This document shows positions 1 through 64,000 of a DNA stretch of 64,000 nucleotides, one piece after another. Made by a program: the position numbers and the translations under genes. Source of the stretch: Acuticoccus sediminis (lineage in GTDB: Bacteria; Pseudomonadota; Alphaproteobacteria; Rhizobiales; Amorphaceae). Every line of letters begins with the position of its first letter. The stretch's first letter is position 1. The DNA lies in contig NZ_QHHQ01000003.1 in the NCBI RefSeq assembly GCF_003258595.1, positions 434,001 to 498,000 on the forward strand. Reading direction: 5' to 3'. The notes below the pieces were generated by a model. The model saw only the letters and a list, made by a program, of their open reading frames with translations, ran no database searches and had not been told where the DNA came from.

Positions 1-1227
1 GATCCAGTGCTCGGGCCGGTAGACGGTGAAGCCGCGGGTGCCACGCGGGCTGAAGCCGCCCCAGCTGGCGTACATGCCGTGGCAGCCGTTGACGCCCACG
101 GTCGACGCGCCCGGCCATGCCACCTCCCTGGACTCCCAGCTCGCGGTCAGCTTGTGCTTCTCCGGGCCGTCCCGGTACGGGTCCTGGGTGGGCGCCTTGA
201 ACTTCCAGCAGACCTGGCTCGACCCCTCTTCCTCCAGGCGGATCTGCCAGAGGTAGTTGCCGCCGAAGCGGGCGAAGCCGCCGCCTTTCTCGACGAAATC
301 CTCGACGGTCTTGCGCATCTCCCACGACCAGTACTCGTCGTGGCCGGAGGTGGCGAGGCAGGTGTAGCGGTCGAGAATCTCGGGGCGGTAGTGGAGGTCC
401 GTCTGGGTGATGATGTCGACCTTGAAACCCTGCGCCTCGGCCCAGACGACGAAGTGCCGGTCGAACTGGGCCCAGCCGGCGGCCGCGTAGTACTGACCCC
501 AGCCGCCCGAGTAGCCCCACTCCTTGGAGGGGTAGCGCGGGGCGTCGCCCATGTCCGGCCAGCGGTCGACGGTGATGCGCGCCGCGCCCTTCGGCAGCCA
601 CAGCATGCCGCGCGTCCAGGGCCGCTTCAGCGACAGGATGGGCGAGCCGTCGTTCTTCTCCGGCCCCCAGGTGCCGAAATAGTGGTTGGCGCCGCCCCAG
701 TCGTTGTACGCGGTCCAGGTGCCGGTCGCGAGCATCACGAGGAGCCGGCCCTGCTGCGTCTCGGCGGTCGGGCGCACCACGAAGAAGTGGTGCTGCACGA
801 ACCGCTCGCCGTCCTTGCGCAGGCACGTCGACACGACGCGGTAGAAGCCGGAGCGCGTACCCTCGGGGATCGTCCAGCGCGTCAGCACCGGCCAGTCGCA
901 GCCGTCCATGTAGGCGGTGCTGGACGTCGCGGTGAACTCGCCGGGGAGGCCCGTCGCCTCGTGCATCATCTCCGGCGCGGCGCCGTCCCGGTAGATCGAG
1001 ATGGTCCAGCTCTGCGCGTTGCACGAGCCATGGAACTCGACCGTCTCGCCGGGGTCGTAGGACATTTTCTCGGTGTAGACGAAGACCTCGGCGAACTCGG
1101 GGTCCTCGCGCGGCGCCTGGAAGCGGTAGTCGCTGAGGAAATGCTCGTCTGCGTATCCGGGGCGCACGCGGCGCGGCTGGATCGCGTGCGGACCCGTCTC
1201 GGGGAATTGGAACGGCTTTTTCGTCAT
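1..1227 (-). CDS. N,N-dimethylformamidase large-subunit-like protein (partial, C-terminus beyond window)
   Basis: The first 409 residues are visible and the frame runs open off the left edge. The segment around H296-D-E-Y299, within a SGHDEYWS stretch, is characteristic of the C-terminal-like domain of the N,N-dimethylformamidase beta/large subunit (PF20254-type); members hydrolyse small N-substituted amides or are uncharacterised. An N-terminal beta-sandwich-like part with the phrase YDPGETVEFHGS precedes it. The ATG lies 5 bp after the stop of the upstream transketolase-like gene, so it is the last visible member of a five-gene operon. No small-subunit gene is visible here. Amide hydrolysis is a family-based guess; the real substrate may be another amide or amino-sugar derivative. 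Confidence 0.75.
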   Translation of the reverse strand, partial: MTKKPFQFPETGPHAIQPRRVRPGYADEHFLSDYRFQAPREDPEFAEVFVYTEKMSYDPGETVEFHGSCNAQSWTISIYRDGAAPEMMHEATGLPGEFTATSSTAYMDGCDWPVLTRWTIPEGTRSGFYRVVSTCLRKDGERFVQHHFFVVRPTAETQQGRLLVMLATGTWTAYNDWGGANHYFGTWGPEKNDGSPILSLKRPWTRGMLWLPKGAARITVDRWPDMGDAPRYPSKEWGYSGGWGQYYAAAGWAQFDRHFVVWAEAQGFKVDIITQTDLHYRPEILDRYTCLATSGHDEYWSWEMRKTVEDFVEKGGGFARFGGNYLWQIRLEEEGSSQVCWKFKAPTQDPYRDGPEKHKLTASWESREVAWPGASTVGVNGCHGMYASWGGFSPRGTRGFTVYRPEHWI

Positions 1228-1232
1228 CTCGC

Positions 1233-2264
1233 TCAGCCTTTGCGCGCCAGAAGCTCGCGGGCGACGCCGGCGATGCCCGGCGCGTCCAGTTGGTAGTGGG
1301 CGTAGAGCGCCGCGGGCGGACCGACCTCGACGAACCGGTCGGGAACGCCATGGCGCTTGAAGGGAATGCGGGGCAGGTCGACGAGGACCTCGGCCACCGC
1401 GCTGCCGAGCCCGCCGGTGAGGTTGTGCTCCTCGACCGTGAGGATCGCGCCGGTCTCGCCGGCGGCCGCCTCGATGGCGGCGACATCCAGCGGGGCGATG
1501 GTCCACATGTCGACGACACGGACCGTGACGCCGTCCGCCGCCAGCGCCTCCGCCGCGTCGAGGCTCGCGCGCACGGTGGAGCCGGTGGCGAGGATCGTCA
1601 GGTCGCGCCCCTCGCGCAGCGTGACGGCGCGGCCGAAGGCGAGGTCCGGCACGGCGTCGTAGACCTTCGGGTCCCGGCCCCGGCCGAGGCGGATGTACAT
1701 GGCGCCCGGCTGGTCGACGGCGATCCTGAGGAGGCCGCGCAGGTGGTCGGCGTCGGTCGCGCAGGCGACGGTCAGGTCGGCGACCGCACGCATCATGCCG
1801 AGGTCCTCGAGGCTGTGGTGGGAGGAGCCGTAGAAGCCCATGGACATGCCGGAGTGCGTGCCGACCACGCGAACCTTCTGGCGCGGGTAGGCACAGTCGG
1901 TCTTGATCTGCTCGGCGCCCAGGATCGCGGCGAAGCTGGCGAACGTCGCGACGAACGGGACGAGGCCGGACGACGCCATCCCGGCGGCCGCGGTGATCAT
2001 GTTGCGCTCGGCGATGCCGAAGTTGAAGAAGCGGTCCGGATGGCGCGCGCGGAAGTCGTTGGTTCGGTTGGCGCTCGCGAGGTCGGCGGTCGCGACCACG
2101 ATGCGGGGGTCCGTGTCGGCGAGCGCGGCGAGCTCCTCGCCGAGGACGAAGGCCGGCATGCCGGTCTTCGGCGTGCCGCGGACCGAGCGGCGGTCCTTGA
2201 GCCGCGTCTCGCCGAGCGTGGTGCCGCGGAAGATCTCCGCCTCGTTCTGCATTTCGGTGGTCAT
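1233..2264 (-). CDS. Transketolase C-terminal subunit (pyrimidine-binding and C-terminal domains)
   Basis: This 343-residue protein carries the second half of a transketolase: the pyrimidine-binding domain, with IAERNMI supplying the conserved glutamate that activates thiamine diphosphate, then the C-terminal domain. It pairs with the adjacent gene encoding the TPP-pyrophosphate-binding half. Split transketolases of this kind occur in bacterial carbohydrate catabolic clusters and transfer two-carbon ketol units, though several act on unusual substrates. The ATG overlaps the stop of the partner gene (ATGA), indicating translational coupling and equimolar synthesis. A complete one-piece transketolase (cbbT, 36.3-38.3 kb) also exists in the window, so this pair is probably pathway-specific. 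Confidence 0.9.
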   Translation of the reverse strand: MTTEMQNEAEIFRGTTLGETRLKDRRSVRGTPKTGMPAFVLGEELAALADTDPRIVVATADLASANRTNDFRARHPDRFFNFGIAERNMITAAAGMASSGLVPFVATFASFAAILGAEQIKTDCAYPRQKVRVVGTHSGMSMGFYGSSHHSLEDLGMMRAVADLTVACATDADHLRGLLRIAVDQPGAMYIRLGRGRDPKVYDAVPDLAFGRAVTLREGRDLTILATGSTVRASLDAAEALAADGVTVRVVDMWTIAPLDVAAIEAAAGETGAILTVEEHNLTGGLGSAVAEVLVDLPRIPFKRHGVPDRFVEVGPPAALYAHYQLDAPGIAGVARELLARKG

Positions 2265-3154
2265 TGCGCCGGCTCCGGCTCGTAGGGAACGTAGGGCTGG
2301 AGGCCGGCTTCGAGCTCCGCCATCACGTCGTCGTAGTCCTCGCCGACGAGGTTGCCGACGTGCCAGTCGAGGCTCATCTCCATGCGCCGCACGCCGCGCC
2401 CCTTGATGGTGTCGGCGATGATCGCCTGCGGACGGCCCTTGCCGGGTGGCGGCAGCGCCTCGAGCGTCTCGATCAGGGCCGGGATGTCGTGGCCGTCGAT
2501 GCGCGTCACGTCCCATCCGAAGGCGGCGAAGCGCTCGTGGACGGGTTCGATCGCCATTACGTCCTCGGTGTGACCGTCGATGCAGAGCCCGTTGCGGTCG
2601 ACGATCGCGACGAGGCCCTGCAGGCCGAAGTGTGCCGCCGCCGAGGCCGCCTCCCAGACCTGCCCCTCCGAGAGCTCGCCGTCGCCCAGCAGCACGTAGG
2701 TGCGGTGGGTGAGCGCCTTCACGCGGGCGGCGAGGGCGATGCCGATGGCGACCGACAGGCCGTGGCCGAGCGAGCCGGCGGAGAAGTCGAGCCCCCTCAC
2801 CTTCTTCATGTCGGGATGGTCGCCGTAGCGGGAGCCGAGGCGGGTGTAGGTCTCGAGCTCGGCCGGATCGAAGTAGCCGAGGTCGGCGAGCACCGGGTAG
2901 AGGCCGATGGCCGCGTGCCCCTTCGACATGACGAACCGGTCGCGGCCCTCCCAGTCGGGGTCCGACGGGTCGATGGCGAGGATCCGGTAGTAGAGCGCCG
3001 CCAGGATCTCGGCGCAGGAGAAGGTGGAGGAGTAGTGCCCCGCGCCGGCGATGCGGGTCAGGCGTAGCGTCTCGGTGCGGATGAACTTCGCCCGGTCGGC
3101 GATGGTCTCCGCGCCGGTGTTGGCGCGCGGGTCGGGATGGAGTCGCTCGGTCAT
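2261..3154 (-). CDS. Transketolase N-terminal subunit (TPP-binding)
   Basis: This 297-residue protein is the thiamine-diphosphate pyrophosphate-binding half of a split transketolase. The GDGELSEGQVWE motif is the canonical GDG...N-type TPP/Mg site, and SKGHAAIGLY plus GSLGHGLSVA are typical substrate-channel signatures. I chose the ATG at 3154 because it overlaps the stop of the GntR gene as ATGA; the longer open frame upstream only reads through the regulator in another frame. It should act as a heterodimer with the downstream C-terminal subunit. Position after an aminotransferase and regulator suggests a dedicated catabolic role rather than the central pentose phosphate cycle. Confidence 0.9.
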   Translation of the reverse strand: MTERLHPDPRANTGAETIADRAKFIRTETLRLTRIAGAGHYSSTFSCAEILAALYYRILAIDPSDPDWEGRDRFVMSKGHAAIGLYPVLADLGYFDPAELETYTRLGSRYGDHPDMKKVRGLDFSAGSLGHGLSVAIGIALAARVKALTHRTYVLLGDGELSEGQVWEAASAAAHFGLQGLVAIVDRNGLCIDGHTEDVMAIEPVHERFAAFGWDVTRIDGHDIPALIETLEALPPPGKGRPQAIIADTIKGRGVRRMEMSLDWHVGNLVGEDYDDVMAELEAGLQPYVPYEPEPAQ

Positions 3155-3861
3155 CGGGGCGGTCGGGTCTCCAGTTGCGCAAGGTGCTGACGCAGGCGCG
3201 CGCCGCCTTCCAGCAGGTCCATGCGGATGGCGTCGCGCAGCGTGTAGGCCTCCCGCCGCCGCAGCGCGTCGAGCACGTTGAGGTGCTGGTGGCGCACGGC
3301 GTAGGTGGGCTTGGCGTCGGGGTAGAGTTCGGACAGGAGCGGGCCGACGCGGATCCACAGCCCCTCCAGAACCTCGATGATCACCGGCCGGCGGCTGCGG
3401 TAGTAGAGGCCGAAGTGAAAGTCGAAGTTGGCCTGAAGCGCGGTGGCCCAGTCGCCCGATGCCTCCGCCGCGACGAGGCGCTCGTGCACGGCGGCGAGTT
3501 CGTCGATGTCGGCGTTCGTGAGGAGCGGCAGCGCACGCTCGGCCGCCATCGGCTCGAGGGTCATGCGGATGTCGCGGATCTCGTCGTACTCGGCCAGGCT
3601 GAGCCGGCGCACGCGGATGTAGTAGCGCGGCTTGATCTCCATCGCCCCTTCCCGCGAAAGCTGGAACAGCGCCTCGCGCACCGGCGTCTCGGAGGTCCCC
3701 ATGCGCTGGGCGAGCTCGCGGACCTTGAAGCGCTGGTGCGGCACCATCTCGCCGCGCATCAGGGCATTGCGCAGCCGGGCGAGGACGGCGCCGGAGAGGC
3801 TCTCGCCGCCGTCGTCCCCCTTCGGATCGGATGCAGCGGGGGCGCGGCCGGTGTCAGCCAC
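3151..3861 (-). CDS. GntR family transcriptional regulator, FCD subfamily
   Basis: At 236 residues, it has a winged helix-turn-helix near residues 22-85 (KVRELAQRMGTSETPVREAL is a classic GntR recognition segment) and an all-helical FCD ligand-binding domain from about residue 95. The start is GTG (VADTGR), overlapping the end of the aminotransferase gene by 8 bp. FCD regulators usually repress catabolic operons and are released by a carboxylic acid or sugar-acid ligand. Because it is encoded inside the operon, autoregulation is likely. The candidate operators are the TGATATATCA palindrome at 5153 and the near copy at 5416 in the divergent intergenic region. Confidence 0.9.
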   Translation of the reverse strand: MADTGRAPAASDPKGDDGGESLSGAVLARLRNALMRGEMVPHQRFKVRELAQRMGTSETPVREALFQLSREGAMEIKPRYYIRVRRLSLAEYDEIRDIRMTLEPMAAERALPLLTNADIDELAAVHERLVAAEASGDWATALQANFDFHFGLYYRSRRPVIIEVLEGLWIRVGPLLSELYPDAKPTYAVRHQHLNVLDALRRREAYTLRDAIRMDLLEGGARLRQHLAQLETRPPR

Positions 3862-5107
3862 GGCGCGTCCGGGCGGCCACCGCGGCGAACGCGCCGTCCG
3901 TCGCCTCGAGGGCGCGGTCGATCTCCGCGTCGGTATGCGCGCAGCTCAGGAACATGTTGTGGCGGTGGTGCATGTAGACGCCGCGGGCGAGCGCTTCCCG
4001 GCAGAAGGCCTCGCCGGTCGCGGCCTCCGGCGTGTCGCCCACGAACTGGACGAGCGGCATCGCGGGCGGGCCGGACTGGACGATCTCGATGCCGTGCCGT
4101 TCGGCCTGCCAGGCGAGGCCGGCGCGCAGGCGGAGCCCCGCGGCCTCGATCCGCGCCGGTCCGTCGATGCGGGAAAGCTCGGTGATGGTGGTGACGGCGG
4201 CGGCCATCGCGGCACCGCCGGTCCAGAACGATCCGGTGAAGAAGGCGCGCGAGGCCGCGTCGCGGAAGCGCTCCGTACCCGTCACCGCGGCGAGGGCGTG
4301 GCCGTTGGCGATGGCCTTCGAGTAGGCGGCGAGGTCCGGCCGCACGCCCACTGTCTCCCAGCTCCCGCCGAGATCGAGGCGAAACCCGGCGCGCACGTCG
4401 TCGAGGATGAGGGCCGCGCCGGTCGCGTCACAGATCTCGCGCGCCGCCCGGGCGAAGGCGGGATCCGGCAACTCCTGGCGCTTGCCGAGGTCGTGTTTCA
4501 GCGCCGAGACGATGATGGCGGCGATGTCGCCCCCGGCCTCCTCCGCCGCGGCCCGGAGGCTCTCGGCATCGTTGTAGGCGTAGGTTCGGATATGCGCTCG
4601 GTCCTCCGCCGTGACGCCCACGAGCGAGGGCGAGCACCACGGCACGGCGCCATGATAGGCGCCCTGGGCGACCAGGATCCTGCGCCGCCCCGTCCCGGCG
4701 CGGGCGATGGTGACGCAGGCGGTGGTAGCGTCGGTGCCGTTCTTCTGGAACAGCGCCCATTCGGCATGGGGGATTGTCTCCACGAGCAGCTCGGCGAGGA
4801 TGACGGCATGCTCGGTCGGCCCGTCGAGGCAATCGCCGAGGTCCCACTGCGCGCGTGCCGCAGCATCCACCGCGGGGTGGCGGTGGCCGAGGATGATCGG
4901 CCCCCAGCTGCACATGAAGTCGATGTACGTGTTGCCGTCGACATCGGTGACGCGCGCGCCCTCGCCGGCACGGAAGAACTGCGGGTAACCGGCGGGAACC
5001 GCCGCCGCGCGCTGATGGCCCCACATCCCGCCCGGAATCACCGTGGCGGCGCGCTGGCGCAAGCTGCGGTCGCGCGTCGATTCGGTGGGTCGGGCAAGAT
5101 GATCCAT
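3854..5107 (-). CDS. Class III PLP-dependent aminotransferase (glutamate-1-semialdehyde aminomutase-like)
   Basis: This is a 417-residue fold-type I PLP enzyme. The motif AYSKAIANGH contains the lysine expected to form the Schiff base, DDVRAGFR contains the aspartate that binds the pyridine nitrogen, and the N-terminal part (GARVTDVDGNTYIDF) is typical of class III enzymes. It resembles glutamate-1-semialdehyde 2,1-aminomutase homologues that serve as catabolic transaminases. I prefer the ATG at 5107 because GAGGA lies 8 bases upstream; an in-frame ATG at 5140 would add 11 residues but has no clear ribosome binding site. It is the first gene of the operon with the regulator, split transketolase and dimethylformamidase-like gene. 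The substrate is probably an amino sugar or amino acid, unproven. Confidence 0.88.
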   Translation of the reverse strand: MDHLARPTESTRDRSLRQRAATVIPGGMWGHQRAAAVPAGYPQFFRAGEGARVTDVDGNTYIDFMCSWGPIILGHRHPAVDAAARAQWDLGDCLDGPTEHAVILAELLVETIPHAEWALFQKNGTDATTACVTIARAGTGRRRILVAQGAYHGAVPWCSPSLVGVTAEDRAHIRTYAYNDAESLRAAAEEAGGDIAAIIVSALKHDLGKRQELPDPAFARAAREICDATGAALILDDVRAGFRLDLGGSWETVGVRPDLAAYSKAIANGHALAAVTGTERFRDAASRAFFTGSFWTGGAAMAAAVTTITELSRIDGPARIEAAGLRLRAGLAWQAERHGIEIVQSGPPAMPLVQFVGDTPEAATGEAFCREALARGVYMHHRHNMFLSCAHTDAEIDRALEATDGAFAAVAARTRRG

Positions 5108-5152
5108 TCGGGGGGTCCTCGAAGCGTCGATGGCGGTCATCGGACGGCCATT

Positions 5153-5162
5153 TGATATATCA
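5153..5162. promoter_or_regulatory. TGATATATCA palindrome, candidate GntR operator (aminotransferase side)
   Basis: A perfect 10-bp palindrome lies 45 bp upstream of the preferred aminotransferase start. Short palindromes of this type are usual operators for FCD-type GntR repressors, and such a regulator is encoded in the operon. The assignment is by position and symmetry only. Confidence 0.45.
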
Positions 5163-5415
5163 TGTCTGCGCCCGACACCGGAGGCTGTCAACGATCGCCC
5201 GACGAAATCGGCATCTTTATTGATGATAAATTTTGCCGCAATTGGAGCGAGTCTCGGCACATCGCTCGGGCAATCGATGGAAAACGCTAGAGATACCCAG
5301 AATTCGGCGCAACGATACGCTCCAGGCCATGCTCAAAACCCATGCAACCTGATCCCGCAAGCTATCACAAAACCAAATTTTTTTCGATTAAGCTCAAAAG
5401 GCTCTTTCGCGATTT

Positions 5416-5425
5416 TGATATAGCA
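5416..5425. promoter_or_regulatory. TGATATAGCA near-copy, candidate GntR operator (transporter side)
   Basis: This matches TGATATATCA at nine of ten positions and lies 86 bp upstream of the preferred potA-type start. A second site on the transporter side would let one GntR protein control both divergent operons. Confidence 0.35.
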
Positions 5426-5511
5426 AATACGCTCTCCGGACGCCGGGACGCGACCGCCCTCAACACCCCGGCGACCGACGAAAGAGGCCTATGCACGGAC
5501 CGGGAGTGCCG

Positions 5512-6603
5512 ATGACCGACAGGACGACCACCGGAGCTGCAATCTCCATCCAGAGCTTGCGAAAGGTGTTCGACTCCACCGTGGCCGTGGACGACGTTTC
5601 GCTCGACATCGAGGCGGGCGAGTTCGTCGCCCTCCTCGGCCCCTCCGGCTCCGGCAAGTCGACCGTCTTGACGAGCATTGCCGGCTTCGAGTTCCCCTCC
5701 GCCGGCCGCATCGACATCGGCGGCGTCGACTGCACCCGCGTGCCGCCCTTCCGGCGCAACATCGGCATGGTGTTCCAGCACTACACGCTGTTCCCGCACC
5801 TCTCGGTGATCGACAACGTCGCCTTCCCGCTGAAGATGCGCCGCGTGCCCCTCAGGGAACGCCGCCGCCGCGCCGCCGAGGCCCTCGCCACGGTACGGCT
5901 CGACGGCTACGGGGAGCGCATGCCGGGCCAGCTCTCCGGCGGGCAGCAGCAGCGCGTCGCCCTCGCCCGCGCCATCGTCTACCAGCCCCGCGTCCTCCTG
6001 ATGGACGAGCCGCTCTCCGCGCTCGACAAGAACCTGCGCGAGGAGATGCAGCTCGAGATCAAGCGGCTGCACCACCAGCTCGGCATGACCGTCGTCTTCG
6101 TCACCCACGACCAGGGCGAGGCGCTCACGATGGCCGACCGCGTCGCCATCCTGCGCGACGGACGGGTGCAGCAGGTCGCCCCCGCGCGCGAGCTCTACGA
6201 GCGGCCCGCCAACCTCTTCGCCGCCGGCTTCATCGGCGAGATGAACTTCATCCCGGTCACCTACGAGGCCGGGGCCGTCTCGCTTCCCGGCGGCGCCCGC
6301 TGGGCGCTCCCCGCCGACGCGTGCGTGGCACCCGTCGCGCCGGGCCCGGCGACGCTCGCCATCCGCCCGGAACGCCTCTCGCCCACCGCCGTCGAAGGCG
6401 GCGAGCGCACGCTGGAGGCACGCGTCGAGGAGGTCGTCTACGCCGGCGCCGGGACCCTCGTCATCGCCCGCCTGCCGGACGGCACCGAGGTGCGAGCCCG
6501 CATGGCGAGCGCCACCATCGGCGCCATCGAGGAGGGCCAGCCGATCACGCTTCACGCCCCCGAGAACGCGCTCCTCGTCTATCCGCGGGACGACGCGGAA
6601 TGA
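5512..6603 (+). CDS. potA: ABC transporter ATP-binding protein, spermidine/putrescine (PotA) family
   Basis: A 363-residue ABC ATPase with Walker A GPSGSGKST, signature LSGGQQQR, Walker B LLMDEP and the H-loop VTHDQ, followed by a C-terminal TOBE-like regulatory domain (about residues 270-360). This architecture fits the PotA/FbpC class that energises uptake of polyamines, iron(III) or related small cations. ATG 5512 has GGGAG five bases upstream; the ATG at 5491 would add seven residues but has poor spacing. Two permease genes and a binding-protein gene follow with overlapping or short junctions. Divergence from the aminotransferase operon suggests the imported compound is an amine degraded by that operon. 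Confidence 0.88.
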   Translation: MTDRTTTGAAISIQSLRKVFDSTVAVDDVSLDIEAGEFVALLGPSGSGKSTVLTSIAGFEFPSAGRIDIGGVDCTRVPPFRRNIGMVFQHYTLFPHLSVIDNVAFPLKMRRVPLRERRRRAAEALATVRLDGYGERMPGQLSGGQQQRVALARAIVYQPRVLLMDEPLSALDKNLREEMQLEIKRLHHQLGMTVVFVTHDQGEALTMADRVAILRDGRVQQVAPARELYERPANLFAAGFIGEMNFIPVTYEAGAVSLPGGARWALPADACVAPVAPGPATLAIRPERLSPTAVEGGERTLEARVEEVVYAGAGTLVIARLPDGTEVRARMASATIGAIEEGQPITLHAPENALLVYPRDDAE

Positions 6604-7517
6604 GCGCCACCGCGGACACGGCGACGGCCGTCCCCGCCGAGGGCGGGGGCTACCTCTCCGGCCTCTTCCGCGCGGAGGGGCGGCACCTCTCCAGAGGGGG
6701 CGTGCTGCTCCTCATGGCGCCGTTCTTCGTCCTGCTGGTGGCCGCCTTCCTCTGGCCGCTGGTCAACCTCCTCTCGATCTCCTTCCTGGAGCCGCACCCG
6801 ACGCTCGAGCACTACGAGCGCGTCGTCTCCAACCCGGTCTATGCCCGCGTTCTTTGGCGCACCTTCGCCATCGCGCTCACCGTGACCGCGCTGTGCCTCG
6901 CGCTCGCCTTTCCCGTCGCGCTGCTGATGGCGCGGTCCAGGGGGCCGATGGCGATCTTCATCACCGCCTGCGTCGTGCTGCCGTTCTGGTCCTCGGTGCT
7001 GGTGCGCACGGCCGCCTGGGCGGTTCTGCTGCAGCGTCACGGCCTCATCAACGAGGGCCTGCAGGCGGTCGGGGTCACCAGCGAGCCGATCCAGCTCCTC
7101 TATACGCGTGGCGCCGTCGTCGTCGCGATGGCGCACGTCCTCCTTCCGTTCATGGTGCTGCCGATCTACGGCGCCCTCCGGAACATCCCGCAGGACCTCT
7201 CGCGCGCCGCCGCCATCCTCGGCGCGGGGCCGCTGAAGACCTTCCGCGAGGTGATCCTGCCGCTCGCCCTGCCCGGCGTCATCTCCGGCACGCTCCTCGT
7301 GTTCCTGACGGCGCTCGGCTACTTCATCACCCCGGCCCTCCTCGGCTCGCCGCAGGAGATGATGATCGCGACCCTCATCTCCCAGCAGATCCGCGAGATG
7401 CTGGACTGGCCCTTCGCGGCCGCGCTCGTCGGCGTCCTCACGCTCTTCGTCACCGCCATCACGCTCATCTTCTCCCGCGTGATGCGCTTCGACCGGCTGA
7501 TGGGGGGCGGGGCATGA
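6600..7517 (+). CDS. potB: ABC transporter permease, PotB family
   Basis: This 305-residue inner-membrane permease has about six hydrophobic segments; the first follows a roughly 30-residue cytoplasmic leader. The EAA-like cytoplasmic loop (AAAILGAGPLKTFREVILPLALPG), which docks onto the ATPase, is near residues 205-228. The start overlaps the potA stop by four bases (ATGA), showing tight coupling. It forms the heterodimeric channel with the next gene. The family includes spermidine/putrescine and related importers; the substrate here cannot be read from sequence. Confidence 0.88.
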   Translation: MSATADTATAVPAEGGGYLSGLFRAEGRHLSRGGVLLLMAPFFVLLVAAFLWPLVNLLSISFLEPHPTLEHYERVVSNPVYARVLWRTFAIALTVTALCLALAFPVALLMARSRGPMAIFITACVVLPFWSSVLVRTAAWAVLLQRHGLINEGLQAVGVTSEPIQLLYTRGAVVVAMAHVLLPFMVLPIYGALRNIPQDLSRAAAILGAGPLKTFREVILPLALPGVISGTLLVFLTALGYFITPALLGSPQEMMIATLISQQIREMLDWPFAAALVGVLTLFVTAITLIFSRVMRFDRLMGGGA

Positions 7518-8314
7518 ACGCGCGCTCGCTGATGCTCAACGCCTACGTCTACGCGGTGCTCGCCTTCATCATCGTGCCGATCCTCGTGATCCTGCCGATG
7601 GCCTTCTCCGAGCCCGCCTACCTCACCTTCCCGCCGGAGGGCTTCACCCTGAACTGGTTCGCCGAGTTCTTCGGCAACCGGCGCTGGATGCGCGCGGCGC
7701 AGTTCTCCCTCACCATCGCGCTCTTCGTCTCGCTGACGACGTCGGTCATAGGCACCATGGCGACCTACGCGCTGGTGCGCGGCGCGGGCGGCATAGGCGC
7801 GCTGTTCCAGGCGCTGCTGATCGGGCCGATCGTCGTGCCGCACATCGCGCTCGCCGTGGCGCTCTACCTGTTCTTCGGCCAGGTCGGTCTCTCGGGGACC
7901 ACCATCGGCTACGTGATGGCCCATTCGGTTATCGCGATGCCCTTCACCGTCTTCACCGTCGCCGCCGCGCTGACGCGAGTGGACCCGGCGCTCGAGGACG
8001 CGGCGATGAGCTGCGGCGCGACACGCTTCACCGCCTTCCGCCTCGTCACGCTGCCGATGATCCTGCCGAACGTGCTGTCGGGCGCCCTCTTCGCCTTCAT
8101 CATCTCGTTCGACGAGCCGGTGATCTCGTTCTTCCTTGCCGGCATCCGCGACAAGACGCTGCCGCGCATGATGTTCGACAACATCGAGCAGAACCTCACC
8201 CCCGTCATTCCTGCCATCGCCGTGCTGCTGACGCTCCTGTCGGTCGCCGTGCTGCTCCTCGCCGCCTTGCTGCGGCGCTGGTCGGCCCACGCGGCGGCAG
8301 CGCGTGCCGAGTAA
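7514..8314 (+). CDS. potC: ABC transporter permease, PotC family
   Basis: This 266-residue membrane protein has about six predicted segments and an EAA-like loop (EDAAMSCGATRFTAFRLVTLP) near residues 162-182, a position typical for PotC-type permeases. Its ATG overlaps the potB stop (ATGA). Together PotB and PotC should build the transmembrane pore energised by the PotA-type ATPase. The gap to the binding-protein gene is 40 bp and contains a good ribosome binding site, allowing higher synthesis of the periplasmic component. Confidence 0.88.
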   Translation: MNARSLMLNAYVYAVLAFIIVPILVILPMAFSEPAYLTFPPEGFTLNWFAEFFGNRRWMRAAQFSLTIALFVSLTTSVIGTMATYALVRGAGGIGALFQALLIGPIVVPHIALAVALYLFFGQVGLSGTTIGYVMAHSVIAMPFTVFTVAAALTRVDPALEDAAMSCGATRFTAFRLVTLPMILPNVLSGALFAFIISFDEPVISFFLAGIRDKTLPRMMFDNIEQNLTPVIPAIAVLLTLLSVAVLLLAALLRRWSAHAAAARAE

Positions 8315-8354
8315 CGACCCCCGAAAACACCTTCTCAACGAGGAGAGCCGATCG

Positions 8355-9407
8355 ATGGATCTGAACGCGACGAAACGGGCCGGCGTCATCGCCGCGGCCC
8401 TCATCATGGGCGGCGTTGGGACCGCCTCGGCGCAGGAGCTGGTGATCGCCACCACCGGCGGCCTGATGCGCAACATGATGGAAGAGCACATGTACGAGCC
8501 CTTCTATGACGATACGGGCATCGAAGTGATCCCCTTCGACATCGAGGTGCCCGACCAATGGGCCCGCGCCGAAGGCATGATGCGCACCGGCAACGTCGAG
8601 TTCGACATCGTCACCGCGACGGGACCGGACCTCATCGACAAGCGCGACATGCTCGAGAAGATCCCGTGCGACGAGATGGAGAACATCGTCGAGTACGCGC
8701 TCCCCGGCGCGTGCGAGGAGTACGGCGTCGCCCGCACCACCGGCGGCATGCTGCTCGCCTACGACAAGGAGGTCTACGGCGACAAGGCGCCCGAGAGCTG
8801 GGCCGACTTCTGGGACGTCGAGGCCTTCCCCGGGCCGCGTGGGCTGCCCGACACCGGCGACCGCGACTGGTGGGTGCCGCTGGTGGCCCTCCTCGCCGAC
8901 GGCGTGAAGCCGGAGGAGCTCTTCCCGTTCGACATGGACCGCGCCTACGCCAAGCTCGACGAGATCAAGCCGCACATCAATGTCTGGTGGAAGACCGGCA
9001 ACCAGGTGCAGCAGATCATGCGCGACAAGGAAGTCGCGATGACGATGGCCTACTCCGGCCGCGCCCTCGCCACCATCAAGGAAGGCGCGCCCTGGGGGAT
9101 GGTCTGGAACGGAGCCCCGCGCGACACCGGCTACTTCGCGGTCCTGAAGAACGCGCCCGACACCGACGCCGCCTTCAAGTTCATCGACTTCTTCTACGGC
9201 AACGCCAAGGGCCATCCCGAGTTCATGCGTGCCGTGAACTACGCCACCTCCTCCACCGCCGGCCTCGCCCAGCTCCCGGAGGACGAGCAGAAGCTCTTTG
9301 CCACCTACCCGGCGAACTACGAGCTGCTGGTGAAGCCGGACTTCGAGTGGATCGGCAAGAACCGCGACATGCTGCGCGAACGCTGGAACGCCTGGATCAC
9401 GCAGTAA
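8355..9407 (+). CDS. potD: Periplasmic substrate-binding protein of the PotABCD-type ABC importer
   Basis: This 350-residue protein begins with a Sec signal peptide (hydrophobic AGVIAAALIMGG, likely cleaved after TASA) and continues as a two-lobe solute-binding protein of the spermidine/putrescine-type (SBP_bac) family. AGGAGA lies eight bases before the ATG. It is the last gene of the transporter operon and is followed by a good rho-independent terminator. Aromatic residues in WWKTGNQ and WNGAP could line the pocket, but the ligand is not predictable from sequence. Confidence 0.87.
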   Translation: MDLNATKRAGVIAAALIMGGVGTASAQELVIATTGGLMRNMMEEHMYEPFYDDTGIEVIPFDIEVPDQWARAEGMMRTGNVEFDIVTATGPDLIDKRDMLEKIPCDEMENIVEYALPGACEEYGVARTTGGMLLAYDKEVYGDKAPESWADFWDVEAFPGPRGLPDTGDRDWWVPLVALLADGVKPEELFPFDMDRAYAKLDEIKPHINVWWKTGNQVQQIMRDKEVAMTMAYSGRALATIKEGAPWGMVWNGAPRDTGYFAVLKNAPDTDAAFKFIDFFYGNAKGHPEFMRAVNYATSSTAGLAQLPEDEQKLFATYPANYELLVKPDFEWIGKNRDMLRERWNAWITQ

Positions 9408-9432
9408 GTCCCCTGCGGACCCGCGTATCCCG

Positions 9433-9455
9433 AAGGGCCGCTCGCGGCCCTTTTT
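9433..9455 (+). terminator. Rho-independent terminator after the pot-type operon
   Basis: An 8-bp GC-rich stem AAGGGCCG/CGGCCCTT with a CTCG loop is followed by further T residues. It lies 25 bp after the binding-protein stop codon, exactly where the transporter operon should end. Confidence 0.85.
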
Positions 9456-9539
9456 CGTTGCCGCGGGTCGCGGCGGGGCCGTTCCCCTCGCGCTCCGCCG
9501 TAACCTTGGACATCGGTCTACCGGATCGCGGGACACCCC

Positions 9540-9598
9540 CGTCCGGCGATGGCGGCAGGCCGTGTCCGGACGACCCCGGGAGCGTCCGGCGATGGCGG
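9540..9598. repeat. 16-bp direct repeat CGTCCGGCGATGGCGG
   Basis: Two identical copies (9540-9555 and 9583-9598) sit 43 bp apart in the short gap between the convergent transporter and otn operons. The second ends just before the otnC stop. Nothing ties them to a known element. Confidence 0.5.
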
Positions 9599-9608
9599 GA
9601 GGCGTCTC

Positions 9609-10256
9609 CTACCGCGGCATCGCGGCGACGCCGTAGACCTTGTACCGCTCGGCAACCTCCGCCATGTCGTCGGCCGACAGGACGACCGGCGCCCCGCCCT
9701 GGCAGCTCAGCAGGTACTGCCGCGCCAGCGTCTCGAGCTTCACCGTCAAGGACAACGCGTGACTGAGGTCGCGGCCGAAGGCGATCATGCCGTGGTTGGC
9801 GAGGAGGCAGGCGTAACGCCCCTCCAGCGCCCTCAGCGCCGCCGCCGCCAACGCATCCGAACCGAACACGCGGTAGTCGGCGCAACGCACGTCCGTCCCG
9901 CCGAAGCTCGCCACCATGTAGTGGAAGGCCGGCAGCGGGCGCCGCAGGCACGAGAGCGCCACGCACGCGTCCGCGTGAGTATGGACGACGGCCCCGGCCT
10001 CGGGCCGATGGCGCAGGATCTCGGTGTGGAAGCGCCACTCGCTGGAGGGGATGCCGGCACCGATCACGCCGCCGTCGAGATCGACGTGCACCACCTCCTC
10101 GGGCGTCAGCGAGGCGCCGGCACCCGTCGGCGTGATGAGGGCCCCGTCCTGCCACCGGACGCTGACGTTGCCGGAGCTGCCGTGGTTGAGGCCTGTCGCC
10201 TCCAGGCGCTGGACGGCGGCGACGATGGCGGCGCGGGCCTCGGCCTCAGTGCGCAT
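9609..10256 (-). CDS. otnC: 3-oxo-tetronate 4-phosphate decarboxylase (class II aldolase fold)
   Basis: This 215-residue class II aldolase/adducin-fold protein has the metal-binding motif HTHAD near residue 92 and LLANHGMI near residue 151 supplying another histidine ligand; SSGNVSVR is the phosphate-binding turn. Co-location with a four-carbon acid sugar kinase supports the OtnC assignment: decarboxylation of 3-oxo-tetronate 4-phosphate to dihydroxyacetone phosphate. The ATG overlaps the end of otnK by 11 bp. An L-fuculose-phosphate-type aldolase is the alternative, but the neighbour argues for OtnC. Confidence 0.85.
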   Translation of the reverse strand: MRTEAEARAAIVAAVQRLEATGLNHGSSGNVSVRWQDGALITPTGAGASLTPEEVVHVDLDGGVIGAGIPSSEWRFHTEILRHRPEAGAVVHTHADACVALSCLRRPLPAFHYMVASFGGTDVRCADYRVFGSDALAAAALRALEGRYACLLANHGMIAFGRDLSHALSLTVKLETLARQYLLSCQGGAPVVLSADDMAEVAERYKVYGVAAMPR

Positions 10257-11574
10257 CGGTCAGGGCCTCCCGCGTGGTGCCGGATGTCGCCGTGCCGTCG
10301 CCGCCCATCGCGTCGAGCGCCTCGACGAACATGCCGACGTCGCCGAGCTTGCCCGACTTGAGGACCAGCGAGAGCGCCGGTTCGGTCGAAACCGCACGCC
10401 CCATGCCCGGCACCGTGAAGGCGCCGACGGCGAGGCGTTTCAGCCCCAGCGTCTCCACCACGACGCCGGAGCTCTCCCCACCGGCGACGAGGATGCGGCG
10501 GACGCCGCCCGCGGCGACACGGCGCGCGATGCCCGACAGGATCGTCTCGGCGAGCTGCGACGCGCCTTCGCGCCCGAGCGCCGACTGGAGCCGCGCCACC
10601 TCGTCCGGGCCCGCGGACGTCGCGACGGCGGACGGGACCGGCTGCGCGAGGACCCAGCGCGCGGCCCGCTCGGCGACGGTGTCCGCGTTGTCGGCGGGCG
10701 ACAGCGCGAGGCGCAGCACCGGGTGCCCGGCGGCCTCGAACGCGGCGAGCTGCTCGATCGTGCGTTCCGCGCAGCTTCCGGCGAGGACGACGCCGGGACC
10801 GTCGATTGCCGGCAGGGCATCGCCGGCCGCCCCCTCGGCGAGCCAGCCGCGCCGGCGCCATGCCGCCGGCAGGTATTCCGCGACGGAGGAGTTGCCCGTC
10901 AGGAAGGGCATGTCGGCGGCCGCCTCGGCGATCACGGCGAGGTCCTCCGGGAGGATCGCGTCGACAACGAGATGCCGCGCGCCCTCGGCCACCGCCCGCG
11001 CCGTCGCCGAGCGGATCGCGTCGGCGCCCTGGCGCACGGCAGGATAGTGCACGGCACCCACCGGGCGCGCGGACTGGCGGGCGAGGACGCGGGCGATGTC
11101 CGGGTCGGTCATCGGCGTCAGCGGGTCGTAGCGCTTGGGCGACTCGGAGAGGAGCTGGGTGCCGACGAAGAGATGGTTGAGGTAGACCGTCCGGCCGACC
11201 TCCGGGAAGGACGGCACGAAGTAGACCGCTTCCGCGCCGGTCATCTCCGCCAGCCGGTCGGCGACGGGGCCGATGTTGCCGCGGTCGGTGGAGTCGAACG
11301 TGGCGCAGTACTTGTAGAAGAGCTGCCGGCAGCCGAGGGCCATCAGGGCGCCGGCGGCGGTCACCGCGTCGGCGATGGCCCGCTCCGCCGGGACGACGCG
11401 GATCTTGAGGGCGACGACGACGGCGTCGAGCGCGTCCGCCTCCGCCGCCAGGGCGGCGACCTCGCCCGGGGCTGTCACGAACGCGACACGCGCTCCCTGC
11501 CCGACCAGCATGCCCGCAAGCTCTAGCCCGCCCGTCAGGTCGTCAGCGATCGCGCCAAAAATCGGCCCCGCCAT
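10246..11574 (-). CDS. otnK: 3-oxo-tetronate 4-kinase (four-carbon acid sugar kinase family)
   Basis: This 442-residue protein has the N-terminal sugar-binding domain (GAIADDLTGGLELAGMLV at the start, YKYCATFDSTDRGNIG near residue 88) and the C-terminal nucleotide-binding domain (ILVAGGESSG near residue 357) of the DUF1537/OtnK family. The family phosphorylates oxidised C4 sugar acids; OtnC then decarboxylates the product. The usual upstream enzymes, a tetronate 2-dehydrogenase and the isomerase OtnI, are not adjacent. The FAD-linked oxidase next door could supply the oxidation, but this is speculative. Confidence 0.87.
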   Translation of the reverse strand: MAGPIFGAIADDLTGGLELAGMLVGQGARVAFVTAPGEVAALAAEADALDAVVVALKIRVVPAERAIADAVTAAGALMALGCRQLFYKYCATFDSTDRGNIGPVADRLAEMTGAEAVYFVPSFPEVGRTVYLNHLFVGTQLLSESPKRYDPLTPMTDPDIARVLARQSARPVGAVHYPAVRQGADAIRSATARAVAEGARHLVVDAILPEDLAVIAEAAADMPFLTGNSSVAEYLPAAWRRRGWLAEGAAGDALPAIDGPGVVLAGSCAERTIEQLAAFEAAGHPVLRLALSPADNADTVAERAARWVLAQPVPSAVATSAGPDEVARLQSALGREGASQLAETILSGIARRVAAGGVRRILVAGGESSGVVVETLGLKRLAVGAFTVPGMGRAVSTEPALSLVLKSGKLGDVGMFVEALDAMGGDGTATSGTTREALTDAH

Positions 11575-11697
11575 TCCCGTGTACTCCCGTCATCCGTCCG
11601 CACGATAGCCATGGAAGATTTGGCATACAATCGCGATTTCATCATGATTGGCACCGATATCCCGCCGCGAAGCCGAATATTTTGATGGAATTTTCGA

Positions 11698-12363
11698 CTA
11701 ACGGGTGTCCTGCGGGTGCCGCGCCAGGACTTCGGGCAGGTAGGTCCTGAGGTAGGCCACCGCCGCCGCGCCGCTCTCGGCGAGGCATTCGTCCGTCACG
11801 CGGCGATGCTCGGCCCAGGAGATTGCCCAGATCCCGTCGGTGAGGCCGATGGTGATCGCCATCCAATCGTCGAGCCGCGGCAGGGCGCTGCAGTCGAACC
11901 AACGGCGGAACTCGTCGGCGCGCACCCTGGCGAGGGAGGCGTTGCCCCTAAGGTCGAGGGTGCGCACGTCGACGCTGACGCCCGCGCCCATGAAGAGCCG
12001 CAGCGCCGCCGGATGACCGTTCAGCCAGTCCGCCCCGATCCGCTGGCGGCGCAGGATGATGTCCTGCCACCGCTGCGGCGGCGGATCGAGCGGCCGGTGC
12101 GCGTTCTCGCCGAGCCGCTCGATGAAGCGCTCGGCAAGCGCGACGAGGAGCGCGTTGCGGTTCGGGAAGAAGTGGTAGAGCGACGGCAGCGGCACATCCG
12201 CCTCCTCCGCCACCATGGCGAGCGAAACGTCGCGATCCTCCGGCACCGCGAGCAGACGCTCGGCCGCGTCGAGGAGCTGCTCGAACCGCGCCTGGCCGCG
12301 CCGGCGCTGGGGGCGCCGACCCTTGGCGGCGGCGCCAGCGTCGTCTTCCTCACCGTGCGACAC
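11698..12363 (-). CDS. TetR family transcriptional regulator
   Basis: This TetR-type repressor has a helix-turn-helix (SLAMVAEEADVPLPSLYHFFPNRNALL) shortly after the N-terminus and a divergent helical ligand domain. I chose the GTG at 12363 (VSHGEEDD) because GAAGGAG lies four bases upstream, giving 221 residues; an in-frame ATG at 12435 would add a low-complexity Arg-rich leader and seems less likely. It lies between otnK and the FAD oxidase, both on the same strand, and could regulate either. No operator-like palindrome could be tied to it. Confidence 0.83.
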   Translation of the reverse strand: MSHGEEDDAGAAAKGRRPQRRRGQARFEQLLDAAERLLAVPEDRDVSLAMVAEEADVPLPSLYHFFPNRNALLVALAERFIERLGENAHRPLDPPPQRWQDIILRRQRIGADWLNGHPAALRLFMGAGVSVDVRTLDLRGNASLARVRADEFRRWFDCSALPRLDDWMAITIGLTDGIWAISWAEHRRVTDECLAESGAAAVAYLRTYLPEVLARHPQDTR

Positions 12364-12501
12364 GGCGCTCCTTCCTCTCCCATGGGAGCGGCCGGATCGC
12401 CCCCGATGGGCGGCTATCGCCCGAAGGATCGCCATCTTGCAAGGCCGGCGGCTCGCATGACCGCCAACCGCCGACCTTGACCGGACTTCGGCGCGCCGGC
12501 G

Positions 12502-14100
12502 TCAGGACGCCGCGAGGCCGAGCGAGCCGGGGTTCATCCGCCCGTCCGGGTCGACCGCGCGCTTGATGTCGCTCAGCAGCGACCACGTCTCCGGCGTGAG
12601 GACCTCACGGAACGGGTAGTCGCGCGCCACCTGCCAGCTCACACCGCCGAGGCTCGCATAGAGCTCCTGGGTGCCGCGGCGCAGGCGCACCACCGCCTCA
12701 CGCGCGGCCGGGTTCGCCGGCCGGTCGCGCCAGGGCTTCACCGTCTCCGCGCCGACGCTCTTCTCGTGCAGCGGGGTGATCTCGTCGGGCCAGTAGAAGG
12801 CCGGCTCCAGGAAGAACTCGTTGCCGACCGTCATCGACATCACCGAGTAGGTGATCCGGTGCTCCTCCATCATCGGGCGCTGGCTCTCGAAGTAGTCCGC
12901 GTTGGCCCGCACCACCTCGGCCGCGCTCGACAGCGGGAAGACCGCGTGGATCGGCACCCAGCGCTCGCCGTTGAGGCCCAGCATGCCGCGCACCGGGCCG
13001 AACGGCTTGGCCCGCATCACCCGCGGCACGGAGTTGTCGATTTCCACCCCGTGGTGGTTGCCGATCGCGCGTACGGTGGCGAGCGAGGCGTCGAGCGCGG
13101 CGCGCGTGTCCGCCTCCAGGACCAGGTGGAGCGTGAAGTTGTGCGCCTTGATGAACGAGGTGCCGGCGGTCGCGACCTTCGCGGCGTCCTTCAGGCCGCC
13201 CAGCAGCGTCTTGCCCGAGGCGGCGACGTTGCCGAGCGAGCGAAGCCCGTCGGAGATGCGGTTCACGCTGGCCGAGTGCTCGGCCTTGTTGCGGTCGATC
13301 CCGAAGCCTTCGCATACCGCACCGGTGCGGGCGATCTCCACCTGCGCGGCCGCCATCGCGTCCATGGTCTTGAAGCCGAACGACAGGAAGTCGACCTCCG
13401 CCGGCCGAGGGAAGAGCGCGAGTGTCGCCGCGAGCTTCACGCCGAACGCGCCATTGTCGCCCATGAAGAGGCCCGTGAGGTCCGGTCCGCCGTAGCGTGT
13501 GAACGGCCTGGTGCCGACGCGTCCGCCCGAGCCTGTGGTGACGACCCGCCCGTCCGCCAGCGCCACGGTGACGCCGAGCACGCTGTCGGCGACGGTCCCG
13601 TGCCGCGCGGAGCCGAAGAAGGCGCTGTTCTGGGAGAGCGCGCCGCCGACCGTGGCGTTGACGCCCGACAGCGGTCCCCAGTACCGCGTCCGCAGGCCCG
13701 TCCCTTCCAGCGCGGCGTTCACCTGCTCCCAGGTGCAGCCCGATTCCACAGTGATGTAGCGGTCGTCGACGTTCACCTCGACGACCTGCTTCAACCCCCG
13801 GCAGTCGATCACGACGCTCCCCGGAGCGGACGGCAGGTAGCCTTTGGTGTAGCTCATCCCGCCGCCGCGCGGGACGATGTCGAGCCCTGCCTCCGCCGCC
13901 GCGCGCACGGCCGCGACGGCCTCCTCGCGCGTGGTCGGGAGGATGACCGCGGTCGGCTCGATCCCGGGCTGCCAGAAGACGTCGTTGGCGTAGTAGGCGC
14001 GCGTCGGCGCATCCGAGAGGACCTTGTCGGCGCCGATGGTGCCGGCGAGGGCGTCGAGCGCGGGCGGTCGCGCCTCGGTTGTCGGTTGCGCAAGCGCCAT
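12502..14100 (-). CDS. FAD-linked oxidase of the GlcD / vanillyl-alcohol oxidase class
   Basis: This 532-residue flavoprotein carries a PCMH-type FAD-binding domain in the N-terminal half (IVPRGGGMSY, GLKQVVEVNVDDRYITVESG, GGALSQNSAFFGSARHGTVAD) and a C-terminal substrate domain ending in RAVDPDGRMNPGSLG, the hallmark of D-lactate/glycolate-type 2-hydroxy-acid oxidases. It probably oxidises a 2-hydroxy acid or related alcohol with transfer of electrons to a quinone, cytochrome or oxygen. It is transcribed divergently from the IclR regulator, with 206 bp between them. The substrate is unknown; neighbouring otnKC or LIV/lyase genes are both possible partners. Confidence 0.85.
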   Translation of the reverse strand: MALAQPTTEARPPALDALAGTIGADKVLSDAPTRAYYANDVFWQPGIEPTAVILPTTREEAVAAVRAAAEAGLDIVPRGGGMSYTKGYLPSAPGSVVIDCRGLKQVVEVNVDDRYITVESGCTWEQVNAALEGTGLRTRYWGPLSGVNATVGGALSQNSAFFGSARHGTVADSVLGVTVALADGRVVTTGSGGRVGTRPFTRYGGPDLTGLFMGDNGAFGVKLAATLALFPRPAEVDFLSFGFKTMDAMAAAQVEIARTGAVCEGFGIDRNKAEHSASVNRISDGLRSLGNVAASGKTLLGGLKDAAKVATAGTSFIKAHNFTLHLVLEADTRAALDASLATVRAIGNHHGVEIDNSVPRVMRAKPFGPVRGMLGLNGERWVPIHAVFPLSSAAEVVRANADYFESQRPMMEEHRITYSVMSMTVGNEFFLEPAFYWPDEITPLHEKSVGAETVKPWRDRPANPAAREAVVRLRRGTQELYASLGGVSWQVARDYPFREVLTPETWSLLSDIKRAVDPDGRMNPGSLGLAAS

Positions 14101-14306
14101 GGTTTCCTCCCGAGTTTTATGGTTTTCGAGGCCGTCCTGTCGCCCGCGCTGGGCAAACGGCCGGGTTGCGGCTCAGCCGATATTGACTGATCGCCGCGCG
14201 CATCGGATCATTCCGTGACAGGCGCGTCAATAGACGACACGCTGTATCGCCTACCACTCGGTGTCTTTGCTATGCGAAAAGGGCGGCGCCGCTCACAGGT
14301 CCAGGT

Positions 14307-15089
14307 ATGACGGAACCGTCGAAACAGAACATTCGTGCCGTATCGCGCGCCCTCGCCGTGCTGAACTCCTTCACCCAGAAGCGCAGCCAGACGCTCGCTG
14401 ACGTCACCAATGCGACGGGGCTCGACAAGGGTACCACGCGGCGTCTTCTCATCACGCTGATGGACAACGGCTACGTCGCGCAGGATCCGACCACGCAGCA
14501 GTACCGGATCGGCCGGGCCCTGCGCCTGCTGGCGGCCGACGTGCCGGACGGGTTCGACCTGCGCGCCGTGGCGAGCCCCGTCCTCACCCAGCTCGCGTCG
14601 GAGTTTCCCGTCACCGCCTTCGTGTCGGTGTACGACGACGGGGACGTCGTGTGCCTCGACCGCATCCACGACATGAAGGGCATCGAGGTGCACTGGTGGG
14701 CGGTCGGCGGGACACTGCCCTACAACTGCGGCGGCGCGCCCAAGCTGCTCCTGGCCTTCCAGCCGGTCGAGGAGATCGAGCGTGTCCTGACGCGCGAGCC
14801 GACGGCGATGACCCGCGCCTCGATCACCGATCGCGGCGCCCTGCGCGATCGCTTCGCCCAGATCCGCCAGCAGGACTACGAGTTCGCGGTCGACGACGTG
14901 ACGCTCGGGCTGACCGCGCTCGCCGTCCCGGTCCGCACGCCGGACGGGTCCATCGCCGGCGCCATCAGCATCGCCGGCCTCACCCCGCAGCTCTGCAACG
15001 AGGACGGTCCCGACCCGCTCCACCTCGGCCAGCTGCGCGAGGCGGCGCGCCAGATCGAGCGGCGGATCCAGATGGCGGGCGCGGCCTGA
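14307..15089 (+). CDS. IclR family transcriptional regulator
   Basis: At 260 residues, it has an N-terminal winged helix (LADVTNATGLDKGTTRRLLITL near residues 31-52) and a C-terminal GAF-like effector domain typical of IclR (VPVRTPDGSIAGAISIAG near residues 208-225). IclR proteins control catabolic operons in response to small acids. It lies directly before the LIV transporter operon and diverges from the FAD oxidase. A 17-bp palindrome downstream at 15131 is its likely operator on the transporter promoter. A weaker inverted repeat CGTC-AATA-GACG (14224-14235) lies in its own upstream region. Confidence 0.9.
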   Translation: MTEPSKQNIRAVSRALAVLNSFTQKRSQTLADVTNATGLDKGTTRRLLITLMDNGYVAQDPTTQQYRIGRALRLLAADVPDGFDLRAVASPVLTQLASEFPVTAFVSVYDDGDVVCLDRIHDMKGIEVHWWAVGGTLPYNCGGAPKLLLAFQPVEEIERVLTREPTAMTRASITDRGALRDRFAQIRQQDYEFAVDDVTLGLTALAVPVRTPDGSIAGAISIAGLTPQLCNEDGPDPLHLGQLREAARQIERRIQMAGAA

Positions 15090-15130
15090 CCCACGCAGGA
15101 GCGCCCGCTTCATAAGCTCGCGCTGCGTTC

Positions 15131-15147
15131 GTGTCATAGTATGACAC
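15131..15147. promoter_or_regulatory. 17-bp perfect palindrome GTGTCATA-G-TATGACAC, candidate IclR operator
   Basis: Two perfect 8-bp arms flank a single base, 12 bp before a possible -35 (TTGACC, 15160) of the LIV operon. The site sits between the IclR gene and the first transporter gene. An upstream location would fit activation or looping, and it is the strongest operator-like symmetry in the gap. Confidence 0.5.
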
Positions 15148-15341
15148 TCGTTTTGCTAGTTGACCTGCTGCGGCGGATCAATTAGCCTTGGTCAAAATAA
15201 GAACGAGTTGTCCGGGACGAACGCCCGCACCTTTCCGGTGCCCTCGCGCATGCCAGGCCGGCAGCGCGTCTCCCGACAATTCTGAAGTACGCGCCCTCGC
15301 GGGACGATGTCGCGCGCAATGAAGAACAGGGAGGACGAGAC

Positions 15342-16499
15342 GTGAACCACGTGACCATCCGCAGCCTTGCTGCGGCGGGATTGCTTGCCGGTGCCATCGC
15401 CGCACCGACGCTGGCTGCGGCCCAGTCGCTCGACAAGGGCGTCTACGAGGTCGGCTTCATCACCGAAAAGACCGGGCCGCTGGCCGCCGCCGGCATCTCC
15501 TACTGGCACGGCGCCGAGCTCGCCCTGGAGGAGATCAACTCCGCCTCGCTCCTCGGCGACGGCATCGCGCTGGAGCTGGTCGAGAAGGAGTCCGGCTCCG
15601 ACGCCGCGCGCGCCGTCCAGGCACTGACGCAGTTCGCCGCCGACCGCGACATCAAGGTCGCCACCTGCTGCATCCTCTCGCCGGTCGCCGGCGCGCTGAA
15701 GCCGGTCGCCAAGTCGATGGGCATCCCGCTCATCATCTACGGCGCGACGCGGCCGGGGCTGCCCGAGCTTCCCTACGTGTCGTCGGTCGTCGCCCTCCCC
15801 GGCCCGGCCGAAGTGAAGATGACGCAGACCCTCGCCGACACGCTGAAGCCGAAGAAGGTGACCTACTTCGTCAACGCCGACAACGACGCCTTCCAGGCCC
15901 GCTTCAAGGCCGCGCAGAAGGTGATGGAGGACAACGGCATCGAGACCGGCGAAGTGATCTCGATCCTCGCCAACGACACCGACTTCACCGGACCGGCCAC
16001 CCAGGCGATGGCGACCAACCCGGACCTCATCATGGTCTGGACCACACAGACGCCGGCCGTCGGCATCGTCTCCGCCCTGCGTCAGCGCGGCTACGAGGGC
16101 GACATCTCCTCGTCCGACGTGATCTCGCCCGTCGCCGTCTTCGAGAAGGCCGGCCAGGCGATCGAGGGCGTGCCGTTCCCGATCCTGTTCTCGCCCTCGC
16201 TCTCCAAGGACCCGCGCGCGCAGGCCTTCATCGACGCCTACAACAAGAAGTACGGCCAGCAGCCCGACACCTACTCCGCCCAGGGCTACACGGTGATGTA
16301 CTACCTCGCCCAGGCCCTCGGCACCCTGAGCGGCAACCCGAGCCGCGAGGAGATCGCCGAGGCGCTCGCCGCGGTGAAGGAGATCAAGGACAACATCTAC
16401 GGCGGGCTGCCGATGATCGATGGACAGGCCACGGTCGAGAACTCGCTCATCGTCAACTGGAGCGGCGACGGCACACTCGTTCCGTGGGAAGCGAAGTAA
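15342..16499 (+). CDS. livJ: LIV-type ABC transporter periplasmic binding protein (Peripla_BP_6)
   Basis: This 385-residue secreted protein has a signal peptide (hydrophobic AAAGLLAGAIAAPTLAAA, cleavage near AAA-Q) followed by a type I periplasmic binding fold (YEVGFITEKTGPLAAAG is the usual start of the mature domain). The start is GTG with GGAGG eight bases upstream. It is the first gene of a five-gene operon with two permeases and two ATPases. Such systems import branched-chain amino acids, but alphaproteobacteria use many paralogues for carboxylates, aromatics and other acids; the converging lyase operon suggests a carboxylate here. Confidence 0.88.
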   Translation: MNHVTIRSLAAAGLLAGAIAAPTLAAAQSLDKGVYEVGFITEKTGPLAAAGISYWHGAELALEEINSASLLGDGIALELVEKESGSDAARAVQALTQFAADRDIKVATCCILSPVAGALKPVAKSMGIPLIIYGATRPGLPELPYVSSVVALPGPAEVKMTQTLADTLKPKKVTYFVNADNDAFQARFKAAQKVMEDNGIETGEVISILANDTDFTGPATQAMATNPDLIMVWTTQTPAVGIVSALRQRGYEGDISSSDVISPVAVFEKAGQAIEGVPFPILFSPSLSKDPRAQAFIDAYNKKYGQQPDTYSAQGYTVMYYLAQALGTLSGNPSREEIAEALAAVKEIKDNIYGGLPMIDGQATVENSLIVNWSGDGTLVPWEAK

Positions 16500-17387
16500 G
16501 TGCAGCTGTTCTTTGAACAACTGGTCAATGGCTGGGCGTTGGGGTCACTCTACGCCCTCTTCGGGATCGGCTTCGGGCTCGTCTTCGCGACGCTCGGCAT
16601 CCTGAACGCGGCCCACGGCGCTTACGCCAGCTGGGCCGCCATCATCGGCTACTATGCCGTGACCTCGCTCGGCCTTCCCCTGCCGCTCGCGCTTCTCGCG
16701 GGCGTCCTGGGCGGCGGGGCGATCGCCATCATCGTCGATCAGGTGGCCTTCCAGCCGCTGCGGGCGGTGGGCGCGGGCATGCTCGGCGCCCTCATCACCT
16801 CGATCGCCTTCTGGATCATCCTCGACAGCCTCGCGGGCTTCGCCACAAAGCAGCAGAGCCTCGCCTTCCCGCCGTCGAGCTACCCCTACAACATGGTCGA
16901 CTTCGGCGTGATCCGCGTCCCGGCGATGCAGATCATCACGATCATCACGCTGATCCTGGTCACCACCGGCATGTGGATCCTGATCGCCAGGACGCGCGTC
17001 GGCGCGGCGATGCGGGCGGTCGGCTGGAACGCGACGGCGGCCGGCCTCGGCGGCGTCAATGCGCGCATGGTCATCCTGCTGACGGCCTTCCTCGCGGGCG
17101 CAACCTCGGGCCTCGCGGGCGTCCTCGGCGGCATCGCCACCAACAACGTCTCCTACACGCTCGGCGAGGCGCTGCTCCTCAAGGGGTTCGCGGCGGTGGT
17201 CGTCGGCGGCTACGACGACGTGCGCGGGACGGCGATCGCCGGCATCTGCCTGGGCATCATCGAGGTCTTCGTGGCGCAGTACATCTCCACCAGCTTCCGC
17301 GACGGCTTCACCTACATCCTGCTGCTCACCTTCCTGGTGGCCCGTCCGCGCGGCCTCTTCGGATCGATCAGCGTACAGAGGGCCTGA
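16500..17387 (+). CDS. livH: LIV-type ABC transporter permease LivH
   Basis: This 295-residue membrane protein has about eight hydrophobic segments. It shows the LivH pattern: LVNGWALGSLYALFGIGFGLVF at the N-terminus, ILNAAHGAY after the first helix, and GLAGVLGG plus FAAVVVGGYDDVRG in the C-terminal half. It starts with GTG immediately after the binding-protein stop, with no gap. It pairs with LivM to form the channel; specificity is set by the binding protein. Confidence 0.88.
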   Translation: MQLFFEQLVNGWALGSLYALFGIGFGLVFATLGILNAAHGAYASWAAIIGYYAVTSLGLPLPLALLAGVLGGGAIAIIVDQVAFQPLRAVGAGMLGALITSIAFWIILDSLAGFATKQQSLAFPPSSYPYNMVDFGVIRVPAMQIITIITLILVTTGMWILIARTRVGAAMRAVGWNATAAGLGGVNARMVILLTAFLAGATSGLAGVLGGIATNNVSYTLGEALLLKGFAAVVVGGYDDVRGTAIAGICLGIIEVFVAQYISTSFRDGFTYILLLTFLVARPRGLFGSISVQRA

Positions 17388-17390
17388 CCG

Positions 17391-18293
17391 ATGGACATGC
17401 TCCTCGACTTCTGGGCGGGCTACGGCTCCACCGTCGTGTTCGCGATGGTCAACTCCTTCTTCGCGCTGTCGTGCTACGCGGTGCTGTCGGCGGGCGTGCT
17501 GTCGTTCACGACGGTGGTCTTCGCGGCCATCGGCGGCTTCCTGGCCGCCCAGCTCGTCGCCAAGTTCGGCGTCTCCTACTATCTGACGCTGCCGGTGGCC
17601 GCCGTTGCCGGCGGGCTGGGGGCGGCGGTCGTCGCCGCGCTCTTCCTGCGCCTGCAGAGCCACTGGATGGCTCTCGCCTCGCTCGCCCTCGTCCTCATCA
17701 CGCGCATCGTCGCGCTCAACGCGCCGGGGCTGACGGGCGGGGTCAACGGGCTCTTCGTGCCGGCGCGGATCGCCTGGTGGGAGCTCGCCATCATGCTGGC
17801 GCTCGTCACCTTCGTCTTCTACCGCCTCTACCACTCGTGGTTCGGCCTCGCCTCGCTCGCGGTGCGCGAGGACCCGGCCGTGGCGGCGACGATGGGCATC
17901 AAGCCGCGGCGCATCCAGTTCATCGCCTTCATCATCTCCGGGCTCGTCGGCGGCCTGGGCGGCGCGGCGCTCGCGTTCACCCTGCAATTCATCTCGCCCG
18001 AGACGTACTTCATCGGCATCGCCTTCACGATGATCGCGTCGACGGTGCTGGGCGGATCGTTCCACTGGATCGGCCCGGTGGTCGGCGCGGCCGTCTTCAC
18101 CGCGCTGCCGGTGACGATGCAGGCCGTGGCGCCGGCCATCGAGGATGTGGCCAAGGGCGTCGTCCTCCTCCTCATCATGATCTTCCTGCCGCGCGGCCTC
18201 GTCGATCCGCGGGCGATCCGTCTGCGCCGCGCGAGACGCTCGCGCCGGTCGGCCGACGACAGCGCCTCGGAGGCTGCCCATGTCCGCGCATAG
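17391..18293 (+). CDS. livM: LIV-type ABC transporter permease LivM
   Basis: This 300-residue membrane protein has about eight hydrophobic segments and LivM landmarks (LSFTTVVFAAIGGFLAA, VREDPAVAATMGI near residue 160, GSFHWIGPVVGAAVF). The C-terminal tail is strongly basic (RLRRARRSRRS), consistent with an inside orientation. It follows livH by 3 bp and overlaps livG by 14 bp. It is the second half of the import channel. Confidence 0.88.
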   Translation: MDMLLDFWAGYGSTVVFAMVNSFFALSCYAVLSAGVLSFTTVVFAAIGGFLAAQLVAKFGVSYYLTLPVAAVAGGLGAAVVAALFLRLQSHWMALASLALVLITRIVALNAPGLTGGVNGLFVPARIAWWELAIMLALVTFVFYRLYHSWFGLASLAVREDPAVAATMGIKPRRIQFIAFIISGLVGGLGGAALAFTLQFISPETYFIGIAFTMIASTVLGGSFHWIGPVVGAAVFTALPVTMQAVAPAIEDVAKGVVLLLIMIFLPRGLVDPRAIRLRRARRSRRSADDSASEAAHVRA

Positions 18294-19102
18294 TGGGACG
18301 TCCGGACCCGAGGCGACGACAAGGGCCACAGGGCCCGAGGGCGACATGCTTCTCTCGCTGGAGGGGCTCGAGAAGCGCTTCGGCGGGGTGACGGCGGTCT
18401 CCGACCTCTCGATGCATGTCAGGCGCGGGTCGATCCACGGACTGATCGGCCCGAACGGGGCGGGCAAGACGACGATCATCAACCTCCTGACCGGCCTCTA
18501 CACCGCCGACGGCGGCGCGATCACCTTCGACGGCACTTCGCTGGTGGGCCTCGCCCCGCCGGACATCGCCGCCCTCGGGATCGCGCGGACGTACCAGAAC
18601 GTGCGCCTCTTCAAGGGCATGACCGCGCTGGAGCAGGTCGTGACCGGCTGCTGGCTGCGTCGCGGGGTGAGCCTCTGGGCTTCCTTCATCGGTCTTGCCG
18701 AGGCACGGCGGGCGAAGAAGGCGACCGAGGCGCACGCCATGGCGCTTCTGGAACGCGTCGGGATGGCCGGGCGCGCGCACGAGCTCGCCGAGACCCTCTC
18801 CTACGGCGAACAACGGCGCATCGAGCTCGCCCGGGCGCTGGGCTCCGACCCCAAGCTCCTGCTGCTCGACGAGCCGACGGCGGGCATGAACGCCTCCGAG
18901 GCGTCGGCGATCGGCCATCTGATCCGCGAGCTGCGGGGCCAGGGCCTCACCGTCCTGCTGGTGGAGCACAACATGGGCCTCGTCACCGAGTTCTGCGACA
19001 CGTGCACCGTCATCAACTTCGGCCGTCTGCTGGCCGAGGGCGATCCCCACACATGCCTCTCCGCGCCGGACGTGCAGGAGGCCTACTTCGGACGACGCCA
19101 CG

Positions 19103-19131
<29 letters not shown>
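18280..19131 (+). CDS. livG: LIV-type ABC transporter ATP-binding protein LivG
   Basis: A 283-residue ABC ATPase with Walker A GPNGAGKTT, signature LSYGEQRR and Walker B LLLLDEPTAGMN, plus the C-terminal extension normal for LivG. The first 25 residues precede the conserved LLSLEGLEKRFGGV start; GGAGG seven bases before the ATG supports this longer start. It forms a heterodimer with LivF and energises uptake. The gene overlaps livM upstream and livF downstream (29 bp). Confidence 0.9.
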
Positions 19132-19798
<667 letters not shown>

Positions 19799-19826
19799 GC
19801 CCGCCGTCGCAGCGGATCGTCGATGT

Positions 19827-19851
19827 GCCCGGCTGGGTCCCCCAGCCGGGC
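19827..19851. terminator. Hairpin terminator between the convergent LIV and lyase operons
   Basis: A perfect 11-bp stem (GCCCGGCTGGG with its complement) and a TCC loop lie 28 bp after livF and 9 bp before the stop of the opposing hydrolase gene. A CTTTC stretch follows on the plus strand. It probably ends transcription from the left and may act in both directions. Confidence 0.75.
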
Positions 19852-19860
19852 GCTTTCGTG

Positions 19861-21420
19861 TCAGTCCCTGCCGTCGAGGAAGGCGATATAGAGGGCCATC
19901 GTCCCGGCCGCCGCCTCCGGCTCCGGGTCGGGCCACCAGACCGTGGTGGGCGTGGTGCGCACCGTCACGCCCGGGACGGCGAGCTTCTCGGTTTCGGCGA
20001 GACCTTCGATGAGCATGTCGTTGGGGCCGGCGCAGACCAGCGCGGGCCGGGTCAGCTTCGGCATGCGGCCGCGAGTGTCGTAGCGGAAGGCGGTGCGGTA
20101 GGCCGCGTCGTAGGTGGTGCCGCTCTCCATGATGCCGATGGCGTAGAGGTGCAGGTCCTCCGCCGACGGCAGGCCGATGGCGCGGGCGGCCCCGCGCTCC
20201 ACCCTGTACCAGGGCCAGAAGAAGAAGGCGTCCCGCCGCCAGTTCCAGATCAGCGCCAGGTGGCGCCCCCACGCGTCGGGCGTGAAGTCGGGGAAATAGT
20301 GCGCCAGCAGGTCGTCCTGGAAGTCGGCGGAGATGAAGACCGGCCCCTCCATGACGAGCCGCCTTACCCGCTCCGGCGCGAGGACCGCCATCTCCAGCGC
20401 GACGAGTGACCCGGTATGCGAGCCCCAGACGTCGACGCTCCCGTGGCCGAGGGCGTCGAGGAGCGCCAGCATGTCGGCGGCCAGCGTCTCGGTCGCAACC
20501 GGGCCCCGGGGCGCGTCCGAGAGGCCGTTGCCGAAGTAGTCGACGGCGAACGCCGCCCGCCCCGCCGCCGCGAGGCCGAGGACGACGGGCGCGAACTGGG
20601 CCGATGAGCCGCCCCCCGTGGGGATCACCAACGTCGGAGGCCCCGAGGCGCCGGCGCACCTGAGGTGGAGCCTGCCGCGCGCCGTCTCGACATAGCGGTG
20701 CCAGATGCCCTCCCGTGGGGCGGTCGGCGGCAGAGGCGCCGTCGCCGACGGGCCGTCGGCAGCGCCGAGCGTGCCGGCGAGGTCGGCGAAGGTCGCCGCG
20801 GACGGCATGTCCGGAAGCGCCGCGGTGGTCAGGGTCGCCCAGAGCGTGGCGAACCTCTCCGGCTCGACGGCGGCGGCGGTGATCGTCCGGTCGAGCGCCT
20901 CGGCCGTAGGCAGCGGATCGCCGGTACGGGCGGGCTGCGTGGCATCGTCGGGACCGAGGATGTGGCGGTCGCGGATGAACGACCACAGCGCCGTGAGGTG
21001 GGTCCCGTCCTGGCGGGGGGCAATGTCCGGCAGGCGCTGCGCGGTGCCGGCCCAGCCGGCGACACGGTCGAGCCCGACGGCGACCGCGCGCCGCCCTATG
21101 CCCGCGGCATGTGCGAGGACGGCTCCGTGCTCGATGCCGAGGACCGCCGCACCATCGAGCCCGCAGGCGCCGGCGAGGGCCCGCACCGCTTCGGCGAGTG
21201 TCGCAAGGTCCGGCGCCGGGTACGCCGAGGAGCCACCGACGCCGGGGAGCTCCACGGCCGTGACGCGCCAGCCGGGGGCGTGGCGCGCAACGAGGGCGGC
21301 CTCGTCCTCCGCCGCCCGCGTGAGCCCGGCGAGGACGAGGAGATCCGGCCCCTCCCCGCATCGCCAGACCCGGATCTGCCCACCGGGCAGCGTGACGTAG
21401 TGCGGGACGGGGTCGCTCAC
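19861..21420 (-). CDS. Tandem alpha/beta hydrolase-fold protein with altered nucleophile elbows
   Basis: This 519-residue protein appears to contain two alpha/beta hydrolase-like domains, roughly residues 1-235 and 240-519. The nucleophile-elbow motif GxSxG reads G95-I-E-H-G99 in the first copy and G333-S-H-T-G337 in the second, so neither has the usual serine at the centre. No clear catalytic histidine is visible near the C-terminus either (VWWPDPEP instead). The start is GTG, 4 bp after the lyase gene, making it the last gene of the operon. A role acting on a CoA thioester, ester or enol intermediate is only a guess; it may be non-hydrolytic. Confidence 0.75.
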   Translation of the reverse strand: MSDPVPHYVTLPGGQIRVWRCGEGPDLLVLAGLTRAAEDEAALVARHAPGWRVTAVELPGVGGSSAYPAPDLATLAEAVRALAGACGLDGAAVLGIEHGAVLAHAAGIGRRAVAVGLDRVAGWAGTAQRLPDIAPRQDGTHLTALWSFIRDRHILGPDDATQPARTGDPLPTAEALDRTITAAAVEPERFATLWATLTTAALPDMPSAATFADLAGTLGAADGPSATAPLPPTAPREGIWHRYVETARGRLHLRCAGASGPPTLVIPTGGGSSAQFAPVVLGLAAAGRAAFAVDYFGNGLSDAPRGPVATETLAADMLALLDALGHGSVDVWGSHTGSLVALEMAVLAPERVRRLVMEGPVFISADFQDDLLAHYFPDFTPDAWGRHLALIWNWRRDAFFFWPWYRVERGAARAIGLPSAEDLHLYAIGIMESGTTYDAAYRTAFRYDTRGRMPKLTRPALVCAGPNDMLIEGLAETEKLAVPGVTVRTTPTTVWWPDPEPEAAAGTMALYIAFLDGRD

Positions 21421-21424
21421 GCGG

Positions 21425-22318
21425 TTACTCGGCCGCCATGCCGGTCGGTTGCGGGTCGGGCAGGTACTTCAGCTGCAGCCGCTCCACCTCGGCGAACCCG
21501 ATCTTCTCCACGAAGGGGTCGTGCTGGGCGACCGGGCGCGGCAGGTTCCTGGACGACTTCGCGGCGACGAGCGCGGCGAGGTTCTCCTCCAGCGCCTTCG
21601 CCACCGTCATCAGCGGCACCAGCGCGAAGGTCGCCATGCCGGCAACGCTCTCGATCTCCTGGGGCGAGAGGTCCCGCTCCAGCCAGCCGAGCACCTGGAG
21701 CGACAGCGGCACACCGGCCGCCTGACGCATCGCCTTCAGCCCCTCGATCGACTTGAACGTCTTCGAGATCGGCTGGATGATGTCGGCGCCGGCGGCGACA
21801 TAGCGCCTGGCGCGGGCCATCGCCTCGTCCTCGGTGGCGGCGTCCGTGCGCGCGATGATCACCATGTTCGGGTTCTGCCGCGCCTCGACGGCGGCGGCGA
21901 TCTTGCCCTCCGCCTCCTCGACGGAGATCGTCTCGACGCCGCCGACGCAGATCGGGCACCGCTTCGGCGCGACCTGGTCCTCGATGATGACCGCGGCGAC
22001 CCCGGCCCGCTCGAACTCGCGGACCGTGCGCATCACGTTGATGGCGTTGCCGTAGGCGGTGTCGATGTCGGCGATGATGGGGAGCGAGGTCGCCATCACG
22101 ACGTTGCGCACCACGTTGAGGTTTTCCGTCATCGTGTAGAGCTCGGCGTCGGGCATGCCGAGGTGGGAGGCCGATACGCCGAAGCCCGACGTCATGCAGG
22201 CGTCGAAGCCGGCCGCCTCGATGTAGCGGGCGGAGAGCGCGTCGTAGGCGCCGGCGGACCAGATGGTCTTGCCGCCGGTGATGCGCGCGTGGAACTCCTC
22301 GAACTTGTCGTAGGGCAT
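21425..22318 (-). CDS. Isocitrate lyase / PEP mutase superfamily C-C lyase
   Basis: This 297-residue TIM-barrel enzyme has D84-I-D86 and E113-D at the expected metal-binding positions. The catalytic-loop cysteine is present (K119-R-C121), but the usual KKCGH/KRCGH sequence reads KRCPI, so the Gly-His pair is lost. Relatives include methylisocitrate lyase, 2,3-dimethylmalate lyase and oxaloacetate decarboxylase or hydrolase. Being in an operon with a LeuC/LeuD-type dehydratase, it most resembles the dimethylmalate dehydratase/lyase arrangement of anaerobic nicotinate degradation, suggesting cleavage of an alkylmalate to a short acid and a 2-oxo acid. GAGG precedes the ATG. Confidence 0.82.
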   Translation of the reverse strand: MPYDKFEEFHARITGGKTIWSAGAYDALSARYIEAAGFDACMTSGFGVSASHLGMPDAELYTMTENLNVVRNVVMATSLPIIADIDTAYGNAINVMRTVREFERAGVAAVIIEDQVAPKRCPICVGGVETISVEEAEGKIAAAVEARQNPNMVIIARTDAATEDEAMARARRYVAAGADIIQPISKTFKSIEGLKAMRQAAGVPLSLQVLGWLERDLSPQEIESVAGMATFALVPLMTVAKALEENLAALVAAKSSRNLPRPVAQHDPFVEKIGFAEVERLQLKYLPDPQPTGMAAE

Positions 22319-22467
22319 GGGGGCACCTCATCGTTGGCCGCCTGGGCGGCATGTCTTGGCGCGGCGCTCCGGCCGCGAAGGATCGGGCGGCGGCCCGGCG
22401 GGTCGCGCGCTGAGGCGGCTGGACGCCGCGCAGGATCGGGTCGCGGGCGCCGCCGGAGCGGCGCGGG

Positions 22468-22977
22468 TCAGGCGGCGGTGGGCCGCTTCAGGTAGCCGAC
22501 GAGGCCGCCCGCCTCGAGCATCGAACGGTCCGCGAAGGAGAGCGGCTCCATGGGCAGGGAGCCGCCCCTGGTGAGGTTGCGCACCTCGGCCGCGTCCCAG
22601 TCGACCTCGATCTCGTCCCACCGTTCCACCAGGCCGAGGATCCCGGGGCAGCTCGCCTGCGGGAAGCCCATGGAGATCTCGCCGCGCCAGTAGCCGGGCG
22701 AGAAGCTCTCGGCGACGACGCCGGCGATGCCGAGATGGCGCATCGCCTTCATCGGCGGATAGTGCGGGTGGCCGTAGCCGAAGTTGCCGGCACCGACGAG
22801 GATGTCGCCGGGCCGCACCTTGTCACGGAAGGCCGGGTCGTAGGCCTGCATCGCAGCGGCCGCGAGCTCGTCGATGTCCTGGATCTTGATGTTCTTCACG
22901 CCGACGATCTGGTCGACGTCGAAGTCGACCTCCTCGAAGATGAAGGCGACGCGTCCCTTGAGGTTTTCGAGCGCCAT
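22468..22977 (-). CDS. Aconitase-family hydro-lyase small subunit (LeuD-like)
   Basis: This 169-residue swivel-domain subunit of an isopropylmalate-isomerase-type hydro-lyase has GDILVGAGNFGYGHPHYPP as the substrate-recognition loop region and GVVAESFSPGYWRGEISMGFPQ as the conserved core. It pairs with the large subunit encoded 9 bp upstream. The loop contains FGYGHPH rather than the FGCGSSREH usual in LeuD, pointing to a substrate other than isopropylmalate. A strong GGAGGAGG precedes the ATG. The gap to the next gene is 149 bp and GC-rich with no obvious element. Confidence 0.83.
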   Translation of the reverse strand: MALENLKGRVAFIFEEVDFDVDQIVGVKNIKIQDIDELAAAAMQAYDPAFRDKVRPGDILVGAGNFGYGHPHYPPMKAMRHLGIAGVVAESFSPGYWRGEISMGFPQASCPGILGLVERWDEIEVDWDAAEVRNLTRGGSLPMEPLSFADRSMLEAGGLVGYLKRPTAA

Positions 22978-22986
22978 GGCCTCCTC

Positions 22987-24243
22987 CTACAGGTAGGGCC
23001 GCGGGTCGGCGATCTTGCCTTCCACGGCGGTCGCGGCGACGGTTGCGGCGTTGCAGAGGTAGATCTCGGAGTCCGGGCTCCCCATCCGCCCGCGCACGTT
23101 GAGCGTGCCGGTGGAGACGGCGCGCTGACCGGCCGTCATCGTCCCCATACGGCCGAAGCAGTAGTCGCAGGAGGGGGAGCTGACGAAGGCACCGGCCTCG
23201 GCGAGGGTCGAGAGGTAGCCGGCCCGGCCGGCGGCGGCCATGATCTCCTGGCTCGTCGGCACGACGTTGAGCTGGAAGCCCGGCGCGACCTGTCGGCCCT
23301 TGAGGATCTCGGCCGCGACCTTGATGTCCTCCAGCCGCCCGGAGGCGCAGGAGCCGAGGTACCCGGTGTTGATCTCGATGCCGATATAGTCCGACAGGTT
23401 GCGGCTGTTGGCCGGCGTCGGCGGAATGACGACGATGGGTTCGAGGTCGGTGAGGTCGATCTCGTGGACGGCGGCATATTCGGCGTCGTCGTCGCTCCAG
23501 ACCGGCTCGATGTCCTTCTTGGCGCGCGCCTGGGCGTACTCCAGCCGCGCCTTGTCCGGGTTGACGATGGCGGTGACGGCACCGGTGAACATCGCGAGGC
23601 CGGTGATCGTCTGCAGCCCTTCGGTGGAGATCTGCTCGATCGCCGGGCCGCCGACCTCCAGCACCTGGAAGCGGCAGGAGGCGGGGCCGAGCGTCCTCAC
23701 CAGATGGTGGAACACGTCGCGGGCATAGACGCCCTTCTGCAGCGTGCCCGTGAGGTTCACGCGCACCGTCGCCGGCACCTTGATGGAGACGCGCTCGCGC
23801 ACGAACGCCTCCAGCAGGTTGCGGCGGATACCCATGGCGAGGGTGCCGAAGGTGCCGAGCTGGCTGATGTGCCCGTCGAAGTGGACCACGAAGGCGCCCG
23901 GCACCGCGTAGCCGACCTCGGCCGCGACCTGGTGGCCGATGCCGCGGCGCTCGTAGAGCGCGACGCCGTTCTCGCGGCACCAGTCGCGGGTGATGATGTG
24001 GAGCTCTTCCTCCTTCGGCGTCGCGGCCGGGACCATATGGTCGATGAAGATGGCGTACCGATCCGGGTCCGGCACCTTGTCGATGCCGAAGTCTTCCTTC
24101 ATCTGCCGGAAGATCACGTCCGTATAGCCTGGGAAGTCATAGGCGATGACGAAGTCCGGCTTGGCCATGACCTCGTCGCCCGCCTTGACGGCGTCCTTGT
24201 TCGAGACGCGGGCCAGGATCTTTTCGGCGATTGTGTAGCCCAA
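22987..24243 (-). CDS. Aconitase-family hydro-lyase large subunit (LeuC-like, [4Fe-4S])
   Basis: This 418-residue large subunit has three cysteines placed to hold a [4Fe-4S] cluster: C299 in GSCASGR and C359/C362 in SCDYC. It is of the short homoaconitase/isopropylmalate-isomerase type. Start is TTG with AGGAAGAG upstream. With its small subunit it should add or remove water on an unsaturated dicarboxylate or malate-type acid; the lyase gene in the operon would cleave the product. Leucine biosynthesis is unlikely because no leuA or leuB neighbours occur. The likely substrate class is a substituted maleate/malate, inferred only. Confidence 0.83.
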   Translation of the reverse strand: MGYTIAEKILARVSNKDAVKAGDEVMAKPDFVIAYDFPGYTDVIFRQMKEDFGIDKVPDPDRYAIFIDHMVPAATPKEEELHIITRDWCRENGVALYERRGIGHQVAAEVGYAVPGAFVVHFDGHISQLGTFGTLAMGIRRNLLEAFVRERVSIKVPATVRVNLTGTLQKGVYARDVFHHLVRTLGPASCRFQVLEVGGPAIEQISTEGLQTITGLAMFTGAVTAIVNPDKARLEYAQARAKKDIEPVWSDDDAEYAAVHEIDLTDLEPIVVIPPTPANSRNLSDYIGIEINTGYLGSCASGRLEDIKVAAEILKGRQVAPGFQLNVVPTSQEIMAAAGRAGYLSTLAEAGAFVSSPSCDYCFGRMGTMTAGQRAVSTGTLNVRGRMGSPDSEIYLCNAATVAATAVEGKIADPRPYL

Positions 24244-24274
24244 AGGTCTCTTCCTTTCTTGGATCGGGGTCCGC

Positions 24275-25168
24275 TCAGCGCGGATCGACGGGCTTGAAGG
24301 CGTAACCGTCGCCGCTGCGCACGACGTATCCGGCGTGCGGCGGGCCGAAGTGCATGGGAAGCAGCAACGCGCCGGTGTCGGCGCAGTGCGCGAGGAGGCG
24401 ATGGCGCGTCTCCACGGCGCGCTCCGGCGCCTCGCAGAAGCAGGAGGACAGCTCCGGCGCGTACACCTGGATCGGCTGGTGAAGGCAGTCCGCCGAGCAG
24501 ACGAAGCCGTTCCCCGCGCCGTCGTCGTAGCGCAGGATCAGCTGCGTGATCGTATGGCCCGGCGCGGCCTCGACGGTGAGGCCCGGCGCGATCTCGTCGC
24601 CCGGCTCCACGAGGTCGACGCGGCCCGCCTCGAGGACCGGGAGCACGCTGTCCTCGATGACGGCGACGTTCTCCGGGAAGACGCGAGGCCCCTCGCCCGT
24701 CGTCCAGTGCGCGAGTTCGGCCTTGCCGAAGACGTACTTGGCGTTCGGGAAGGTGGGCACCCAGCGGTCCCCCTCGGCGCGCGTGTTCCAGCCGACGTGG
24801 TCGATGTGGAGGTGGGTGCAGAAGACGATGTCGACGTCCTCCGGCGCCACGCCGGCGGCGGCGAGATTGTCGAGGTAGGGAAAGTCCAGCATGTGGAAAC
24901 GCTGGAAGAGCGGGAGCGCCCGCGCCTTGCCGTTGCCCGAGCAGGTGTCGACGAGGATCGTCAGCCCGTCGAGCCGGATCAGCCAGGAGTGGATGCTGGA
25001 GCGAACCCGTCCGGTCTCGGCGTCGAGAAAGTTCGGCGAGGTGAGGATGGTGTCGCGGGAGAGCACCTCCTCCTCGAAGCCGGGCAGCAGGAAGGACGGC
25101 GCAAAGCCGACCTCGAGCACCTCCTCGATACGCGTGACGGATGCTGACCCGACCTTGAAGGTCTTCAC
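24275..25168 (-). CDS. Metallo-beta-lactamase-fold hydrolase
   Basis: This 297-residue MBL-fold enzyme has the dinuclear zinc motif THLHIDHVGWN (HxHxDH) near residue 118, a GHT histidine near residue 212 and an aspartate in CSADC. Lactonases, quorum-quenching enzymes and other ester hydrolases share this layout. The start is GTG with GGAGG upstream. It is the first gene of the operon that continues with the LeuC/LeuD-like hydro-lyase, the lyase and the alpha/beta hydrolase-like protein, so opening a lactone to a hydroxy-dicarboxylate would fit, but is unproven. Confidence 0.83.
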   Translation of the reverse strand: MKTFKVGSASVTRIEEVLEVGFAPSFLLPGFEEEVLSRDTILTSPNFLDAETGRVRSSIHSWLIRLDGLTILVDTCSGNGKARALPLFQRFHMLDFPYLDNLAAAGVAPEDVDIVFCTHLHIDHVGWNTRAEGDRWVPTFPNAKYVFGKAELAHWTTGEGPRVFPENVAVIEDSVLPVLEAGRVDLVEPGDEIAPGLTVEAAPGHTITQLILRYDDGAGNGFVCSADCLHQPIQVYAPELSSCFCEAPERAVETRHRLLAHCADTGALLLPMHFGPPHAGYVVRSGDGYAFKPVDPR

Positions 25169-25335
25169 GGGCGTCCTCCAGCATTTTTCTAAGTTGTTAT
25201 TTGCCTACCCTTAGCACGCGACTCGCGCCCCTGCCAAACAGTAAAACGAATGTCATCCAGTGACACGTTCGGGCAGGACGTTGAGATGGTTGACGGTGCG
25301 GCGCTCCACAGCGCGGCGGAGTGCGGCGAACGGGC

Positions 25336-25980
25336 CTACCGTTCGCCGGGTTCGGGCGTGACGGTGAAGTCGACGGGGCGGCTTCGGTGCAGCACGAGCC
25401 GCATGTTGGGAAAGTCGTTGCCTTCCAGCTTCTCGGTCAGCGCGTCGCCGGAGAGGCTCGCCCAGCGCTCGGCGAGGCGGCGGCGCAGGGTGGCCTCCGC
25501 CACGGCGATCATCACGGTGAAGTCGAACATCGGCGCGAGCGGCCGCCACGCGGGATCGTCGAGCAGCAGGTAGTTGCCCTCGAGGAGGACGAGGCGGACG
25601 CCGGGCTCGATGATCGCGGCACCCGCGCGGGCGATCTCGATGCCGCGGTCGAAGACGGGGACGGCGACGGGGCGACCGTCATCGGCGGCGATGCGGGCGA
25701 GCATCGCCGCGAGACCGTCGACGTCGAAGGTGTGCGGGGCGCCCTTGCGGGGGCGGTCGCCGCGCGCCAGGAGCACACGGTCGTCGAAGTGGAAGCCGTC
25801 CATCCCCATGACGGCGACGCGGCCGCGGTGCGCCGCGTCGATGCGGGCGGCGAGCCAGTCGGCGAGGGTCGACTTGCCCGCGCCCGGCGGGCCGGCGATG
25901 GCGACGATGCGGCGCGGGCCGTCCGCGGCGATCTCCCCCGCCAGACGGTCCGCGAGCGCGTTCGCGGAGAGGGCCGTCAC
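25336..25980 (-). CDS. P-loop kinase of the uridine kinase / YggC-FrcK type
   Basis: This 214-residue P-loop NTPase has Walker A GPPGAGKST near residue 31, MGMDGFHFDD (phosphoribulokinase/uridine kinase-type acidic motif) near residue 78, and LVLLEGNYLLLDDPAW as the Walker B region. The family includes nucleoside kinases and small sugar kinases such as FrcK and E. coli YggC. GTG start with GGAGG upstream, 10 bp after the TRAP permease gene, so it is the last gene of the transporter operon. It probably phosphorylates the imported sugar or polyol; the substrate is unknown. Confidence 0.8.
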   Translation of the reverse strand: MTALSANALADRLAGEIAADGPRRIVAIAGPPGAGKSTLADWLAARIDAAHRGRVAVMGMDGFHFDDRVLLARGDRPRKGAPHTFDVDGLAAMLARIAADDGRPVAVPVFDRGIEIARAGAAIIEPGVRLVLLEGNYLLLDDPAWRPLAPMFDFTVMIAVAEATLRRRLAERWASLSGDALTEKLEGNDFPNMRLVLHRSRPVDFTVTPEPGER

Positions 25981-25990
25981 CGGCCCTCCC

Positions 25991-27280
25991 CTACGGCACG
26001 AAACCGAACAGGCGGGGCGCCCACATGAAGGTCTCGGGGAAGTAGGTGACGATGCCGAGCGCCACCAGCATGATCGCGAGCATCGGGATGAGGGGCGGGA
26101 TCAGCTCCACCATCGAGATCTTCGCGATGCGGCAGCCGACGAAGAGCGCCGTTCCCACCGGCGGCGTGATCAGCCCGAAGGTCAGGTTCACCACCATGAT
26201 GACGCCGAGGTGGATGAGGTCGAGCCCCATCGCCTGGGCGAGTGGCAGCAGGATCGGCACCAGCATGATGAGCGCCGGCGTGAGGTCGATGAACAGCCCC
26301 GTCACCAACAGCAGGATGTTGATGATGAGAAGCAGCAGGACCTTGTCGTCCGTCAGGCTGAGGATGTTCTGCGAGATCCACTGCGGCACGTTCTCATAGG
26401 TGAGGATGAACGTGAAGATGGACGTGGTCGCGATCAGGAACAGCACGACTGCGGTGGTGACGATGCTCTCCCACATCAGCGCCGGGAGCTGGCGGACCTT
26501 CACCTCGCGGTAGATCACCATCGTCAGGAAGAGCGCGTAGACCGAGGCGATGGCGCCCGCCTCCGTCGCCGTGAAGACGCCCGACGTGATCCCGCCCAGG
26601 ATGATGACGAGGGTCATCATGCCGAGCCCGCCATCGACCACGCGGGCGAGCTTCTCGCGCCCGGTCAGCTTCGGCGTGCGGGTGTTGTGGTAGAGCCGAC
26701 CGTGGATCCACGCGACGAGCAGCAGGCCGCCGCCGATCAGCAGGCCCGGTGTCAGCCCTGCGAGGAGCAGCCCGCCGACGGAGACCGAGCCGGCAATGTA
26801 GGCGTAGAGGATCATCGAGATCGACGGGGGAATGATCGGCCCCATGGTGGCCGACGCCAGCGTCAGCGCGGTGGCGAAGCGCTTGGTGTAGCCGTCCTTC
26901 TCCATCGCCTCGATCATCATGCGGCCGATCGACGAGACGTCTGCCACCGCCGAGCCCGAGACGCCGCCGAAGAGCATCGACGACATCACGTTGATCTGCG
27001 CCAGCCCGCCCGGCAGGCGCCCGACGATGACCTCGGCGAGGCGCACCAGCCGGCCCGCGACGCCCCCGTTCGCCATCACCACCCCGGTGAAGACGAAGAA
27101 GATGACGGCGAGCAGCGGGAACGAGTTGATCCCGAAGATCATGCGCCGGACGATCGTCATGTTGGTCATGACGTCCATCGACATCGCCGCGATCGCCGAG
27201 GAGATGCCGATGGCGAAGGCGATCGGCATGCCCACGAGGAGAAGGACCACGAAGGTCACGAAGAGGATCAGAACCGTCAT
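25991..27280 (-). CDS. dctM: TRAP transporter large permease (DctM)
   Basis: This 429-residue membrane protein has 11-13 hydrophobic segments and DctM landmarks: MLFGGVSGSAVADVSSIG near residues 97-114 and GLITPPVGTALFVG near residues 374-387. It is the sodium- or proton-coupled transport subunit of a tripartite periplasmic importer. It follows the small permease gene by 4 bp and precedes the kinase gene by 10 bp. Substrates of the family are mostly carboxylates and sugar acids. Confidence 0.92.
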   Translation of the reverse strand: MTVLILFVTFVVLLLVGMPIAFAIGISSAIAAMSMDVMTNMTIVRRMIFGINSFPLLAVIFFVFTGVVMANGGVAGRLVRLAEVIVGRLPGGLAQINVMSSMLFGGVSGSAVADVSSIGRMMIEAMEKDGYTKRFATALTLASATMGPIIPPSISMILYAYIAGSVSVGGLLLAGLTPGLLIGGGLLLVAWIHGRLYHNTRTPKLTGREKLARVVDGGLGMMTLVIILGGITSGVFTATEAGAIASVYALFLTMVIYREVKVRQLPALMWESIVTTAVVLFLIATTSIFTFILTYENVPQWISQNILSLTDDKVLLLLIINILLLVTGLFIDLTPALIMLVPILLPLAQAMGLDLIHLGVIMVVNLTFGLITPPVGTALFVGCRIAKISMVELIPPLIPMLAIMLVALGIVTYFPETFMWAPRLFGFVP

Positions 27281-27284
27281 GGCG

Positions 27285-27791
27285 TCACTCGTAGAGCGGC
27301 GTGTCGGCGGGCCCGCGCTCGATGCCGGCCCAGGCGTTCAGTTCGTTGCGCACGGCAAAGAGGATCATCAGCGCGCCCGAGACGGGGGCGGCGGAGTAGA
27401 ACCACACATTGGTGTAGGGAAGCGACGTCATGTAGTCGCCGCCGAACCGCTCGGTGAGCTCGATCCCGTAGACGAGGAGCACCACGCCGAAGGCGATGAT
27501 GCCGACATCCAGGAAGGTCGACAGAATGCGGTGCGGCAGGCCCTTCAGGCTGTCCTGCAGGAGGGTGAAGGCGACGTGGTCCTTGGCGTCCACGCCGGCC
27601 GCGGCGCCGAGGAAGCCCACCCAGATCATCAGGTAGCGCGGCACCTCCTCCGACCAGGAGAAGACGTTGTTGAAGACGTAGCGCATCACCACCGTGACGA
27701 TGACGATGAGGAAGAGCGCCGTCGCCTGGCACAGTGCGACCACGCGCACCAGCCAGACGACGGCGTCCACCAGCTTGTTGAAAAGCGCCAT
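27285..27791 (-). CDS. dctQ: TRAP transporter small permease (DctQ)
   Basis: This 168-residue protein has four predicted membrane segments and is of the DctQ family; FSWSEEVPRYLMIWVGFLGAA near residues 44-64 is the typical conserved stretch. It sits between the binding protein and large permease genes, with a 28-bp gap to the former. I chose ATG 27791; an in-frame GTG directly before it is possible. DctQ supports assembly and function of the large subunit. Confidence 0.88.
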   Translation of the reverse strand: MALFNKLVDAVVWLVRVVALCQATALFLIVIVTVVMRYVFNNVFSWSEEVPRYLMIWVGFLGAAAGVDAKDHVAFTLLQDSLKGLPHRILSTFLDVGIIAFGVVLLVYGIELTERFGGDYMTSLPYTNVWFYSAAPVSGALMILFAVRNELNAWAGIERGPADTPLYE

Positions 27792-27819
27792 CACGAGGCG
27801 GCGTCCCGAAGGGCGCGGG

Positions 27820-28797
27820 TCAGAACTTCGACCCGCTTTCCAGGAGGTAGTTGACCTCGTCCGCGACGCCGAGCGCCTCGCCCTGCTCTTTCAGGAGCGG
27901 CGTCACCGCGTCGATGAACGGCTGCTTCTCCGGCTCGATGATCTCGGTGAAGAGCGGGCGGAGCTGCTCCAGCGACATCTGCTCGGAGGCGGCCCAGGCG
28001 CCGCGCATGTAGGCCTCGGCCTCGTCGGCAGCCTTCTCGACGGCGGCCTGCTCCTCCTCGGTGAGGCTGTCGTAGACGTCCTGGGACATGATCAGCATGT
28101 CCGGGATGCGGGCGTGCTCGTCGAGGGTGTAGTAGTCGGACACCTCGTAGAACTTCATCGTGAAGACGGAGGGGTGGTTGTTCTCCGCCCCGTCGACGAC
28201 GCCCGTCTGCAGCGCGTTGTAGAGGTCGCCCCAGGCGATCGGCACGCCGGTGCCGCCCATCGCCTCGACCATCTTGATCTGCACCGGGGACGCCATCACG
28301 CGGATCTTCTGCCCGGCGAGGTCGGCGGGGGTGCGGATCGGCTTGTCGGCGAAGAAGTTGCGCGCCCCCGAATCGATGAAGGCGAGCACGTGGATGCCGC
28401 GGTCCTCGAGCGGCTTGACGAACTCAGCCGCCCGGTCGGACGTCAAGTATGTCCAATAGTGGTCAGCGCTTTTGAACAGGAAGGGCAATGAAAACATGTC
28501 CATCCGCCTGTCGATCTGCGACAGGTTCGAGGCGGACACGGTGACGAAGCCGAGCGTGCCGTCCCGCAGGCTTTCCACCGATTCCACGGCGTCCCCGAGG
28601 GCGCGCGCATGGTTGACGTCAATCTTGACCGACCCGTTGGTCAGCTGTTCCACCCGGTCCGCAAAGAATTCGTGGGTCATCGACACGGGGTGAGACGGCG
28701 GTTGAACGCCGTTCAGCTTCAATGTCTTCTCGGCATGGGCGCTGGATACGGACGCGAGCAGCAATGCGGCCAACGCGGCCGTGCGCATGATTTGCAT
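27820..28797 (-). CDS. dctP: TRAP transporter periplasmic binding protein (DctP family)
   Basis: This 325-residue secreted protein has a signal peptide (LAALLLASVSSAHA) and the DctP signature region GQKIRVMASPVQIKMVEAMG near residues 159-178, including the arginine that pairs with a ligand carboxylate. FEVxDY-like FYEVSDYYTL is also typical. I set the start at ATG 28797, with GGGAGG eight bases upstream; a longer open frame upstream runs antisense to the divergent oxidoreductase. It is the first gene of the TRAP-kinase operon. A carboxylated ligand, such as a sugar acid, is likely. Confidence 0.9.
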   Translation of the reverse strand: MQIMRTAALAALLLASVSSAHAEKTLKLNGVQPPSHPVSMTHEFFADRVEQLTNGSVKIDVNHARALGDAVESVESLRDGTLGFVTVSASNLSQIDRRMDMFSLPFLFKSADHYWTYLTSDRAAEFVKPLEDRGIHVLAFIDSGARNFFADKPIRTPADLAGQKIRVMASPVQIKMVEAMGGTGVPIAWGDLYNALQTGVVDGAENNHPSVFTMKFYEVSDYYTLDEHARIPDMLIMSQDVYDSLTEEEQAAVEKAADEAEAYMRGAWAASEQMSLEQLRPLFTEIIEPEKQPFIDAVTPLLKEQGEALGVADEVNYLLESGSKF

Positions 28798-28843
28798 GCA
28801 ATATTCCTCCCAATGTGTTGTAGCCTCGCTCTTCGGCGCGGTC

Positions 28844-28858
28844 TGGTGAGACACACCA
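28844..28858. promoter_or_regulatory. Inverted repeat TGGTG-N5-CACCA between divergent dctP and oxidoreductase genes
   Basis: A 5+5 bp inverted repeat lies midway in the 102-bp gap between the divergent starts. TGGT...ACCA symmetry resembles operators of GntR-type repressors, but no regulator gene lies beside this pair, so the cognate protein would be encoded elsewhere. Confidence 0.3.
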
Positions 28859-28899
28859 TCAGATTTCGAGGGCCTCGCCAAGAATGAAATGAGGGATCT

Positions 28900-29904
28900 A
28901 TGTTTCGATTCAGCGTGGTTGGTCTGGGCATGGCCGTCACACCCCATGCCAGCGCTTTGGCTGATCTTGCCCATCGCGTTGAAATCATTCAGGCCGCCAC
29001 CCGCGCACCGGACCGCGCGGCAGCGTTTACCGCCGCCACCGGCGTTCCCGCCGACACCGACGTCCACGCCGCGCTGACCCATCCGGACGCCGACGCCGTC
29101 CTCCTCCTGACGCCGCCCGACACGCACTTCGCGTTGGGGCAGGTCGCGCTCGACGCCGGCAAGCACCTCCTCGTCGAGAAGCCGCTCGACCGCACGCTGG
29201 CAAGCGCCGAGGCGCTGGTGGCCCACGCGGCGGAGCGCGGGCGCACGCTGGGCGTCGTCCTGCAGCACCGCTTCCGTGACGCGGCGCTGCGGCTGGCGGG
29301 AATCGTCGCGGATGGCGGGCTCGGGCAGCTCACCATGGCAAGCGTCAGCGTCCCCTGGTGGCGCCCGCAGAGCTACTACGACCAGCCGGGCCGGGGCACC
29401 CTCGCCCGCGACGGCGGCGGCGTCCTGCTGACCCAGGCGATCCACGTGGTGGACCTCTTCCGCGCCCTCACCGGCCCCGTCGAAGTGGTCGCCGCCGAGG
29501 CCACCACGACGCCGACCCACGACATGGAGACCGAGGACTACGCCTCGGCGCTGCTGCGCCTCGACGGTGGTGCGCCGGGGGTCCTGATGACGACAACCGC
29601 CTGCTACCCCGGCCTCCCGGAGCGGATCGAGATCGCCGGCACCAAGGGGAGCGCGACGCTGGTGGGCGACGCGCTCGAGGTGCGGTGGCTCACGGGCGAG
29701 ACGGAGAGCCTCGCGGCGGGCGACTCGGGCGGCACCGGTGCGGACCCGATGGCCTTCTCCAGCGAGCCCCACCGGCGTCTCATCGCCGACTTCGTCGACG
29801 CGGTGGAGACCGGCCGCGCGCCACGGGCCTCCGGCGACGAGGCGCTCGCGACCCACCGGCTGATCAACGAGATCCTCGGCCTCACCGAGGTTCCCGTCGC
29901 CTGA
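28900..29904 (+). CDS. Gfo/Idh/MocA family oxidoreductase
   Basis: This 334-residue NAD(P)-dependent enzyme has an N-terminal Rossmann fold (VVGLGMAVTPHA) and the family EKPLD motif near residue 93, whose lysine is catalytic. GGGVLLTQAIHVVDLF near residues 172-187 matches the usual GG...xGxHxxD region and provides the histidine. The family oxidises sugars, inositols and sugar acids or reduces keto forms. It is divergent from the TRAP operon, so the imported compound is a plausible substrate. GAGGG precedes the ATG; its stop codon lies inside a hairpin shared with the opposing phosphatase gene. Confidence 0.87.
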   Translation: MFRFSVVGLGMAVTPHASALADLAHRVEIIQAATRAPDRAAAFTAATGVPADTDVHAALTHPDADAVLLLTPPDTHFALGQVALDAGKHLLVEKPLDRTLASAEALVAHAAERGRTLGVVLQHRFRDAALRLAGIVADGGLGQLTMASVSVPWWRPQSYYDQPGRGTLARDGGGVLLTQAIHVVDLFRALTGPVEVVAAEATTTPTHDMETEDYASALLRLDGGAPGVLMTTTACYPGLPERIEIAGTKGSATLVGDALEVRWLTGETESLAAGDSGGTGADPMAFSSEPHRRLIADFVDAVETGRAPRASGDEALATHRLINEILGLTEVPVA

Positions 29905-29920
29905 CGGCGTGGGCCGTCAG
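29901..29920. terminator. Perfect 8-bp hairpin covering the stop codons of two convergent genes
   Basis: CTGACGGC and GCCGTCAG flank a GTGG loop. The TGA of the oxidoreductase lies in the left arm and the TGA of the phosphatase in the right arm. There is no T-run, so termination would have to be Rho-assisted or structural. Confidence 0.55.
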
Positions 29921-30606
29921 CCCGTCGCGGCCAACGCGTGGCGGCGGGCGAACGCGGCGAAGTCCGACCAGTCGTTGAAGCGGGTGACGGGGCGGATCCC
30001 GTCCCTCTCGCGGGCGTAGCCGGCCTCGTGGAACGCGAAGTCGACGCCGGCCGCGACCGCCGTGCGCGCGTCGACCTCGCTGTCGCCCACGAAGAGCGCC
30101 TCCCCCGTCGCGCCGCCGAGTTCGGCGATGGCGTGGAGAAGCGGTCCCGGATGCGGCTTCGTCTCCGGCAATGTGTCGCCGGTGACGACGGCACCGAAGA
30201 TCGGGGCGAGGCCGAGCGCGTCGAGGACAATGCGCGTCGGCCGCTCCGGCTTGTTGGTGCAGAGCGCCATGGCGATGCCGGCCTCCGCCAGCGTGGCCAG
30301 CGCTTCCCCGGCATTCGGGAACAGGCGGTTGTCGTGGGGCGAGCCGGCGGCGTAGTCGCCCTGAAAGGCCGCATAGCGCTGCTCGAAGTCGTCGGCGGCG
30401 TCGAGGTCGCGCGCGGCCAGCATGCGCCGGAAGAAGACGCGCGACCCGTCGCCGATGAACGCCTTCGTCTGCTCCAGCGACAGCGGCTCGCGGTCGTGCC
30501 GGGCGAGGAACGTTGCGGCGATCGCCTGCAGGGCGGGTGCGGAGTCGATGATCGTCCCGTCGAGATCGAAGACGAACGCGCGGTAGCTCTGCCCGGCCGC
30601 CCTCAC
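29917..30606 (-). CDS. gph: HAD-family phosphoglycolate phosphatase (CbbZ/Gph type)
   Basis: This 229-residue HAD phosphatase has FDLDGTIIDS as motif I, CTNKPE as motif II, KPHPGPLL as motif III and GDSEVD as motif IV. The Gph pattern and location at the end of the Calvin-cycle operon support 2-phosphoglycolate phosphatase, removing the product of RuBisCO oxygenation. The start is a GTG overlapping the cbbY stop (GTGA). It is the last gene of the operon and ends inside the convergent hairpin. Confidence 0.88.
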   Translation of the reverse strand: MRAAGQSYRAFVFDLDGTIIDSAPALQAIAATFLARHDREPLSLEQTKAFIGDGSRVFFRRMLAARDLDAADDFEQRYAAFQGDYAAGSPHDNRLFPNAGEALATLAEAGIAMALCTNKPERPTRIVLDALGLAPIFGAVVTGDTLPETKPHPGPLLHAIAELGGATGEALFVGDSEVDARTAVAAGVDFAFHEAGYARERDGIRPVTRFNDWSDFAAFARRHALAATG

Positions 30607-31313
30607 GCGTGCACCGCCGTGCCGTGTGCGGACGCGGCGAGCGCCATGACGTCGGACGGACCGAGCCCCTCGAGGCTCTCGATAACCGCAGCGCCGGTGA
30701 AGTCGTCGCCGGTGGTGTAGACGCCGGGCGTCGCGACACAGGCGATCCCGGCGGCCCGGGCGGCACGCACTCCGTTCGCCGAGTCCTCCAGTGCCGCCGT
30801 CGCGCCCGCCGGCACGCCGAGCCGCTCGAGCGCGAGGCGGTACACCGCCGGGTCGGGCTTCTTCAGCGGCACCTCGTCGCCGGCGGCGATGACCTCGAAG
30901 ACCGCCGTACTCGGTTCGCCGAAGGCCGCCTCGATCAGCGCGTCGACGTTGGGCCGGCTCGTCGTGGTGGCGATCGCGAGGCGGACCCCCTCGGCGCGGG
31001 CCGTCTCGACGAGCGTCCGCACGCCGGGACGCAGCGCGACCGCGCCGCCTGCCACGAGCCGGCTGTAGCGCACCGTCTTGTCGGCGTGGAGCGCGCGGAT
31101 CACCGGATCGTCCACCTCCACGCCGATGCTGCGGCACCAGTGGGCGATGCGCTCCTTGCCGCCGGTCACGGCGAGGAGCGCGGTGTAGCGCGCGCGTCCC
31201 CAGTGCCAGTCGAGCCCGGCGGCGGCGAATGCCGCGTTGAAGGCGACGCGATGCGCCTCCTCGGTCTCCGCGAGGGTCCCGTCCACGTCGAAGATAAGCG
31301 CCTCAGGCTGCAT
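30603..31313 (-). CDS. cbbY: CbbY family HAD phosphatase (xylulose-1,5-bisphosphatase type)
   Basis: This 236-residue HAD-superfamily protein has [15 protein letters not shown] as motif [11 protein letters not shown] for motif [10 protein letters not shown] for motif III and [10 protein letters not shown] for motif IV, all as in CbbY. Characterised red-type CbbY proteins dephosphorylate xylulose-1,5-bisphosphate, a misfire inhibitor of RuBisCO. It overlaps the end of cbbE by 11 bp and the phosphatase start by 4 bp. The combination with cbbX gives a full RuBisCO maintenance set. Confidence 0.9.
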
Positions 31314-32007
31314 GGGAGCGACACGCGGCCGTCGCCGCCTCCCGGATGGCGCGGATGTTGGCGCCGTAGGGCCCGGGCCGGCCGACCGACCCGCCCTTGA
31401 AGACGGCCGAACCGGCGACGAGCACGTCCGCCCCCGCAGCGACGACGAGCGGCGCGGTCTCCGGCGTCACGCCGCCATCGATCTCGATGTGGATCGGCCG
31501 GTCGCCGATCATCTCGCGCAGGCGAGCGACCTTCGGGACCATCGCCGGAATGAAGCTCTGCCCGCCGAAGCCGGGGTTCACCGTCATCACGCACACGAGG
31601 TCGATACGGTCCATGACGTGGGCGATCGCTTCCGCCGGGGTCGCGGGGTTGAGCGCGACGCCCGCCTTGCAGCCCGCGGCCCGGATCGCCTGGAGGGTCC
31701 GGTCGAGGTGCGGGCCGGCCTCGGCGTGAGCGGTGATGACGTCGGCGCCCGCGTCGGCGAAGGCGCCGATGTAGGGGTCGACCGGCGCGATCATCAGGTG
31801 GACATCCATGACCGTCCTGATGTGGCGGCGGATCGCCCTCACCAGCGGCGGGCCGAAGGTGATGTTGGGCACGAAGTGACCGTCCATCACGTCCACATGG
31901 ACCCAGTCGGCGCCCTCGGCCTCGATCGCCTCGCACTCGCGCCCGAAGTCGGCGAACTCCGCGGAGAGGATCGACGGGGCGATCTTCGGCAAGCGGTCGA
32001 ACGTCAT
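31303..32007 (-). CDS. cbbE: Ribulose-phosphate 3-epimerase
   Basis: This 234-residue TIM-barrel enzyme has the RPE signatures: [14 protein letters not shown] at the N-terminus, [15 protein letters not shown] near residues 39-53 with an Asp-His metal site, [12 protein letters not shown] near residue 144 and EIDGGVTPE near residue 178. It interconverts xylulose-5-phosphate and ribulose-5-phosphate for RuBP regeneration. ATG 32007 overlaps the cbbX stop by four bases (ATGA); the much longer open frame upstream is a shadow of cbbX. Confidence 0.93.
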
Positions 32008-33053
32008 GTCGTGTCCCTTTGTGCGTCGAGCCCGCCGGAGAAGACGCGGCTGGCACGGATGTCCTCCGCCTCGATCGTGGAGAGCTCGGCGGCGCCGAGC
32101 GGGCCGGCGGCGGCGTCGAACAGGCGGTTCGCCTGGCGCAGGCGCGCCCGGTCGAGCGCGTTGCGGATCGAGCGTGCGTTGGCGAAGTGGCGCTGGCCGC
32201 GGCGCAGCGGAATGTACTCGGCCATCGCCTGCCGGGCGCCTTCGCTGAGCGTGTAGTTCTGCGCCGCCAGCATCTGCTCGGCGATGTGGAGGAGCTCGTC
32301 GTTCTCGTAGTCGGGGAACTCGATGTGGTGGGCGATGCGCGAGCGGAAACCGGGGTTGGAGCTGAAGAACCTCTCCATCCGGTCCGCGTAGCCGGCTAGG
32401 ATCACGACGAGGTCGTCGCGGTTGTTCTCCATCACCTGGAGCAGGATCTCGATCGCCTCCTGCCCGTAGTCGCGCTCGTTCTCGGGGCGGTAGAGGTAGT
32501 ACGCCTCGTCGATGAAGAGGACGCCGCCCATCGCCTTCTTCAGCACCTCCTTCGTCTTCGGCGCCGTGTGGCCGATGTACTGGCCGACGAGGTCGTCGCG
32601 GGTGACCGAGACGAGGTGGCCCTTGCGCACGTAGCCGAGGCGGTGCAGCAGGTCGGCCATCTTGAGCGCGACCGTCGTCTTCCCGGTGCCGGGGTTGCCT
32701 GTGAAGCTCATGTGCAGCGTCGGCGTCTCCTGGGCGAGGCCGAGCCGCTTGCGCGCCCGGTCGACCAGCAGGAGCGCGGCCGTCTCGCGGATGCGCTGCT
32801 TGACGGGCGCGAGGCCGATCAGCTCGCGGTCGAGGTCGTCGAGCACGGCACGGACGCCGGAGGTCTCGAAGTCGGCGCGAAGGTCCACCGGCTCGGTGTC
32901 TCCGCCCTGCTCCATGTCCTGCGTTGCCGTTGCCTCCGGTTCGCTCGGCGGCGCCGGGGGTTCGGCGGACGGGGCGGGTTGCGCCGGCTCGTCGGCCGGC
33001 TCGCCGGGGAGTCGGAAGCGCCGTCGTGTGTCGGGTGCGGACGCGTCGGCCAT
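32004..33053 (-). CDS. cbbX: Red-type RuBisCO activase CbbX
   Basis: This 349-residue AAA+ ATPase has Walker A GNPGTGKT (residues 119-126), Walker B LFIDEA (179-184) and the pore-loop stretch [14 protein letters not shown] near residues 156-169. Red-type CbbX forms hexamers that pull on the RuBisCO large-subunit C-terminus to release inhibitory sugar phosphates. The first 55 residues are a Pro/Glu/Ala-rich, probably disordered extension. The gene follows cbbS after an 89-bp gap containing a strong terminator-like hairpin, so its transcription is probably much lower than that of cbbLS. Confidence 0.93.
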
Positions 33054-33077
33054 GGTCGTCAGTCCTCGGGTTCGGCG

Positions 33078-33113
33078 AAAAAGAAGGCGCGGGCGGCGGA
33101 AGGACCGCCCGCG
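33078..33113 (-). terminator. Intra-operon terminator/attenuator hairpin between cbbS and cbbX
   Basis: Read on the minus strand, a perfect 9-bp stem CGCGGGCGG/CCGCCCGCG with an 8-nt loop is followed by CCTTCTTTTTCG. This has all parts of a rho-independent terminator and sits 30 bp after the cbbS stop. It should cut most transcripts after RuBisCO while letting some read into cbbX-E-Y-gph, or stabilise the upstream mRNA. Confidence 0.7.
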
Positions 33114-33142
33114 AGTTGGGGGCCCGCAAGCCCCGGGGAGGA

Positions 33143-33574
33143 TCAGGTCGCGGCGGAGTAGCGCTCGCCTTCAGGCGCGCGCACCGTCACGTAGGATTCG
33201 ATCGTGTAGTGGATCTTCCGCCCCTCGCCCTCCTGCCGCACGAGGCGGAAACCGGGCTCCTTCGCGGGACGGTTGACGATGAAGGCGAGCCGCACCGACT
33301 CCCAGCCGGGCGAGGAGTCGAAGGCGACGACGCGGATGTAGTCCCCGCCGTGGGCCTTGCGGCACTCGTTGACCTCGAAGACCACGGCCGCCGCGTCCGG
33401 ATTGTCGAACATCGGGTGGCCCCACATCTCCCAGTAGACGTTGCGGGGGTGCGGGTCGTCGGTCCACTCGACCGAGACGGCCCAGCCATTGTCGATGCAG
33501 TATTGCGCCTGGGTGTGAATGTCCTCGTCCGTCAGGTCGGGGAGGAACGAGAAAGCGCCTTGGGTGACACGCAT
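33143..33574 (-). CDS. cbbS: RuBisCO small subunit, red type
   Basis: At 143 residues this is longer than plant/cyanobacterial (green) small subunits and has the extended C-terminus ([10 protein letters not shown] region) typical of red-type form I enzymes, which forms the beta-hairpins lining the central pore. [14 protein letters not shown] is the usual N-terminus and [12 protein letters not shown] the conserved middle. AAGGAGG lies six bases before the ATG, and the gene follows cbbL by 11 bp. It assembles as L8S8. Confidence 0.95.
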
Positions 33575-33585
33575 GGGAAGCCTCC

Positions 33586-35175
<1,590 letters not shown>

Positions 35176-35182
35176 TCAGGGC

Positions 35183-35205
35183 GGCGCGCCGTCGGGGGGC
35201 GCGCC
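35183..35205 (-). other. Intercistronic hairpin between cbbA and cbbL
   Basis: Two copies of the self-complementary 8-mer GGCGCGCC are separated by 7 nt, forming a very stable stem directly after the cbbA stop. No T-tract follows on the minus strand, so an mRNA processing or stability element at the 5' end of cbbLS message is more likely than a terminator. I could not identify a promoter in the remaining gap. Confidence 0.55.
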
Positions 35206-35209
35206 GGGG

Positions 35210-36286
35210 TCAGGCGGCTCGGGCCATGGGGACTGGGCCGAGCGCGCCGGTGGCGTATCGTTCCGCCATTTCGGACATCGGGATCACCTTGATCCGGGAG
35301 GCCTGTCCGGCCGTGCCGAAGGCCTCGAAGCGCTCGCGGCACACCTCCGTCATCGCCTCGGTGGCGGACTTCAGGAACTTGCGCGGGTCGAACTGCGCGG
35401 TGTCCGTGGCGGCGACCCGGCGGATCGCGGCGGTGGCCGCGAGGCGCAGGTCCGTGTCGATGTTCACCTTGCGCACGCCATGCCGGATGCCGCGCACGAT
35501 CTCGTCGACGGGGACGCCGTAGGTCTCGCGCATCTCGCCGCCGTAGGCGTTGAAGATGTCCTGCCACTTCTGCGGCACGGACGAGGAGCCGTGCATCACG
35601 ATGTGCGTGTTCGGCAGCCGGGCGTGGATCTTCTCGATCACGTCCATGGCGAGAACGTCGCCGGTCGGCTTCCTGCTGAACTTGTAGGCGCCGTGGGAGG
35701 TGCCGATGGCGACCGCCAGAGCGTCGACCCCGGTCTCGGCAACGAACGCCGCGGCCTCGTCCGGATCGGTGAGGAGCTGCTCGCGCGAGAGCGTGCCGAC
35801 GGCGCCGTGGCCGTCCTCCTGGTCGCCCTCCCCGGTCTCCAGCGAGCCGAGGCAGCCCAGCTCGCCTTCGACCGACGCGCCCACCATGTGGGCGAGCTCG
35901 GCCACCCAACGGGTGATCGACACGTTGTACTCGTAGTCCGCCGGGGTCTTGCCGTCGGCCTTCAGCGAGCCGTCCATCATGACCGAGGTGAAGCCGTTCT
36001 GGATCGCCGACAGGCAGGTCCTGACGCTCTCGCCGTGGTCCTGGTGCAGGCAGATCGGCAGGCCCGGATAGGACGCGGCCAGCGCCTCGATCATCGCCCG
36101 CAGCATGTTGTCGCCGGCATAGGACCTCGCGCCACGGCTGGCCTGGATGATGACGGGGGAGTCGGTGGCCTTCGCCGCCTCCATGATGGCGATGCCCTGC
36201 TCCATGTTGTTGATGTTGAAGGCCGGCACGCCGTAGCCGTGCTCGGCGGCATGGTCGAGGAGCTGGCGCAGTGTGATGAGGCCCAT
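35210..36286 (-). CDS. cbbA: Fructose-bisphosphate aldolase, class II
   Basis: This 358-residue zinc-dependent aldolase (CbbA type) has [12 protein letters not shown] near residue 78 with metal-binding and catalytic residues, [15 protein letters not shown] near residue 142, [11 protein letters not shown] near residue 197, VMHGSSSVP near residue 229 and [10 protein letters not shown] near residue 275. It makes fructose-1,6- and sedoheptulose-1,7-bisphosphate in the Calvin cycle. ATG 36286 overlaps the cbbT stop by one base (TGATG). Confidence 0.94.
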
Positions 36287-38280
36287 CAGTTCGTCCCCTT
36301 GATGACGGCCCGCGCGGCCTCGGCGACGGCGGCGGGCGTGATTCCGAAGTGTTCGTAGAGGTCCGCTGCGGGGCCGGAGGCGCCGAAGCCGCTCATGCCG
36401 ACGAAGGCGCCGGCGTCGCCGGTCCAGCGCTCCCATCCGAGTTCAACCGCCGCCTCGACGGCGACGCGCGGGGCCTCGCCGAGCACCGCGGCCCGGTAGT
36501 CGCCGTCCTGCCGGCGGAAGAGCTCCAGGCACGGCGCCGAGACGACGGCGGCCCCGATCCCCTCCTCCGCGAGGCGGTCGGCCGCGGCGAGCGCGATCTC
36601 CACCTCCGACCCGGTTGCGATCAGCGTGACGTCACGGCGGTCCGGCGAACGCAGGACATAGGCGCCGCGGGCCGTGCGGTTGTCGTCGGTGTGCCGGGTG
36701 CGCACCGTCGGCAGTCCCTGCCGGGACAGCGCGATGACGCTCGGCGTGCGCGGCGACAGGACGGCGATCTCCCAGGCCTCGGCGGTCTCCACCGCATCGG
36801 CGGGCCGGAAGACCATCAGGTTCGGGATGGCCCGAAGCGCCGCGAGGTGCTCCACCGGCTGGTGCGTCGGCCCATCCTCGCCGAGGCCGATGGAGTCGTG
36901 CGTCATCACGTGGACGACCGGCAGACCCATGAGCGCCGACAGGCGGATGGCGGGCCGCGAGTAGTCGGCGAAGCACAGGAAGGTGCCGCCGTAGGGGACG
37001 AAGCCGCCATGGAGGGCGATCCCGTTCATCATCGCCGCCATCGCGTGCTCGCGGATGCCGTAGTGGACGTAGTCGCCGGAGGCATCCCCGGGGGCGACCG
37101 ATGTCATCCCGGTCGTCCTGGTGTTGTTGGAACCCGTCAGGTCGGCCGAGCCGCCGAGCATGTTCGGGAGCGTCCGGTTCACCACCTCGAGCGCCTTCTG
37201 GGAGGCGACGCGGGTCGCAAGCTTCGGCGCGTCGGCGGACAGGGTGCGTTTGTACCCGGCGATCGCGGTGCGCAGTCTCGCCGCGTCCGGGGCGGCCCGT
37301 GCCGTCCGGAAGGTGCCGGCACGGGAGCTCGCGGCGAGGCGGGCCTCCCAGGCCGCGCGCGCCGTCCGGCCGCGCTCGGCGACGGCGAGCCAGGGGCGGC
37401 GCGCTTCCTGCGGCACCTCGAACGGGCCGGCCGTCCACCCCAGAGCCGCGCGGGTCGCCGCGATCTCCTCCGCGCCCAGCGGCGCCCCGTGGACCTTGTG
37501 GGATCCCGCCATCGTCGGCGCGCCGAAGCCGATCACCGTGCGGCATGCGATCATCGACGGCCGCTCGTCCTCCCGCGCCGCCTCGATGGCCGCGGCGACC
37601 GCCTCGCGGTCGTGGCCGTCGACATTGGCGACATGCCAGCCCGACGCCTCGAAGCGCGCGCACTGGTCGGTCGAGGTGGAGAGGCTCGTCGGCCCGTCGA
37701 TGGTGATCCGGTTGTCGTCCCACAGGACGATGAGCTTGCCGAGCTTCAAATGGCCGGCGATGTCGATCGCCTCGTGGCTGATCCCCTCCATCAGGCACCC
37801 GTCGCCGCAGACGACGTAGGTGAAGTGGTCGACGAGATCGGGGAAGCGCGCCGCCTCGAGCCGCTCGGCGAGTGCCATGCCGACGGCGTTGGCAATCCCC
37901 TGCCCAAGCGGCCCGGTCGTCGTCTCGATCCCGTCGGCGTGGCCGTACTCGGGGTGGCCGGCGGTGCGGCTGCCGAGCTGGCGGAAGTTCTCGAGCTCGG
38001 CCCGCGTCATGTCCTCGAACCCGAGGAGATGATGGATCGCGTAGACCAGCATGGAGCCGTGCCCGGCCGAGTAGACCACGCGGTCCCGGTCCGGCCAGCC
38101 AGGCATCGACGGGTCGACGGAGACGAACCGCTCGTAGAGGACGGAGACGGCGTCGGCCATCCCCATCGGCAGGCCCGGATGGCCCGAGTTGGCCTTCTCG
38201 ACCGCGTCCATCGTCAGGACGCGGATGGCGTTGGCCATGGGCGTGGTGTGCGCCGCGGACGGCTGGACGAATTGCTGCAT
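36286..38280 (-). CDS. cbbT: Transketolase
   Basis: This 664-residue full-length transketolase has the TPP motif [13 protein letters not shown] near residue 155, [11 protein letters not shown] near residue 37, and the pyrimidine-binding part with FGIREHAM-type [10 protein letters not shown] near residue 402. It exchanges C2 units between sugar phosphates for RuBP regeneration. It is independent from the split transketolase at 1.2-3.2 kb. It lies 3 bp after cbbP and is coupled to cbbA by TGATG. Confidence 0.95.
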
Positions 38281-38283
38281 CTG

Positions 38284-39156
38284 TCAGGCTTTCTTGCTCT
38301 GCTCGACGAGGCGCAGGATCATCGGCGTCAGGATCAACTGCATGGCCAGGTCGAGCTTGGGGCCCGGGATCACGATCGAGTTGGCCCGGGTCATCCAGGA
38401 ATCGTGGAGCATCGAGACGAGGTACGAGAAGTCGATCCCGCGCGGGTTGGCGAAGCGGATCACGACGAGGCTCTCGTCCGGCGTCGGGATCCAGCGCGCG
38501 ATGAACGGGTCGGACGTGTCGACCACCGGCACGCGCTGGAAGTTGATGTCCGTCTGGATGAACTGCGGACAGATCGTGTGCACGTAGGCGTGCATGCGGC
38601 GCAGGATGACGTCGGTGACGGCCTCCGTGGTGTAGCCGCGGGTCGCCTTGTCGCGATGGATCTTCTGGATCCATTCGAGGTTGATGACGGGCACGACGCC
38701 GATCTTGAGGTCCGCGTGGCCGGCGATGTCGATCGTGTCGGTCTTCACCGCGCCGTGCAGGCCCTCGTAGAAGAGGACGTCGGAGCCCGGCGAGAATTCG
38801 CGCCAGTCCGTGAAGTGGCCGGGGGGCACGCCGTAGCGCTCGGCCTCCTCGTCGTCGTGGACGTAGTGGCGCGTCTTGCCGCCGCCGGTCTCGCCGTAGG
38901 TGCGGAAGACGTTCTCCAGCTCGTCGAGGACGTTGGCCTCCACCGAGAAGTGGGAGAACGTCGCGTCCCCCTCGTCGAGCCGCTTCTGCAGCTCGGCCTT
39001 CATGTCGGCGCGGTTGAAGCGGTGGAACGCGTCTCCCTCGATGGTGACGGCGGAGATCTTCTCGCGGCGGAAGATCTGGTCGAACGTGTGCTTGATCGTC
39101 GTCGTGCCGGCGCCGGACGATCCGGTGACGGAGATGACGGGGTGCTTGCGGCTCAT
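38284..39156 (-). CDS. cbbP: Phosphoribulokinase
   Basis: This 290-residue bacterial-type PRK has the P-loop GSSGAGTTT at residues 12-20, EGDAFHRF with catalytic Asp, and the helical region ATFSHFSVEANV. It phosphorylates ribulose-5-phosphate to RuBP, a reaction diagnostic for the Calvin cycle. Bacterial octameric PRKs are NADH-activated. The true ATG at 39156 overlaps the cbbF stop (ATGA). Confidence 0.95.
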   Translation of the reverse strand: MSRKHPVISVTGSSGAGTTTIKHTFDQIFRREKISAVTIEGDAFHRFNRADMKAELQKRLDEGDATFSHFSVEANVLDELENVFRTYGETGGGKTRHYVHDDEEAERYGVPPGHFTDWREFSPGSDVLFYEGLHGAVKTDTIDIAGHADLKIGVVPVINLEWIQKIHRDKATRGYTTEAVTDVILRRMHAYVHTICPQFIQTDINFQRVPVVDTSDPFIARWIPTPDESLVVIRFANPRGIDFSYLVSMLHDSWMTRANSIVIPGPKLDLAMQLILTPMILRLVEQSKKA

Positions 39157-40172
39157 GACGCGGCTCCCTTGAACAGTCCGCGCTGGCCGAACAGCGGCGC
39201 GATCTCGGCCGCGGGCAGCGAGTGATAGGCGGCGACGCGGGCGACCTTGTCGCGCGAGCCGAAGACGAAGGGCGTGCGGGCGTGCAGCGACCTCGGCGTC
39301 ATGTCGAGCATGCGCGTCTCGCCGTCGGTGGCCGCCCCGCCGGCCTGTTCGACGAGGAACGCCAGCGGCGCGCACTCGTAGACGAGGCGCAGGCGCCCCT
39401 CCTCGTATCCGGGGCGTGCGTCGGCCGGGTAGAGGAAGATGCCGCCACGCGAGAGGATCCGGTGCGTCTCCGCCACCAGCGAGGCGATCCAGCGCATGTT
39501 GAAGTTGCGCCCGGCGGGACCGTCGGTCCCGGCCAGACAGTCGTCGATGTAGGCCTTGATGGGCGGGGCCCAGTGGCGGTAGTTCGAAGCGTTGATGGCG
39601 AACTCGGTCGCCTCCGCCGGGATGGTGTAGAGCTGGCCGGCGCGCAGGAACTCGCCATGCGCCCGGTCGAGCACGAACATCGAGACGCCCGCCCCCGTCG
39701 TCAGCATCATCGCCGTCTGCGGGCCGTAGATCACGTAGAGCGCGGCGGCCTGTTCGCGGCCGGGGCGCAGGAAGCTCTCGTCCCCGTCCGGCAGCGCGTC
39801 GTAGATCGAGACGATGGTGCCGATGGAGACGTTGGCGTCGATGTTGGAGGAGCCGTCCAGCGGGTCGATCGCGACCGCGAGGCTTCCCTCCCAGTTGAGC
39901 ATGGCGACGGTCTCGCGCTCCTCCGAGAGGTACCAGAGGACCGGTCCGTCCTGCAGCGCGCCGGCGAAGGCCTCGTCGGCGAGGACGTCGAGCCTCGTCT
40001 GCCGGTCGCCGTCCGTGTTGCGGCCGACGGCCTGCGACATGGACCCCCGCAACGGGCCGAGAGATATCGCGGCGGACAGTTGAGCGGCCACCTCGGCGAC
40101 CGCGATCACGACCTTGGCGATGTCCTCGCGCTGCCCGTCCAGATGGCGGGCAAGTGTGGGGGGCTCGTTCAT
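39153..40172 (-). CDS. cbbF: Fructose-1,6-bisphosphatase, class I
   Basis: This 339-residue enzyme has the metal-site motif DPLDGSSNID near residue 110 and YPADARPGYEEGRLRLVYE near residue 250. It hydrolyses fructose-1,6-bisphosphate and, in Calvin-cycle operons without a separate SBPase, probably sedoheptulose-1,7-bisphosphate too. ATG 40172 has AAGGA eight bases upstream, so I prefer it to the ATG at 40229, which would add 19 residues. It is the first gene of the cbb operon, divergent from cbbR. Confidence 0.94.
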   Translation of the reverse strand: MNEPPTLARHLDGQREDIAKVVIAVAEVAAQLSAAISLGPLRGSMSQAVGRNTDGDRQTRLDVLADEAFAGALQDGPVLWYLSEERETVAMLNWEGSLAVAIDPLDGSSNIDANVSIGTIVSIYDALPDGDESFLRPGREQAAALYVIYGPQTAMMLTTGAGVSMFVLDRAHGEFLRAGQLYTIPAEATEFAINASNYRHWAPPIKAYIDDCLAGTDGPAGRNFNMRWIASLVAETHRILSRGGIFLYPADARPGYEEGRLRLVYECAPLAFLVEQAGGAATDGETRMLDMTPRSLHARTPFVFGSRDKVARVAAYHSLPAAEIAPLFGQRGLFKGAAS

Positions 40173-40283
40173 CGGACGTTTCCTTGTTGCGTTCTTTGAG
40201 CGACGCTTTTGGGAAGATTGCCTCAGCACCGCGTTCGTGAGAATTTAAAAGTTATTCGGTGACGTTCAGGAATCTTGAATGCC
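40173..40283. promoter_or_regulatory. cbb operon / cbbR divergent control region with a CbbR-type TNA-N7-TNA site
   Basis: The roughly 100-bp gap between cbbF and cbbR is locally AT-rich (GAATTTAAAAGTTATTC around 40240). TCA-N7-TGA at 40266-40278 fits the TNA-N7-TNA pattern described for CbbR and forms part of a TTCA...TGAA inverted repeat. It overlaps the annotated TTG start of cbbR, so CbbR binding would directly cover its own translation start or the true start lies downstream. Confidence 0.45.
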
Positions 40284-41204
40284 GTGCAGACCGACGCCCT
40301 GACCCTCAAGCAGCTCCGCGCGCTCGTCGCGGTCTCCGAATGCGCCGGCGTGACGGCCGCGGCCGACAAGTTGCGCCTGACGGCGCCGGCCGTGTCGATG
40401 CAACTTAAGTCGCTGGAGACCCTTCTCGGGGTGGAGCTGTTCGACCGTCCGGCGTGGGCGCCGAACGCGTTCGGGCGCGAGCTGATCGCCGCCGCGCGCC
40501 GGGTGGACTGGGAGCTGCAGGGGGCGTGCGCGCGCATCGCCGCGCTCCAGTCGGGCAAGGCCGGACGGGTGGTATTCGGTGTCACCAGCACTGGGAAGTA
40601 TTTCACACCCGGCTTGATGGCGCGGGTGAATTCCGCGATGCCCGAGCTCGACCTGTCGCTCGTCGTGGGCAACCGCGAGGCGATCATGGCCGGGCTCGCG
40701 GAGGGGCGGATCGACTTCGCGATCTGCGGCCGGCCGCCCCGAGTGCCGATCGTCGACGCCGCCGTGCTAGGAGATCATCCGCACGTGTGGATCACGCCGC
40801 CGTCCCATCCCCTGGCGCGACTTAAGACCATCGTACCGGCCCAGCTCATGGACGAGGTGTTCCTGATCCGCGAGCCGGGCTCGGGGACGCGCATGCTGAT
40901 GGAGCGTCTTCTCGCACGGGCCGGGGACACCCTTCCCGCCCGGACCATCGAGTTCGATTCGAACGAGACGATCAAGCAGGCGGTCATCGCGGGGCTCGGG
41001 ATCGCGTTCCTGTCCGCGCACACGATTACCGCCGAGCTGGACGCGCGGCGGCTGACGGTGCTGCCGGTGGCCGGCACGCCGGTCGTGCGCCAGTGGTTCC
41101 TGATCCGCCCCGTCGACCGGCCACCGTCCGGCGCGCTTGCCCGGGTGATCGAGTTCGTGGTCGGACTGAACGGCGCCTTCCTGCCGGCCTACCCACGCGA
41201 GTGA
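40275..41204 (+). CDS. cbbR: LysR family regulator CbbR
   Basis: This 309-residue LysR regulator has an N-terminal winged helix (LKQLRALVAVSECAGVTAAADKL) and a LysR substrate-binding domain. Divergent position next to cbbF identifies it as CbbR, the activator of the cbb operon. The TTG start has AGGAA only two bases upstream; GTG at 40284 (three residues shorter) is an alternative, also with imperfect spacing. CbbR senses metabolites such as RuBP, PEP or NADPH in other bacteria. It ends 23 bp from the stop of the convergent lyase gene. Confidence 0.9.
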   Translation: MNAVQTDALTLKQLRALVAVSECAGVTAAADKLRLTAPAVSMQLKSLETLLGVELFDRPAWAPNAFGRELIAAARRVDWELQGACARIAALQSGKAGRVVFGVTSTGKYFTPGLMARVNSAMPELDLSLVVGNREAIMAGLAEGRIDFAICGRPPRVPIVDAAVLGDHPHVWITPPSHPLARLKTIVPAQLMDEVFLIREPGSGTRMLMERLLARAGDTLPARTIEFDSNETIKQAVIAGLGIAFLSAHTITAELDARRLTVLPVAGTPVVRQWFLIRPVDRPPSGALARVIEFVVGLNGAFLPAYPRE

Positions 41205-41227
41205 CGACGTCGGTCCGGCGCGGCGCC

Positions 41228-42016
41228 TCAGGCCATGTCGAGGATCGAGCGTGCGCGGGCGAGGACCGGTGCGTCGACCATCTTCCCGTCGACCTCGGCG
41301 ACGCCCTCCGACTCGGAGACTGCGGCGAGGACGCGCCGCGCCCACTCGATCTCCTCGGCGCGGGGTGACAGGCCGACGTTCACGACCGCCACCTGCTTCG
41401 GATGGATGCACAGCTTCGCGGTGAAGCCGAGCGCGCGCGTGCGGGCGACGTCGGCCTCCAGCCTGGCCATGTCGCCGATCTCCGGGGTCACGCCGTCGAT
41501 GGGAGGGGCGAGGTTCGCGTGGCGGGAGGCGATCACGATGGCGAAGCGGGCCGGGTCCAGCACGCTCCCCTCGCCGGGGATGCGCGCGTCGACGCCGAAG
41601 TCGAGGTTGCCGAACGCCAGTCGCACGACCCCTGCCGAGCCGGCGACCTCATGCGCCGCAACCAGCCCCGCCACCGTTTCGACCAGCGCGATCAGCGGGC
41701 GGCCCTGGAGCCGGCCGGCGACCTCGGCCAGCCCCGCGGGGTTCGCCTTGGGGACCATGACGGTGGCACCCGGCGCTTCGGCGAGCATGGCGAGGTCGGC
41801 GTCGGCGAACTCGGTGTCGAGGCCGTTGATGCGCACGACGCCACGCCCGCCCCCCGCGAACCAGGCGGCGACGTTGCGCCGCGCACCGGCCTTGGCCGTC
41901 GCGGCGACGGCGTCCTCGAGGTCGATGATGATCTCGTCCGCTCCGGACGCGGCTGCCTTGGCGAACCGCTCCGGCCGGTCGCCGGGAACGAAAAGATAGC
42001 TGCGCGGCTCGCCCAT
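41228..42016 (-). CDS. CitE-like acyl-CoA lyase (HpcH/HpaI family)
   Basis: This 262-residue TIM-barrel enzyme has RSYLFVPGDRPERFAKAAASGAD at the start, IIDLEDAV near residue 30, LVETVAGL with the metal-binding glutamate near residue 112 and FGNLDFGVDAR near residue 134. These are typical of citrate lyase beta, malyl-CoA, beta-methylmalyl-CoA and citramalyl-CoA lyases. As the last gene of an operon with two CoA-transferase genes and two hydratases, it should cleave a hydroxy-acyl-CoA to acetyl- or propionyl-CoA plus pyruvate or glyoxylate. The ATG at 42016 follows the hydratase gene by 5 bp. Confidence 0.85.
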   Translation of the reverse strand: MGEPRSYLFVPGDRPERFAKAAASGADEIIIDLEDAVAATAKAGARRNVAAWFAGGGRGVVRINGLDTEFADADLAMLAEAPGATVMVPKANPAGLAEVAGRLQGRPLIALVETVAGLVAAHEVAGSAGVVRLAFGNLDFGVDARIPGEGSVLDPARFAIVIASRHANLAPPIDGVTPEIGDMARLEADVARTRALGFTAKLCIHPKQVAVVNVGLSPRAEEIEWARRVLAAVSESEGVAEVDGKMVDAPVLARARSILDMA

Positions 42017-42021
42017 TCGTC

Positions 42022-42879
42022 TCAGTCCCGGAAGGTTGCGTCGGCCTGCATGGCGAGACCGCCCTGCGGTCCGCGGGCCCAGAGTGCCATGACCTCGCCG
42101 TCGAGTCGCGCCTCGATGTGGAAGCGCGCGCCGCAGAAGAGCGGCGACATGCCCCGGAAGGCGAACGTCGCCAGCGTGCGCGACGGCTGGCTGCGGACGG
42201 CGAGTCCCTGCAGGAGCGTGGCCGTCAGCGGGCCGTGAACGACGAGCCCGGGATAGCCCTCCTCCTCGATGGCGTAGGGCCGGTCGTAGTGGATCCGGTG
42301 CCCGTTCGCCGTGAGCGCCGAGTAGCGGAACAGGAGGACCGTGTCGGGATCGACCGGCTCCGACCATGCGGCGTCGTCCGGAGCGGGCTTCGCAGGCGGC
42401 GGGGTGGACGGGCCGGACTGGGCCTCGCGGTAGACGATGTCCTGCTGTTCCTCGATGCACAGCACGCCGGCATGCGAGATCCGGTGCGCCACGGTGACGA
42501 ACACCAGACGCCCGCTTCGGCCGTTCTTCTCGGAGACGTCGAGGATGGTGCTCTCGCGCACCGCGTCAGCGCCGACGGGGAGCGGTGCATGGTAGGTCAG
42601 TCGACCGCCGGCCCACATCCGGCGCGGCAGTCCGACGTCCGGCAGGAAGCCGCCACGCTTCGGGTGGCCGTCGACGCCGAGTTCGCTGCGGCGCACGAAG
42701 GGATTGAAGAACATCCAGTGCCAGCCCGGCGGCAGCGCCCCGCCAAGCGACGGCTCCGGGGAGAGGTCGAGGGTCGCGGCGAGCGCCTCGACGGCCTCCG
42801 GCGCGATCCGTGCGGTGCGCTGCTCGGCGCGGCCGATGGCGGAGGCATGGTCCTCGCCGGCGAGGGTGGTGTCGGTCAT
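42022..42879 (-). CDS. HTD2-type acyl-CoA hydratase (mesaconyl-C4-CoA / itaconyl-CoA hydratase-like)
   Basis: This 285-residue hot-dog protein has two hot-dog regions. The C-terminal half has FRYSALTANGHRIHYDRPYA near residue 190 and YPGLVVHGPL, as in mitochondrial HTD2 and in the mesaconyl-C4-CoA hydratase of Chloroflexus. It should hydrate an unsaturated dicarboxyl-CoA to the hydroxy form cleaved by the neighbouring CitE-like lyase. ATG 42879 is chosen from domain start; upstream frame is a shadow. The exact substrate is inferred from family and context. Confidence 0.82.
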   Translation of the reverse strand: MTDTTLAGEDHASAIGRAEQRTARIAPEAVEALAATLDLSPEPSLGGALPPGWHWMFFNPFVRRSELGVDGHPKRGGFLPDVGLPRRMWAGGRLTYHAPLPVGADAVRESTILDVSEKNGRSGRLVFVTVAHRISHAGVLCIEEQQDIVYREAQSGPSTPPPAKPAPDDAAWSEPVDPDTVLLFRYSALTANGHRIHYDRPYAIEEEGYPGLVVHGPLTATLLQGLAVRSQPSRTLATFAFRGMSPLFCGARFHIEARLDGEVMALWARGPQGGLAMQADATFRD

Positions 42880-42892
42880 GTCGGCGGTCCGT

Positions 42893-44086
42893 TCAGTGGA
42901 TGACGTTGCGATCGATGAGGTCGTCGATCGCGGCGCGGCCGAGGCCGAGGAGCTCGCCGAACACGTACTCCTCGTGCTCGCCGAGCCGGGGCGTGCCGCG
43001 CTCGAACGCCGGCTCGTCGCAGGCCGAGAAGCGCGCCGGGCGGCCGATGGCGGCACGCACCGCCCCGCCGGACTCGGTCACGTCGACGATGGCGCCGCGC
43101 CCGCGAAGGTGCGCGTCCGCGGCGATATCCTCCGTGCTCCAGGAGATGTGCGCGGGCACGCCGGCCTCCTGAAGACGACGCACGGCCGTATCGGCGTCCT
43201 GGTGCGCGGACCAGGCGGCGACGATCCTGGCGAGCGCCTCGCGGTTGGCATGGCGGTCGGCCTCGGTCTCGAACTGCGGCGCGGCTGCGAGGTCGCGGCG
43301 GTCCATCACGGTGAGCAGCCCCCGCCACTGCGCCTGCGAGCCGACCGACAGGCTGAGCCAGCGGTCCTCGACGTCGGTCGGGAACAGGCCGTGCGGGGCG
43401 CGGCGATGGTCGTCGTTGCCGATCCGCTCGACGTAGCCGCCCGCGGCGGCCACCATCATCGTGTCGCCGACGATCGACGAGGCGACCTCGCGCGCGGCGA
43501 CGTCGACGTGCGCGCCGCGCCCGGTACGGCGGCGCTGATGCAGCGCGGCGACGGTCGCGGCGGCCGCATTCATCCCGACCGAGTGGTCCATGACGTGGCG
43601 CATCTCCACCGGCGGCCCGTCCGGGTAGCCCGTCAGGTAGCCGAGGCCGCCCCATGCGCCGAAGAGCGGCGCGTAGCCCGCGAAGTGGGAGTCCGGCCCG
43701 GTCTGGCCCGAGGACGAGATCGAGACCATCACGATGTCGGGTTTCACCCCCGCGAGCACGTCGTAGCCGAGGCCGAGGCGGGCCATGACGCCGGCGCGGA
43801 AGCTCTCCGCGGCGACGTCGGAGACCGCGACGAGGCGCTTGGCGAGCTCACGGCCCTCGGCGTCCTTGAGGTTGAGGCGGATGGAGAGCTTGTTGGACGC
43901 CACCTGGTCGAACGTGGCGGCGCCCGCGCGGCCGTAGACGGTGTGCGGCTTGCGGAAGATGTCCGGCCGCAACGCGGTCTCGATCTTGATGCATTCCGCG
44001 CCCATCAGCGAGAGCATGTGGGTGCAGAACGGCCCGGCCGCGTGGACGGTGAAGTCGGCGATCCGGATGCCTTCGAGGGGTCTCAT
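42893..44086 (-). CDS. Class III (CaiB/BaiF) CoA-transferase, catalytically complete subunit
   Basis: This 397-residue class III CoA-transferase has D167 in MDHSVGMNAAAATVAAL, the family's catalytic aspartate, followed by RTGRGAHVDVAARE. It moves CoA between a donor and an acid acceptor through an aspartyl-CoA intermediate. The ATG overlaps the stop of a second CaiB gene (ATGA), and that neighbour lacks the aspartate, so the two probably form a heteromeric enzyme. The likely substrate is the dicarboxylic acid processed by the adjacent hydratases and lyase. Confidence 0.87.
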   Translation of the reverse strand: MRPLEGIRIADFTVHAAGPFCTHMLSLMGAECIKIETALRPDIFRKPHTVYGRAGAATFDQVASNKLSIRLNLKDAEGRELAKRLVAVSDVAAESFRAGVMARLGLGYDVLAGVKPDIVMVSISSSGQTGPDSHFAGYAPLFGAWGGLGYLTGYPDGPPVEMRHVMDHSVGMNAAAATVAALHQRRRTGRGAHVDVAAREVASSIVGDTMMVAAAGGYVERIGNDDHRRAPHGLFPTDVEDRWLSLSVGSQAQWRGLLTVMDRRDLAAAPQFETEADRHANREALARIVAAWSAHQDADTAVRRLQEAGVPAHISWSTEDIAADAHLRGRGAIVDVTESGGAVRAAIGRPARFSACDEPAFERGTPRLGEHEEYVFGELLGLGRAAIDDLIDRNVIH

Positions 44087-45255
44087 GCGTTCACCTTGCG
44101 CGCCTCGCGGGGGCGCGAGCGCTCGAGGATCGCCTGGTCGGCGCCGAGCGCCGGAGGGGCGCGCCTCACCGCGAGGGGATCGGCGCCGAAGCGGAACGGC
44201 GCGGTCTGGATCGGCACCGGCCCGACGCCGGCAATGTCCACCTCGCCGAACAGGCGGCGCGCCTCCTCGTGCGGGTCGGAGAGGACGTCGGCCGGCGTGT
44301 TGTACGGGGCCATCGGCACGCCGAGGCGCTGGGCGCGCGCGACCAGCTCGGCGACCGGGTGCTCGCGTGCCCATGCCCGGATCCGCGCGTTGATGTCGGG
44401 TCCCCGGGCGCTGCGCGCCGCGGGATCGTCCATCCCGGGGCCACAGGCCCATTCGGGGCTGTCCATCAGCTCGACGAGGCCCTGCCACTGCCGCTCCTCG
44501 AGGGTGAGCAGCTCGACGAACCCGTCGCGGCACTCGATGACGCCGCCGTAGCGGAAGTTGCGCTCGTGGCGATGCTCGACCGACCCGTCGCCGAGGCGCT
44601 GGATGGCGAAGGCGCCGATGGCGACGTTCGCGTCCTGCACCGAGACGTCGACCGTCTGCCCCTCCCCCGACCAGAGCGCGGCGAGCGTCGCGAACAGCGC
44701 CGTCACGCCGCCCTGCATCTCGGCGAAGCGGCCGGCGATCTTGAGCGGCGGGCGGTCCGGGAAGAGGTCGACGGAGAGCCCGTTGGGAAGGAGATAGCCC
44801 TCCCCGCTGGCATGGATGAGGTTGATCTCCTCCCCCTGCCAGCCGGCCTTGGGGCCGAACGCCCCGAACGGCAGCACCGACGCGACGACGAGGTGCGGGT
44901 GCCCGCGGCGGAGCGCAGCCTCGTCGAGACCCAGCGCCGGGCGGGCGTCGACGGGCGTGTCGAACAGGAAGATGTCGGCGTCCGTGAGGAGCGCGGCGAG
45001 GTCGCGGCGGCCTTCGGGAGTGGCAAGGTCGAGGACGACGCTGCGCTTGTCCGCGCCGAGGTAGGAGAACAGCGCGCTCTGCAGCCCGTCGCCGTCGAGG
45101 TATGGGGGCTCGCGCCGGAGCGCGCACCCCTCGGGCGGTTCGATCATGGCGACCTCGGCGCCCATCGTGGCAAGGAGGCGTCCGGCATAGCCGGCGGCCA
45201 CGCCCTGGGCGCACTCCACCACCTTGATCCCGGCCAGCGGCCCGTCGGTCGACAT
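44083..45255 (-). CDS. Class III (CaiB/BaiF) CoA-transferase, subunit with Asp-to-Glu change
   Basis: This 390-residue CaiB-family protein aligns with its neighbour through the ATLAAL...GQTVDVSVQDA region, but the catalytic aspartate position is E179 (RFAEMQGG). In heteromeric class III enzymes such as benzylsuccinate CoA-transferase, one subunit lacks the active aspartate, so this is likely the non-catalytic partner rather than a decayed gene. Length and frame are intact. It follows the MaoC gene by 14 bp and overlaps the partner gene by 4 bp. Confidence 0.85.
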   Translation of the reverse strand: MSTDGPLAGIKVVECAQGVAAGYAGRLLATMGAEVAMIEPPEGCALRREPPYLDGDGLQSALFSYLGADKRSVVLDLATPEGRRDLAALLTDADIFLFDTPVDARPALGLDEAALRRGHPHLVVASVLPFGAFGPKAGWQGEEINLIHASGEGYLLPNGLSVDLFPDRPPLKIAGRFAEMQGGVTALFATLAALWSGEGQTVDVSVQDANVAIGAFAIQRLGDGSVEHRHERNFRYGGVIECRDGFVELLTLEERQWQGLVELMDSPEWACGPGMDDPAARSARGPDINARIRAWAREHPVAELVARAQRLGVPMAPYNTPADVLSDPHEEARRLFGEVDIAGVGPVPIQTAPFRFGADPLAVRRAPPALGADQAILERSRPREARKVNA

Positions 45256-45269
45256 GAAAGGGTCCTCCG

Positions 45270-46490
45270 TCAGCGCACGACGGGCAGTTCGAGATCGAGG
45301 CCGGCGCCGTCGAAGTGAACCGGGATGTTGGGATCGCGCGAGGGCAGGACGACCGTCGCAAGGCCCGGCGTCGTGATCTCGCCGCGCTGGTTCTCGCCCC
45401 AGATCTCGATGTCGACGAGGGCGTGGCGGTCCTTCATGTACTTCCGGGCGACCTTACCCTTGCACCAGGTGGAGTCGCCCATGGTGTTGAAGCGGCGCAT
45501 CTCCGTGCGGACGCGCTTCAGGAAGGCGGCATCGCCCATCCAGTTGGTGACGAGCGAAGCCATCCAGGCCGAGCGCTGCGGGCCGTAGTCGTAGACGCCC
45601 GGGACGCCGACTTCCTTGGCGGTCGATTCGCGGTGGTGTCCGATGCCGGTGTACTCGATACCGCCGCCCGCCTCCGGGTTCCGGAAGAAATGGCCCGGGT
45701 GCTTCATCGCCGCCTTGAACACGACGCCGTGGGTATGGCCGCGGCCGCAGCCGACGAGGAAGCCCATCGTGTCCATCAGCGACAGCGGCCCGCGCACGAT
45801 CGGCTCGAGCTCCTCGCCCTCGGTGACGTCCTCGAAGTACCGCACGTTGGCGCCGCGGATGTTGGCGTCCTCGCGCATGATCGCGTCGTCGAGCTTCTCG
45901 TACTCCTCCGGCGTGTACTCGTGGGTCTTGATGTCTTTGTACTTGCCGGCGTCGCGGGCGGCCTTGCGCTCGTGGCGGGTGCAGGTGCCGAGGGCGCGGG
46001 CGACGAGCTCGCCGCGCTGGTTGGTGTAGGTCGCCTCGACGTACTGGAGCACCAGGCGGCCGGAGAACTTCGACTGCTTCTCCTCGACGCCGACGACGCG
46101 CTCGATCGCGCTGATGCGGTCACCGGGGCGGATGTGGCGGAACAGCTCCCAGTCGTTGCCGGCGTAGAAGCCGTGCACGCCCGGCAAGCCCCAGCGCGTC
46201 CGGCCGACCCAGCCGAAGGCCATGGGGAACATCGGGTGCGCGACCTGACCGCCGTAGCGGGTCTGGCGGCCGTATTCGAGCTCGCGGTACAGCGGATTGA
46301 GGTCGCCGATCCCGTTGCACCAGTTGCGCAGCGTGTCGGTGGTGGCGTCCTGCAGGTAGGGGCCTTCCGGGCGGAGCTGCAGGCCGATCATGTCGCGCGC
46401 CTTGGCGATGGCCTCGTCGGTGATCTTGCCTTCGGCGGGGGCCGAGCCGACGTCGTGCTTGGGCTTTTCGGCCATGTCGAGCGTGGTCAA
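45270..46490 (-). CDS. MaoC / FAS1-like acyl-CoA dehydratase
   Basis: This protein of about 406 residues has two hot-dog domains; the N-terminal one contains the hydratase motif variant GDLNPLYRE (about residue 58), where tyrosine replaces the histidine of classic R-hydratases, as usual in the FAS1-like dehydratase group. It should hydrate or dehydrate an acyl-CoA intermediate. I prefer the TTG start at 46490 because AGAGGA lies 7 bases upstream; ATG 46475 (five residues shorter) lacks a ribosome binding site. It is the first gene of the operon continuing to two CoA-transferases, the HTD2 hydratase and the CitE lyase. Confidence 0.83.
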   Translation of the reverse strand: MTTLDMAEKPKHDVGSAPAEGKITDEAIAKARDMIGLQLRPEGPYLQDATTDTLRNWCNGIGDLNPLYRELEYGRQTRYGGQVAHPMFPMAFGWVGRTRWGLPGVHGFYAGNDWELFRHIRPGDRISAIERVVGVEEKQSKFSGRLVLQYVEATYTNQRGELVARALGTCTRHERKAARDAGKYKDIKTHEYTPEEYEKLDDAIMREDANIRGANVRYFEDVTEGEELEPIVRGPLSLMDTMGFLVGCGRGHTHGVVFKAAMKHPGHFFRNPEAGGGIEYTGIGHHRESTAKEVGVPGVYDYGPQRSAWMASLVTNWMGDAAFLKRVRTEMRRFNTMGDSTWCKGKVARKYMKDRHALVDIEIWGENQRGEITTPGLATVVLPSRDPNIPVHFDGAGLDLELPVVR

Positions 46491-46593
46491 GGCGCTGTCC
46501 TCTTCATTCGGATGCTGATTGTTGCGGTGGGGGTCGTCGGGCGCGCTCGGCTCACCGGCGCCGCGGCCGATCGTGGCCCCTCGATGATTATAG

Positions 46594-46608
46594 AATGCAT
46601 TATGCATC
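46594..46608. promoter_or_regulatory. AATGCATTATGCATC, candidate operator of the MaoC-CaiB-CitE operon
   Basis: It matches the odd palindrome AATGCAT-N-ATGCATT at all arm positions but the last and lies about 104 bp upstream of the MaoC start, between consensus -35 and -10 hexamers. The perfect version recurs at 55508. Both arms are centred where a GntR-FCD dimer would bind. Confidence 0.6.
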
Positions 46609-46617
46609 AGACGTGTC

Positions 46618-46627
46618 AATGCATTAT
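46618..46627. promoter_or_regulatory. AATGCATTAT partial operator copy
   Basis: The first ten bases of the operator are repeated ten bases after the main site, overlapping the TTGACA hexamer of the minus-strand promoter candidate. A second weaker binding site would strengthen repression. Confidence 0.35.
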
Positions 46628-46709
46628 TTTCGAAAGCCTGCCGCTTCCTCGCCATCAGACTTATGGAATTCTGCGGAGATCCACGGACTCCACACACCGA
46701 CACCAAAAG

Positions 46710-46725
46710 AAAGAATGCATTCTTT
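46710..46725. promoter_or_regulatory. 16-bp palindrome AAAGAATGCATTCTTT
   Basis: A perfect 16-bp palindrome centred on the same ATGCAT core lies about 100 bp upstream of the main operator, at a distance suitable for a distal site. Confidence 0.4.
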
Positions 46726-46911
46726 TTGGGGATGTGAGCCCAGCATGGTGATGCTGGCCGACTCATCGGTGGTGGAAGGTGGCGAATGCCCCGCCGGTGA
46801 CGCCATTCGGGCCCGGGCGGGACCCCTTTCCGGCCGCCCGCTCCACCCGGACGGGACGCCGCCGGCCGGTGGGCCGTACCGGCAGGACGCCCCCGCCGGC
46901 ACCGCCCGGGA

Positions 46912-47490
46912 TCAGGTCTCGAAGTCGGCGGAGGTGGTGATCGCCGCGTAGCGCCTGAGGCCCGCGAGCGCGAACTCGTGCTCCTCGGTCGTCGCGCCGG
47001 CGCAGCAGTCCTCGAGGACCACGCAGGCATAGTCCCGGTCGTGCCCCTCGCGTACCGCCGCCGAGACGACGCCGTTGGTCGACACGCCCGTCAGGATCAG
47101 CCGCCCGATCCCCTGAGCCCGCAAAAGCGGCTCCAGCTTGGTGGCGTAGAAGGGACTGACACGGTGCTTGACGATGTCCGGGTCACCGTCCTTCGGGGCG
47201 AAGTCCTGGAAGACCTCCGTGCCCCAGGTGCCGAGCGTGAACACCTTGTTGTCGCGCGCCTTGGAGAATACCGGCGACTTCGGCGGGCACTCCGCGTAGC
47301 TCGGCGAGAAGCCGACGCGCACGTAGCCCACCATCATCCCCGCGGCCCTCGCCCGGTCGATCGCCCGCACGGTGTTGGCGTAGACGCCCCGCTCCCGGCA
47401 CTGCACCACGTAGGTCGAGGCGCCCATCCCGTCCGGGTGGACGAGGTCGTTCATCATGTCCATGACGAGCAGGATCGCGTTCGTCGTCAT
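46912..47490 (-). CDS. Isochorismatase-fold hydrolase lacking the usual nucleophilic cysteine
   Basis: This 192-residue protein of the isochorismatase superfamily has D11 (LLVMDMMND) and K108 (IVKHRVSPF) of the catalytic triad. The cysteine expected in a TNxCV motif is V141 (VSTNGVV). Family members with Cys are amidases or nicotinamidases; members without it are vinyl-ether hydrolases or unknown. The ATG at 47490 has GGAG upstream. It is the last gene of the LIV operon and follows the GntR gene by 79 bp. Function remains open. Confidence 0.82.
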   Translation of the reverse strand: MTTNAILLVMDMMNDLVHPDGMGASTYVVQCRERGVYANTVRAIDRARAAGMMVGYVRVGFSPSYAECPPKSPVFSKARDNKVFTLGTWGTEVFQDFAPKDGDPDIVKHRVSPFYATKLEPLLRAQGIGRLILTGVSTNGVVSAAVREGHDRDYACVVLEDCCAGATTEEHEFALAGLRRYAAITTSADFET

Positions 47491-47569
47491 CGAAGGCTCC
47501 AATGTTCGCGGAAAGTCGGCCGGCCCGCAGGCCGGAGTGCGCGCAGGGAGCCTTGCAGCGGGCCCGCCC

Positions 47570-48238
47570 CTAGGGGGCGTAGCTCGACTTGAACTCCTCC
47601 CAGCCCGCACGGATGTGCGTGCGAAGGGCCGCGATCATCGCGGCCTCGTCGCGCGAGATGATCGCGCTCAGCATCTCCCGGTGCTCGTCCGACGCGCGGT
47701 CGATCCGGTTCTCCACCTTGTTGATCAGGTCGAACGGGTAGCGCGCCCAGAGCGTGCGCACGAACCGCAGCGTCAGCGGCAGGTCCGCCGCCATGTAGAT
47801 GAGCTCGTGGAAGCGGTAGTTGATGAGGCGCACCGCGTCCCGGTCGCCCCGTTCCGTCGCCGCCTCGATGTCCTTCTGCAGCGAGACCAGCTCGTCGATG
47901 TGGCTCTGCTCCAGCTTGCCGAGCGCCTTCAGCGCCAACTTGCACTCGAGCGTCACGCGCAGGTCGACGATCTCCTCGGTCGAGTTGATGTCGAACTCGG
48001 CCACCACCGCGCCCTTGTGCGAGGAGGCGTGGACGAAGCCCTCCGCGTCGAGCAGCTTGATCGCCTCGCGTACCGGCGTGATGCTGGTCCCCAGGGTCGC
48101 TGCGATCTCGGCCTGCTTCAGCTTCGAGCCGCGCGGCAGGCGACCGGAGATGATGCCTTCGCGCAGATAGTCCGCGACCCATTCCTCCTTCGTACGATGC
48201 ATCGTGCGTTCGTTTCCCTCGTGACGAACGCTCCTCAT
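47570..48238 (-). CDS. GntR family transcriptional regulator, FCD subfamily
   Basis: This 222-residue FCD-type GntR repressor has its winged helix around residues 30-78 (LKQAEIAATLGTSITPVREAIKLL) and an FCD domain after residue 85. GGAG eight bases before ATG 48238 supports this start; an alternative in-frame ATG (48202, MHRTKEEW) would lie inside an ATGCAT palindrome. It is encoded in the minus-strand operon that begins with the LIV binding protein. Its likely targets are the AATGCATT-type sites at 46.6 and 55.5 kb, thus its own operon as well. The effector is presumably the imported acid or its CoA derivative. Confidence 0.88.
   Translation of the reverse strand: MRSVRHEGNERTMHRTKEEWVADYLREGIISGRLPRGSKLKQAEIAATLGTSITPVREAIKLLDAEGFVHASSHKGAVVAEFDINSTEEIVDLRVTLECKLALKALGKLEQSHIDELVSLQKDIEAATERGDRDAVRLINYRFHELIYMAADLPLTLRFVRTLWARYPFDLINKVENRIDRASDEHREMLSAIISRDEAAMIAALRTHIRAGWEEFKSSYAP
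48194..48205. promoter_or_regulatory. 12-bp palindrome ACGATGCATCGT inside the GntR gene start
   Basis: A perfect palindrome with the ATGCAT core lies about 12 codons into the regulator gene and covers an alternative ATG. It shares the core of the operators in the two promoter regions and could be an internal autoregulatory site, or a chance match within coding sequence. Confidence 0.3.
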
Positions 48239-48271
48239 AACCCGAACTCCGCTCCAAGGTGCAGTCCATCG

Positions 48272-49110
48272 TCATGCACGTCCCCCTCCGCCTTGCGTGA
48301 CGGGGGCGAGGTCGACGCGCACGACCTTCCCCTGAAGGTCGGGCCGGGACGCCGGATAGCGGGTGACGACGAGGGGGTCGTGCGCCGGCACGACGTGGTC
48401 GTCGCTCGGCGCCAGCGCGCGGATCGTGTCGTGCGAGGCGATCATGTCGGTCGAGTTGAAGACGACCGAGAACGGCACCCCGCGTTCGTACTCCTCGTAG
48501 TAATGCAGTGCATCGGAGGCGAGGACGACTGTGCCGCGCGCGGTCCGGACGCAGACGATCTCCTGCCCCGCCGCATGTCCGCCCACCCAGTGGACGGTCA
48601 CGCCGTCGGCGATGGTCCGCTCGCGGCCGTGGAGCGTGAGGCGCCCCGCATGGAGGAGCTGTACCAGGGCGACGATCTCGTCCACCTCGTAGGCGCGGCG
48701 GAACCAGCGCTTTTCCATGTACGGCCCGGTGATCGCGGCCATCTCCTCGGCCTGCATGTGGAAGTGCGCATTGGCAAACGCGGCGAGGTGGCCGAGGTGG
48801 TCGTAGTGGGCGTGGGTGAGCACGACCGTCTCCACCCGCTCCGGGTCGACGCCGAGCCCGCGCAGCGCCTCCACCGGATCGAGCAGCATCGTGTGGCCGT
48901 GATGGCGGGCCTTCTCGGGGTTCATGCCGGTGTCGACGACGATCGGCCCATCCGGCCCGATCAGGACCCAGCAGTAGAAGTCCATCGGCAGGATGTCGGT
49001 GGGACGGGCCTCCAGGATGAAGCTCTGCCCGCGCGTGCGCGTCTCGTTGACGGCGTAGCGGATGGCGTGGATCTCGTAGGTGGCGGGGGCGGTCATCGGT
49101 TCGGTATCCG

Positions 49111-49114
<4 letters not shown>
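48272..49114 (-). CDS. Metallo-beta-lactamase-fold lactonase-like hydrolase
   Basis: This 280-residue MBL protein has THAHYDHLGH (HxHxDH) near residue 100, a second-site GGHAAGQ histidine near residue 179 and D in LASDAL near residue 197. The layout follows N-acyl-homoserine-lactone lactonases of the AttM/AiiA group, but catabolic lactonases share it. It overlaps the LivF stop by 4 bp and precedes the GntR gene by 33 bp. A role in opening a lactone formed from the imported substrate is plausible. Confidence 0.82.
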
Positions 49115-49837
<723 letters not shown>

Positions 49838-49845
<8 letters not shown>

Positions 49846-50614
49846 CGTCGGTCCCCAGGTAGATGCGCTGGACATCCGGATCCTGTCGGATGACATCCGG
49901 AGGACCGCACGCGACGAACTCGCCGAAGTTGAGGACGTAGATCCGGTCGCAGATGGACATGACGAGGTCCATGTCGTGCTCGACCACGACCATCACGAGG
50001 TTCGGCGCCGCAAGGCTCCTGAGGGCCCGCGTAAGGTCGCGCGTCTCGGCGTTGTTGAGCCCCGCGGCGGGCTCGTCGAGGAGGAGGACGGACGGCTTGC
50101 CGGCGATGGCACGGGCGATCTCGACCAGGCGCTGGGTGCCGGGCGGAACCTCCGTGGGATAGCGCTCGGCGACGCCGTCGAGGCCGAGCTCGGCGAGCGC
50201 TGCCATCGCCCTGAGGCGCATGTCGGCGCACTCCCGCCGACCGCGGGGCAGCGGCAGGAAGGCCGAGAGCCAGCCGGCGTGATAGTCGCGGGCGAGGCCC
50301 AGCATGACGTTCTCGACCACCGTGAGGTCGGGACAGAGGGCGACCGTCTGGAACGAGCGCACGACGCCCTTCTCAGCCCGCCGCGCGGGCGGCAGCCCGT
50401 CGAGCGGATCGCCGGCGTAGCGGATCGAGCCCTGTGTCGGCCGGTAGGCCCCGGTGAGACAGTTGAAGAGGCTCGTCTTGCCGGCGCCGTTGGGCCCGAT
50501 CAGGCCGGTGATCTCACCGGGCCGGAACTCGACGTCGAGGCCCTTCAAGACCTTGATGCCGCCGAAGGAGAGCGACACGCCCTCCCCGACCAGCGCATGG
50601 TTCGTCGCGTCCAT
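49838..50614 (-). CDS. livG: LIV-type ABC transporter ATP-binding protein LivG (second system)
   Basis: This 258-residue ATPase has Walker A GPNGAGKTS and Walker B LLLDEPAAGLN. The signature region reads VPPGTQRLVEIARA, where PPGTQ replaces the usual LSYG(E/D)Q, a variation seen in some LivG proteins. It overlaps livM by one base (TGATG) and livF by 8 bp. The C-terminal LivG extension is present. Confidence 0.88.
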
Positions 50615-51597
50615 CAGACGCCTCCCGGACGGCGCCGCACCAGCGCGCCGAGGCGCGGCGCGAAGTGAGCGGCGAGAATGACGGCGAGCAGCGCCACCCC
50701 GTACATCACCGGGATCCACGCTCCGGACGCTGAGAGGAGCTGCGGCACGATGGTGAGGAAGGCGCCGCCGATGAGAGCGCGCGGCAGGGTGAGTCCGTAG
50801 ACGCTCACCACCGAGCCGACGAGCAGGAAGATCGACGTCCACAAGGTGTAGCCGCTCGGCGAGACGGTGGAGCTGGCGAAGGCGAGGACGGATCCCGCGA
50901 GCGCCGCGATACCGCAGCTCACCCCCATGACGGCGATCCGGGCCCAGACGCGTCGCGTTCCGAAGGCGTCGGCCGCCGCGGGGTGCGTGCGGGCGAGCAG
51001 CATCGCCATCCCCTGCCGCGACCGGCGCAGCTGGGACAGCGCGTAGGCGACCGCCACCAGCGCCACCAGCGGCACGTAGTAGCGCTGCAGTCCCATGTCG
51101 GCGCCGGGGATCACCGGCTTGGCGACGTAGAGCCCCTGGTAGCCGCCGGTGAAGTCGGACGCGTTGTTGATCAGCTCCGGCAGCGCCAGCGCCAGCGCCA
51201 TCGTCGAGACGGCGAGGTAGATGCCGGAGATGTTGCGCGAGGGAAAGGCGAAGGCGATCCCGAGGAGCACCCCGAGCGCGACGCCCACGGGCAGCGACAG
51301 GACGACCGAGACGCCGAGCCGCTGTTCGAGAATCGCGACCGAATAGGCGCCGACCGCGGCGAAGAAGCCGTGCCCGATCGAGACCTCGCCGCCGTAGCGC
51401 ACCAGGACGCTGACCGAGAGCACCGCGATGGAATTCGCGAAGGTGACGCCGAGCGCGTAGGTCCACGAGCCCTTCAGTACGAACGGGACAGCCGCGAGCG
51501 CGAGGACGAGGACCACCGTCCCCGCCCGCATCGCGAGCGCACCCGCGGGCATCGGCAGCGGGCTCCCGGCGGAGGTGGGGGCGAGCGCGTCAGACAC
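50614..51597 (-). CDS. livM: LIV-type ABC transporter permease LivM (second system)
   Basis: This 327-residue membrane protein has about nine hydrophobic segments. LivM features include LSVLVRYGGEVSIGHGFFAAVGAY near residues 61-84 and the AAADAFGTRR loop near residue 207. A 20-residue N-terminal leader precedes the first helix. Overlaps livH by 8 bp. Confidence 0.88.
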   Translation of the reverse strand: MSDALAPTSAGSPLPMPAGALAMRAGTVVLVLALAAVPFVLKGSWTYALGVTFANSIAVLSVSVLVRYGGEVSIGHGFFAAVGAYSVAILEQRLGVSVVLSLPVGVALGVLLGIAFAFPSRNISGIYLAVSTMALALALPELINNASDFTGGYQGLYVAKPVIPGADMGLQRYYVPLVALVAVAYALSQLRRSRQGMAMLLARTHPAAADAFGTRRVWARIAVMGVSCGIAALAGSVLAFASSTVSPSGYTLWTSIFLLVGSVVSVYGLTLPRALIGGAFLTIVPQLLSASGAWIPVMYGVALLAVILAAHFAPRLGALVRRRPGGV

Positions 51598-52492
51598 GGG
51601 ACCCGCTCACGGTCGCGAGGATCCCGTTCGGGAAGACGTTCAGCGCCGCGAGGATGACGACGAGCAGGAAGGTGCTCGAGTATTCCGGCGAGACGTAGAA
51701 GGTGAAGAGGTTCATGAGGATCCCGATCATGATGCCGCCGATGAGGCTGCCGGGGAGACTCGCGAAGCCGCCCACCACGGCCGCCGCGAAGGCCTGCAGC
51801 ATGAAGGCGGCGACGGTTGTGGCGCTGAGGAAGGTCGTCGGCACGATGAGAAGCGCGCCCACCACGCCGAGCCCTGCCGCGACGACCCACGCGAAGACGT
51901 GGACCCGGCGCAGGTTCAGCCCGCACACCTCCGCCGCGAACGGGTTGGAGGAGATCGCCCTGAAGGCGATGCCGAGCTTGGTGTGGTCGATCACGAAGAA
52001 CAGCGTGCCGATGGTGACGACCGCGACCGACAGCACGGTAAGGTCGTAGCCGGTGATCCTGAGGCCGAGGAGCGAGGTGGAGAAGCGCGGGACCGGGAGG
52101 TCGAGGCTGACGATGTCCGCGCCGAAGACGAGCAGCGTGGCGCCCTGGATGATGAGGCCGACGCCGAGTGTCGCGATGGTGGCCGTGAGGTCGGATTCGG
52201 CGATCAGCGGCGAGATCAGCGCGTAGGTGAGGAAGGCGATCGCCACGACGCAGACGACCGCGAGCAGCACCGCCGTCCCCCACGAGAGCGACATCAGCGC
52301 CCCCGACGAGAAGCCGTAGACCAGGAAGGCGGCGAACCCGGCGACGTTGCCGTGCGAGAAGTTCACGACGCGCGAGCACTTGAAGATCATCACGAGCCCC
52401 AGAGCGCCGAGCGCGTAGAGGCATCCGGTGACGATCCCCGACCAGACCAGCGGGAAGAGGTCGTAGGCGAGGCTGTCGAGGAAGCCGCTCAC
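51590..52492 (-). CDS. livH: LIV-type ABC transporter permease LivH (second system)
   Basis: This 300-residue membrane protein has eight or so hydrophobic segments and LivH landmarks (SGIVTGCLYALGALGLVMIF, VVNFSHGNVAGFAAF, FAAAVVGGFASLPGSLIGG). The start is a GTG overlapping the HIBADH stop (GTGA). The longer open frame upstream is an antisense-free shadow of the dehydrogenase gene in another frame. Confidence 0.88.
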   Translation of the reverse strand: MSGFLDSLAYDLFPLVWSGIVTGCLYALGALGLVMIFKCSRVVNFSHGNVAGFAAFLVYGFSSGALMSLSWGTAVLLAVVCVVAIAFLTYALISPLIAESDLTATIATLGVGLIIQGATLLVFGADIVSLDLPVPRFSTSLLGLRITGYDLTVLSVAVVTIGTLFFVIDHTKLGIAFRAISSNPFAAEVCGLNLRRVHVFAWVVAAGLGVVGALLIVPTTFLSATTVAAFMLQAFAAAVVGGFASLPGSLIGGIMIGILMNLFTFYVSPEYSSTFLLVVILAALNVFPNGILATVSGSRV

Positions 52493-53418
52493 TCCGCCGC
52501 CTCCGACGCGCCCGTCCCGGCGCCCTCCTCGTCCGCGAACGCGCCCTCCTCCACAAGGCGGATGACGCCCGGGAAGTAGCGGCCGGACAGATCGGTGCCG
52601 ACCGCGCGCTCGTAGTACTTGCGGACGGTCTCGGCCGCGCGGATCGGCACACCCGTCTCGCGCGCCAGCTCGAAGACGTAGTCCATGTCCTTGAGGACGT
52701 ACTCGGGCGGGAAGGACCTGTCCGGGAACTGGCGCGGCAACATCGCCTTGCGGCCGTGGTTGCGCAGCACGAAGCTGTCGCCGGAGCCCTTGGAGACGGC
52801 CTCGAGCATCGTCTCGCCGGAGACGCCCGCCCGCTCGGCGAGCACCATCATCTCGGCGAGCGTCACGACGTTCTCGAACACGAGCATGTTGTTGACGAGC
52901 TTCAGGACCTGGCCCGCGCCGACGTCGCCGCCATGAGTGATGTCCGTCGCCATGTAGGCGAGCAGCGGCTCGATGCGGGCGAAGACGTCCGGCGCCGCGC
53001 CCACCATGATGGAGAGCGCCCCTTTCTGTGCCGCCTCGCGGGTGCGGGCGACCGGCGCGTCGGCAAAGCCGATGGCCTTCTCGCCGAGCGCGGCACCCAC
53101 CTTGCGGGCGACCGCAACGGGGGTGGTGGAGAGGTCGACCACCGTCGTGCCGGCGCGGGCGGCGCCCGCGACTGGGCCGAGCGCCACCGCCTCCACCTGC
53201 GGCCCGCCCGGCAGCGACATGAAGACGACGTCGGCCCGGGCGGCGAGGTCCTCGACGCTGCCGACCGGCTCGGCCTTGGTGTCCGATAGGGCGGCGACGG
53301 CCTCGGCGGAGAGGTCGAAGGCGAGGACATCGCCGGCATGCTTCGTCGCGACGTTGCGGCACATGGGGCCGCCCATGACGCCGAGGCCGATGAAACCGAT
53401 GGTGGGGTTGGCGCTCAT
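52489..53418 (-). CDS. NAD(P)-dependent beta-hydroxyacid dehydrogenase (HIBADH family)
   Basis: This 309-residue enzyme has the N-terminal Rossmann motif GFIGLGVMGGPM and the substrate-binding lysine in GAGQVLKLVNN near residue 172. The family covers 3-hydroxyisobutyrate, tartronate-semialdehyde and related beta-hydroxyacid dehydrogenases. It lies 4 bp after the SDR gene and overlaps livH by GTGA, so it is embedded inside the transporter operon. It probably oxidises a hydroxy acid intermediate of the imported compound. Confidence 0.87.
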   Translation of the reverse strand: MSANPTIGFIGLGVMGGPMCRNVATKHAGDVLAFDLSAEAVAALSDTKAEPVGSVEDLAARADVVFMSLPGGPQVEAVALGPVAGAARAGTTVVDLSTTPVAVARKVGAALGEKAIGFADAPVARTREAAQKGALSIMVGAAPDVFARIEPLLAYMATDITHGGDVGAGQVLKLVNNMLVFENVVTLAEMMVLAERAGVSGETMLEAVSKGSGDSFVLRNHGRKAMLPRQFPDRSFPPEYVLKDMDYVFELARETGVPIRAAETVRKYYERAVGTDLSGRYFPGVIRLVEEGAFADEEGAGTGASEAAE

Positions 53419-53422
53419 CGTG

Positions 53423-54172
53423 TCAGTCCATCAACATTCCGCCGTTCACATCGAGAACGGTGCCGGTGATCCAGTTGGATTGGGGCGAGCAGAGGAAGAG
53501 GATCGCCTGGGCGATGTCTTCCGGCTGGCCGTAGCGGCCGAGGGGGACGCTGCCGTTGGGTGACGGGGCGGCGCGCTGCGTCACCGTCTGCCACATCGGG
53601 GTCTCCACCGGGCCGGGCGCGACGATGCTGGCGTAGACGCCCCTGGCCGCGCCCGCCTTCGCCACCCACTTCATCAGCCCGTGGACGGCCGACTTCGCGG
53701 CGACGTAGGACGGGCCGGACGCGACGCCGCCGATCTTGGCCGCGATCGAGCCGAGGGCGACGATCTTGCCGTAGCCCTGCTCGCACATCACTGGAAACAG
53801 CGCGCGGACCGGGTGGACGACACCCATCAGGTTGACGTCGAGGATCGCCTTCCACTCCTCGTCCGTGCTCTCGGCGAGCGGACGGTGGCTGATCGTCCCG
53901 GCGCACAGGATGAGGACGTCGATCCTGCCGTGTTCCTCGGCGATCCCTTTGACCAACGCATCGGTCTCGGCGATCGAGGTCACGTCGTAGCGGCGGTAGT
54001 GGACGCCGCTGTGCCCGAAGTCGACGGCGTCGGTGATGTCGGTCCCGATCACCGTGGCGCCGGCTTCGGCGAGCGCGAGGCAGGTGGCCTTGCCGATCCC
54101 TCCGGCTGCGCCCGTGACGAGGGCGATCTGTCCATCGAGGCGCGGCGGCGCGCTCAGGGGGTGGAGCGTCAT
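53423..54172 (-). CDS. Short-chain dehydrogenase/reductase
   Basis: This 249-residue classical SDR has TGAAGGIG for NAD(P) binding near residue 20, the CAGT motif near residue 90 and the catalytic SYVAAK (Tyr-x-x-x-Lys) near residue 160, with the serine in LGSIAAK. Asp in TDIT after beta-2 suggests NAD preference. GGAG precedes the ATG. It is the second gene of the operon after the binding protein and likely oxidises a secondary alcohol. Confidence 0.88.
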   Translation of the reverse strand: MTLHPLSAPPRLDGQIALVTGAAGGIGKATCLALAEAGATVIGTDITDAVDFGHSGVHYRRYDVTSIAETDALVKGIAEEHGRIDVLILCAGTISHRPLAESTDEEWKAILDVNLMGVVHPVRALFPVMCEQGYGKIVALGSIAAKIGGVASGPSYVAAKSAVHGLMKWVAKAGAARGVYASIVAPGPVETPMWQTVTQRAAPSPNGSVPLGRYGQPEDIAQAILFLCSPQSNWITGTVLDVNGGMLMD

Positions 54173-54222
54173 GGAGTTCTCCGGTTGAGGCGGCGTCCCG
54201 GGCGGGGGACGCCGCCGACGTG

Positions 54223-55437
54223 TCAGTTGGCTGGGAGTTCGAAGACGACGTCCGGGTAGGGCCGGAATTCCTTGACGAGGACGAACTTGCCGTCCTGCGC
54301 CTGGATGATGCCCTCCTGGCGCGTGCCCCGGTGGTCGCCCGGCTTGAACGTCACGCTCTGGGCCCCGCCCACGGTGGCGCCGTCGAGCGTCTCGAGCGCG
54401 GCGAGGAGATTCTCGCGGGTGAGCTCGTTGCCGCTGTCGAGAAGGGCCTTGAAGCCGGCCGCGAAGACCGCCGCGTTGCTCCAGCCGTTGAGGCCGAAGA
54501 CGCCGACCGGGTCGTCCGGGTAGTATTCCTGGATCGCGTCGCGGTAGTCGGCGACGCCGGGCTCGTCGGCCGACACCGGAAGCAGCCAGGACGAGAAGTA
54601 GACGCCGTTGAGGAGGTCGCCCGCGAGCTTGAAGGTCGACGGGTCGGCCGCGAAGAACGGCGCGAACCACTTGACGTCGAGGCCCTGGAGATCGGCTGCC
54701 TTCAGCGCCGCGGCGAGGTTGGCGTTGGAGCCGAAGAGGATCACCGCCTCCGCGCCGGAGTTGGCGATGCGGCGGATGTGCGGGGAGAAGTTGGTCGTCT
54801 TGACGTCGAAGGAGACCGACTCGGCGGGCTCAAGCTTCAGCTCTTCCATGTAGCGGTCGAAGCCGCGCTTGGCGGAGCGGCCGAGCTCGTCGTTCTCCCA
54901 CAGGAGGGCGACCTTGGAGAGGCCGAGGTCGTGGACCGCGTAGTCCACGTTGGAGGCCGCCGACCAGCCGTATTCGGGCAGCAGCGGAAAGATGTTCGGC
55001 TCGACGAAGAAGGCGCTGGCGCCGCCGATGGGGCTGACCATCGGCAGGCCCACTTCCTTCGCGTACGGGATCACGGCGACGTTGGTGGCGGTGCCGACGG
55101 CGGCGGACAGGGCGAAGATGCCGTCGTCGTCGACCATCTGGCGGGTGACGGCGACGCTGCGCGCCGGGTCGTAGCCGTCGTCGGCGGTGACGTATTTCAC
55201 CGTCCAGCCGTCGATGCCGCCGGCTTCGTTCAGGTGCCGGTAGTAGGCGTCGGCGGCGTGGGTCAGGATGGCGTAGAACGGTACCGGGCCGGTGATCGGC
55301 GTGAAGGCGCCGATGGTGACCGTCTTGCTCGCCTCGTCGATGCCGGGGTCCTGTGCGGTGGCGATGGTGACGCCGGCGAGGAGCGCGGCGACGGTCGCGG
55401 CCGGCAAGGCCCACTGCTTGGCTGTACGAAGTCGCAC
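54223..55437 (-). CDS. livJ: LIV-type ABC transporter periplasmic binding protein (second system)
   Basis: This 404-residue protein has a signal peptide (ALPAATVAALLAGVTIATA) and a Peripla_BP_6 fold. The GTG at 55437 is preferred because GGGAGG lies 7 bases upstream; a TTG five codons earlier would overlap the ribosome binding site. It is the first gene of a ten-gene minus-strand operon (binding protein, SDR, HIBADH, LivHMGF, MBL, GntR, isochorismatase-fold). The perfect AATGCATTATGCATT site lies 71 bp upstream. Confidence 0.88.
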   Translation of the reverse strand: MRLRTAKQWALPAATVAALLAGVTIATAQDPGIDEASKTVTIGAFTPITGPVPFYAILTHAADAYYRHLNEAGGIDGWTVKYVTADDGYDPARSVAVTRQMVDDDGIFALSAAVGTATNVAVIPYAKEVGLPMVSPIGGASAFFVEPNIFPLLPEYGWSAASNVDYAVHDLGLSKVALLWENDELGRSAKRGFDRYMEELKLEPAESVSFDVKTTNFSPHIRRIANSGAEAVILFGSNANLAAALKAADLQGLDVKWFAPFFAADPSTFKLAGDLLNGVYFSSWLLPVSADEPGVADYRDAIQEYYPDDPVGVFGLNGWSNAAVFAAGFKALLDSGNELTRENLLAALETLDGATVGGAQSVTFKPGDHRGTRQEGIIQAQDGKFVLVKEFRPYPDVVFELPAN

Positions 55438-55507
55438 CCCAAGTCCTCCCAATGTTTTGTTATCTGCCGGGAGGGTATGGGCAGGCGGTTTTCTCCGTCA
55501 AGAGAAT

Positions 55508-55522
55508 AATGCATTATGCATT
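55508..55522. promoter_or_regulatory. AATGCATTATGCATT, perfect odd palindrome, candidate GntR operator
   Basis: Both 7-bp arms are perfectly complementary around one base. The site matches 14 of 15 positions at 46594, nearly 9 kb away. It lies 71 bp upstream of the LIV operon start and in the same gap as the CaiB/TAXI start, so one protein could control both divergent units. Confidence 0.65.
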
Positions 55523-55601
55523 GAGTTAGCGACCGCCGGATTCAGCCGCAGCGCCCGGAAGAGCGCGAAAAACCGCCTGATCGGTCGGTAGTTCGGCCTA
55601 C

Positions 55602-55609
55602 AATGCATT
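55602..55609. promoter_or_regulatory. AATGCATT additional core site
   Basis: The same self-complementary 8-mer recurs 94 bp from the perfect operator, nearer the plus-strand start. Confidence 0.35.
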
Positions 55610-55755
55610 TCATGAGCGGCACATACGGCGGATATCTGCGGATATTCGCCAACATCACCTGCAATGAAGTGAAATGGCATTCGCCTGTTGAGCTTGAAAA
55701 TGGATTGTGCATTTTATGAGGACGAACGCACATGCCATCATTGAAGGACTGACAC

Positions 55756-56982
55756 ATGGTGCCTGGGATCCTCGCCGGCCGCACCGTGCTCGAGCTCGGC
55801 AGTATGATTGCCGCCCCGTTCGCGGCCCATATCCTCAGCCAGCTCGGCGCGGAGGTGATCAAGATCGAGCCGCCGTCCGGTGACACCACGCGCAAGCTCG
55901 TCCGCGGCGGTCCCAGCGGCACCTACATCGCCTACAGCCGCGGCAAGAAGAGCATCTGCCTCGACCTGCGCTCGCCAGAGGGCCAGACGATCCTCGACAC
56001 CCTCATCGCCGGTGCCGACATCGTCGTCCACAACCTCTCGCCCGGTGCCGCCCGCCGGCTCGGCATGACCTACGAGCGCTGCGCCGCCCAAACACCCGGC
56101 ATCGTCTACTGCCACATCAAGGGCTACGGCCCGGGGCCGCTCGCCGAGGAGGTCGCCTCCAATCCCATCGCAGAGGCCGCGACCGGGGTCATGTACTCCA
56201 ACCGGGTGGACGGTCGTCCGTCCCGCCTCGGCCCCTCCTACCACGACCAGTTCGCCGGCTCGTATGCGGTGATCGCCATCCTTGGCGCGCTCCTTGCGGG
56301 CGAGGACCAGCCCGAGCGCCGCAACCTTGAGCTCGGCCTCTACGAGACCGGGCTGCACGTCGCCGCCCGCGATCTCGTCGGGGTCCAGCTGAAGTCCCAG
56401 CTCCTCGGCCGGCCCGAGCAGGAGCCCTCCCCCGAGTTCTCCATTCCCGGCTACGGCGCCTACGAGACGGCGGACGGGCGCTGGATCTACCTCGTCATGC
56501 TGACGGACGAGCACTGGAACCGCTTCTGCCGCGCCGCCGGTCTCCCGTCGGACCCGGCGCTGGCGACGCTGCGCCAGCGCCGCCGCGAGCGCGACGCCGT
56601 TGAGGCGAGCGTGCGCGAGGCGGTCGGCGCCGTCACCTACGACGATCTCGCCGCCCGGCTGAGCGCGGCAGGCGTCGGCCACACCGAGGTCCTCTCCGCG
56701 GACCGCGTCCTCGACGCGCCCCAGGCGAAGGACCCGAAGAAGTACGCCGAGTTCGCCTTCGCCGGATACCACTTCGCCTCGCCCGATCTGCCGCTCCCGG
56801 CGTCCACGGGCGAGGCCGAGCCGCTCCTCCCGCCGCCGCTCCTGGGCGAGCACACCGAGGAGCTGCTGGCCCGGCGCGGCTACGGCGCGGCCGAGATCGC
56901 CGCCCTCGTCGCCTCCGGCGCCGCCCACGTGAGCGACCCGGCCGACGAACTCTGGGCTCGCCCCGCCAAGGCCGCGGAGTGA
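55756..56982 (+). CDS. Class III (CaiB/BaiF) CoA-transferase
   Basis: This 408-residue class III CoA-transferase has the catalytic aspartate at D164 (SYHDQFAG) and N-terminal GRTVLELGSMIAAPFAAHILSQ typical of the family. GAAGGA lies seven bases before the ATG. It is the first gene of a plus-strand operon with a TAXI-TRAP transporter, so it probably activates the imported acid to its CoA thioester. Third CaiB member in the window; unlike the 44-45 kb copy it keeps the catalytic residue. Confidence 0.87.
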   Translation: MVPGILAGRTVLELGSMIAAPFAAHILSQLGAEVIKIEPPSGDTTRKLVRGGPSGTYIAYSRGKKSICLDLRSPEGQTILDTLIAGADIVVHNLSPGAARRLGMTYERCAAQTPGIVYCHIKGYGPGPLAEEVASNPIAEAATGVMYSNRVDGRPSRLGPSYHDQFAGSYAVIAILGALLAGEDQPERRNLELGLYETGLHVAARDLVGVQLKSQLLGRPEQEPSPEFSIPGYGAYETADGRWIYLVMLTDEHWNRFCRAAGLPSDPALATLRQRRRERDAVEASVREAVGAVTYDDLAARLSAAGVGHTEVLSADRVLDAPQAKDPKKYAEFAFAGYHFASPDLPLPASTGEAEPLLPPPLLGEHTEELLARRGYGAAEIAALVASGAAHVSDPADELWARPAKAAE

Positions 56983-57050
56983 ACCCCGCGACCGCCCACG
57001 ACCGCCCGCGACCCAAACGGACGTATGAAATCAGCTTTCTAGGCGAAGAA

Positions 57051-57095
57051 ATGATGCAGTCGCCCTAGCAGCCGCACCGCAAGAGGCTGCATCAT
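57051..57095 (+). other. 9-bp inverted repeat between CoA-transferase and TAXI genes
   Basis: ATGATGCAG and CTGCATCAT are perfectly complementary, separated by 27 nt that could fold further (GCAGCC/GGCTGC). It lies in the 147-bp gap before the binding-protein gene. There is no T-tract; an mRNA processing or stability element favouring the binding protein is the usual explanation. Confidence 0.4.
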
Positions 57096-57129
57096 CACCC
57101 CAAAACAAGAACACTGGGAGGACCACACC

Positions 57130-58104
57130 ATGAAGACCCTCATCGCGACCGTCGCCGCGACGGCGATCGCCGCCGGCATCGGAACCGCAGGCGTCGCGCA
57201 CGCCGACACCGATCTCCTGTTCGGCTCCACCTCCGCCTCGTCGAGCCACTACGGCTACATCGTCGCCGTCGGCCAGATCCTGAACGAGAAGGTCGACGGG
57301 GTCCGCGCCAACGTCGTCGAGACCGGCGCCGCGCTCGACAACATCCGCCGCATGGAACGCGGCCAGATGGACCTCGGCATCATCACCACCAACGTCGCCC
57401 AGCACGCCGTCGCGGGGACGGACGAGTTCGAGGGCCGGCCGCAGGACCTGCGCCTCCTATGGGTCTACACCGGCGCGCCGCAGAATGTCGTCGTGCGCAA
57501 GGATTCCGGCATCACCTCGCTGGAGGACCTCAAGGGCGCGCGTTTCAACCCGGGCATCCGCGGCTCGGCGACCGAATCGACCACCGAGGCGGTCTTCGAC
57601 ACGCTCGGCCTCACCGCTGACTACGTGCGCGGCTCGACCACGGACATGGCCGACGCCATCAAGGACAACCGAGTCGCCGGCTACGTGAAGTCCGGCAACG
57701 GCAACAAGATCGACGCGTCCACCATGGACATCGCCACCTTCACCGACATCGCCATCCTCGGCCTCGACGCGGCCCAGGCCGAAAAGCTGCGCGCCGAGAT
57801 GCCGGACGTGTCGATCATCGACGTGCCCGCGGGCGCGGCGGACGGCGTACCGGCCTACACGACCTGGAGCTTCGGCGTCGGCGTCGGCACCACGGCGGGG
57901 ATGTCGGACGAGGTCGCCTACCAGATCGTCAAGGCGGTGATGGAGAACAAGGACGCCCAGGCGAACGCCATGGCCTCCATCAAGGAGAGCGACCTCGCCG
58001 AGCTGACGATGCAATACGGCACGATCCCGCTCCACCCGGGCGCCGCGCGCTACTTCAAGGAGAAGGGCGTCGCCATCCCTGAAAAGCTCCTGCCGACCGA
58101 GTAG
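57130..58104 (+). CDS. TAXI family TRAP transporter solute-binding protein
   Basis: This 324-residue protein has a signal peptide (ATAIAAGIGTAGVAHA, cleaved near AHA) and the TAXI-family fold: FGSTSASSSHYGYIVAVGQIL, GALDNIRRMERGQMDLGI, and LKGARFNPGIRGSATE. GGGAGG occurs upstream of the ATG. TAXI proteins feed dicarboxylates, amino acids or related acids to fused TRAP permeases, encoded 4 bp downstream. Confidence 0.9.
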   Translation: MKTLIATVAATAIAAGIGTAGVAHADTDLLFGSTSASSSHYGYIVAVGQILNEKVDGVRANVVETGAALDNIRRMERGQMDLGIITTNVAQHAVAGTDEFEGRPQDLRLLWVYTGAPQNVVVRKDSGITSLEDLKGARFNPGIRGSATESTTEAVFDTLGLTADYVRGSTTDMADAIKDNRVAGYVKSGNGNKIDASTMDIATFTDIAILGLDAAQAEKLRAEMPDVSIIDVPAGAADGVPAYTTWSFGVGVGTTAGMSDEVAYQIVKAVMENKDAQANAMASIKESDLAELTMQYGTIPLHPGAARYFKEKGVAIPEKLLPTE

Positions 58105-58108
58105 ACCG

Positions 58109-59968
58109 ATGACGCTCGAGCGCCTTCAAAGCGCCGTCGCCCTCGTCCTCGGCGGTTTCGTCTTCGCCACGGCGGCGTTCGGCTCCTACGAGGGCATGGT
58201 CCAGCGCGCCCTCTTCCTCGCCCTCGTGATCTCGCTCGGCGCCACGCTCTATCCGCTCTGGCGCGGGACGCGGTGGCGCCCGGCGGGGATCGCGATCGAC
58301 CTCGCCCTCGTCGGCGTGACGCTGGCGGCGTGCGGCTACATCGTCTGGAACTACGAGGACATCATGGCCGCCCTCCCCTGGGCGACCACGGTGGACAAGG
58401 TCCTGACCCTCGGCCTCGTCGTCGCCATCCTGGAGTTCGGGCGGCGCACGGTCGGGGTCATCTTCCCGGCCATGGTCCTCGTCGGCCTCGCCTATGCGCT
58501 GTTCGGCCACCTCCTGCCGGGCGGGCTCAGCCATCGCGGGTTCGACACCGCGTTCGTGACGGAGACGCTCTTCCTCGGCGACCTCGGCGTCTGGGGGATG
58601 CTGACCGGCGTCGCGGCGACGGTGGTGGCGACGTTCGTGCTGTTCGGGGCCCTCCTCCTTCACAGCGGCGGCGGGCAGACCTTCATGGACCTCGCGATGC
58701 GCCTCGGCGGCCGGCAGGTCGGCGGGGCGGCGAAGATCGCCACCATCGCCAGCGGTCTCTTCGGCATGATCTCGGGCTCGGCCGTCGCCAACGTCGCGAC
58801 GACGGGCAATTTCACCATCCCGATGATGATCCGCCTCGGCTATCCGCGCCCGTTCGCCGCGGCGGTCGAGGCGGTCGCCTCCACCGGCGGGCAGATCGCC
58901 CCGCCGATCATGGGCGCCGCCGCCTTCGTCATGGCCGAGATCCTGGGGGTCTCGTACGTCACGATCATCCTCGCCGCCGCGCTCCCGGCGCTCCTCTTCT
59001 ACCTCTCGGTGTTCGTGACGGTGCACGTCGTCTCGCTGCGGCGGGGCCTCGCTCTCGTCCCGGCGGAGGAGCTTCCGCCCTGGGCCGACATCGTCGCGCC
59101 CCGCCGGGTGCTCCCCATCGTCGCCGCGCTGGGAGGACTGTGCGCGGGGATCCTGATGGGCCGCTCGATCACCACGGCGGCGTTCTACGGCATCGCCGGT
59201 CTGCTCGTCGCCTACGTCGCGACCCAGGCCGGGCGGCTGCCGCCGCGCGAACTCTTCGGTCGGATCGTCGCCGGGTTCGAGGACGCCGGAAAGGGCCTCG
59301 TCATCATCGGCGTCCTGCTCGCCGGCGCGCAGATCCTGGTCTCGATGATCAACCTCACCGGCATCGGCGTCACGCTGTCGTCGATGATCGTCTCGCTCGC
59401 GGGCGATTCGGCGGCGCTGGTCGCCGTCATCGTCGCGCTGGTGTGCCTGGTGATGGGGATGGGGCTGCCGACGACCGCGGCCTACGTCCTCGTCGCTGCG
59501 GTGCTGGCACCGGCGATGATCGGCGTCGGGATCGACCCGCTCGCGGCGCACCTCTTCGTCTTCTATTTCGCGACGATCTCGGTGATCACGCCGCCGGTGT
59601 GCGTCGCGGTGTTCGTCGGCGCGGGGATCGCCCGGACGAACTGGCTGCCCGCCGCGTTCGAGGCGGTACGGCTCGGCGCCGTGACCTACGTCGTCCCCTT
59701 CATGCTGCTCCTCTACCCCGGCATGACGATGCGCGGCGGACCGCTCGCCATCATGGAAGCGGCGGTCTCGGGCGTCGTCCTGGTGCTGGCCATTCCGGGG
59801 CTTCTGTCGGGCGCGCGGCTCACCGGGGCGAAGATCGCCGACGGCGGCGTCTTCCTGGTCGCGATCGCGCTTGCGATCTGGCCGCACGACGTGGCGCCGT
59901 TCGCGGCCCTGGCGCTCCTCGTCGGGGCGCGGGTCCTCGGCACCCGCCGGGGCGAGGTGCTGGCCTGA
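58109..59968 (+). CDS. TRAP transporter fused permease (DctQM type)
   Basis: This 619-residue membrane protein fuses the 4-segment small and about 14-segment large permease domains, usual for TAXI systems. Landmarks: GLFGMISGSAVANVATTGNFTIPMM near residues 216-240, STGGQIAPPIMGAAAFVM and MGMGLPTTAAYVL near residue 450. It forms the import channel for the ligand bound by the preceding TAXI protein. A strong GC hairpin follows the stop. Confidence 0.92.
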   Translation: MTLERLQSAVALVLGGFVFATAAFGSYEGMVQRALFLALVISLGATLYPLWRGTRWRPAGIAIDLALVGVTLAACGYIVWNYEDIMAALPWATTVDKVLTLGLVVAILEFGRRTVGVIFPAMVLVGLAYALFGHLLPGGLSHRGFDTAFVTETLFLGDLGVWGMLTGVAATVVATFVLFGALLLHSGGGQTFMDLAMRLGGRQVGGAAKIATIASGLFGMISGSAVANVATTGNFTIPMMIRLGYPRPFAAAVEAVASTGGQIAPPIMGAAAFVMAEILGVSYVTIILAAALPALLFYLSVFVTVHVVSLRRGLALVPAEELPPWADIVAPRRVLPIVAALGGLCAGILMGRSITTAAFYGIAGLLVAYVATQAGRLPPRELFGRIVAGFEDAGKGLVIIGVLLAGAQILVSMINLTGIGVTLSSMIVSLAGDSAALVAVIVALVCLVMGMGLPTTAAYVLVAAVLAPAMIGVGIDPLAAHLFVFYFATISVITPPVCVAVFVGAGIARTNWLPAAFEAVRLGAVTYVVPFMLLLYPGMTMRGGPLAIMEAAVSGVVLVLAIPGLLSGARLTGAKIADGGVFLVAIALAIWPHDVAPFAALALLVGARVLGTRRGEVLA

Positions 59969-59970
59969 TC

Positions 59971-60000
59971 GTCCGGCGGAGCCTCGCGGCTCCGCCGGAC
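59971..60000. terminator. 13-bp stem hairpin between convergent TRAP and hydrolase genes
   Basis: GTCCGGCGGAGCC and GGCTCCGCCGGAC flank a TCGC loop, 2 bp after the TRAP stop and 7 bp before the opposing stop. Very stable, with only a short T-bearing tail; probably a bidirectional terminator. Confidence 0.7.
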
Positions 60001-60007
60001 CGTTCCG

Positions 60008-62005
60008 TCACATGCGGATGTCGTGACGGGGGCTGTTCCAGTCCGACGCCGCGGCGACCGTGCGCTCCACGTCCTCCTCCAGCATCAGCCGCTCGGCGAC
60101 CAGCACTTCGGCGGCCGCGCGGATCGCCGCGACGTAGCCGTCGGGCGAGCCGTAGCGGGAGAGGATCGACGGGCGCGGGTCGCGGGTCTGCGTCCGCACG
60201 TCCTCGTCCTCGGGGAACTGGAAGGTCGAGCCGGTGATCCCCAGCATCGCGCCGTAGCCCGCACCGCGGTGCCGCACGGACCAGCCGGTGTAGGTGGCGA
60301 GCGGGGCGACGACCATCGGCGCCCGGACGCCCGGCACCTCGTTCCCGTCCTCGTCGACCGACGGGATGCGGACCGGATAGGCCTCGCCCTCGATGATGAC
60401 CGGCGGCTCGTTGGCGATGATGCCGCGGTCGATGTCCGGCCCGAAGTCGAGCCGCTCCAGCGTCGACGGCCCGCGCGGGGTCATCGCGCCGGGGATCGCC
60501 GGGAACGCCGCGCGCCACTCCTCGACATCGACGAGAGTTCCGGCGGCGCGGGTCGGGTAGCGGCTCGCCGGCGGCGGGGTCCCGTCCGACACCCACGCGT
60601 CGAGCGCCTCGAGGACGGCGCGGAAGAAGGCGGACGTCGCCACCACGTTGATGACCTCGACGGCGAGGCCCTTCGCCGGCGTCACCGCGGGCGCCGCGAA
60701 GTGCTGCGAGGAAGCCCACAGGTAGACGCGCACGTTCTCCGGCGGCGGCAGGTCGTTGCCCTGCGAATCCGTCACCACCAGCGAGGCGCGGCGGTGCCAG
60801 TACTCCGACGAGGTGTCGGTGTGCATCACCTTCGGGTCGGTGTCGGGCCGCTTGCAGATGCCGTCGCTGACGCCGGTGAAGTGGTCGGTGGAGACCGCGT
60901 AGTTGAACGGGAAGCGGTCGGCCGGGGTGAAGTGGTTCTCGTGCTCCTGGCCCGGAAGCAGGACGACGTTGGCGAAGCGGTGGTTCATCCACATCTTGCC
61001 CGCCCCGGCGACGTGCGGCATCACGCCGTCGAAGACGCGCGCGCCGCCCTTGTCGTTGAAGCCCAGGTGCAGGAAGTCGCGGATGCAGCGGCCCGTCTGC
61101 GAACGGCCCCAGGCATAGGCGGTACCGACCTTCACCGGGTTCGGGTTACCGGCGGCGTCCGCCTCGCCGCTCTTCAGGTAGCTGACGAAGTCGCGCACGG
61201 CGACATGGGCGAGGCCCAGCAGGCGCGGATCCTTCGCCTCGTAGACAAGCTCGTAGATCCACCCCGGCTCGAAGCCCTCCGGCAGGTAGATGTGGCTGTC
61301 GGACGGGATGACCGCGTTCTCCATCCCCTGGTTGTCGACGCCGCCGCCCCGGTCGAGCCGTGCGAAGAACCACCGGTCCGGGCCGATCTCCTGCCGCGCG
61401 CTCGCGGCGTACCGGCGGCGGGTCAGGCGCGCTTTGGAGGTGTCGAGCGAGGCGGCCGCGTTGGATCGGGTCGAGACCAGCGTCGACAGCGGGAACACCT
61501 TCGTGTCCGGAGCGACGGCGATGTACTCGGCCCGGGCGATGCCGGTGAGTGTCTTTCCACCGTCGGTCGCCACCGGCACGTCGAGCAGCATCCGCCCATC
61601 GCCCGGCAGCAGGTCGCCCTGCCAGCCGAGCCATGCGACCGTGTAGCCCCTGCGCATCAGGAAGCCGTTGCCGGCGTCCTTCAGCGTGTGCGGGTCGTTC
61701 GACGGCGGCGCGTCGTTGAAGAACTGCAGCGCGCGCTTGTTGCCGCGGTTGCCGTAGTCGAAGAACAGCTTGCCGCTGCCCTTTTCGGGATCGACCGGCC
61801 GCAGGATCGAGAAGTCGGCCCAGAAGGCGACGAGCCCGTCCGCGCCCGTCGGCGCGAAGGCGATGTCGGTGACGGCGGCCTGCTCTGGCGCCTTCGGATC
61901 GACACGGAAGTCGACCCGGCCGGTGATGCGCTCGTAGGCGCCGGCATCGGCGAAGGGCGTCCCGTCCGCGAACGGGACCTTATCGGTAATGGTGATCGTC
62001 AGCAT
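60008..62005 (-). CDS. Alpha/beta hydrolase domain-containing protein (PF20091 type)
   Basis: This 665-residue protein is far longer than ordinary alpha/beta hydrolases. It has AWGRSQTGRC near residue 303 with a possible nucleophilic serine (GRSQTG), DHFTGVSDG and the long insertions of the Abhydrolase_10 group, whose functions are mostly unknown. No signal peptide is visible in the preferred start (ATG 62005, MLTITITDKV). It follows the dipeptide ABC ATPase gene by 1 bp, so it shares that operon and may hydrolyse the imported compound. Confidence 0.78.
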   Translation of the reverse strand: MLTITITDKVPFADGTPFADAGAYERITGRVDFRVDPKAPEQAAVTDIAFAPTGADGLVAFWADFSILRPVDPEKGSGKLFFDYGNRGNKRALQFFNDAPPSNDPHTLKDAGNGFLMRRGYTVAWLGWQGDLLPGDGRMLLDVPVATDGGKTLTGIARAEYIAVAPDTKVFPLSTLVSTRSNAAASLDTSKARLTRRRYAASARQEIGPDRWFFARLDRGGGVDNQGMENAVIPSDSHIYLPEGFEPGWIYELVYEAKDPRLLGLAHVAVRDFVSYLKSGEADAAGNPNPVKVGTAYAWGRSQTGRCIRDFLHLGFNDKGGARVFDGVMPHVAGAGKMWMNHRFANVVLLPGQEHENHFTPADRFPFNYAVSTDHFTGVSDGICKRPDTDPKVMHTDTSSEYWHRRASLVVTDSQGNDLPPPENVRVYLWASSQHFAAPAVTPAKGLAVEVINVVATSAFFRAVLEALDAWVSDGTPPPASRYPTRAAGTLVDVEEWRAAFPAIPGAMTPRGPSTLERLDFGPDIDRGIIANEPPVIIEGEAYPVRIPSVDEDGNEVPGVRAPMVVAPLATYTGWSVRHRGAGYGAMLGITGSTFQFPEDEDVRTQTRDPRPSILSRYGSPDGYVAAIRAAAEVLVAERLMLEEDVERTVAAASDWNSPRHDIRM

Positions 62006-62006
62006 G

Positions 62007-62984
62007 TCAGTCTGCGGCTTCGGCCGCTTTGGCGGGGGCATGGTCGGGGTTGTGGCAGCGGTAGGTGTGACCGGTGCCGGACCGCTCCGGGCTGATGCGG
62101 GTGCAAATGTCCGTCGCGTTGGCGCAGCGCGGGTGGAAGGCGCAGCCCGAGGGCGGGTTGACCGGGCTCGGGAACTCCGCCTCCAGCGCGAGGTCCGGCA
62201 GGCGTGAGCCGGGCCGCGGCGGCAGCACCGCCTTGAGGAGAACGCTGGTGTACGGGTGGTGCGCGCGGGCGAAGATGGCGTCCGCGGGGCCGCGCTCGAC
62301 GATCTGGCCGAGGTACATCACCGCCACATCGTCGGCGAGGTGGTGCACCACCGCCAGATTGTGGCTGATGAGGATCATGGTGAGGTTCAGCTCCGCCTTC
62401 AGCCGGTGGAGAAGGTTGAGGATCTGACTTTGCACCGACACGTCGAGCGCGGAGGTCGGCTCGTCGCAGATGAGGATCTCCGGCTCGCCGATCAGCGCCC
62501 GCGCGATCGCGACGCGCTGGCGCTGCCCGCCCGAGAGCTGGCTCGGATAGGCGTCCACAAGGTGGCGCGGCAGGCCCACCTCCGCGGCGAGCTCGTCGAC
62601 GCGGCGGCGGCGGGACGCACCATTGCCGATCCCCCTCACCTCCAGCGGCGCGGCGATGATCGACGACACGGTCTGGCGCGGGTTGAGCGAGGAATAGGGA
62701 TCCTGGAACACCGGCTGGACGAGCTGTGCGCGCTCGAGGCGGCCGTACTCGTCGACGGACTTGCCGCCGACCAGAACCTCGCCCGACGTCGCCGGCTCGA
62801 CGCCGAGCAGAACCTTGGCGAGAGTGGACTTGCCGCAGCCCGACTCGCCGACGAGGCCGAGCGTCGTCCCCTTGGCGACCGTGAGGTCGATGCCGCGCAG
62901 CGCCCGGAGCGTCTTCTTGCGGCTGAAGGGGCCGCCGACGGCGTAGTCGCGCGTCACGCCCTTCATTACGAGTGCGTCGGTCAT
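62007..62984 (-). CDS. dppF: Dipeptide/oligopeptide ABC transporter ATP-binding protein DppF type
   Basis: A 325-residue ATPase with Walker A GESGCGKST, signature LSGGQRQR, Walker B ILICDEPTSALD and H-loop ISHN. The C-terminal oligopeptide-transport domain contains four cysteines (CAFHPRC...C...C), as usual in DppF/OppF. ATG overlaps the dppD stop (ATGA). The membrane permeases and binding protein presumably lie beyond the right edge. Confidence 0.9.
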   Translation of the reverse strand: MTDALVMKGVTRDYAVGGPFSRKKTLRALRGIDLTVAKGTTLGLVGESGCGKSTLAKVLLGVEPATSGEVLVGGKSVDEYGRLERAQLVQPVFQDPYSSLNPRQTVSSIIAAPLEVRGIGNGASRRRRVDELAAEVGLPRHLVDAYPSQLSGGQRQRVAIARALIGEPEILICDEPTSALDVSVQSQILNLLHRLKAELNLTMILISHNLAVVHHLADDVAVMYLGQIVERGPADAIFARAHHPYTSVLLKAVLPPRPGSRLPDLALEAEFPSPVNPPSGCAFHPRCANATDICTRISPERSGTGHTYRCHNPDHAPAKAAEAAD

Positions 62985-64000
62985 GAGGCCTCCGTGGCGC
63001 GGACCCAGGCGGACGGGTCGCGGCCCGACCCGTCGAGGGGCAGGACGCAGCGCATCTGGCGCCCTTCGGCCTCGCGCATGGCGACCGGGCCGGTGGCGCA
63101 GGCGGCGTGGGCGTAGGGACAGCGGCCGTAGAAGCCGCACTGTGTGAGGTCGCCCACCTGCCGCGGCACGACGCCCGGGATGAAGCCGAGCGTCTCGCCC
63201 CGCCGGGTCTCCCCCGGCACCGGGATCGAGCGGATGAGACCTTCGGTGTAGGGGTGGAGCGGCTTGGCGAGAATGTCGTCGCAGACCCCCGTCTCCACGA
63301 CTTCGCCGCCGTACATGACGACGATGCGGTCGGCCATGCCGGCCACCACGCCGAGGTCGTGGGTGATGAGGACGAGACCGATGCCGGTGTCGCGCTGGAT
63401 GTCGCGCAGGAGACGCAGGATCTGCGCCTGAATGGTAACGTCGAGCGCGGTCGTCGGCTCGTCCGCGATGATGAGCTCCGGCTCGCACAGGAGCGCCATC
63501 GCGATCATCACGCGCTGCCTGAGCCCGCCGGAGAGCTGATGCGGGTACTGCGTCAGCCGGTCCTCGGGGGACGGGATGCCGACCTTGCGCAGCAGCTCCA
63601 GCGATCGTTCGCGCGCCTCCCCGTTCGACACCTTGCGGTGCGTCTGCAGGATCTCGCGCATCTGGTCGCCGATCCGGTAGCACGGGTCGAGCGCGGTCAT
63701 CGGATCCTGGAAGATCATCGCGATCCGGTCGCCCCGGAGCGCGCGCCAGCGCCGGCGGGAGGCGGTCGTGAGATCCTCCCCGGCAAGCTCGATCCGTTCG
63801 GACGTCGGCCTGGCGCGGCGCGGCAGGAGGTTCATGATGGCGAGCGCGGTGAGGCTCTTGCCGCAGCCGGATTCGCCGACCACCGCGACGGTCTCGCCGC
63901 GGCCGACCGTGAGGTCCACCCGGCGCACCGGACGAAGGGTCGCGCCGGTCACCGGGATCTCGACCCGAAGGCCCTTCACGTCGAGGACCGGGGTGTCGGG
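62981..64000 (-). CDS. dppD: Dipeptide/oligopeptide ABC transporter ATP-binding protein DppD type (N-terminus beyond window)
   Basis: Walker A GESGCGKSL, signature LSGGLRQR, Walker B LIIADEPTTALD and H-loop ITHDLG are present, then the oligopeptide C-terminal domain (CGFYGRCPYA...C). The frame stays open to the right edge (TPVLDVKGLRVEI), and a GTG at 63979 would cut off the first strand, so the start most likely lies outside. Partner of DppF in a peptide or opine importer. Confidence 0.88.
   Translation of the reverse strand, partial: PDTPVLDVKGLRVEIPVTGATLRPVRRVDLTVGRGETVAVVGESGCGKSLTALAIMNLLPRRARPTSERIELAGEDLTTASRRRWRALRGDRIAMIFQDPMTALDPCYRIGDQMREILQTHRKVSNGEARERSLELLRKVGIPSPEDRLTQYPHQLSGGLRQRVMIAMALLCEPELIIADEPTTALDVTIQAQILRLLRDIQRDTGIGLVLITHDLGVVAGMADRIVVMYGGEVVETGVCDDILAKPLHPYTEGLIRSIPVPGETRRGETLGFIPGVVPRQVGDLTQCGFYGRCPYAHAACATGPVAMREAEGRQMRCVLPLDGSGRDPSAWVRATEAS

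What the first reader, a model, noticed from the sequence alone, without database searches (positions are those of the whole stretch)
46594..55755. Shared AATGCAT-N-ATGCATT operator defines a candidate three-unit GntR regulon
AATGCATTATGCATT is perfect at 55508-55522 and present with 14 of 15 matches at 46594-46608, the only two large non-coding gaps in the 41-60 kb block. More AATGCATT cores occur at 46618, 46714 (inside a 16-bp palindrome) and 55602, and an ATGCAT palindrome covers the alternative start of the block's own GntR gene (48194-48205). One FCD repressor could thus control the MaoC-CaiB-CaiB-HTD2-CitE operon, the LIV-SDR-HIBADH-MBL-GntR operon and the CaiB-TAXI-TRAP operon. I know of no described system with this gene set.
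Basis: partly seen in the sequence, partly recalled or inferred. Interest (0 to 1): 0.78.

Follow-up and report, generated by a model that had tools for sequence, protein, structure and literature searches.

The report
GntR switch for C5-acid breakdown island
A short mirror-image DNA signal sits in front of the gene groups of a conserved acid-breakdown island in many related bacteria and is very probably the binding site of the repressor encoded in that island, which appears to read an unusual DNA word for its protein family.

Summary
AATGCATNATGCATT occurs in the 7.76-Mb own genome at ≤1 mismatch only at the two stated places. The LIV-to-hydratase gene order recurs in 17 of 19 loci, window included. 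AATGCATT lies in 35 of 36 orthologous gaps (shuffle mean 0.67, maximum 4) and 4 times in 423 kb outside. In 18 island-bearing genomes the 15-mer at ≤1 mismatch has 16 places, 15 in the island. Sites keep a near-fixed distance to TTGAC. The best candidate binder is the island's FCD GntR. Its FadR Arg-45 equivalent is Ile in 22 of 22 clade entries. The refined operator, TGCA-N3-TGCA, keeps FadR-type box spacing but lacks the GT/AC letters (21 in the three junctions, 2 in 421 kb elsewhere). The enzymes include relatives of itaconyl-CoA hydratase and, more weakly, of the itaconate lyase RipC, so the inducer may be a C5 dicarboxylate or its lactone. Most loci were found through GntR itself, so its linkage is partly by construction. 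Binding, repression and inducer are inferred, not shown.

The parts
55508..55522 (.). operator AATGCATTATGCATT (TGCA-N3-TGCA) of the LIV promoter; on the - strand TTGAC starts 10 bp 3' of the octamer centre
55602..55609 (.). AATGCATT core in the divergent gap
55699..55713 (.). CaiB3-proximal operator AATGGATTGTGCATT; the same 15 letters stand in the same-genus genome G004
46594..46608 (.). operator AATGCATTATGCATC of the MaoC promoter; TTGAC starts 22 bp 5' of the octamer centre on the - strand
46618..46625 (.). second AATGCATT core in the MaoC gap, overlapping the TTGAC on the - strand
46714..46721 (.). third AATGCATT core in the MaoC gap, inside AAAGAATGCATTCTTT
48194..48205 (.). ACGATGCATCGT at the GntR start; weak candidate autoregulatory site (CGCA-N3-TGCA form in the window and in G002 and G004), overlaps Met-His codons
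47570..48238 (-). GntR-FCD regulator (222 aa; start codon uncertain, orthologue matches begin at query residues 1-14)
46912..47493 (-). isochorismatase-family hydrolase, next after GntR
48272..49114 (-). metallo-beta-lactamase-fold protein; resembles AHL lactonases but far below their curated cut-offs
49111..49845 (-). LivF-like ABC ATPase (named from the sequence; not scanned against Pfam; start assumed)
49838..50614 (-). LivG-like ABC ATPase (named from the sequence; not scanned against Pfam; start assumed)
50614..51597 (-). LivM-like permease (named from the sequence; not scanned against Pfam)
51590..52492 (-). LivH-like permease (named from the sequence; not scanned against Pfam; start assumed)
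52489..53418 (-). 3-hydroxyisobutyrate dehydrogenase family protein
53423..54169 (-). short-chain dehydrogenase (SDR)
54223..55452 (-). LIV-type periplasmic binding protein
45270..46475 (-). MaoC/FAS1_DH-type hydratase-dehydratase (start assumed)
44083..45255 (-). class III CoA-transferase CaiB2
42893..44086 (-). class III CoA-transferase CaiB1 (best solved relative: benzylsuccinate CoA-transferase subunit)
42022..42879 (-). itaconyl-CoA hydratase relative (PDB 8khg, E 4.9e-75)
41228..42016 (-). CitE-type lyase; nearest solved chain 8khl 'probable acyl-CoA lyase beta chain' (E 3.9e-52), best NCBIfam model RipC below cut-off
55756..56982 (+). class III CoA-transferase CaiB3
57130..58104 (+). 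TAXI-type binding protein (NMT1_3)
58109..59968 (+). TRAP fused permease (named from the sequence; not scanned against Pfam)

Best explanation
Bound there it covers the core promoters of the LIV-transporter/dehydrogenase/lactonase-like/GntR/isochorismatase unit, the divergent CaiB-TAXI-TRAP unit and the MaoC-CaiB-CaiB-hydratase-lyase unit. A C5 branched dicarboxylate of the itaconate type, its CoA ester or a lactone of it, binds the FCD pocket and releases the repressor, so that transport and breakdown are switched on together. Shown here: site positions, conservation, confinement, near-fixed promoter geometry, linkage, changed recognition helix. Inferred: binding, repression rather than activation, inducer, pathway.
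For: AATGCATT in 16 of 17 LIV gaps and 19 of 19 MaoC gaps; 61 copies in 10,245 bases against 4 in 423,442 outside; the next palindromic octamer reaches 4 of 36 gaps, so the flanks are not conserved. 15 of 16 places of the 15-mer (<=1 mismatch) in 18 island-bearing genomes lie in the island; reversed-pattern control 0 in all 18. TGCA-N3-TGCA: 21 in the three junctions (11.8 kb), 2 in 421 kb elsewhere; the next commonest spacers there have 4 each. TTGAC starts 20-22 bp before an octamer centre in 18 of 19 MaoC gaps and 9-10 bp after it in 11 of 17 LIV gaps, as expected for blocking a promoter. Of the window's two regulator genes searched for in the loci, GntR is in all and LysR found one 27% match. 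Seven of 297 relatives have a MaoC of at least 85% identity, the window's genome counted, and all 7 have a clade GntR beside it. Ile stands at the FadR Arg-45 position in 22 of 22 entries of at least 50% identity and in 0 of 24 paralogues below 42% (15 of 24 have Arg); of the 8 entries in between, 6 have Ile and 2 Ala. Rearranged islands with a 50-53% GntR still carry sites (L094 before MaoC, L162 between GntR and LIVbp, L135 and L137 before GntR and LIVbp), and a 45-46% GntR beside other CaiB genes has AATGCATT 53 bp before the match start in two genomes. Three FCD His residues are invariant in 30 of 30 entries. Enzyme relatives.
Against: No binding or expression data. Most loci were found with the GntR protein, so their GntR content proves nothing; other regulators in those loci were not searched for; no island without this GntR was found, so the cleanest control is missing. 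4 of 9 remote clade loci (L152, L153, L163, L164) have no exact AATGCATT in the 18 kb read; L153 has Ala instead of Ile, the other three carry the same helix motif. One LIV gap (G004) has only inexact forms. The 15-mer at <=1 mismatch is in 11 of 18 island-bearing genomes. 13 of the 18 AATGCATT copies of the own genome lie outside the island. The sigma-70 scan called neither TTGAC box of the window. HTD2 hits no NCBIfam model and CitE is below cut-off; CitE was not found beside the island in 5 of 19 loci, so the pathway and substrate are uncertain.
Confidence: 0.83

Rival explanations
1. The sites are real operators, but of another, unlinked transcription factor; GntR only happens to be a neighbour.
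For: No binding data; loci were mostly found through GntR. 13 of the 18 AATGCATT copies of the own genome lie outside the island, and two of these have a TTGAC nearby, starting 8 bp after and 18 bp before the octamer centre.
Against: Islands found through MaoC instead of GntR also hold this GntR (7 of 7). The site follows remote members of the GntR clade into differently ordered gene sets (5 of 9). The clade's recognition helix lacks the Arg that reads G and the site lacks GT. 1 copy in 74.5 kb around 21 paralogous GntR genes.
Confidence: 0.08
2. GntR binds the sites but acts as an activator or dual regulator instead of a plain repressor.
For: The LIV site lies just upstream of TTGAC (centre 9-10 bp 5' of it in 11 of 17), which could also suit activation; FadR itself is annotated as a dual regulator.
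Against: In the MaoC promoter the site lies between TTGAC and where the -10 box should be (18 of 19), a blocking position; 24 of 36 gaps have two or more octamers.
Confidence: 0.12
3. AATGCATT is an A+T-rich promoter part or DNA-bending element conserved for transcription itself.
For: Near-fixed distance to TTGAC.
Against: The two promoters have it on opposite sides of TTGAC; the letters are exact and palindromic; it occurs only 18 times in 7.76 Mb, so it is not a general promoter part.
Confidence: 0.03
4. Chance coincidence in A+T-rich gaps.
For: Such letters are easier to find in low-GC gaps; 48 of 150 relatives hold at least one place of the 15-mer at <=1 mismatch somewhere.
Against: 1000 dinucleotide shuffles reach at most 4 of 36 gaps, observed 35.
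Confidence: 0.005

Closest known systems
FadR/FCD subfamily of GntR regulators and their operators (TKGT-N3-ACMA; Suvorova et al. 2015, PMC4494728: sections 5, 10, 17 read, other passages seen)
   Same: GntR HTH plus FCD domain; regulator gene inside the controlled gene set; palindromic A/T-rich operator; the two 4-bp boxes are 7 bp apart centre to centre, as in TKGT-N3-ACMA; that paper describes extra weaker half-sites at 7-12 nt, and TGCA boxes at 7-bp steps are seen here.
   Different: The box is TGCA, self-complementary, without the GT/AC pair; the FadR Arg-45 position is Ile and the Arg-35 position Ala, Thr or Gln. The paper's main text holds no ATGCAT; its supplementary spreadsheets were not open to me.
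[quoted passage not shown] PMC12290011: abstract, outline and one passage seen)
   Same: Relative of the hydratase (8khg), a CitE-type lyase whose best NCBIfam model is RipC, and class III CoA-transferases in one operon.
   Different: The acyl-CoA dehydrogenase and MmgE/PrpD genes named in that abstract are not among the island genes listed (not searched for as such). Added here: LIV ABC and TAXI-TRAP transporters, SDR, HIBADH, MBL, isochorismatase, a 401-aa MaoC and a third CaiB. The itaconate-responsive regulator RipR is LysR-type (PMC9637912; title and start of abstract in the listing only), not GntR.
NanR and BioR (GntR regulators with non-consensus operators, direct repeats TGGTATAW and TTATMKATAA, as named in PMC4494728 section 10)
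   Same: Precedent that GntR proteins can leave the GT/AC consensus and use repeats.
   Different: Different box letters; no TGCA box.

Membership tests
GntR family, FCD (FadR-type) subfamily | N-terminal GntR HTH and C-terminal FCD domain | tested here: met
   PF00392 54.3 bits and PF07729 72.2 bits, both above the curated cut-off
GntR family, FCD (FadR-type) subfamily | conserved FCD histidines | tested here: met
   His144, His186 and His208 in 30 of 30 entries, 25 of them distinct; that these are metal ligands is recalled
FadR-type operator | two boxes with the 3-nt (or 2-nt) spacing | tested here: met
   spacer 3 is by far the commonest between TGCA boxes: 21 in the three junctions against 2 in 421 kb elsewhere
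FadR-type operator | TKGT/ACMA box letters | tested here: not met
   boxes read TGCA; AATGCATT holds no GT or AC
FadR-type operator | specific binding by the regulator | not testable with these tools
   needs EMSA or footprint
Itaconate degradation cluster | itaconyl-CoA hydratase relative | tested here: met
   8khg_A, E 4.9e-75, residues 12-283 of 285
Itaconate degradation cluster | (S)-citramalyl-CoA lyase Ccl/RipC as an NCBIfam equivalog | tested here: not met
   NF038242 160.7 bits, cut-off 375
Itaconate degradation cluster | lyase gene present in each island | tested here: not met
   CitE of at least 51% identity follows HTD2 in 14 of 19 loci; L080 has a 38% one elsewhere; none found in the stretches read of G004, G002, G099 and L094
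Itaconate degradation cluster | growth on or turnover of itaconate | not testable with these tools
   needs enzyme assays or growth tests

The most novel reading that the evidence does not exclude
A clade of FCD-GntR repressors has swapped the conserved base-reading arginine of its recognition helix for isoleucine and with it the DNA word from TKGT/ACMA to the self-complementary box TGCA, keeping the 7-bp box spacing. Because each box is itself symmetric, a dimer can pair a box with a neighbour on either side, which would explain single AATGCATT sites, the 15-mer and three-box 7-bp arrays alike. The clade controls a conserved, undescribed alphaproteobacterial island for import and breakdown of an itaconate-like C5 acid or lactone.
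Probability: 0.5. Interest if true: 0.62.

Novelty: new variant of a known kind. Interest (0 to 1): 0.52.

Why it matters
It gives a testable DNA-recognition change inside one of the large bacterial regulator families, with the amino-acid change and the operator change both seen across species. It also proposes a regulator, an operator and a probable C5-dicarboxylate role for a conserved island of about 14 to 18 genes in many alphaproteobacteria, and offers a candidate sensor for itaconate-type acids outside the LysR family.

Tried and rejected
Chance origin: rejected by shuffles. The LysR gene at 40275-41204 as the regulator: rejected, it found one 27% match in the other island stretches. AATGCATT as a plain even palindrome and only unit: considered, then revised because spacer-3 TGCA pairs are enriched and match FadR box spacing. 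A wider regulon in the own genome: of the 13 AATGCATT copies outside the island (contexts), two have TTGAC nearby. G000:C9:266163, before an NMT1/SsuA-like ABC operon, has it 8 bp after the centre, against 9-10 in the LIV gaps; its orthologue in G005, which has no MaoC match at E 1e-60 and only a 43% GntR, reads AATGAATT. G000:C2:1279512, before a class-V aminotransferase gene and near another FCD-GntR gene, has it 18 bp before the centre, against 20-22 in the MaoC gaps, and lies in a longer, different inverted repeat. Both left open. G000:C4:165890 lies before a GNAT gene; left open. The off-island 15-mer in Rhodobium (G153:C183:17965) is in no clear promoter, by eye. A class-wide search for more clade members gave 2 further genomes of 385. 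Papers (PMC open-licence library): the listings showed no GntR regulator of an itaconate cluster; one search showed no GntR operator of the form TGCATNATGCA, and in its one paper holding both 'GntR' and 'AATGCATT' (PMC11784139, passages seen) the letters are primers. Three papers were opened in all (PMC4494728, PMC12290011, PMC11784139); the rest are known to me from listings only. No structure prediction was run.

Rows dropped before counts: L079 (same as L070), L074 (same as L083) and L095 (22% identity). Gap bounds were set by hand from the match ends. The 22 entries hold one repeat (L074/L083); the 30 hold five (also L014/L152, L015/L150, L016/L151, L017/L153).
Full report
Observation. The 15-mer AATGCATNATGCATT is at 55508-55522 (perfect) and 46594-46608 (one mismatch); a two-mismatch form is at 55699-55713. 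AATGCATT occurs five times in the window, all in the two gaps. The own genome (7,759,911 bases, 44 contigs) has only the two stated places at ≤1 mismatch and eight at ≤2, three of the eight in the island. AATGCATT itself occurs 18 times, five of them here. TGCATNATGCA occurs four times, two here.

Genes. Pfam identifies GntR+FCD, isochorismatase, a metallo-beta-lactamase fold, LIV binding protein, HIBADH, SDR, MaoC/FAS1_DH, CoA-transferase III and a TAXI-type protein. HTD2 matches itaconyl-CoA hydratase over nearly its whole length (E 4.9e-75). CitE matches 8khl, named a probable acyl-CoA lyase beta chain (E 3.9e-52), and NCBIfam's RipC model below its cut-off. CaiB1 is nearest to a benzylsuccinate CoA-transferase subunit. 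The gene order on the minus strand is LIVbp-SDR-HIBADH-LivH-LivM-LivG-LivF-MBL-GntR-isochorismatase, gap, MaoC-CaiB2-CaiB1-HTD2-CitE; CaiB3-TAXI-TRAP diverge from LIVbp.

Comparative set. A scan of genome contigs with the GntR protein gave 17 loci, 16 of them good relatives (50-83% identity); G004 and G099 came from whole-genome searches. After removing repeats, 19 distinct loci including the window were used, 17 of which hold the LIV gap. By their record titles they come from Acuticoccus, Rhizobium and its kin, Azospirillum, Rhodobium, Jiella, Sulfitobacter, Salipiger and others. LIVbp to HTD2 runs in the same order in 17 of 19; L093 is cut by its contig end and L094 is rearranged. CaiB3 diverges from LIVbp in 16 of 17; in L082 it follows CitE. 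CitE of at least 51% identity follows HTD2 in 14 of 19. TAXI-TRAP follows CitE in L084, L086, L090 and L091 and lies beside CaiB3 in the window and G002; in the other loci I did not see both beside the island in the stretch read. Because searched with GntR, its presence in those loci is by construction. As an independent look, the MaoC protein at E ≤1e-60 hit 12 of 297 relatives, the window's genome counted; the 7 with at least 85% identity all have a GntR of this clade beside it, the other 5 (35-39%) were not examined.

Conservation. AATGCATT is in 16 of 17 LIV gaps and 19 of 19 MaoC gaps, two or more times in 24 of the 36. It has 61 copies in 10,245 bases against 4 in 423,442 bases of the rest of the loci. 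Shuffles reach a mean of 0.67 and at most 4 of 36 gaps (1000 shuffles). The next palindromic octamer reaches 4 gaps, and the 15 commonest octamers are all shifted forms of the site or its flanks, so the gaps are otherwise diverged.

Confinement. In 18 whole genomes that hold the island (G000, G002, G004, G099 and those of 14 loci; L093 was not submitted) the 15-mer at ≤1 mismatch has 16 places. I placed 15 of them in the island from the locus coordinates; the exception is G153:C183:17965. The reversed-pattern control gave 0 in all 18. Seven of the 18 genomes have no place at that threshold; six of these seven still have AATGCATT in both gaps, G004 in the MaoC gap only. In 150 relatives, most of them without a close GntR, 48 have at least one place at ≤1 mismatch, so single occurrences are not rare and the position carries the weight.

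Operator anatomy. TGCA pairs with a 3-nt spacer occur 11 times in LIV gaps (11 of 17 loci), 7 times before GntR (7 of 19) and 3 times in MaoC gaps (3 of 19), against 2 in 420,862 bases elsewhere. The next commonest spacers in the junctions, 8 and 12, have 4 each. Around the 61 octamers, TGCA at offset 7 occurs 13 times, and 1-4 times at the other offsets where it occurs. In two remote islands three TGCA boxes follow each other at 7-bp steps before GntR (L135, L137). In the FadR subfamily the boxes are TKGT-N3-ACMA in most groups (PMC4494728, section 10), also 7 bp centre to centre.

Promoter layout. In 18 of 19 MaoC gaps TTGAC begins 20-22 bp before an octamer centre; in 11 of 17 LIV gaps TTGAC begins 9-10 bp after one. 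These fit repression by covering the -10 region and the upstream edge of the -35 box. That TTGAC is the -35 box is inferred; the sigma-70 scan did not call it in the window.

Which protein. Of the window's two regulator genes, GntR is in every locus and LysR found one 27% match; other regulators were not searched for. Aligned with E. coli FadR, the window has Ala at Arg-35 and Ile at Arg-45. Ile holds in 22 of 22 entries of at least 50% identity and in 0 of 24 paralogues below 42%, of which 15 have Arg; of the 8 entries in between, 6 have Ile and 2 (one gene) Ala. An Arg of the recognition helix to G is the main base contact in FadR and AraR (PMC4494728, section 5). Of nine more distant clade loci, five have the site at GntR or at the associated operon (L135, L137, L150, L151, L162) and four do not (L152, L153, L163, L164). 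Around 21 paralogous GntR genes AATGCATT occurs once in 74.5 kb.

Pathway. An itaconate-like route (CoA transfer, hydration to citramalyl-CoA, cleavage) is the best guess from the hydratase and lyase relatives; the missing CitE in some loci weakens it, unless the lyase is encoded elsewhere. The lactonase-like MBL, HIBADH and SDR suggest that a lactone or hydroxymethyl acid such as paraconate/itamalate could enter upstream; this last step is speculation. The itaconate-responsive regulator RipR is LysR-type (PMC9637912, listing). Literature searches in the open-licence library listed no GntR regulator for such a cluster.

Verdict. It is a new variant of a known kind: an FCD-GntR local regulator with an altered recognition helix and box.

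Noticed in passing
L147 5064-5071 (G000:C9:266163-266170): AATGCATTTTTGTTGACA, nearly the layout of the LIV promoter, between a divergent fumarylacetoacetate-hydrolase-like ORF and an NMT1/SsuA-like ABC operon (names judged from the translated ORFs): possible further target in the own genome; the G005 orthologue reads AATGAATT.
   Followed up: partly
L138 5000-5026 (G000:C2:1279512): Inverted repeat GAATAATG-N4-CATTATTC just after TTGAC, upstream of a class-V aminotransferase gene; a second FCD-GntR gene lies at L138 1353-2033: perhaps another FCD operator.
   Followed up: partly
L168 1501-1511 (G000:C4:165890): Exact TGCATTATGCA shortly before the probable start of a GNAT acetyltransferase gene on the minus strand.
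   Followed up: partly
L090 16677-16962: In Arenibacterium halophilum the CitE-TAXI gap has its own TTGAC followed by TGATGCATCATGCTTGCA; the same gap in L084, L086 and L091 has no TGCA.
   Followed up: no
L135 13750-15700: In G263 about 2 kb of unidentified coding-looking DNA lies upstream of MaoC, with TGCA-N3-TGCA sites at 15576 and 15793; by eye it looks like a two-subunit CoA ligase, not searched.
   Followed up: no
L150 8061 and 9825; L151 8378 and 10379: A 45-46% identical GntR with the same SITPVREA helix sits beside other CaiB genes, with AATGCATT or GATGCATT before GntR and before the CaiB genes: perhaps a sister regulon.
   Followed up: partly
window 45270-46475: The 401-aa MaoC protein is among the most conserved of the island (82-94% identity to the window across the loci), yet its only solved-sequence match is a weak one (1q6w, E 3.5e-5).
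   Followed up: no
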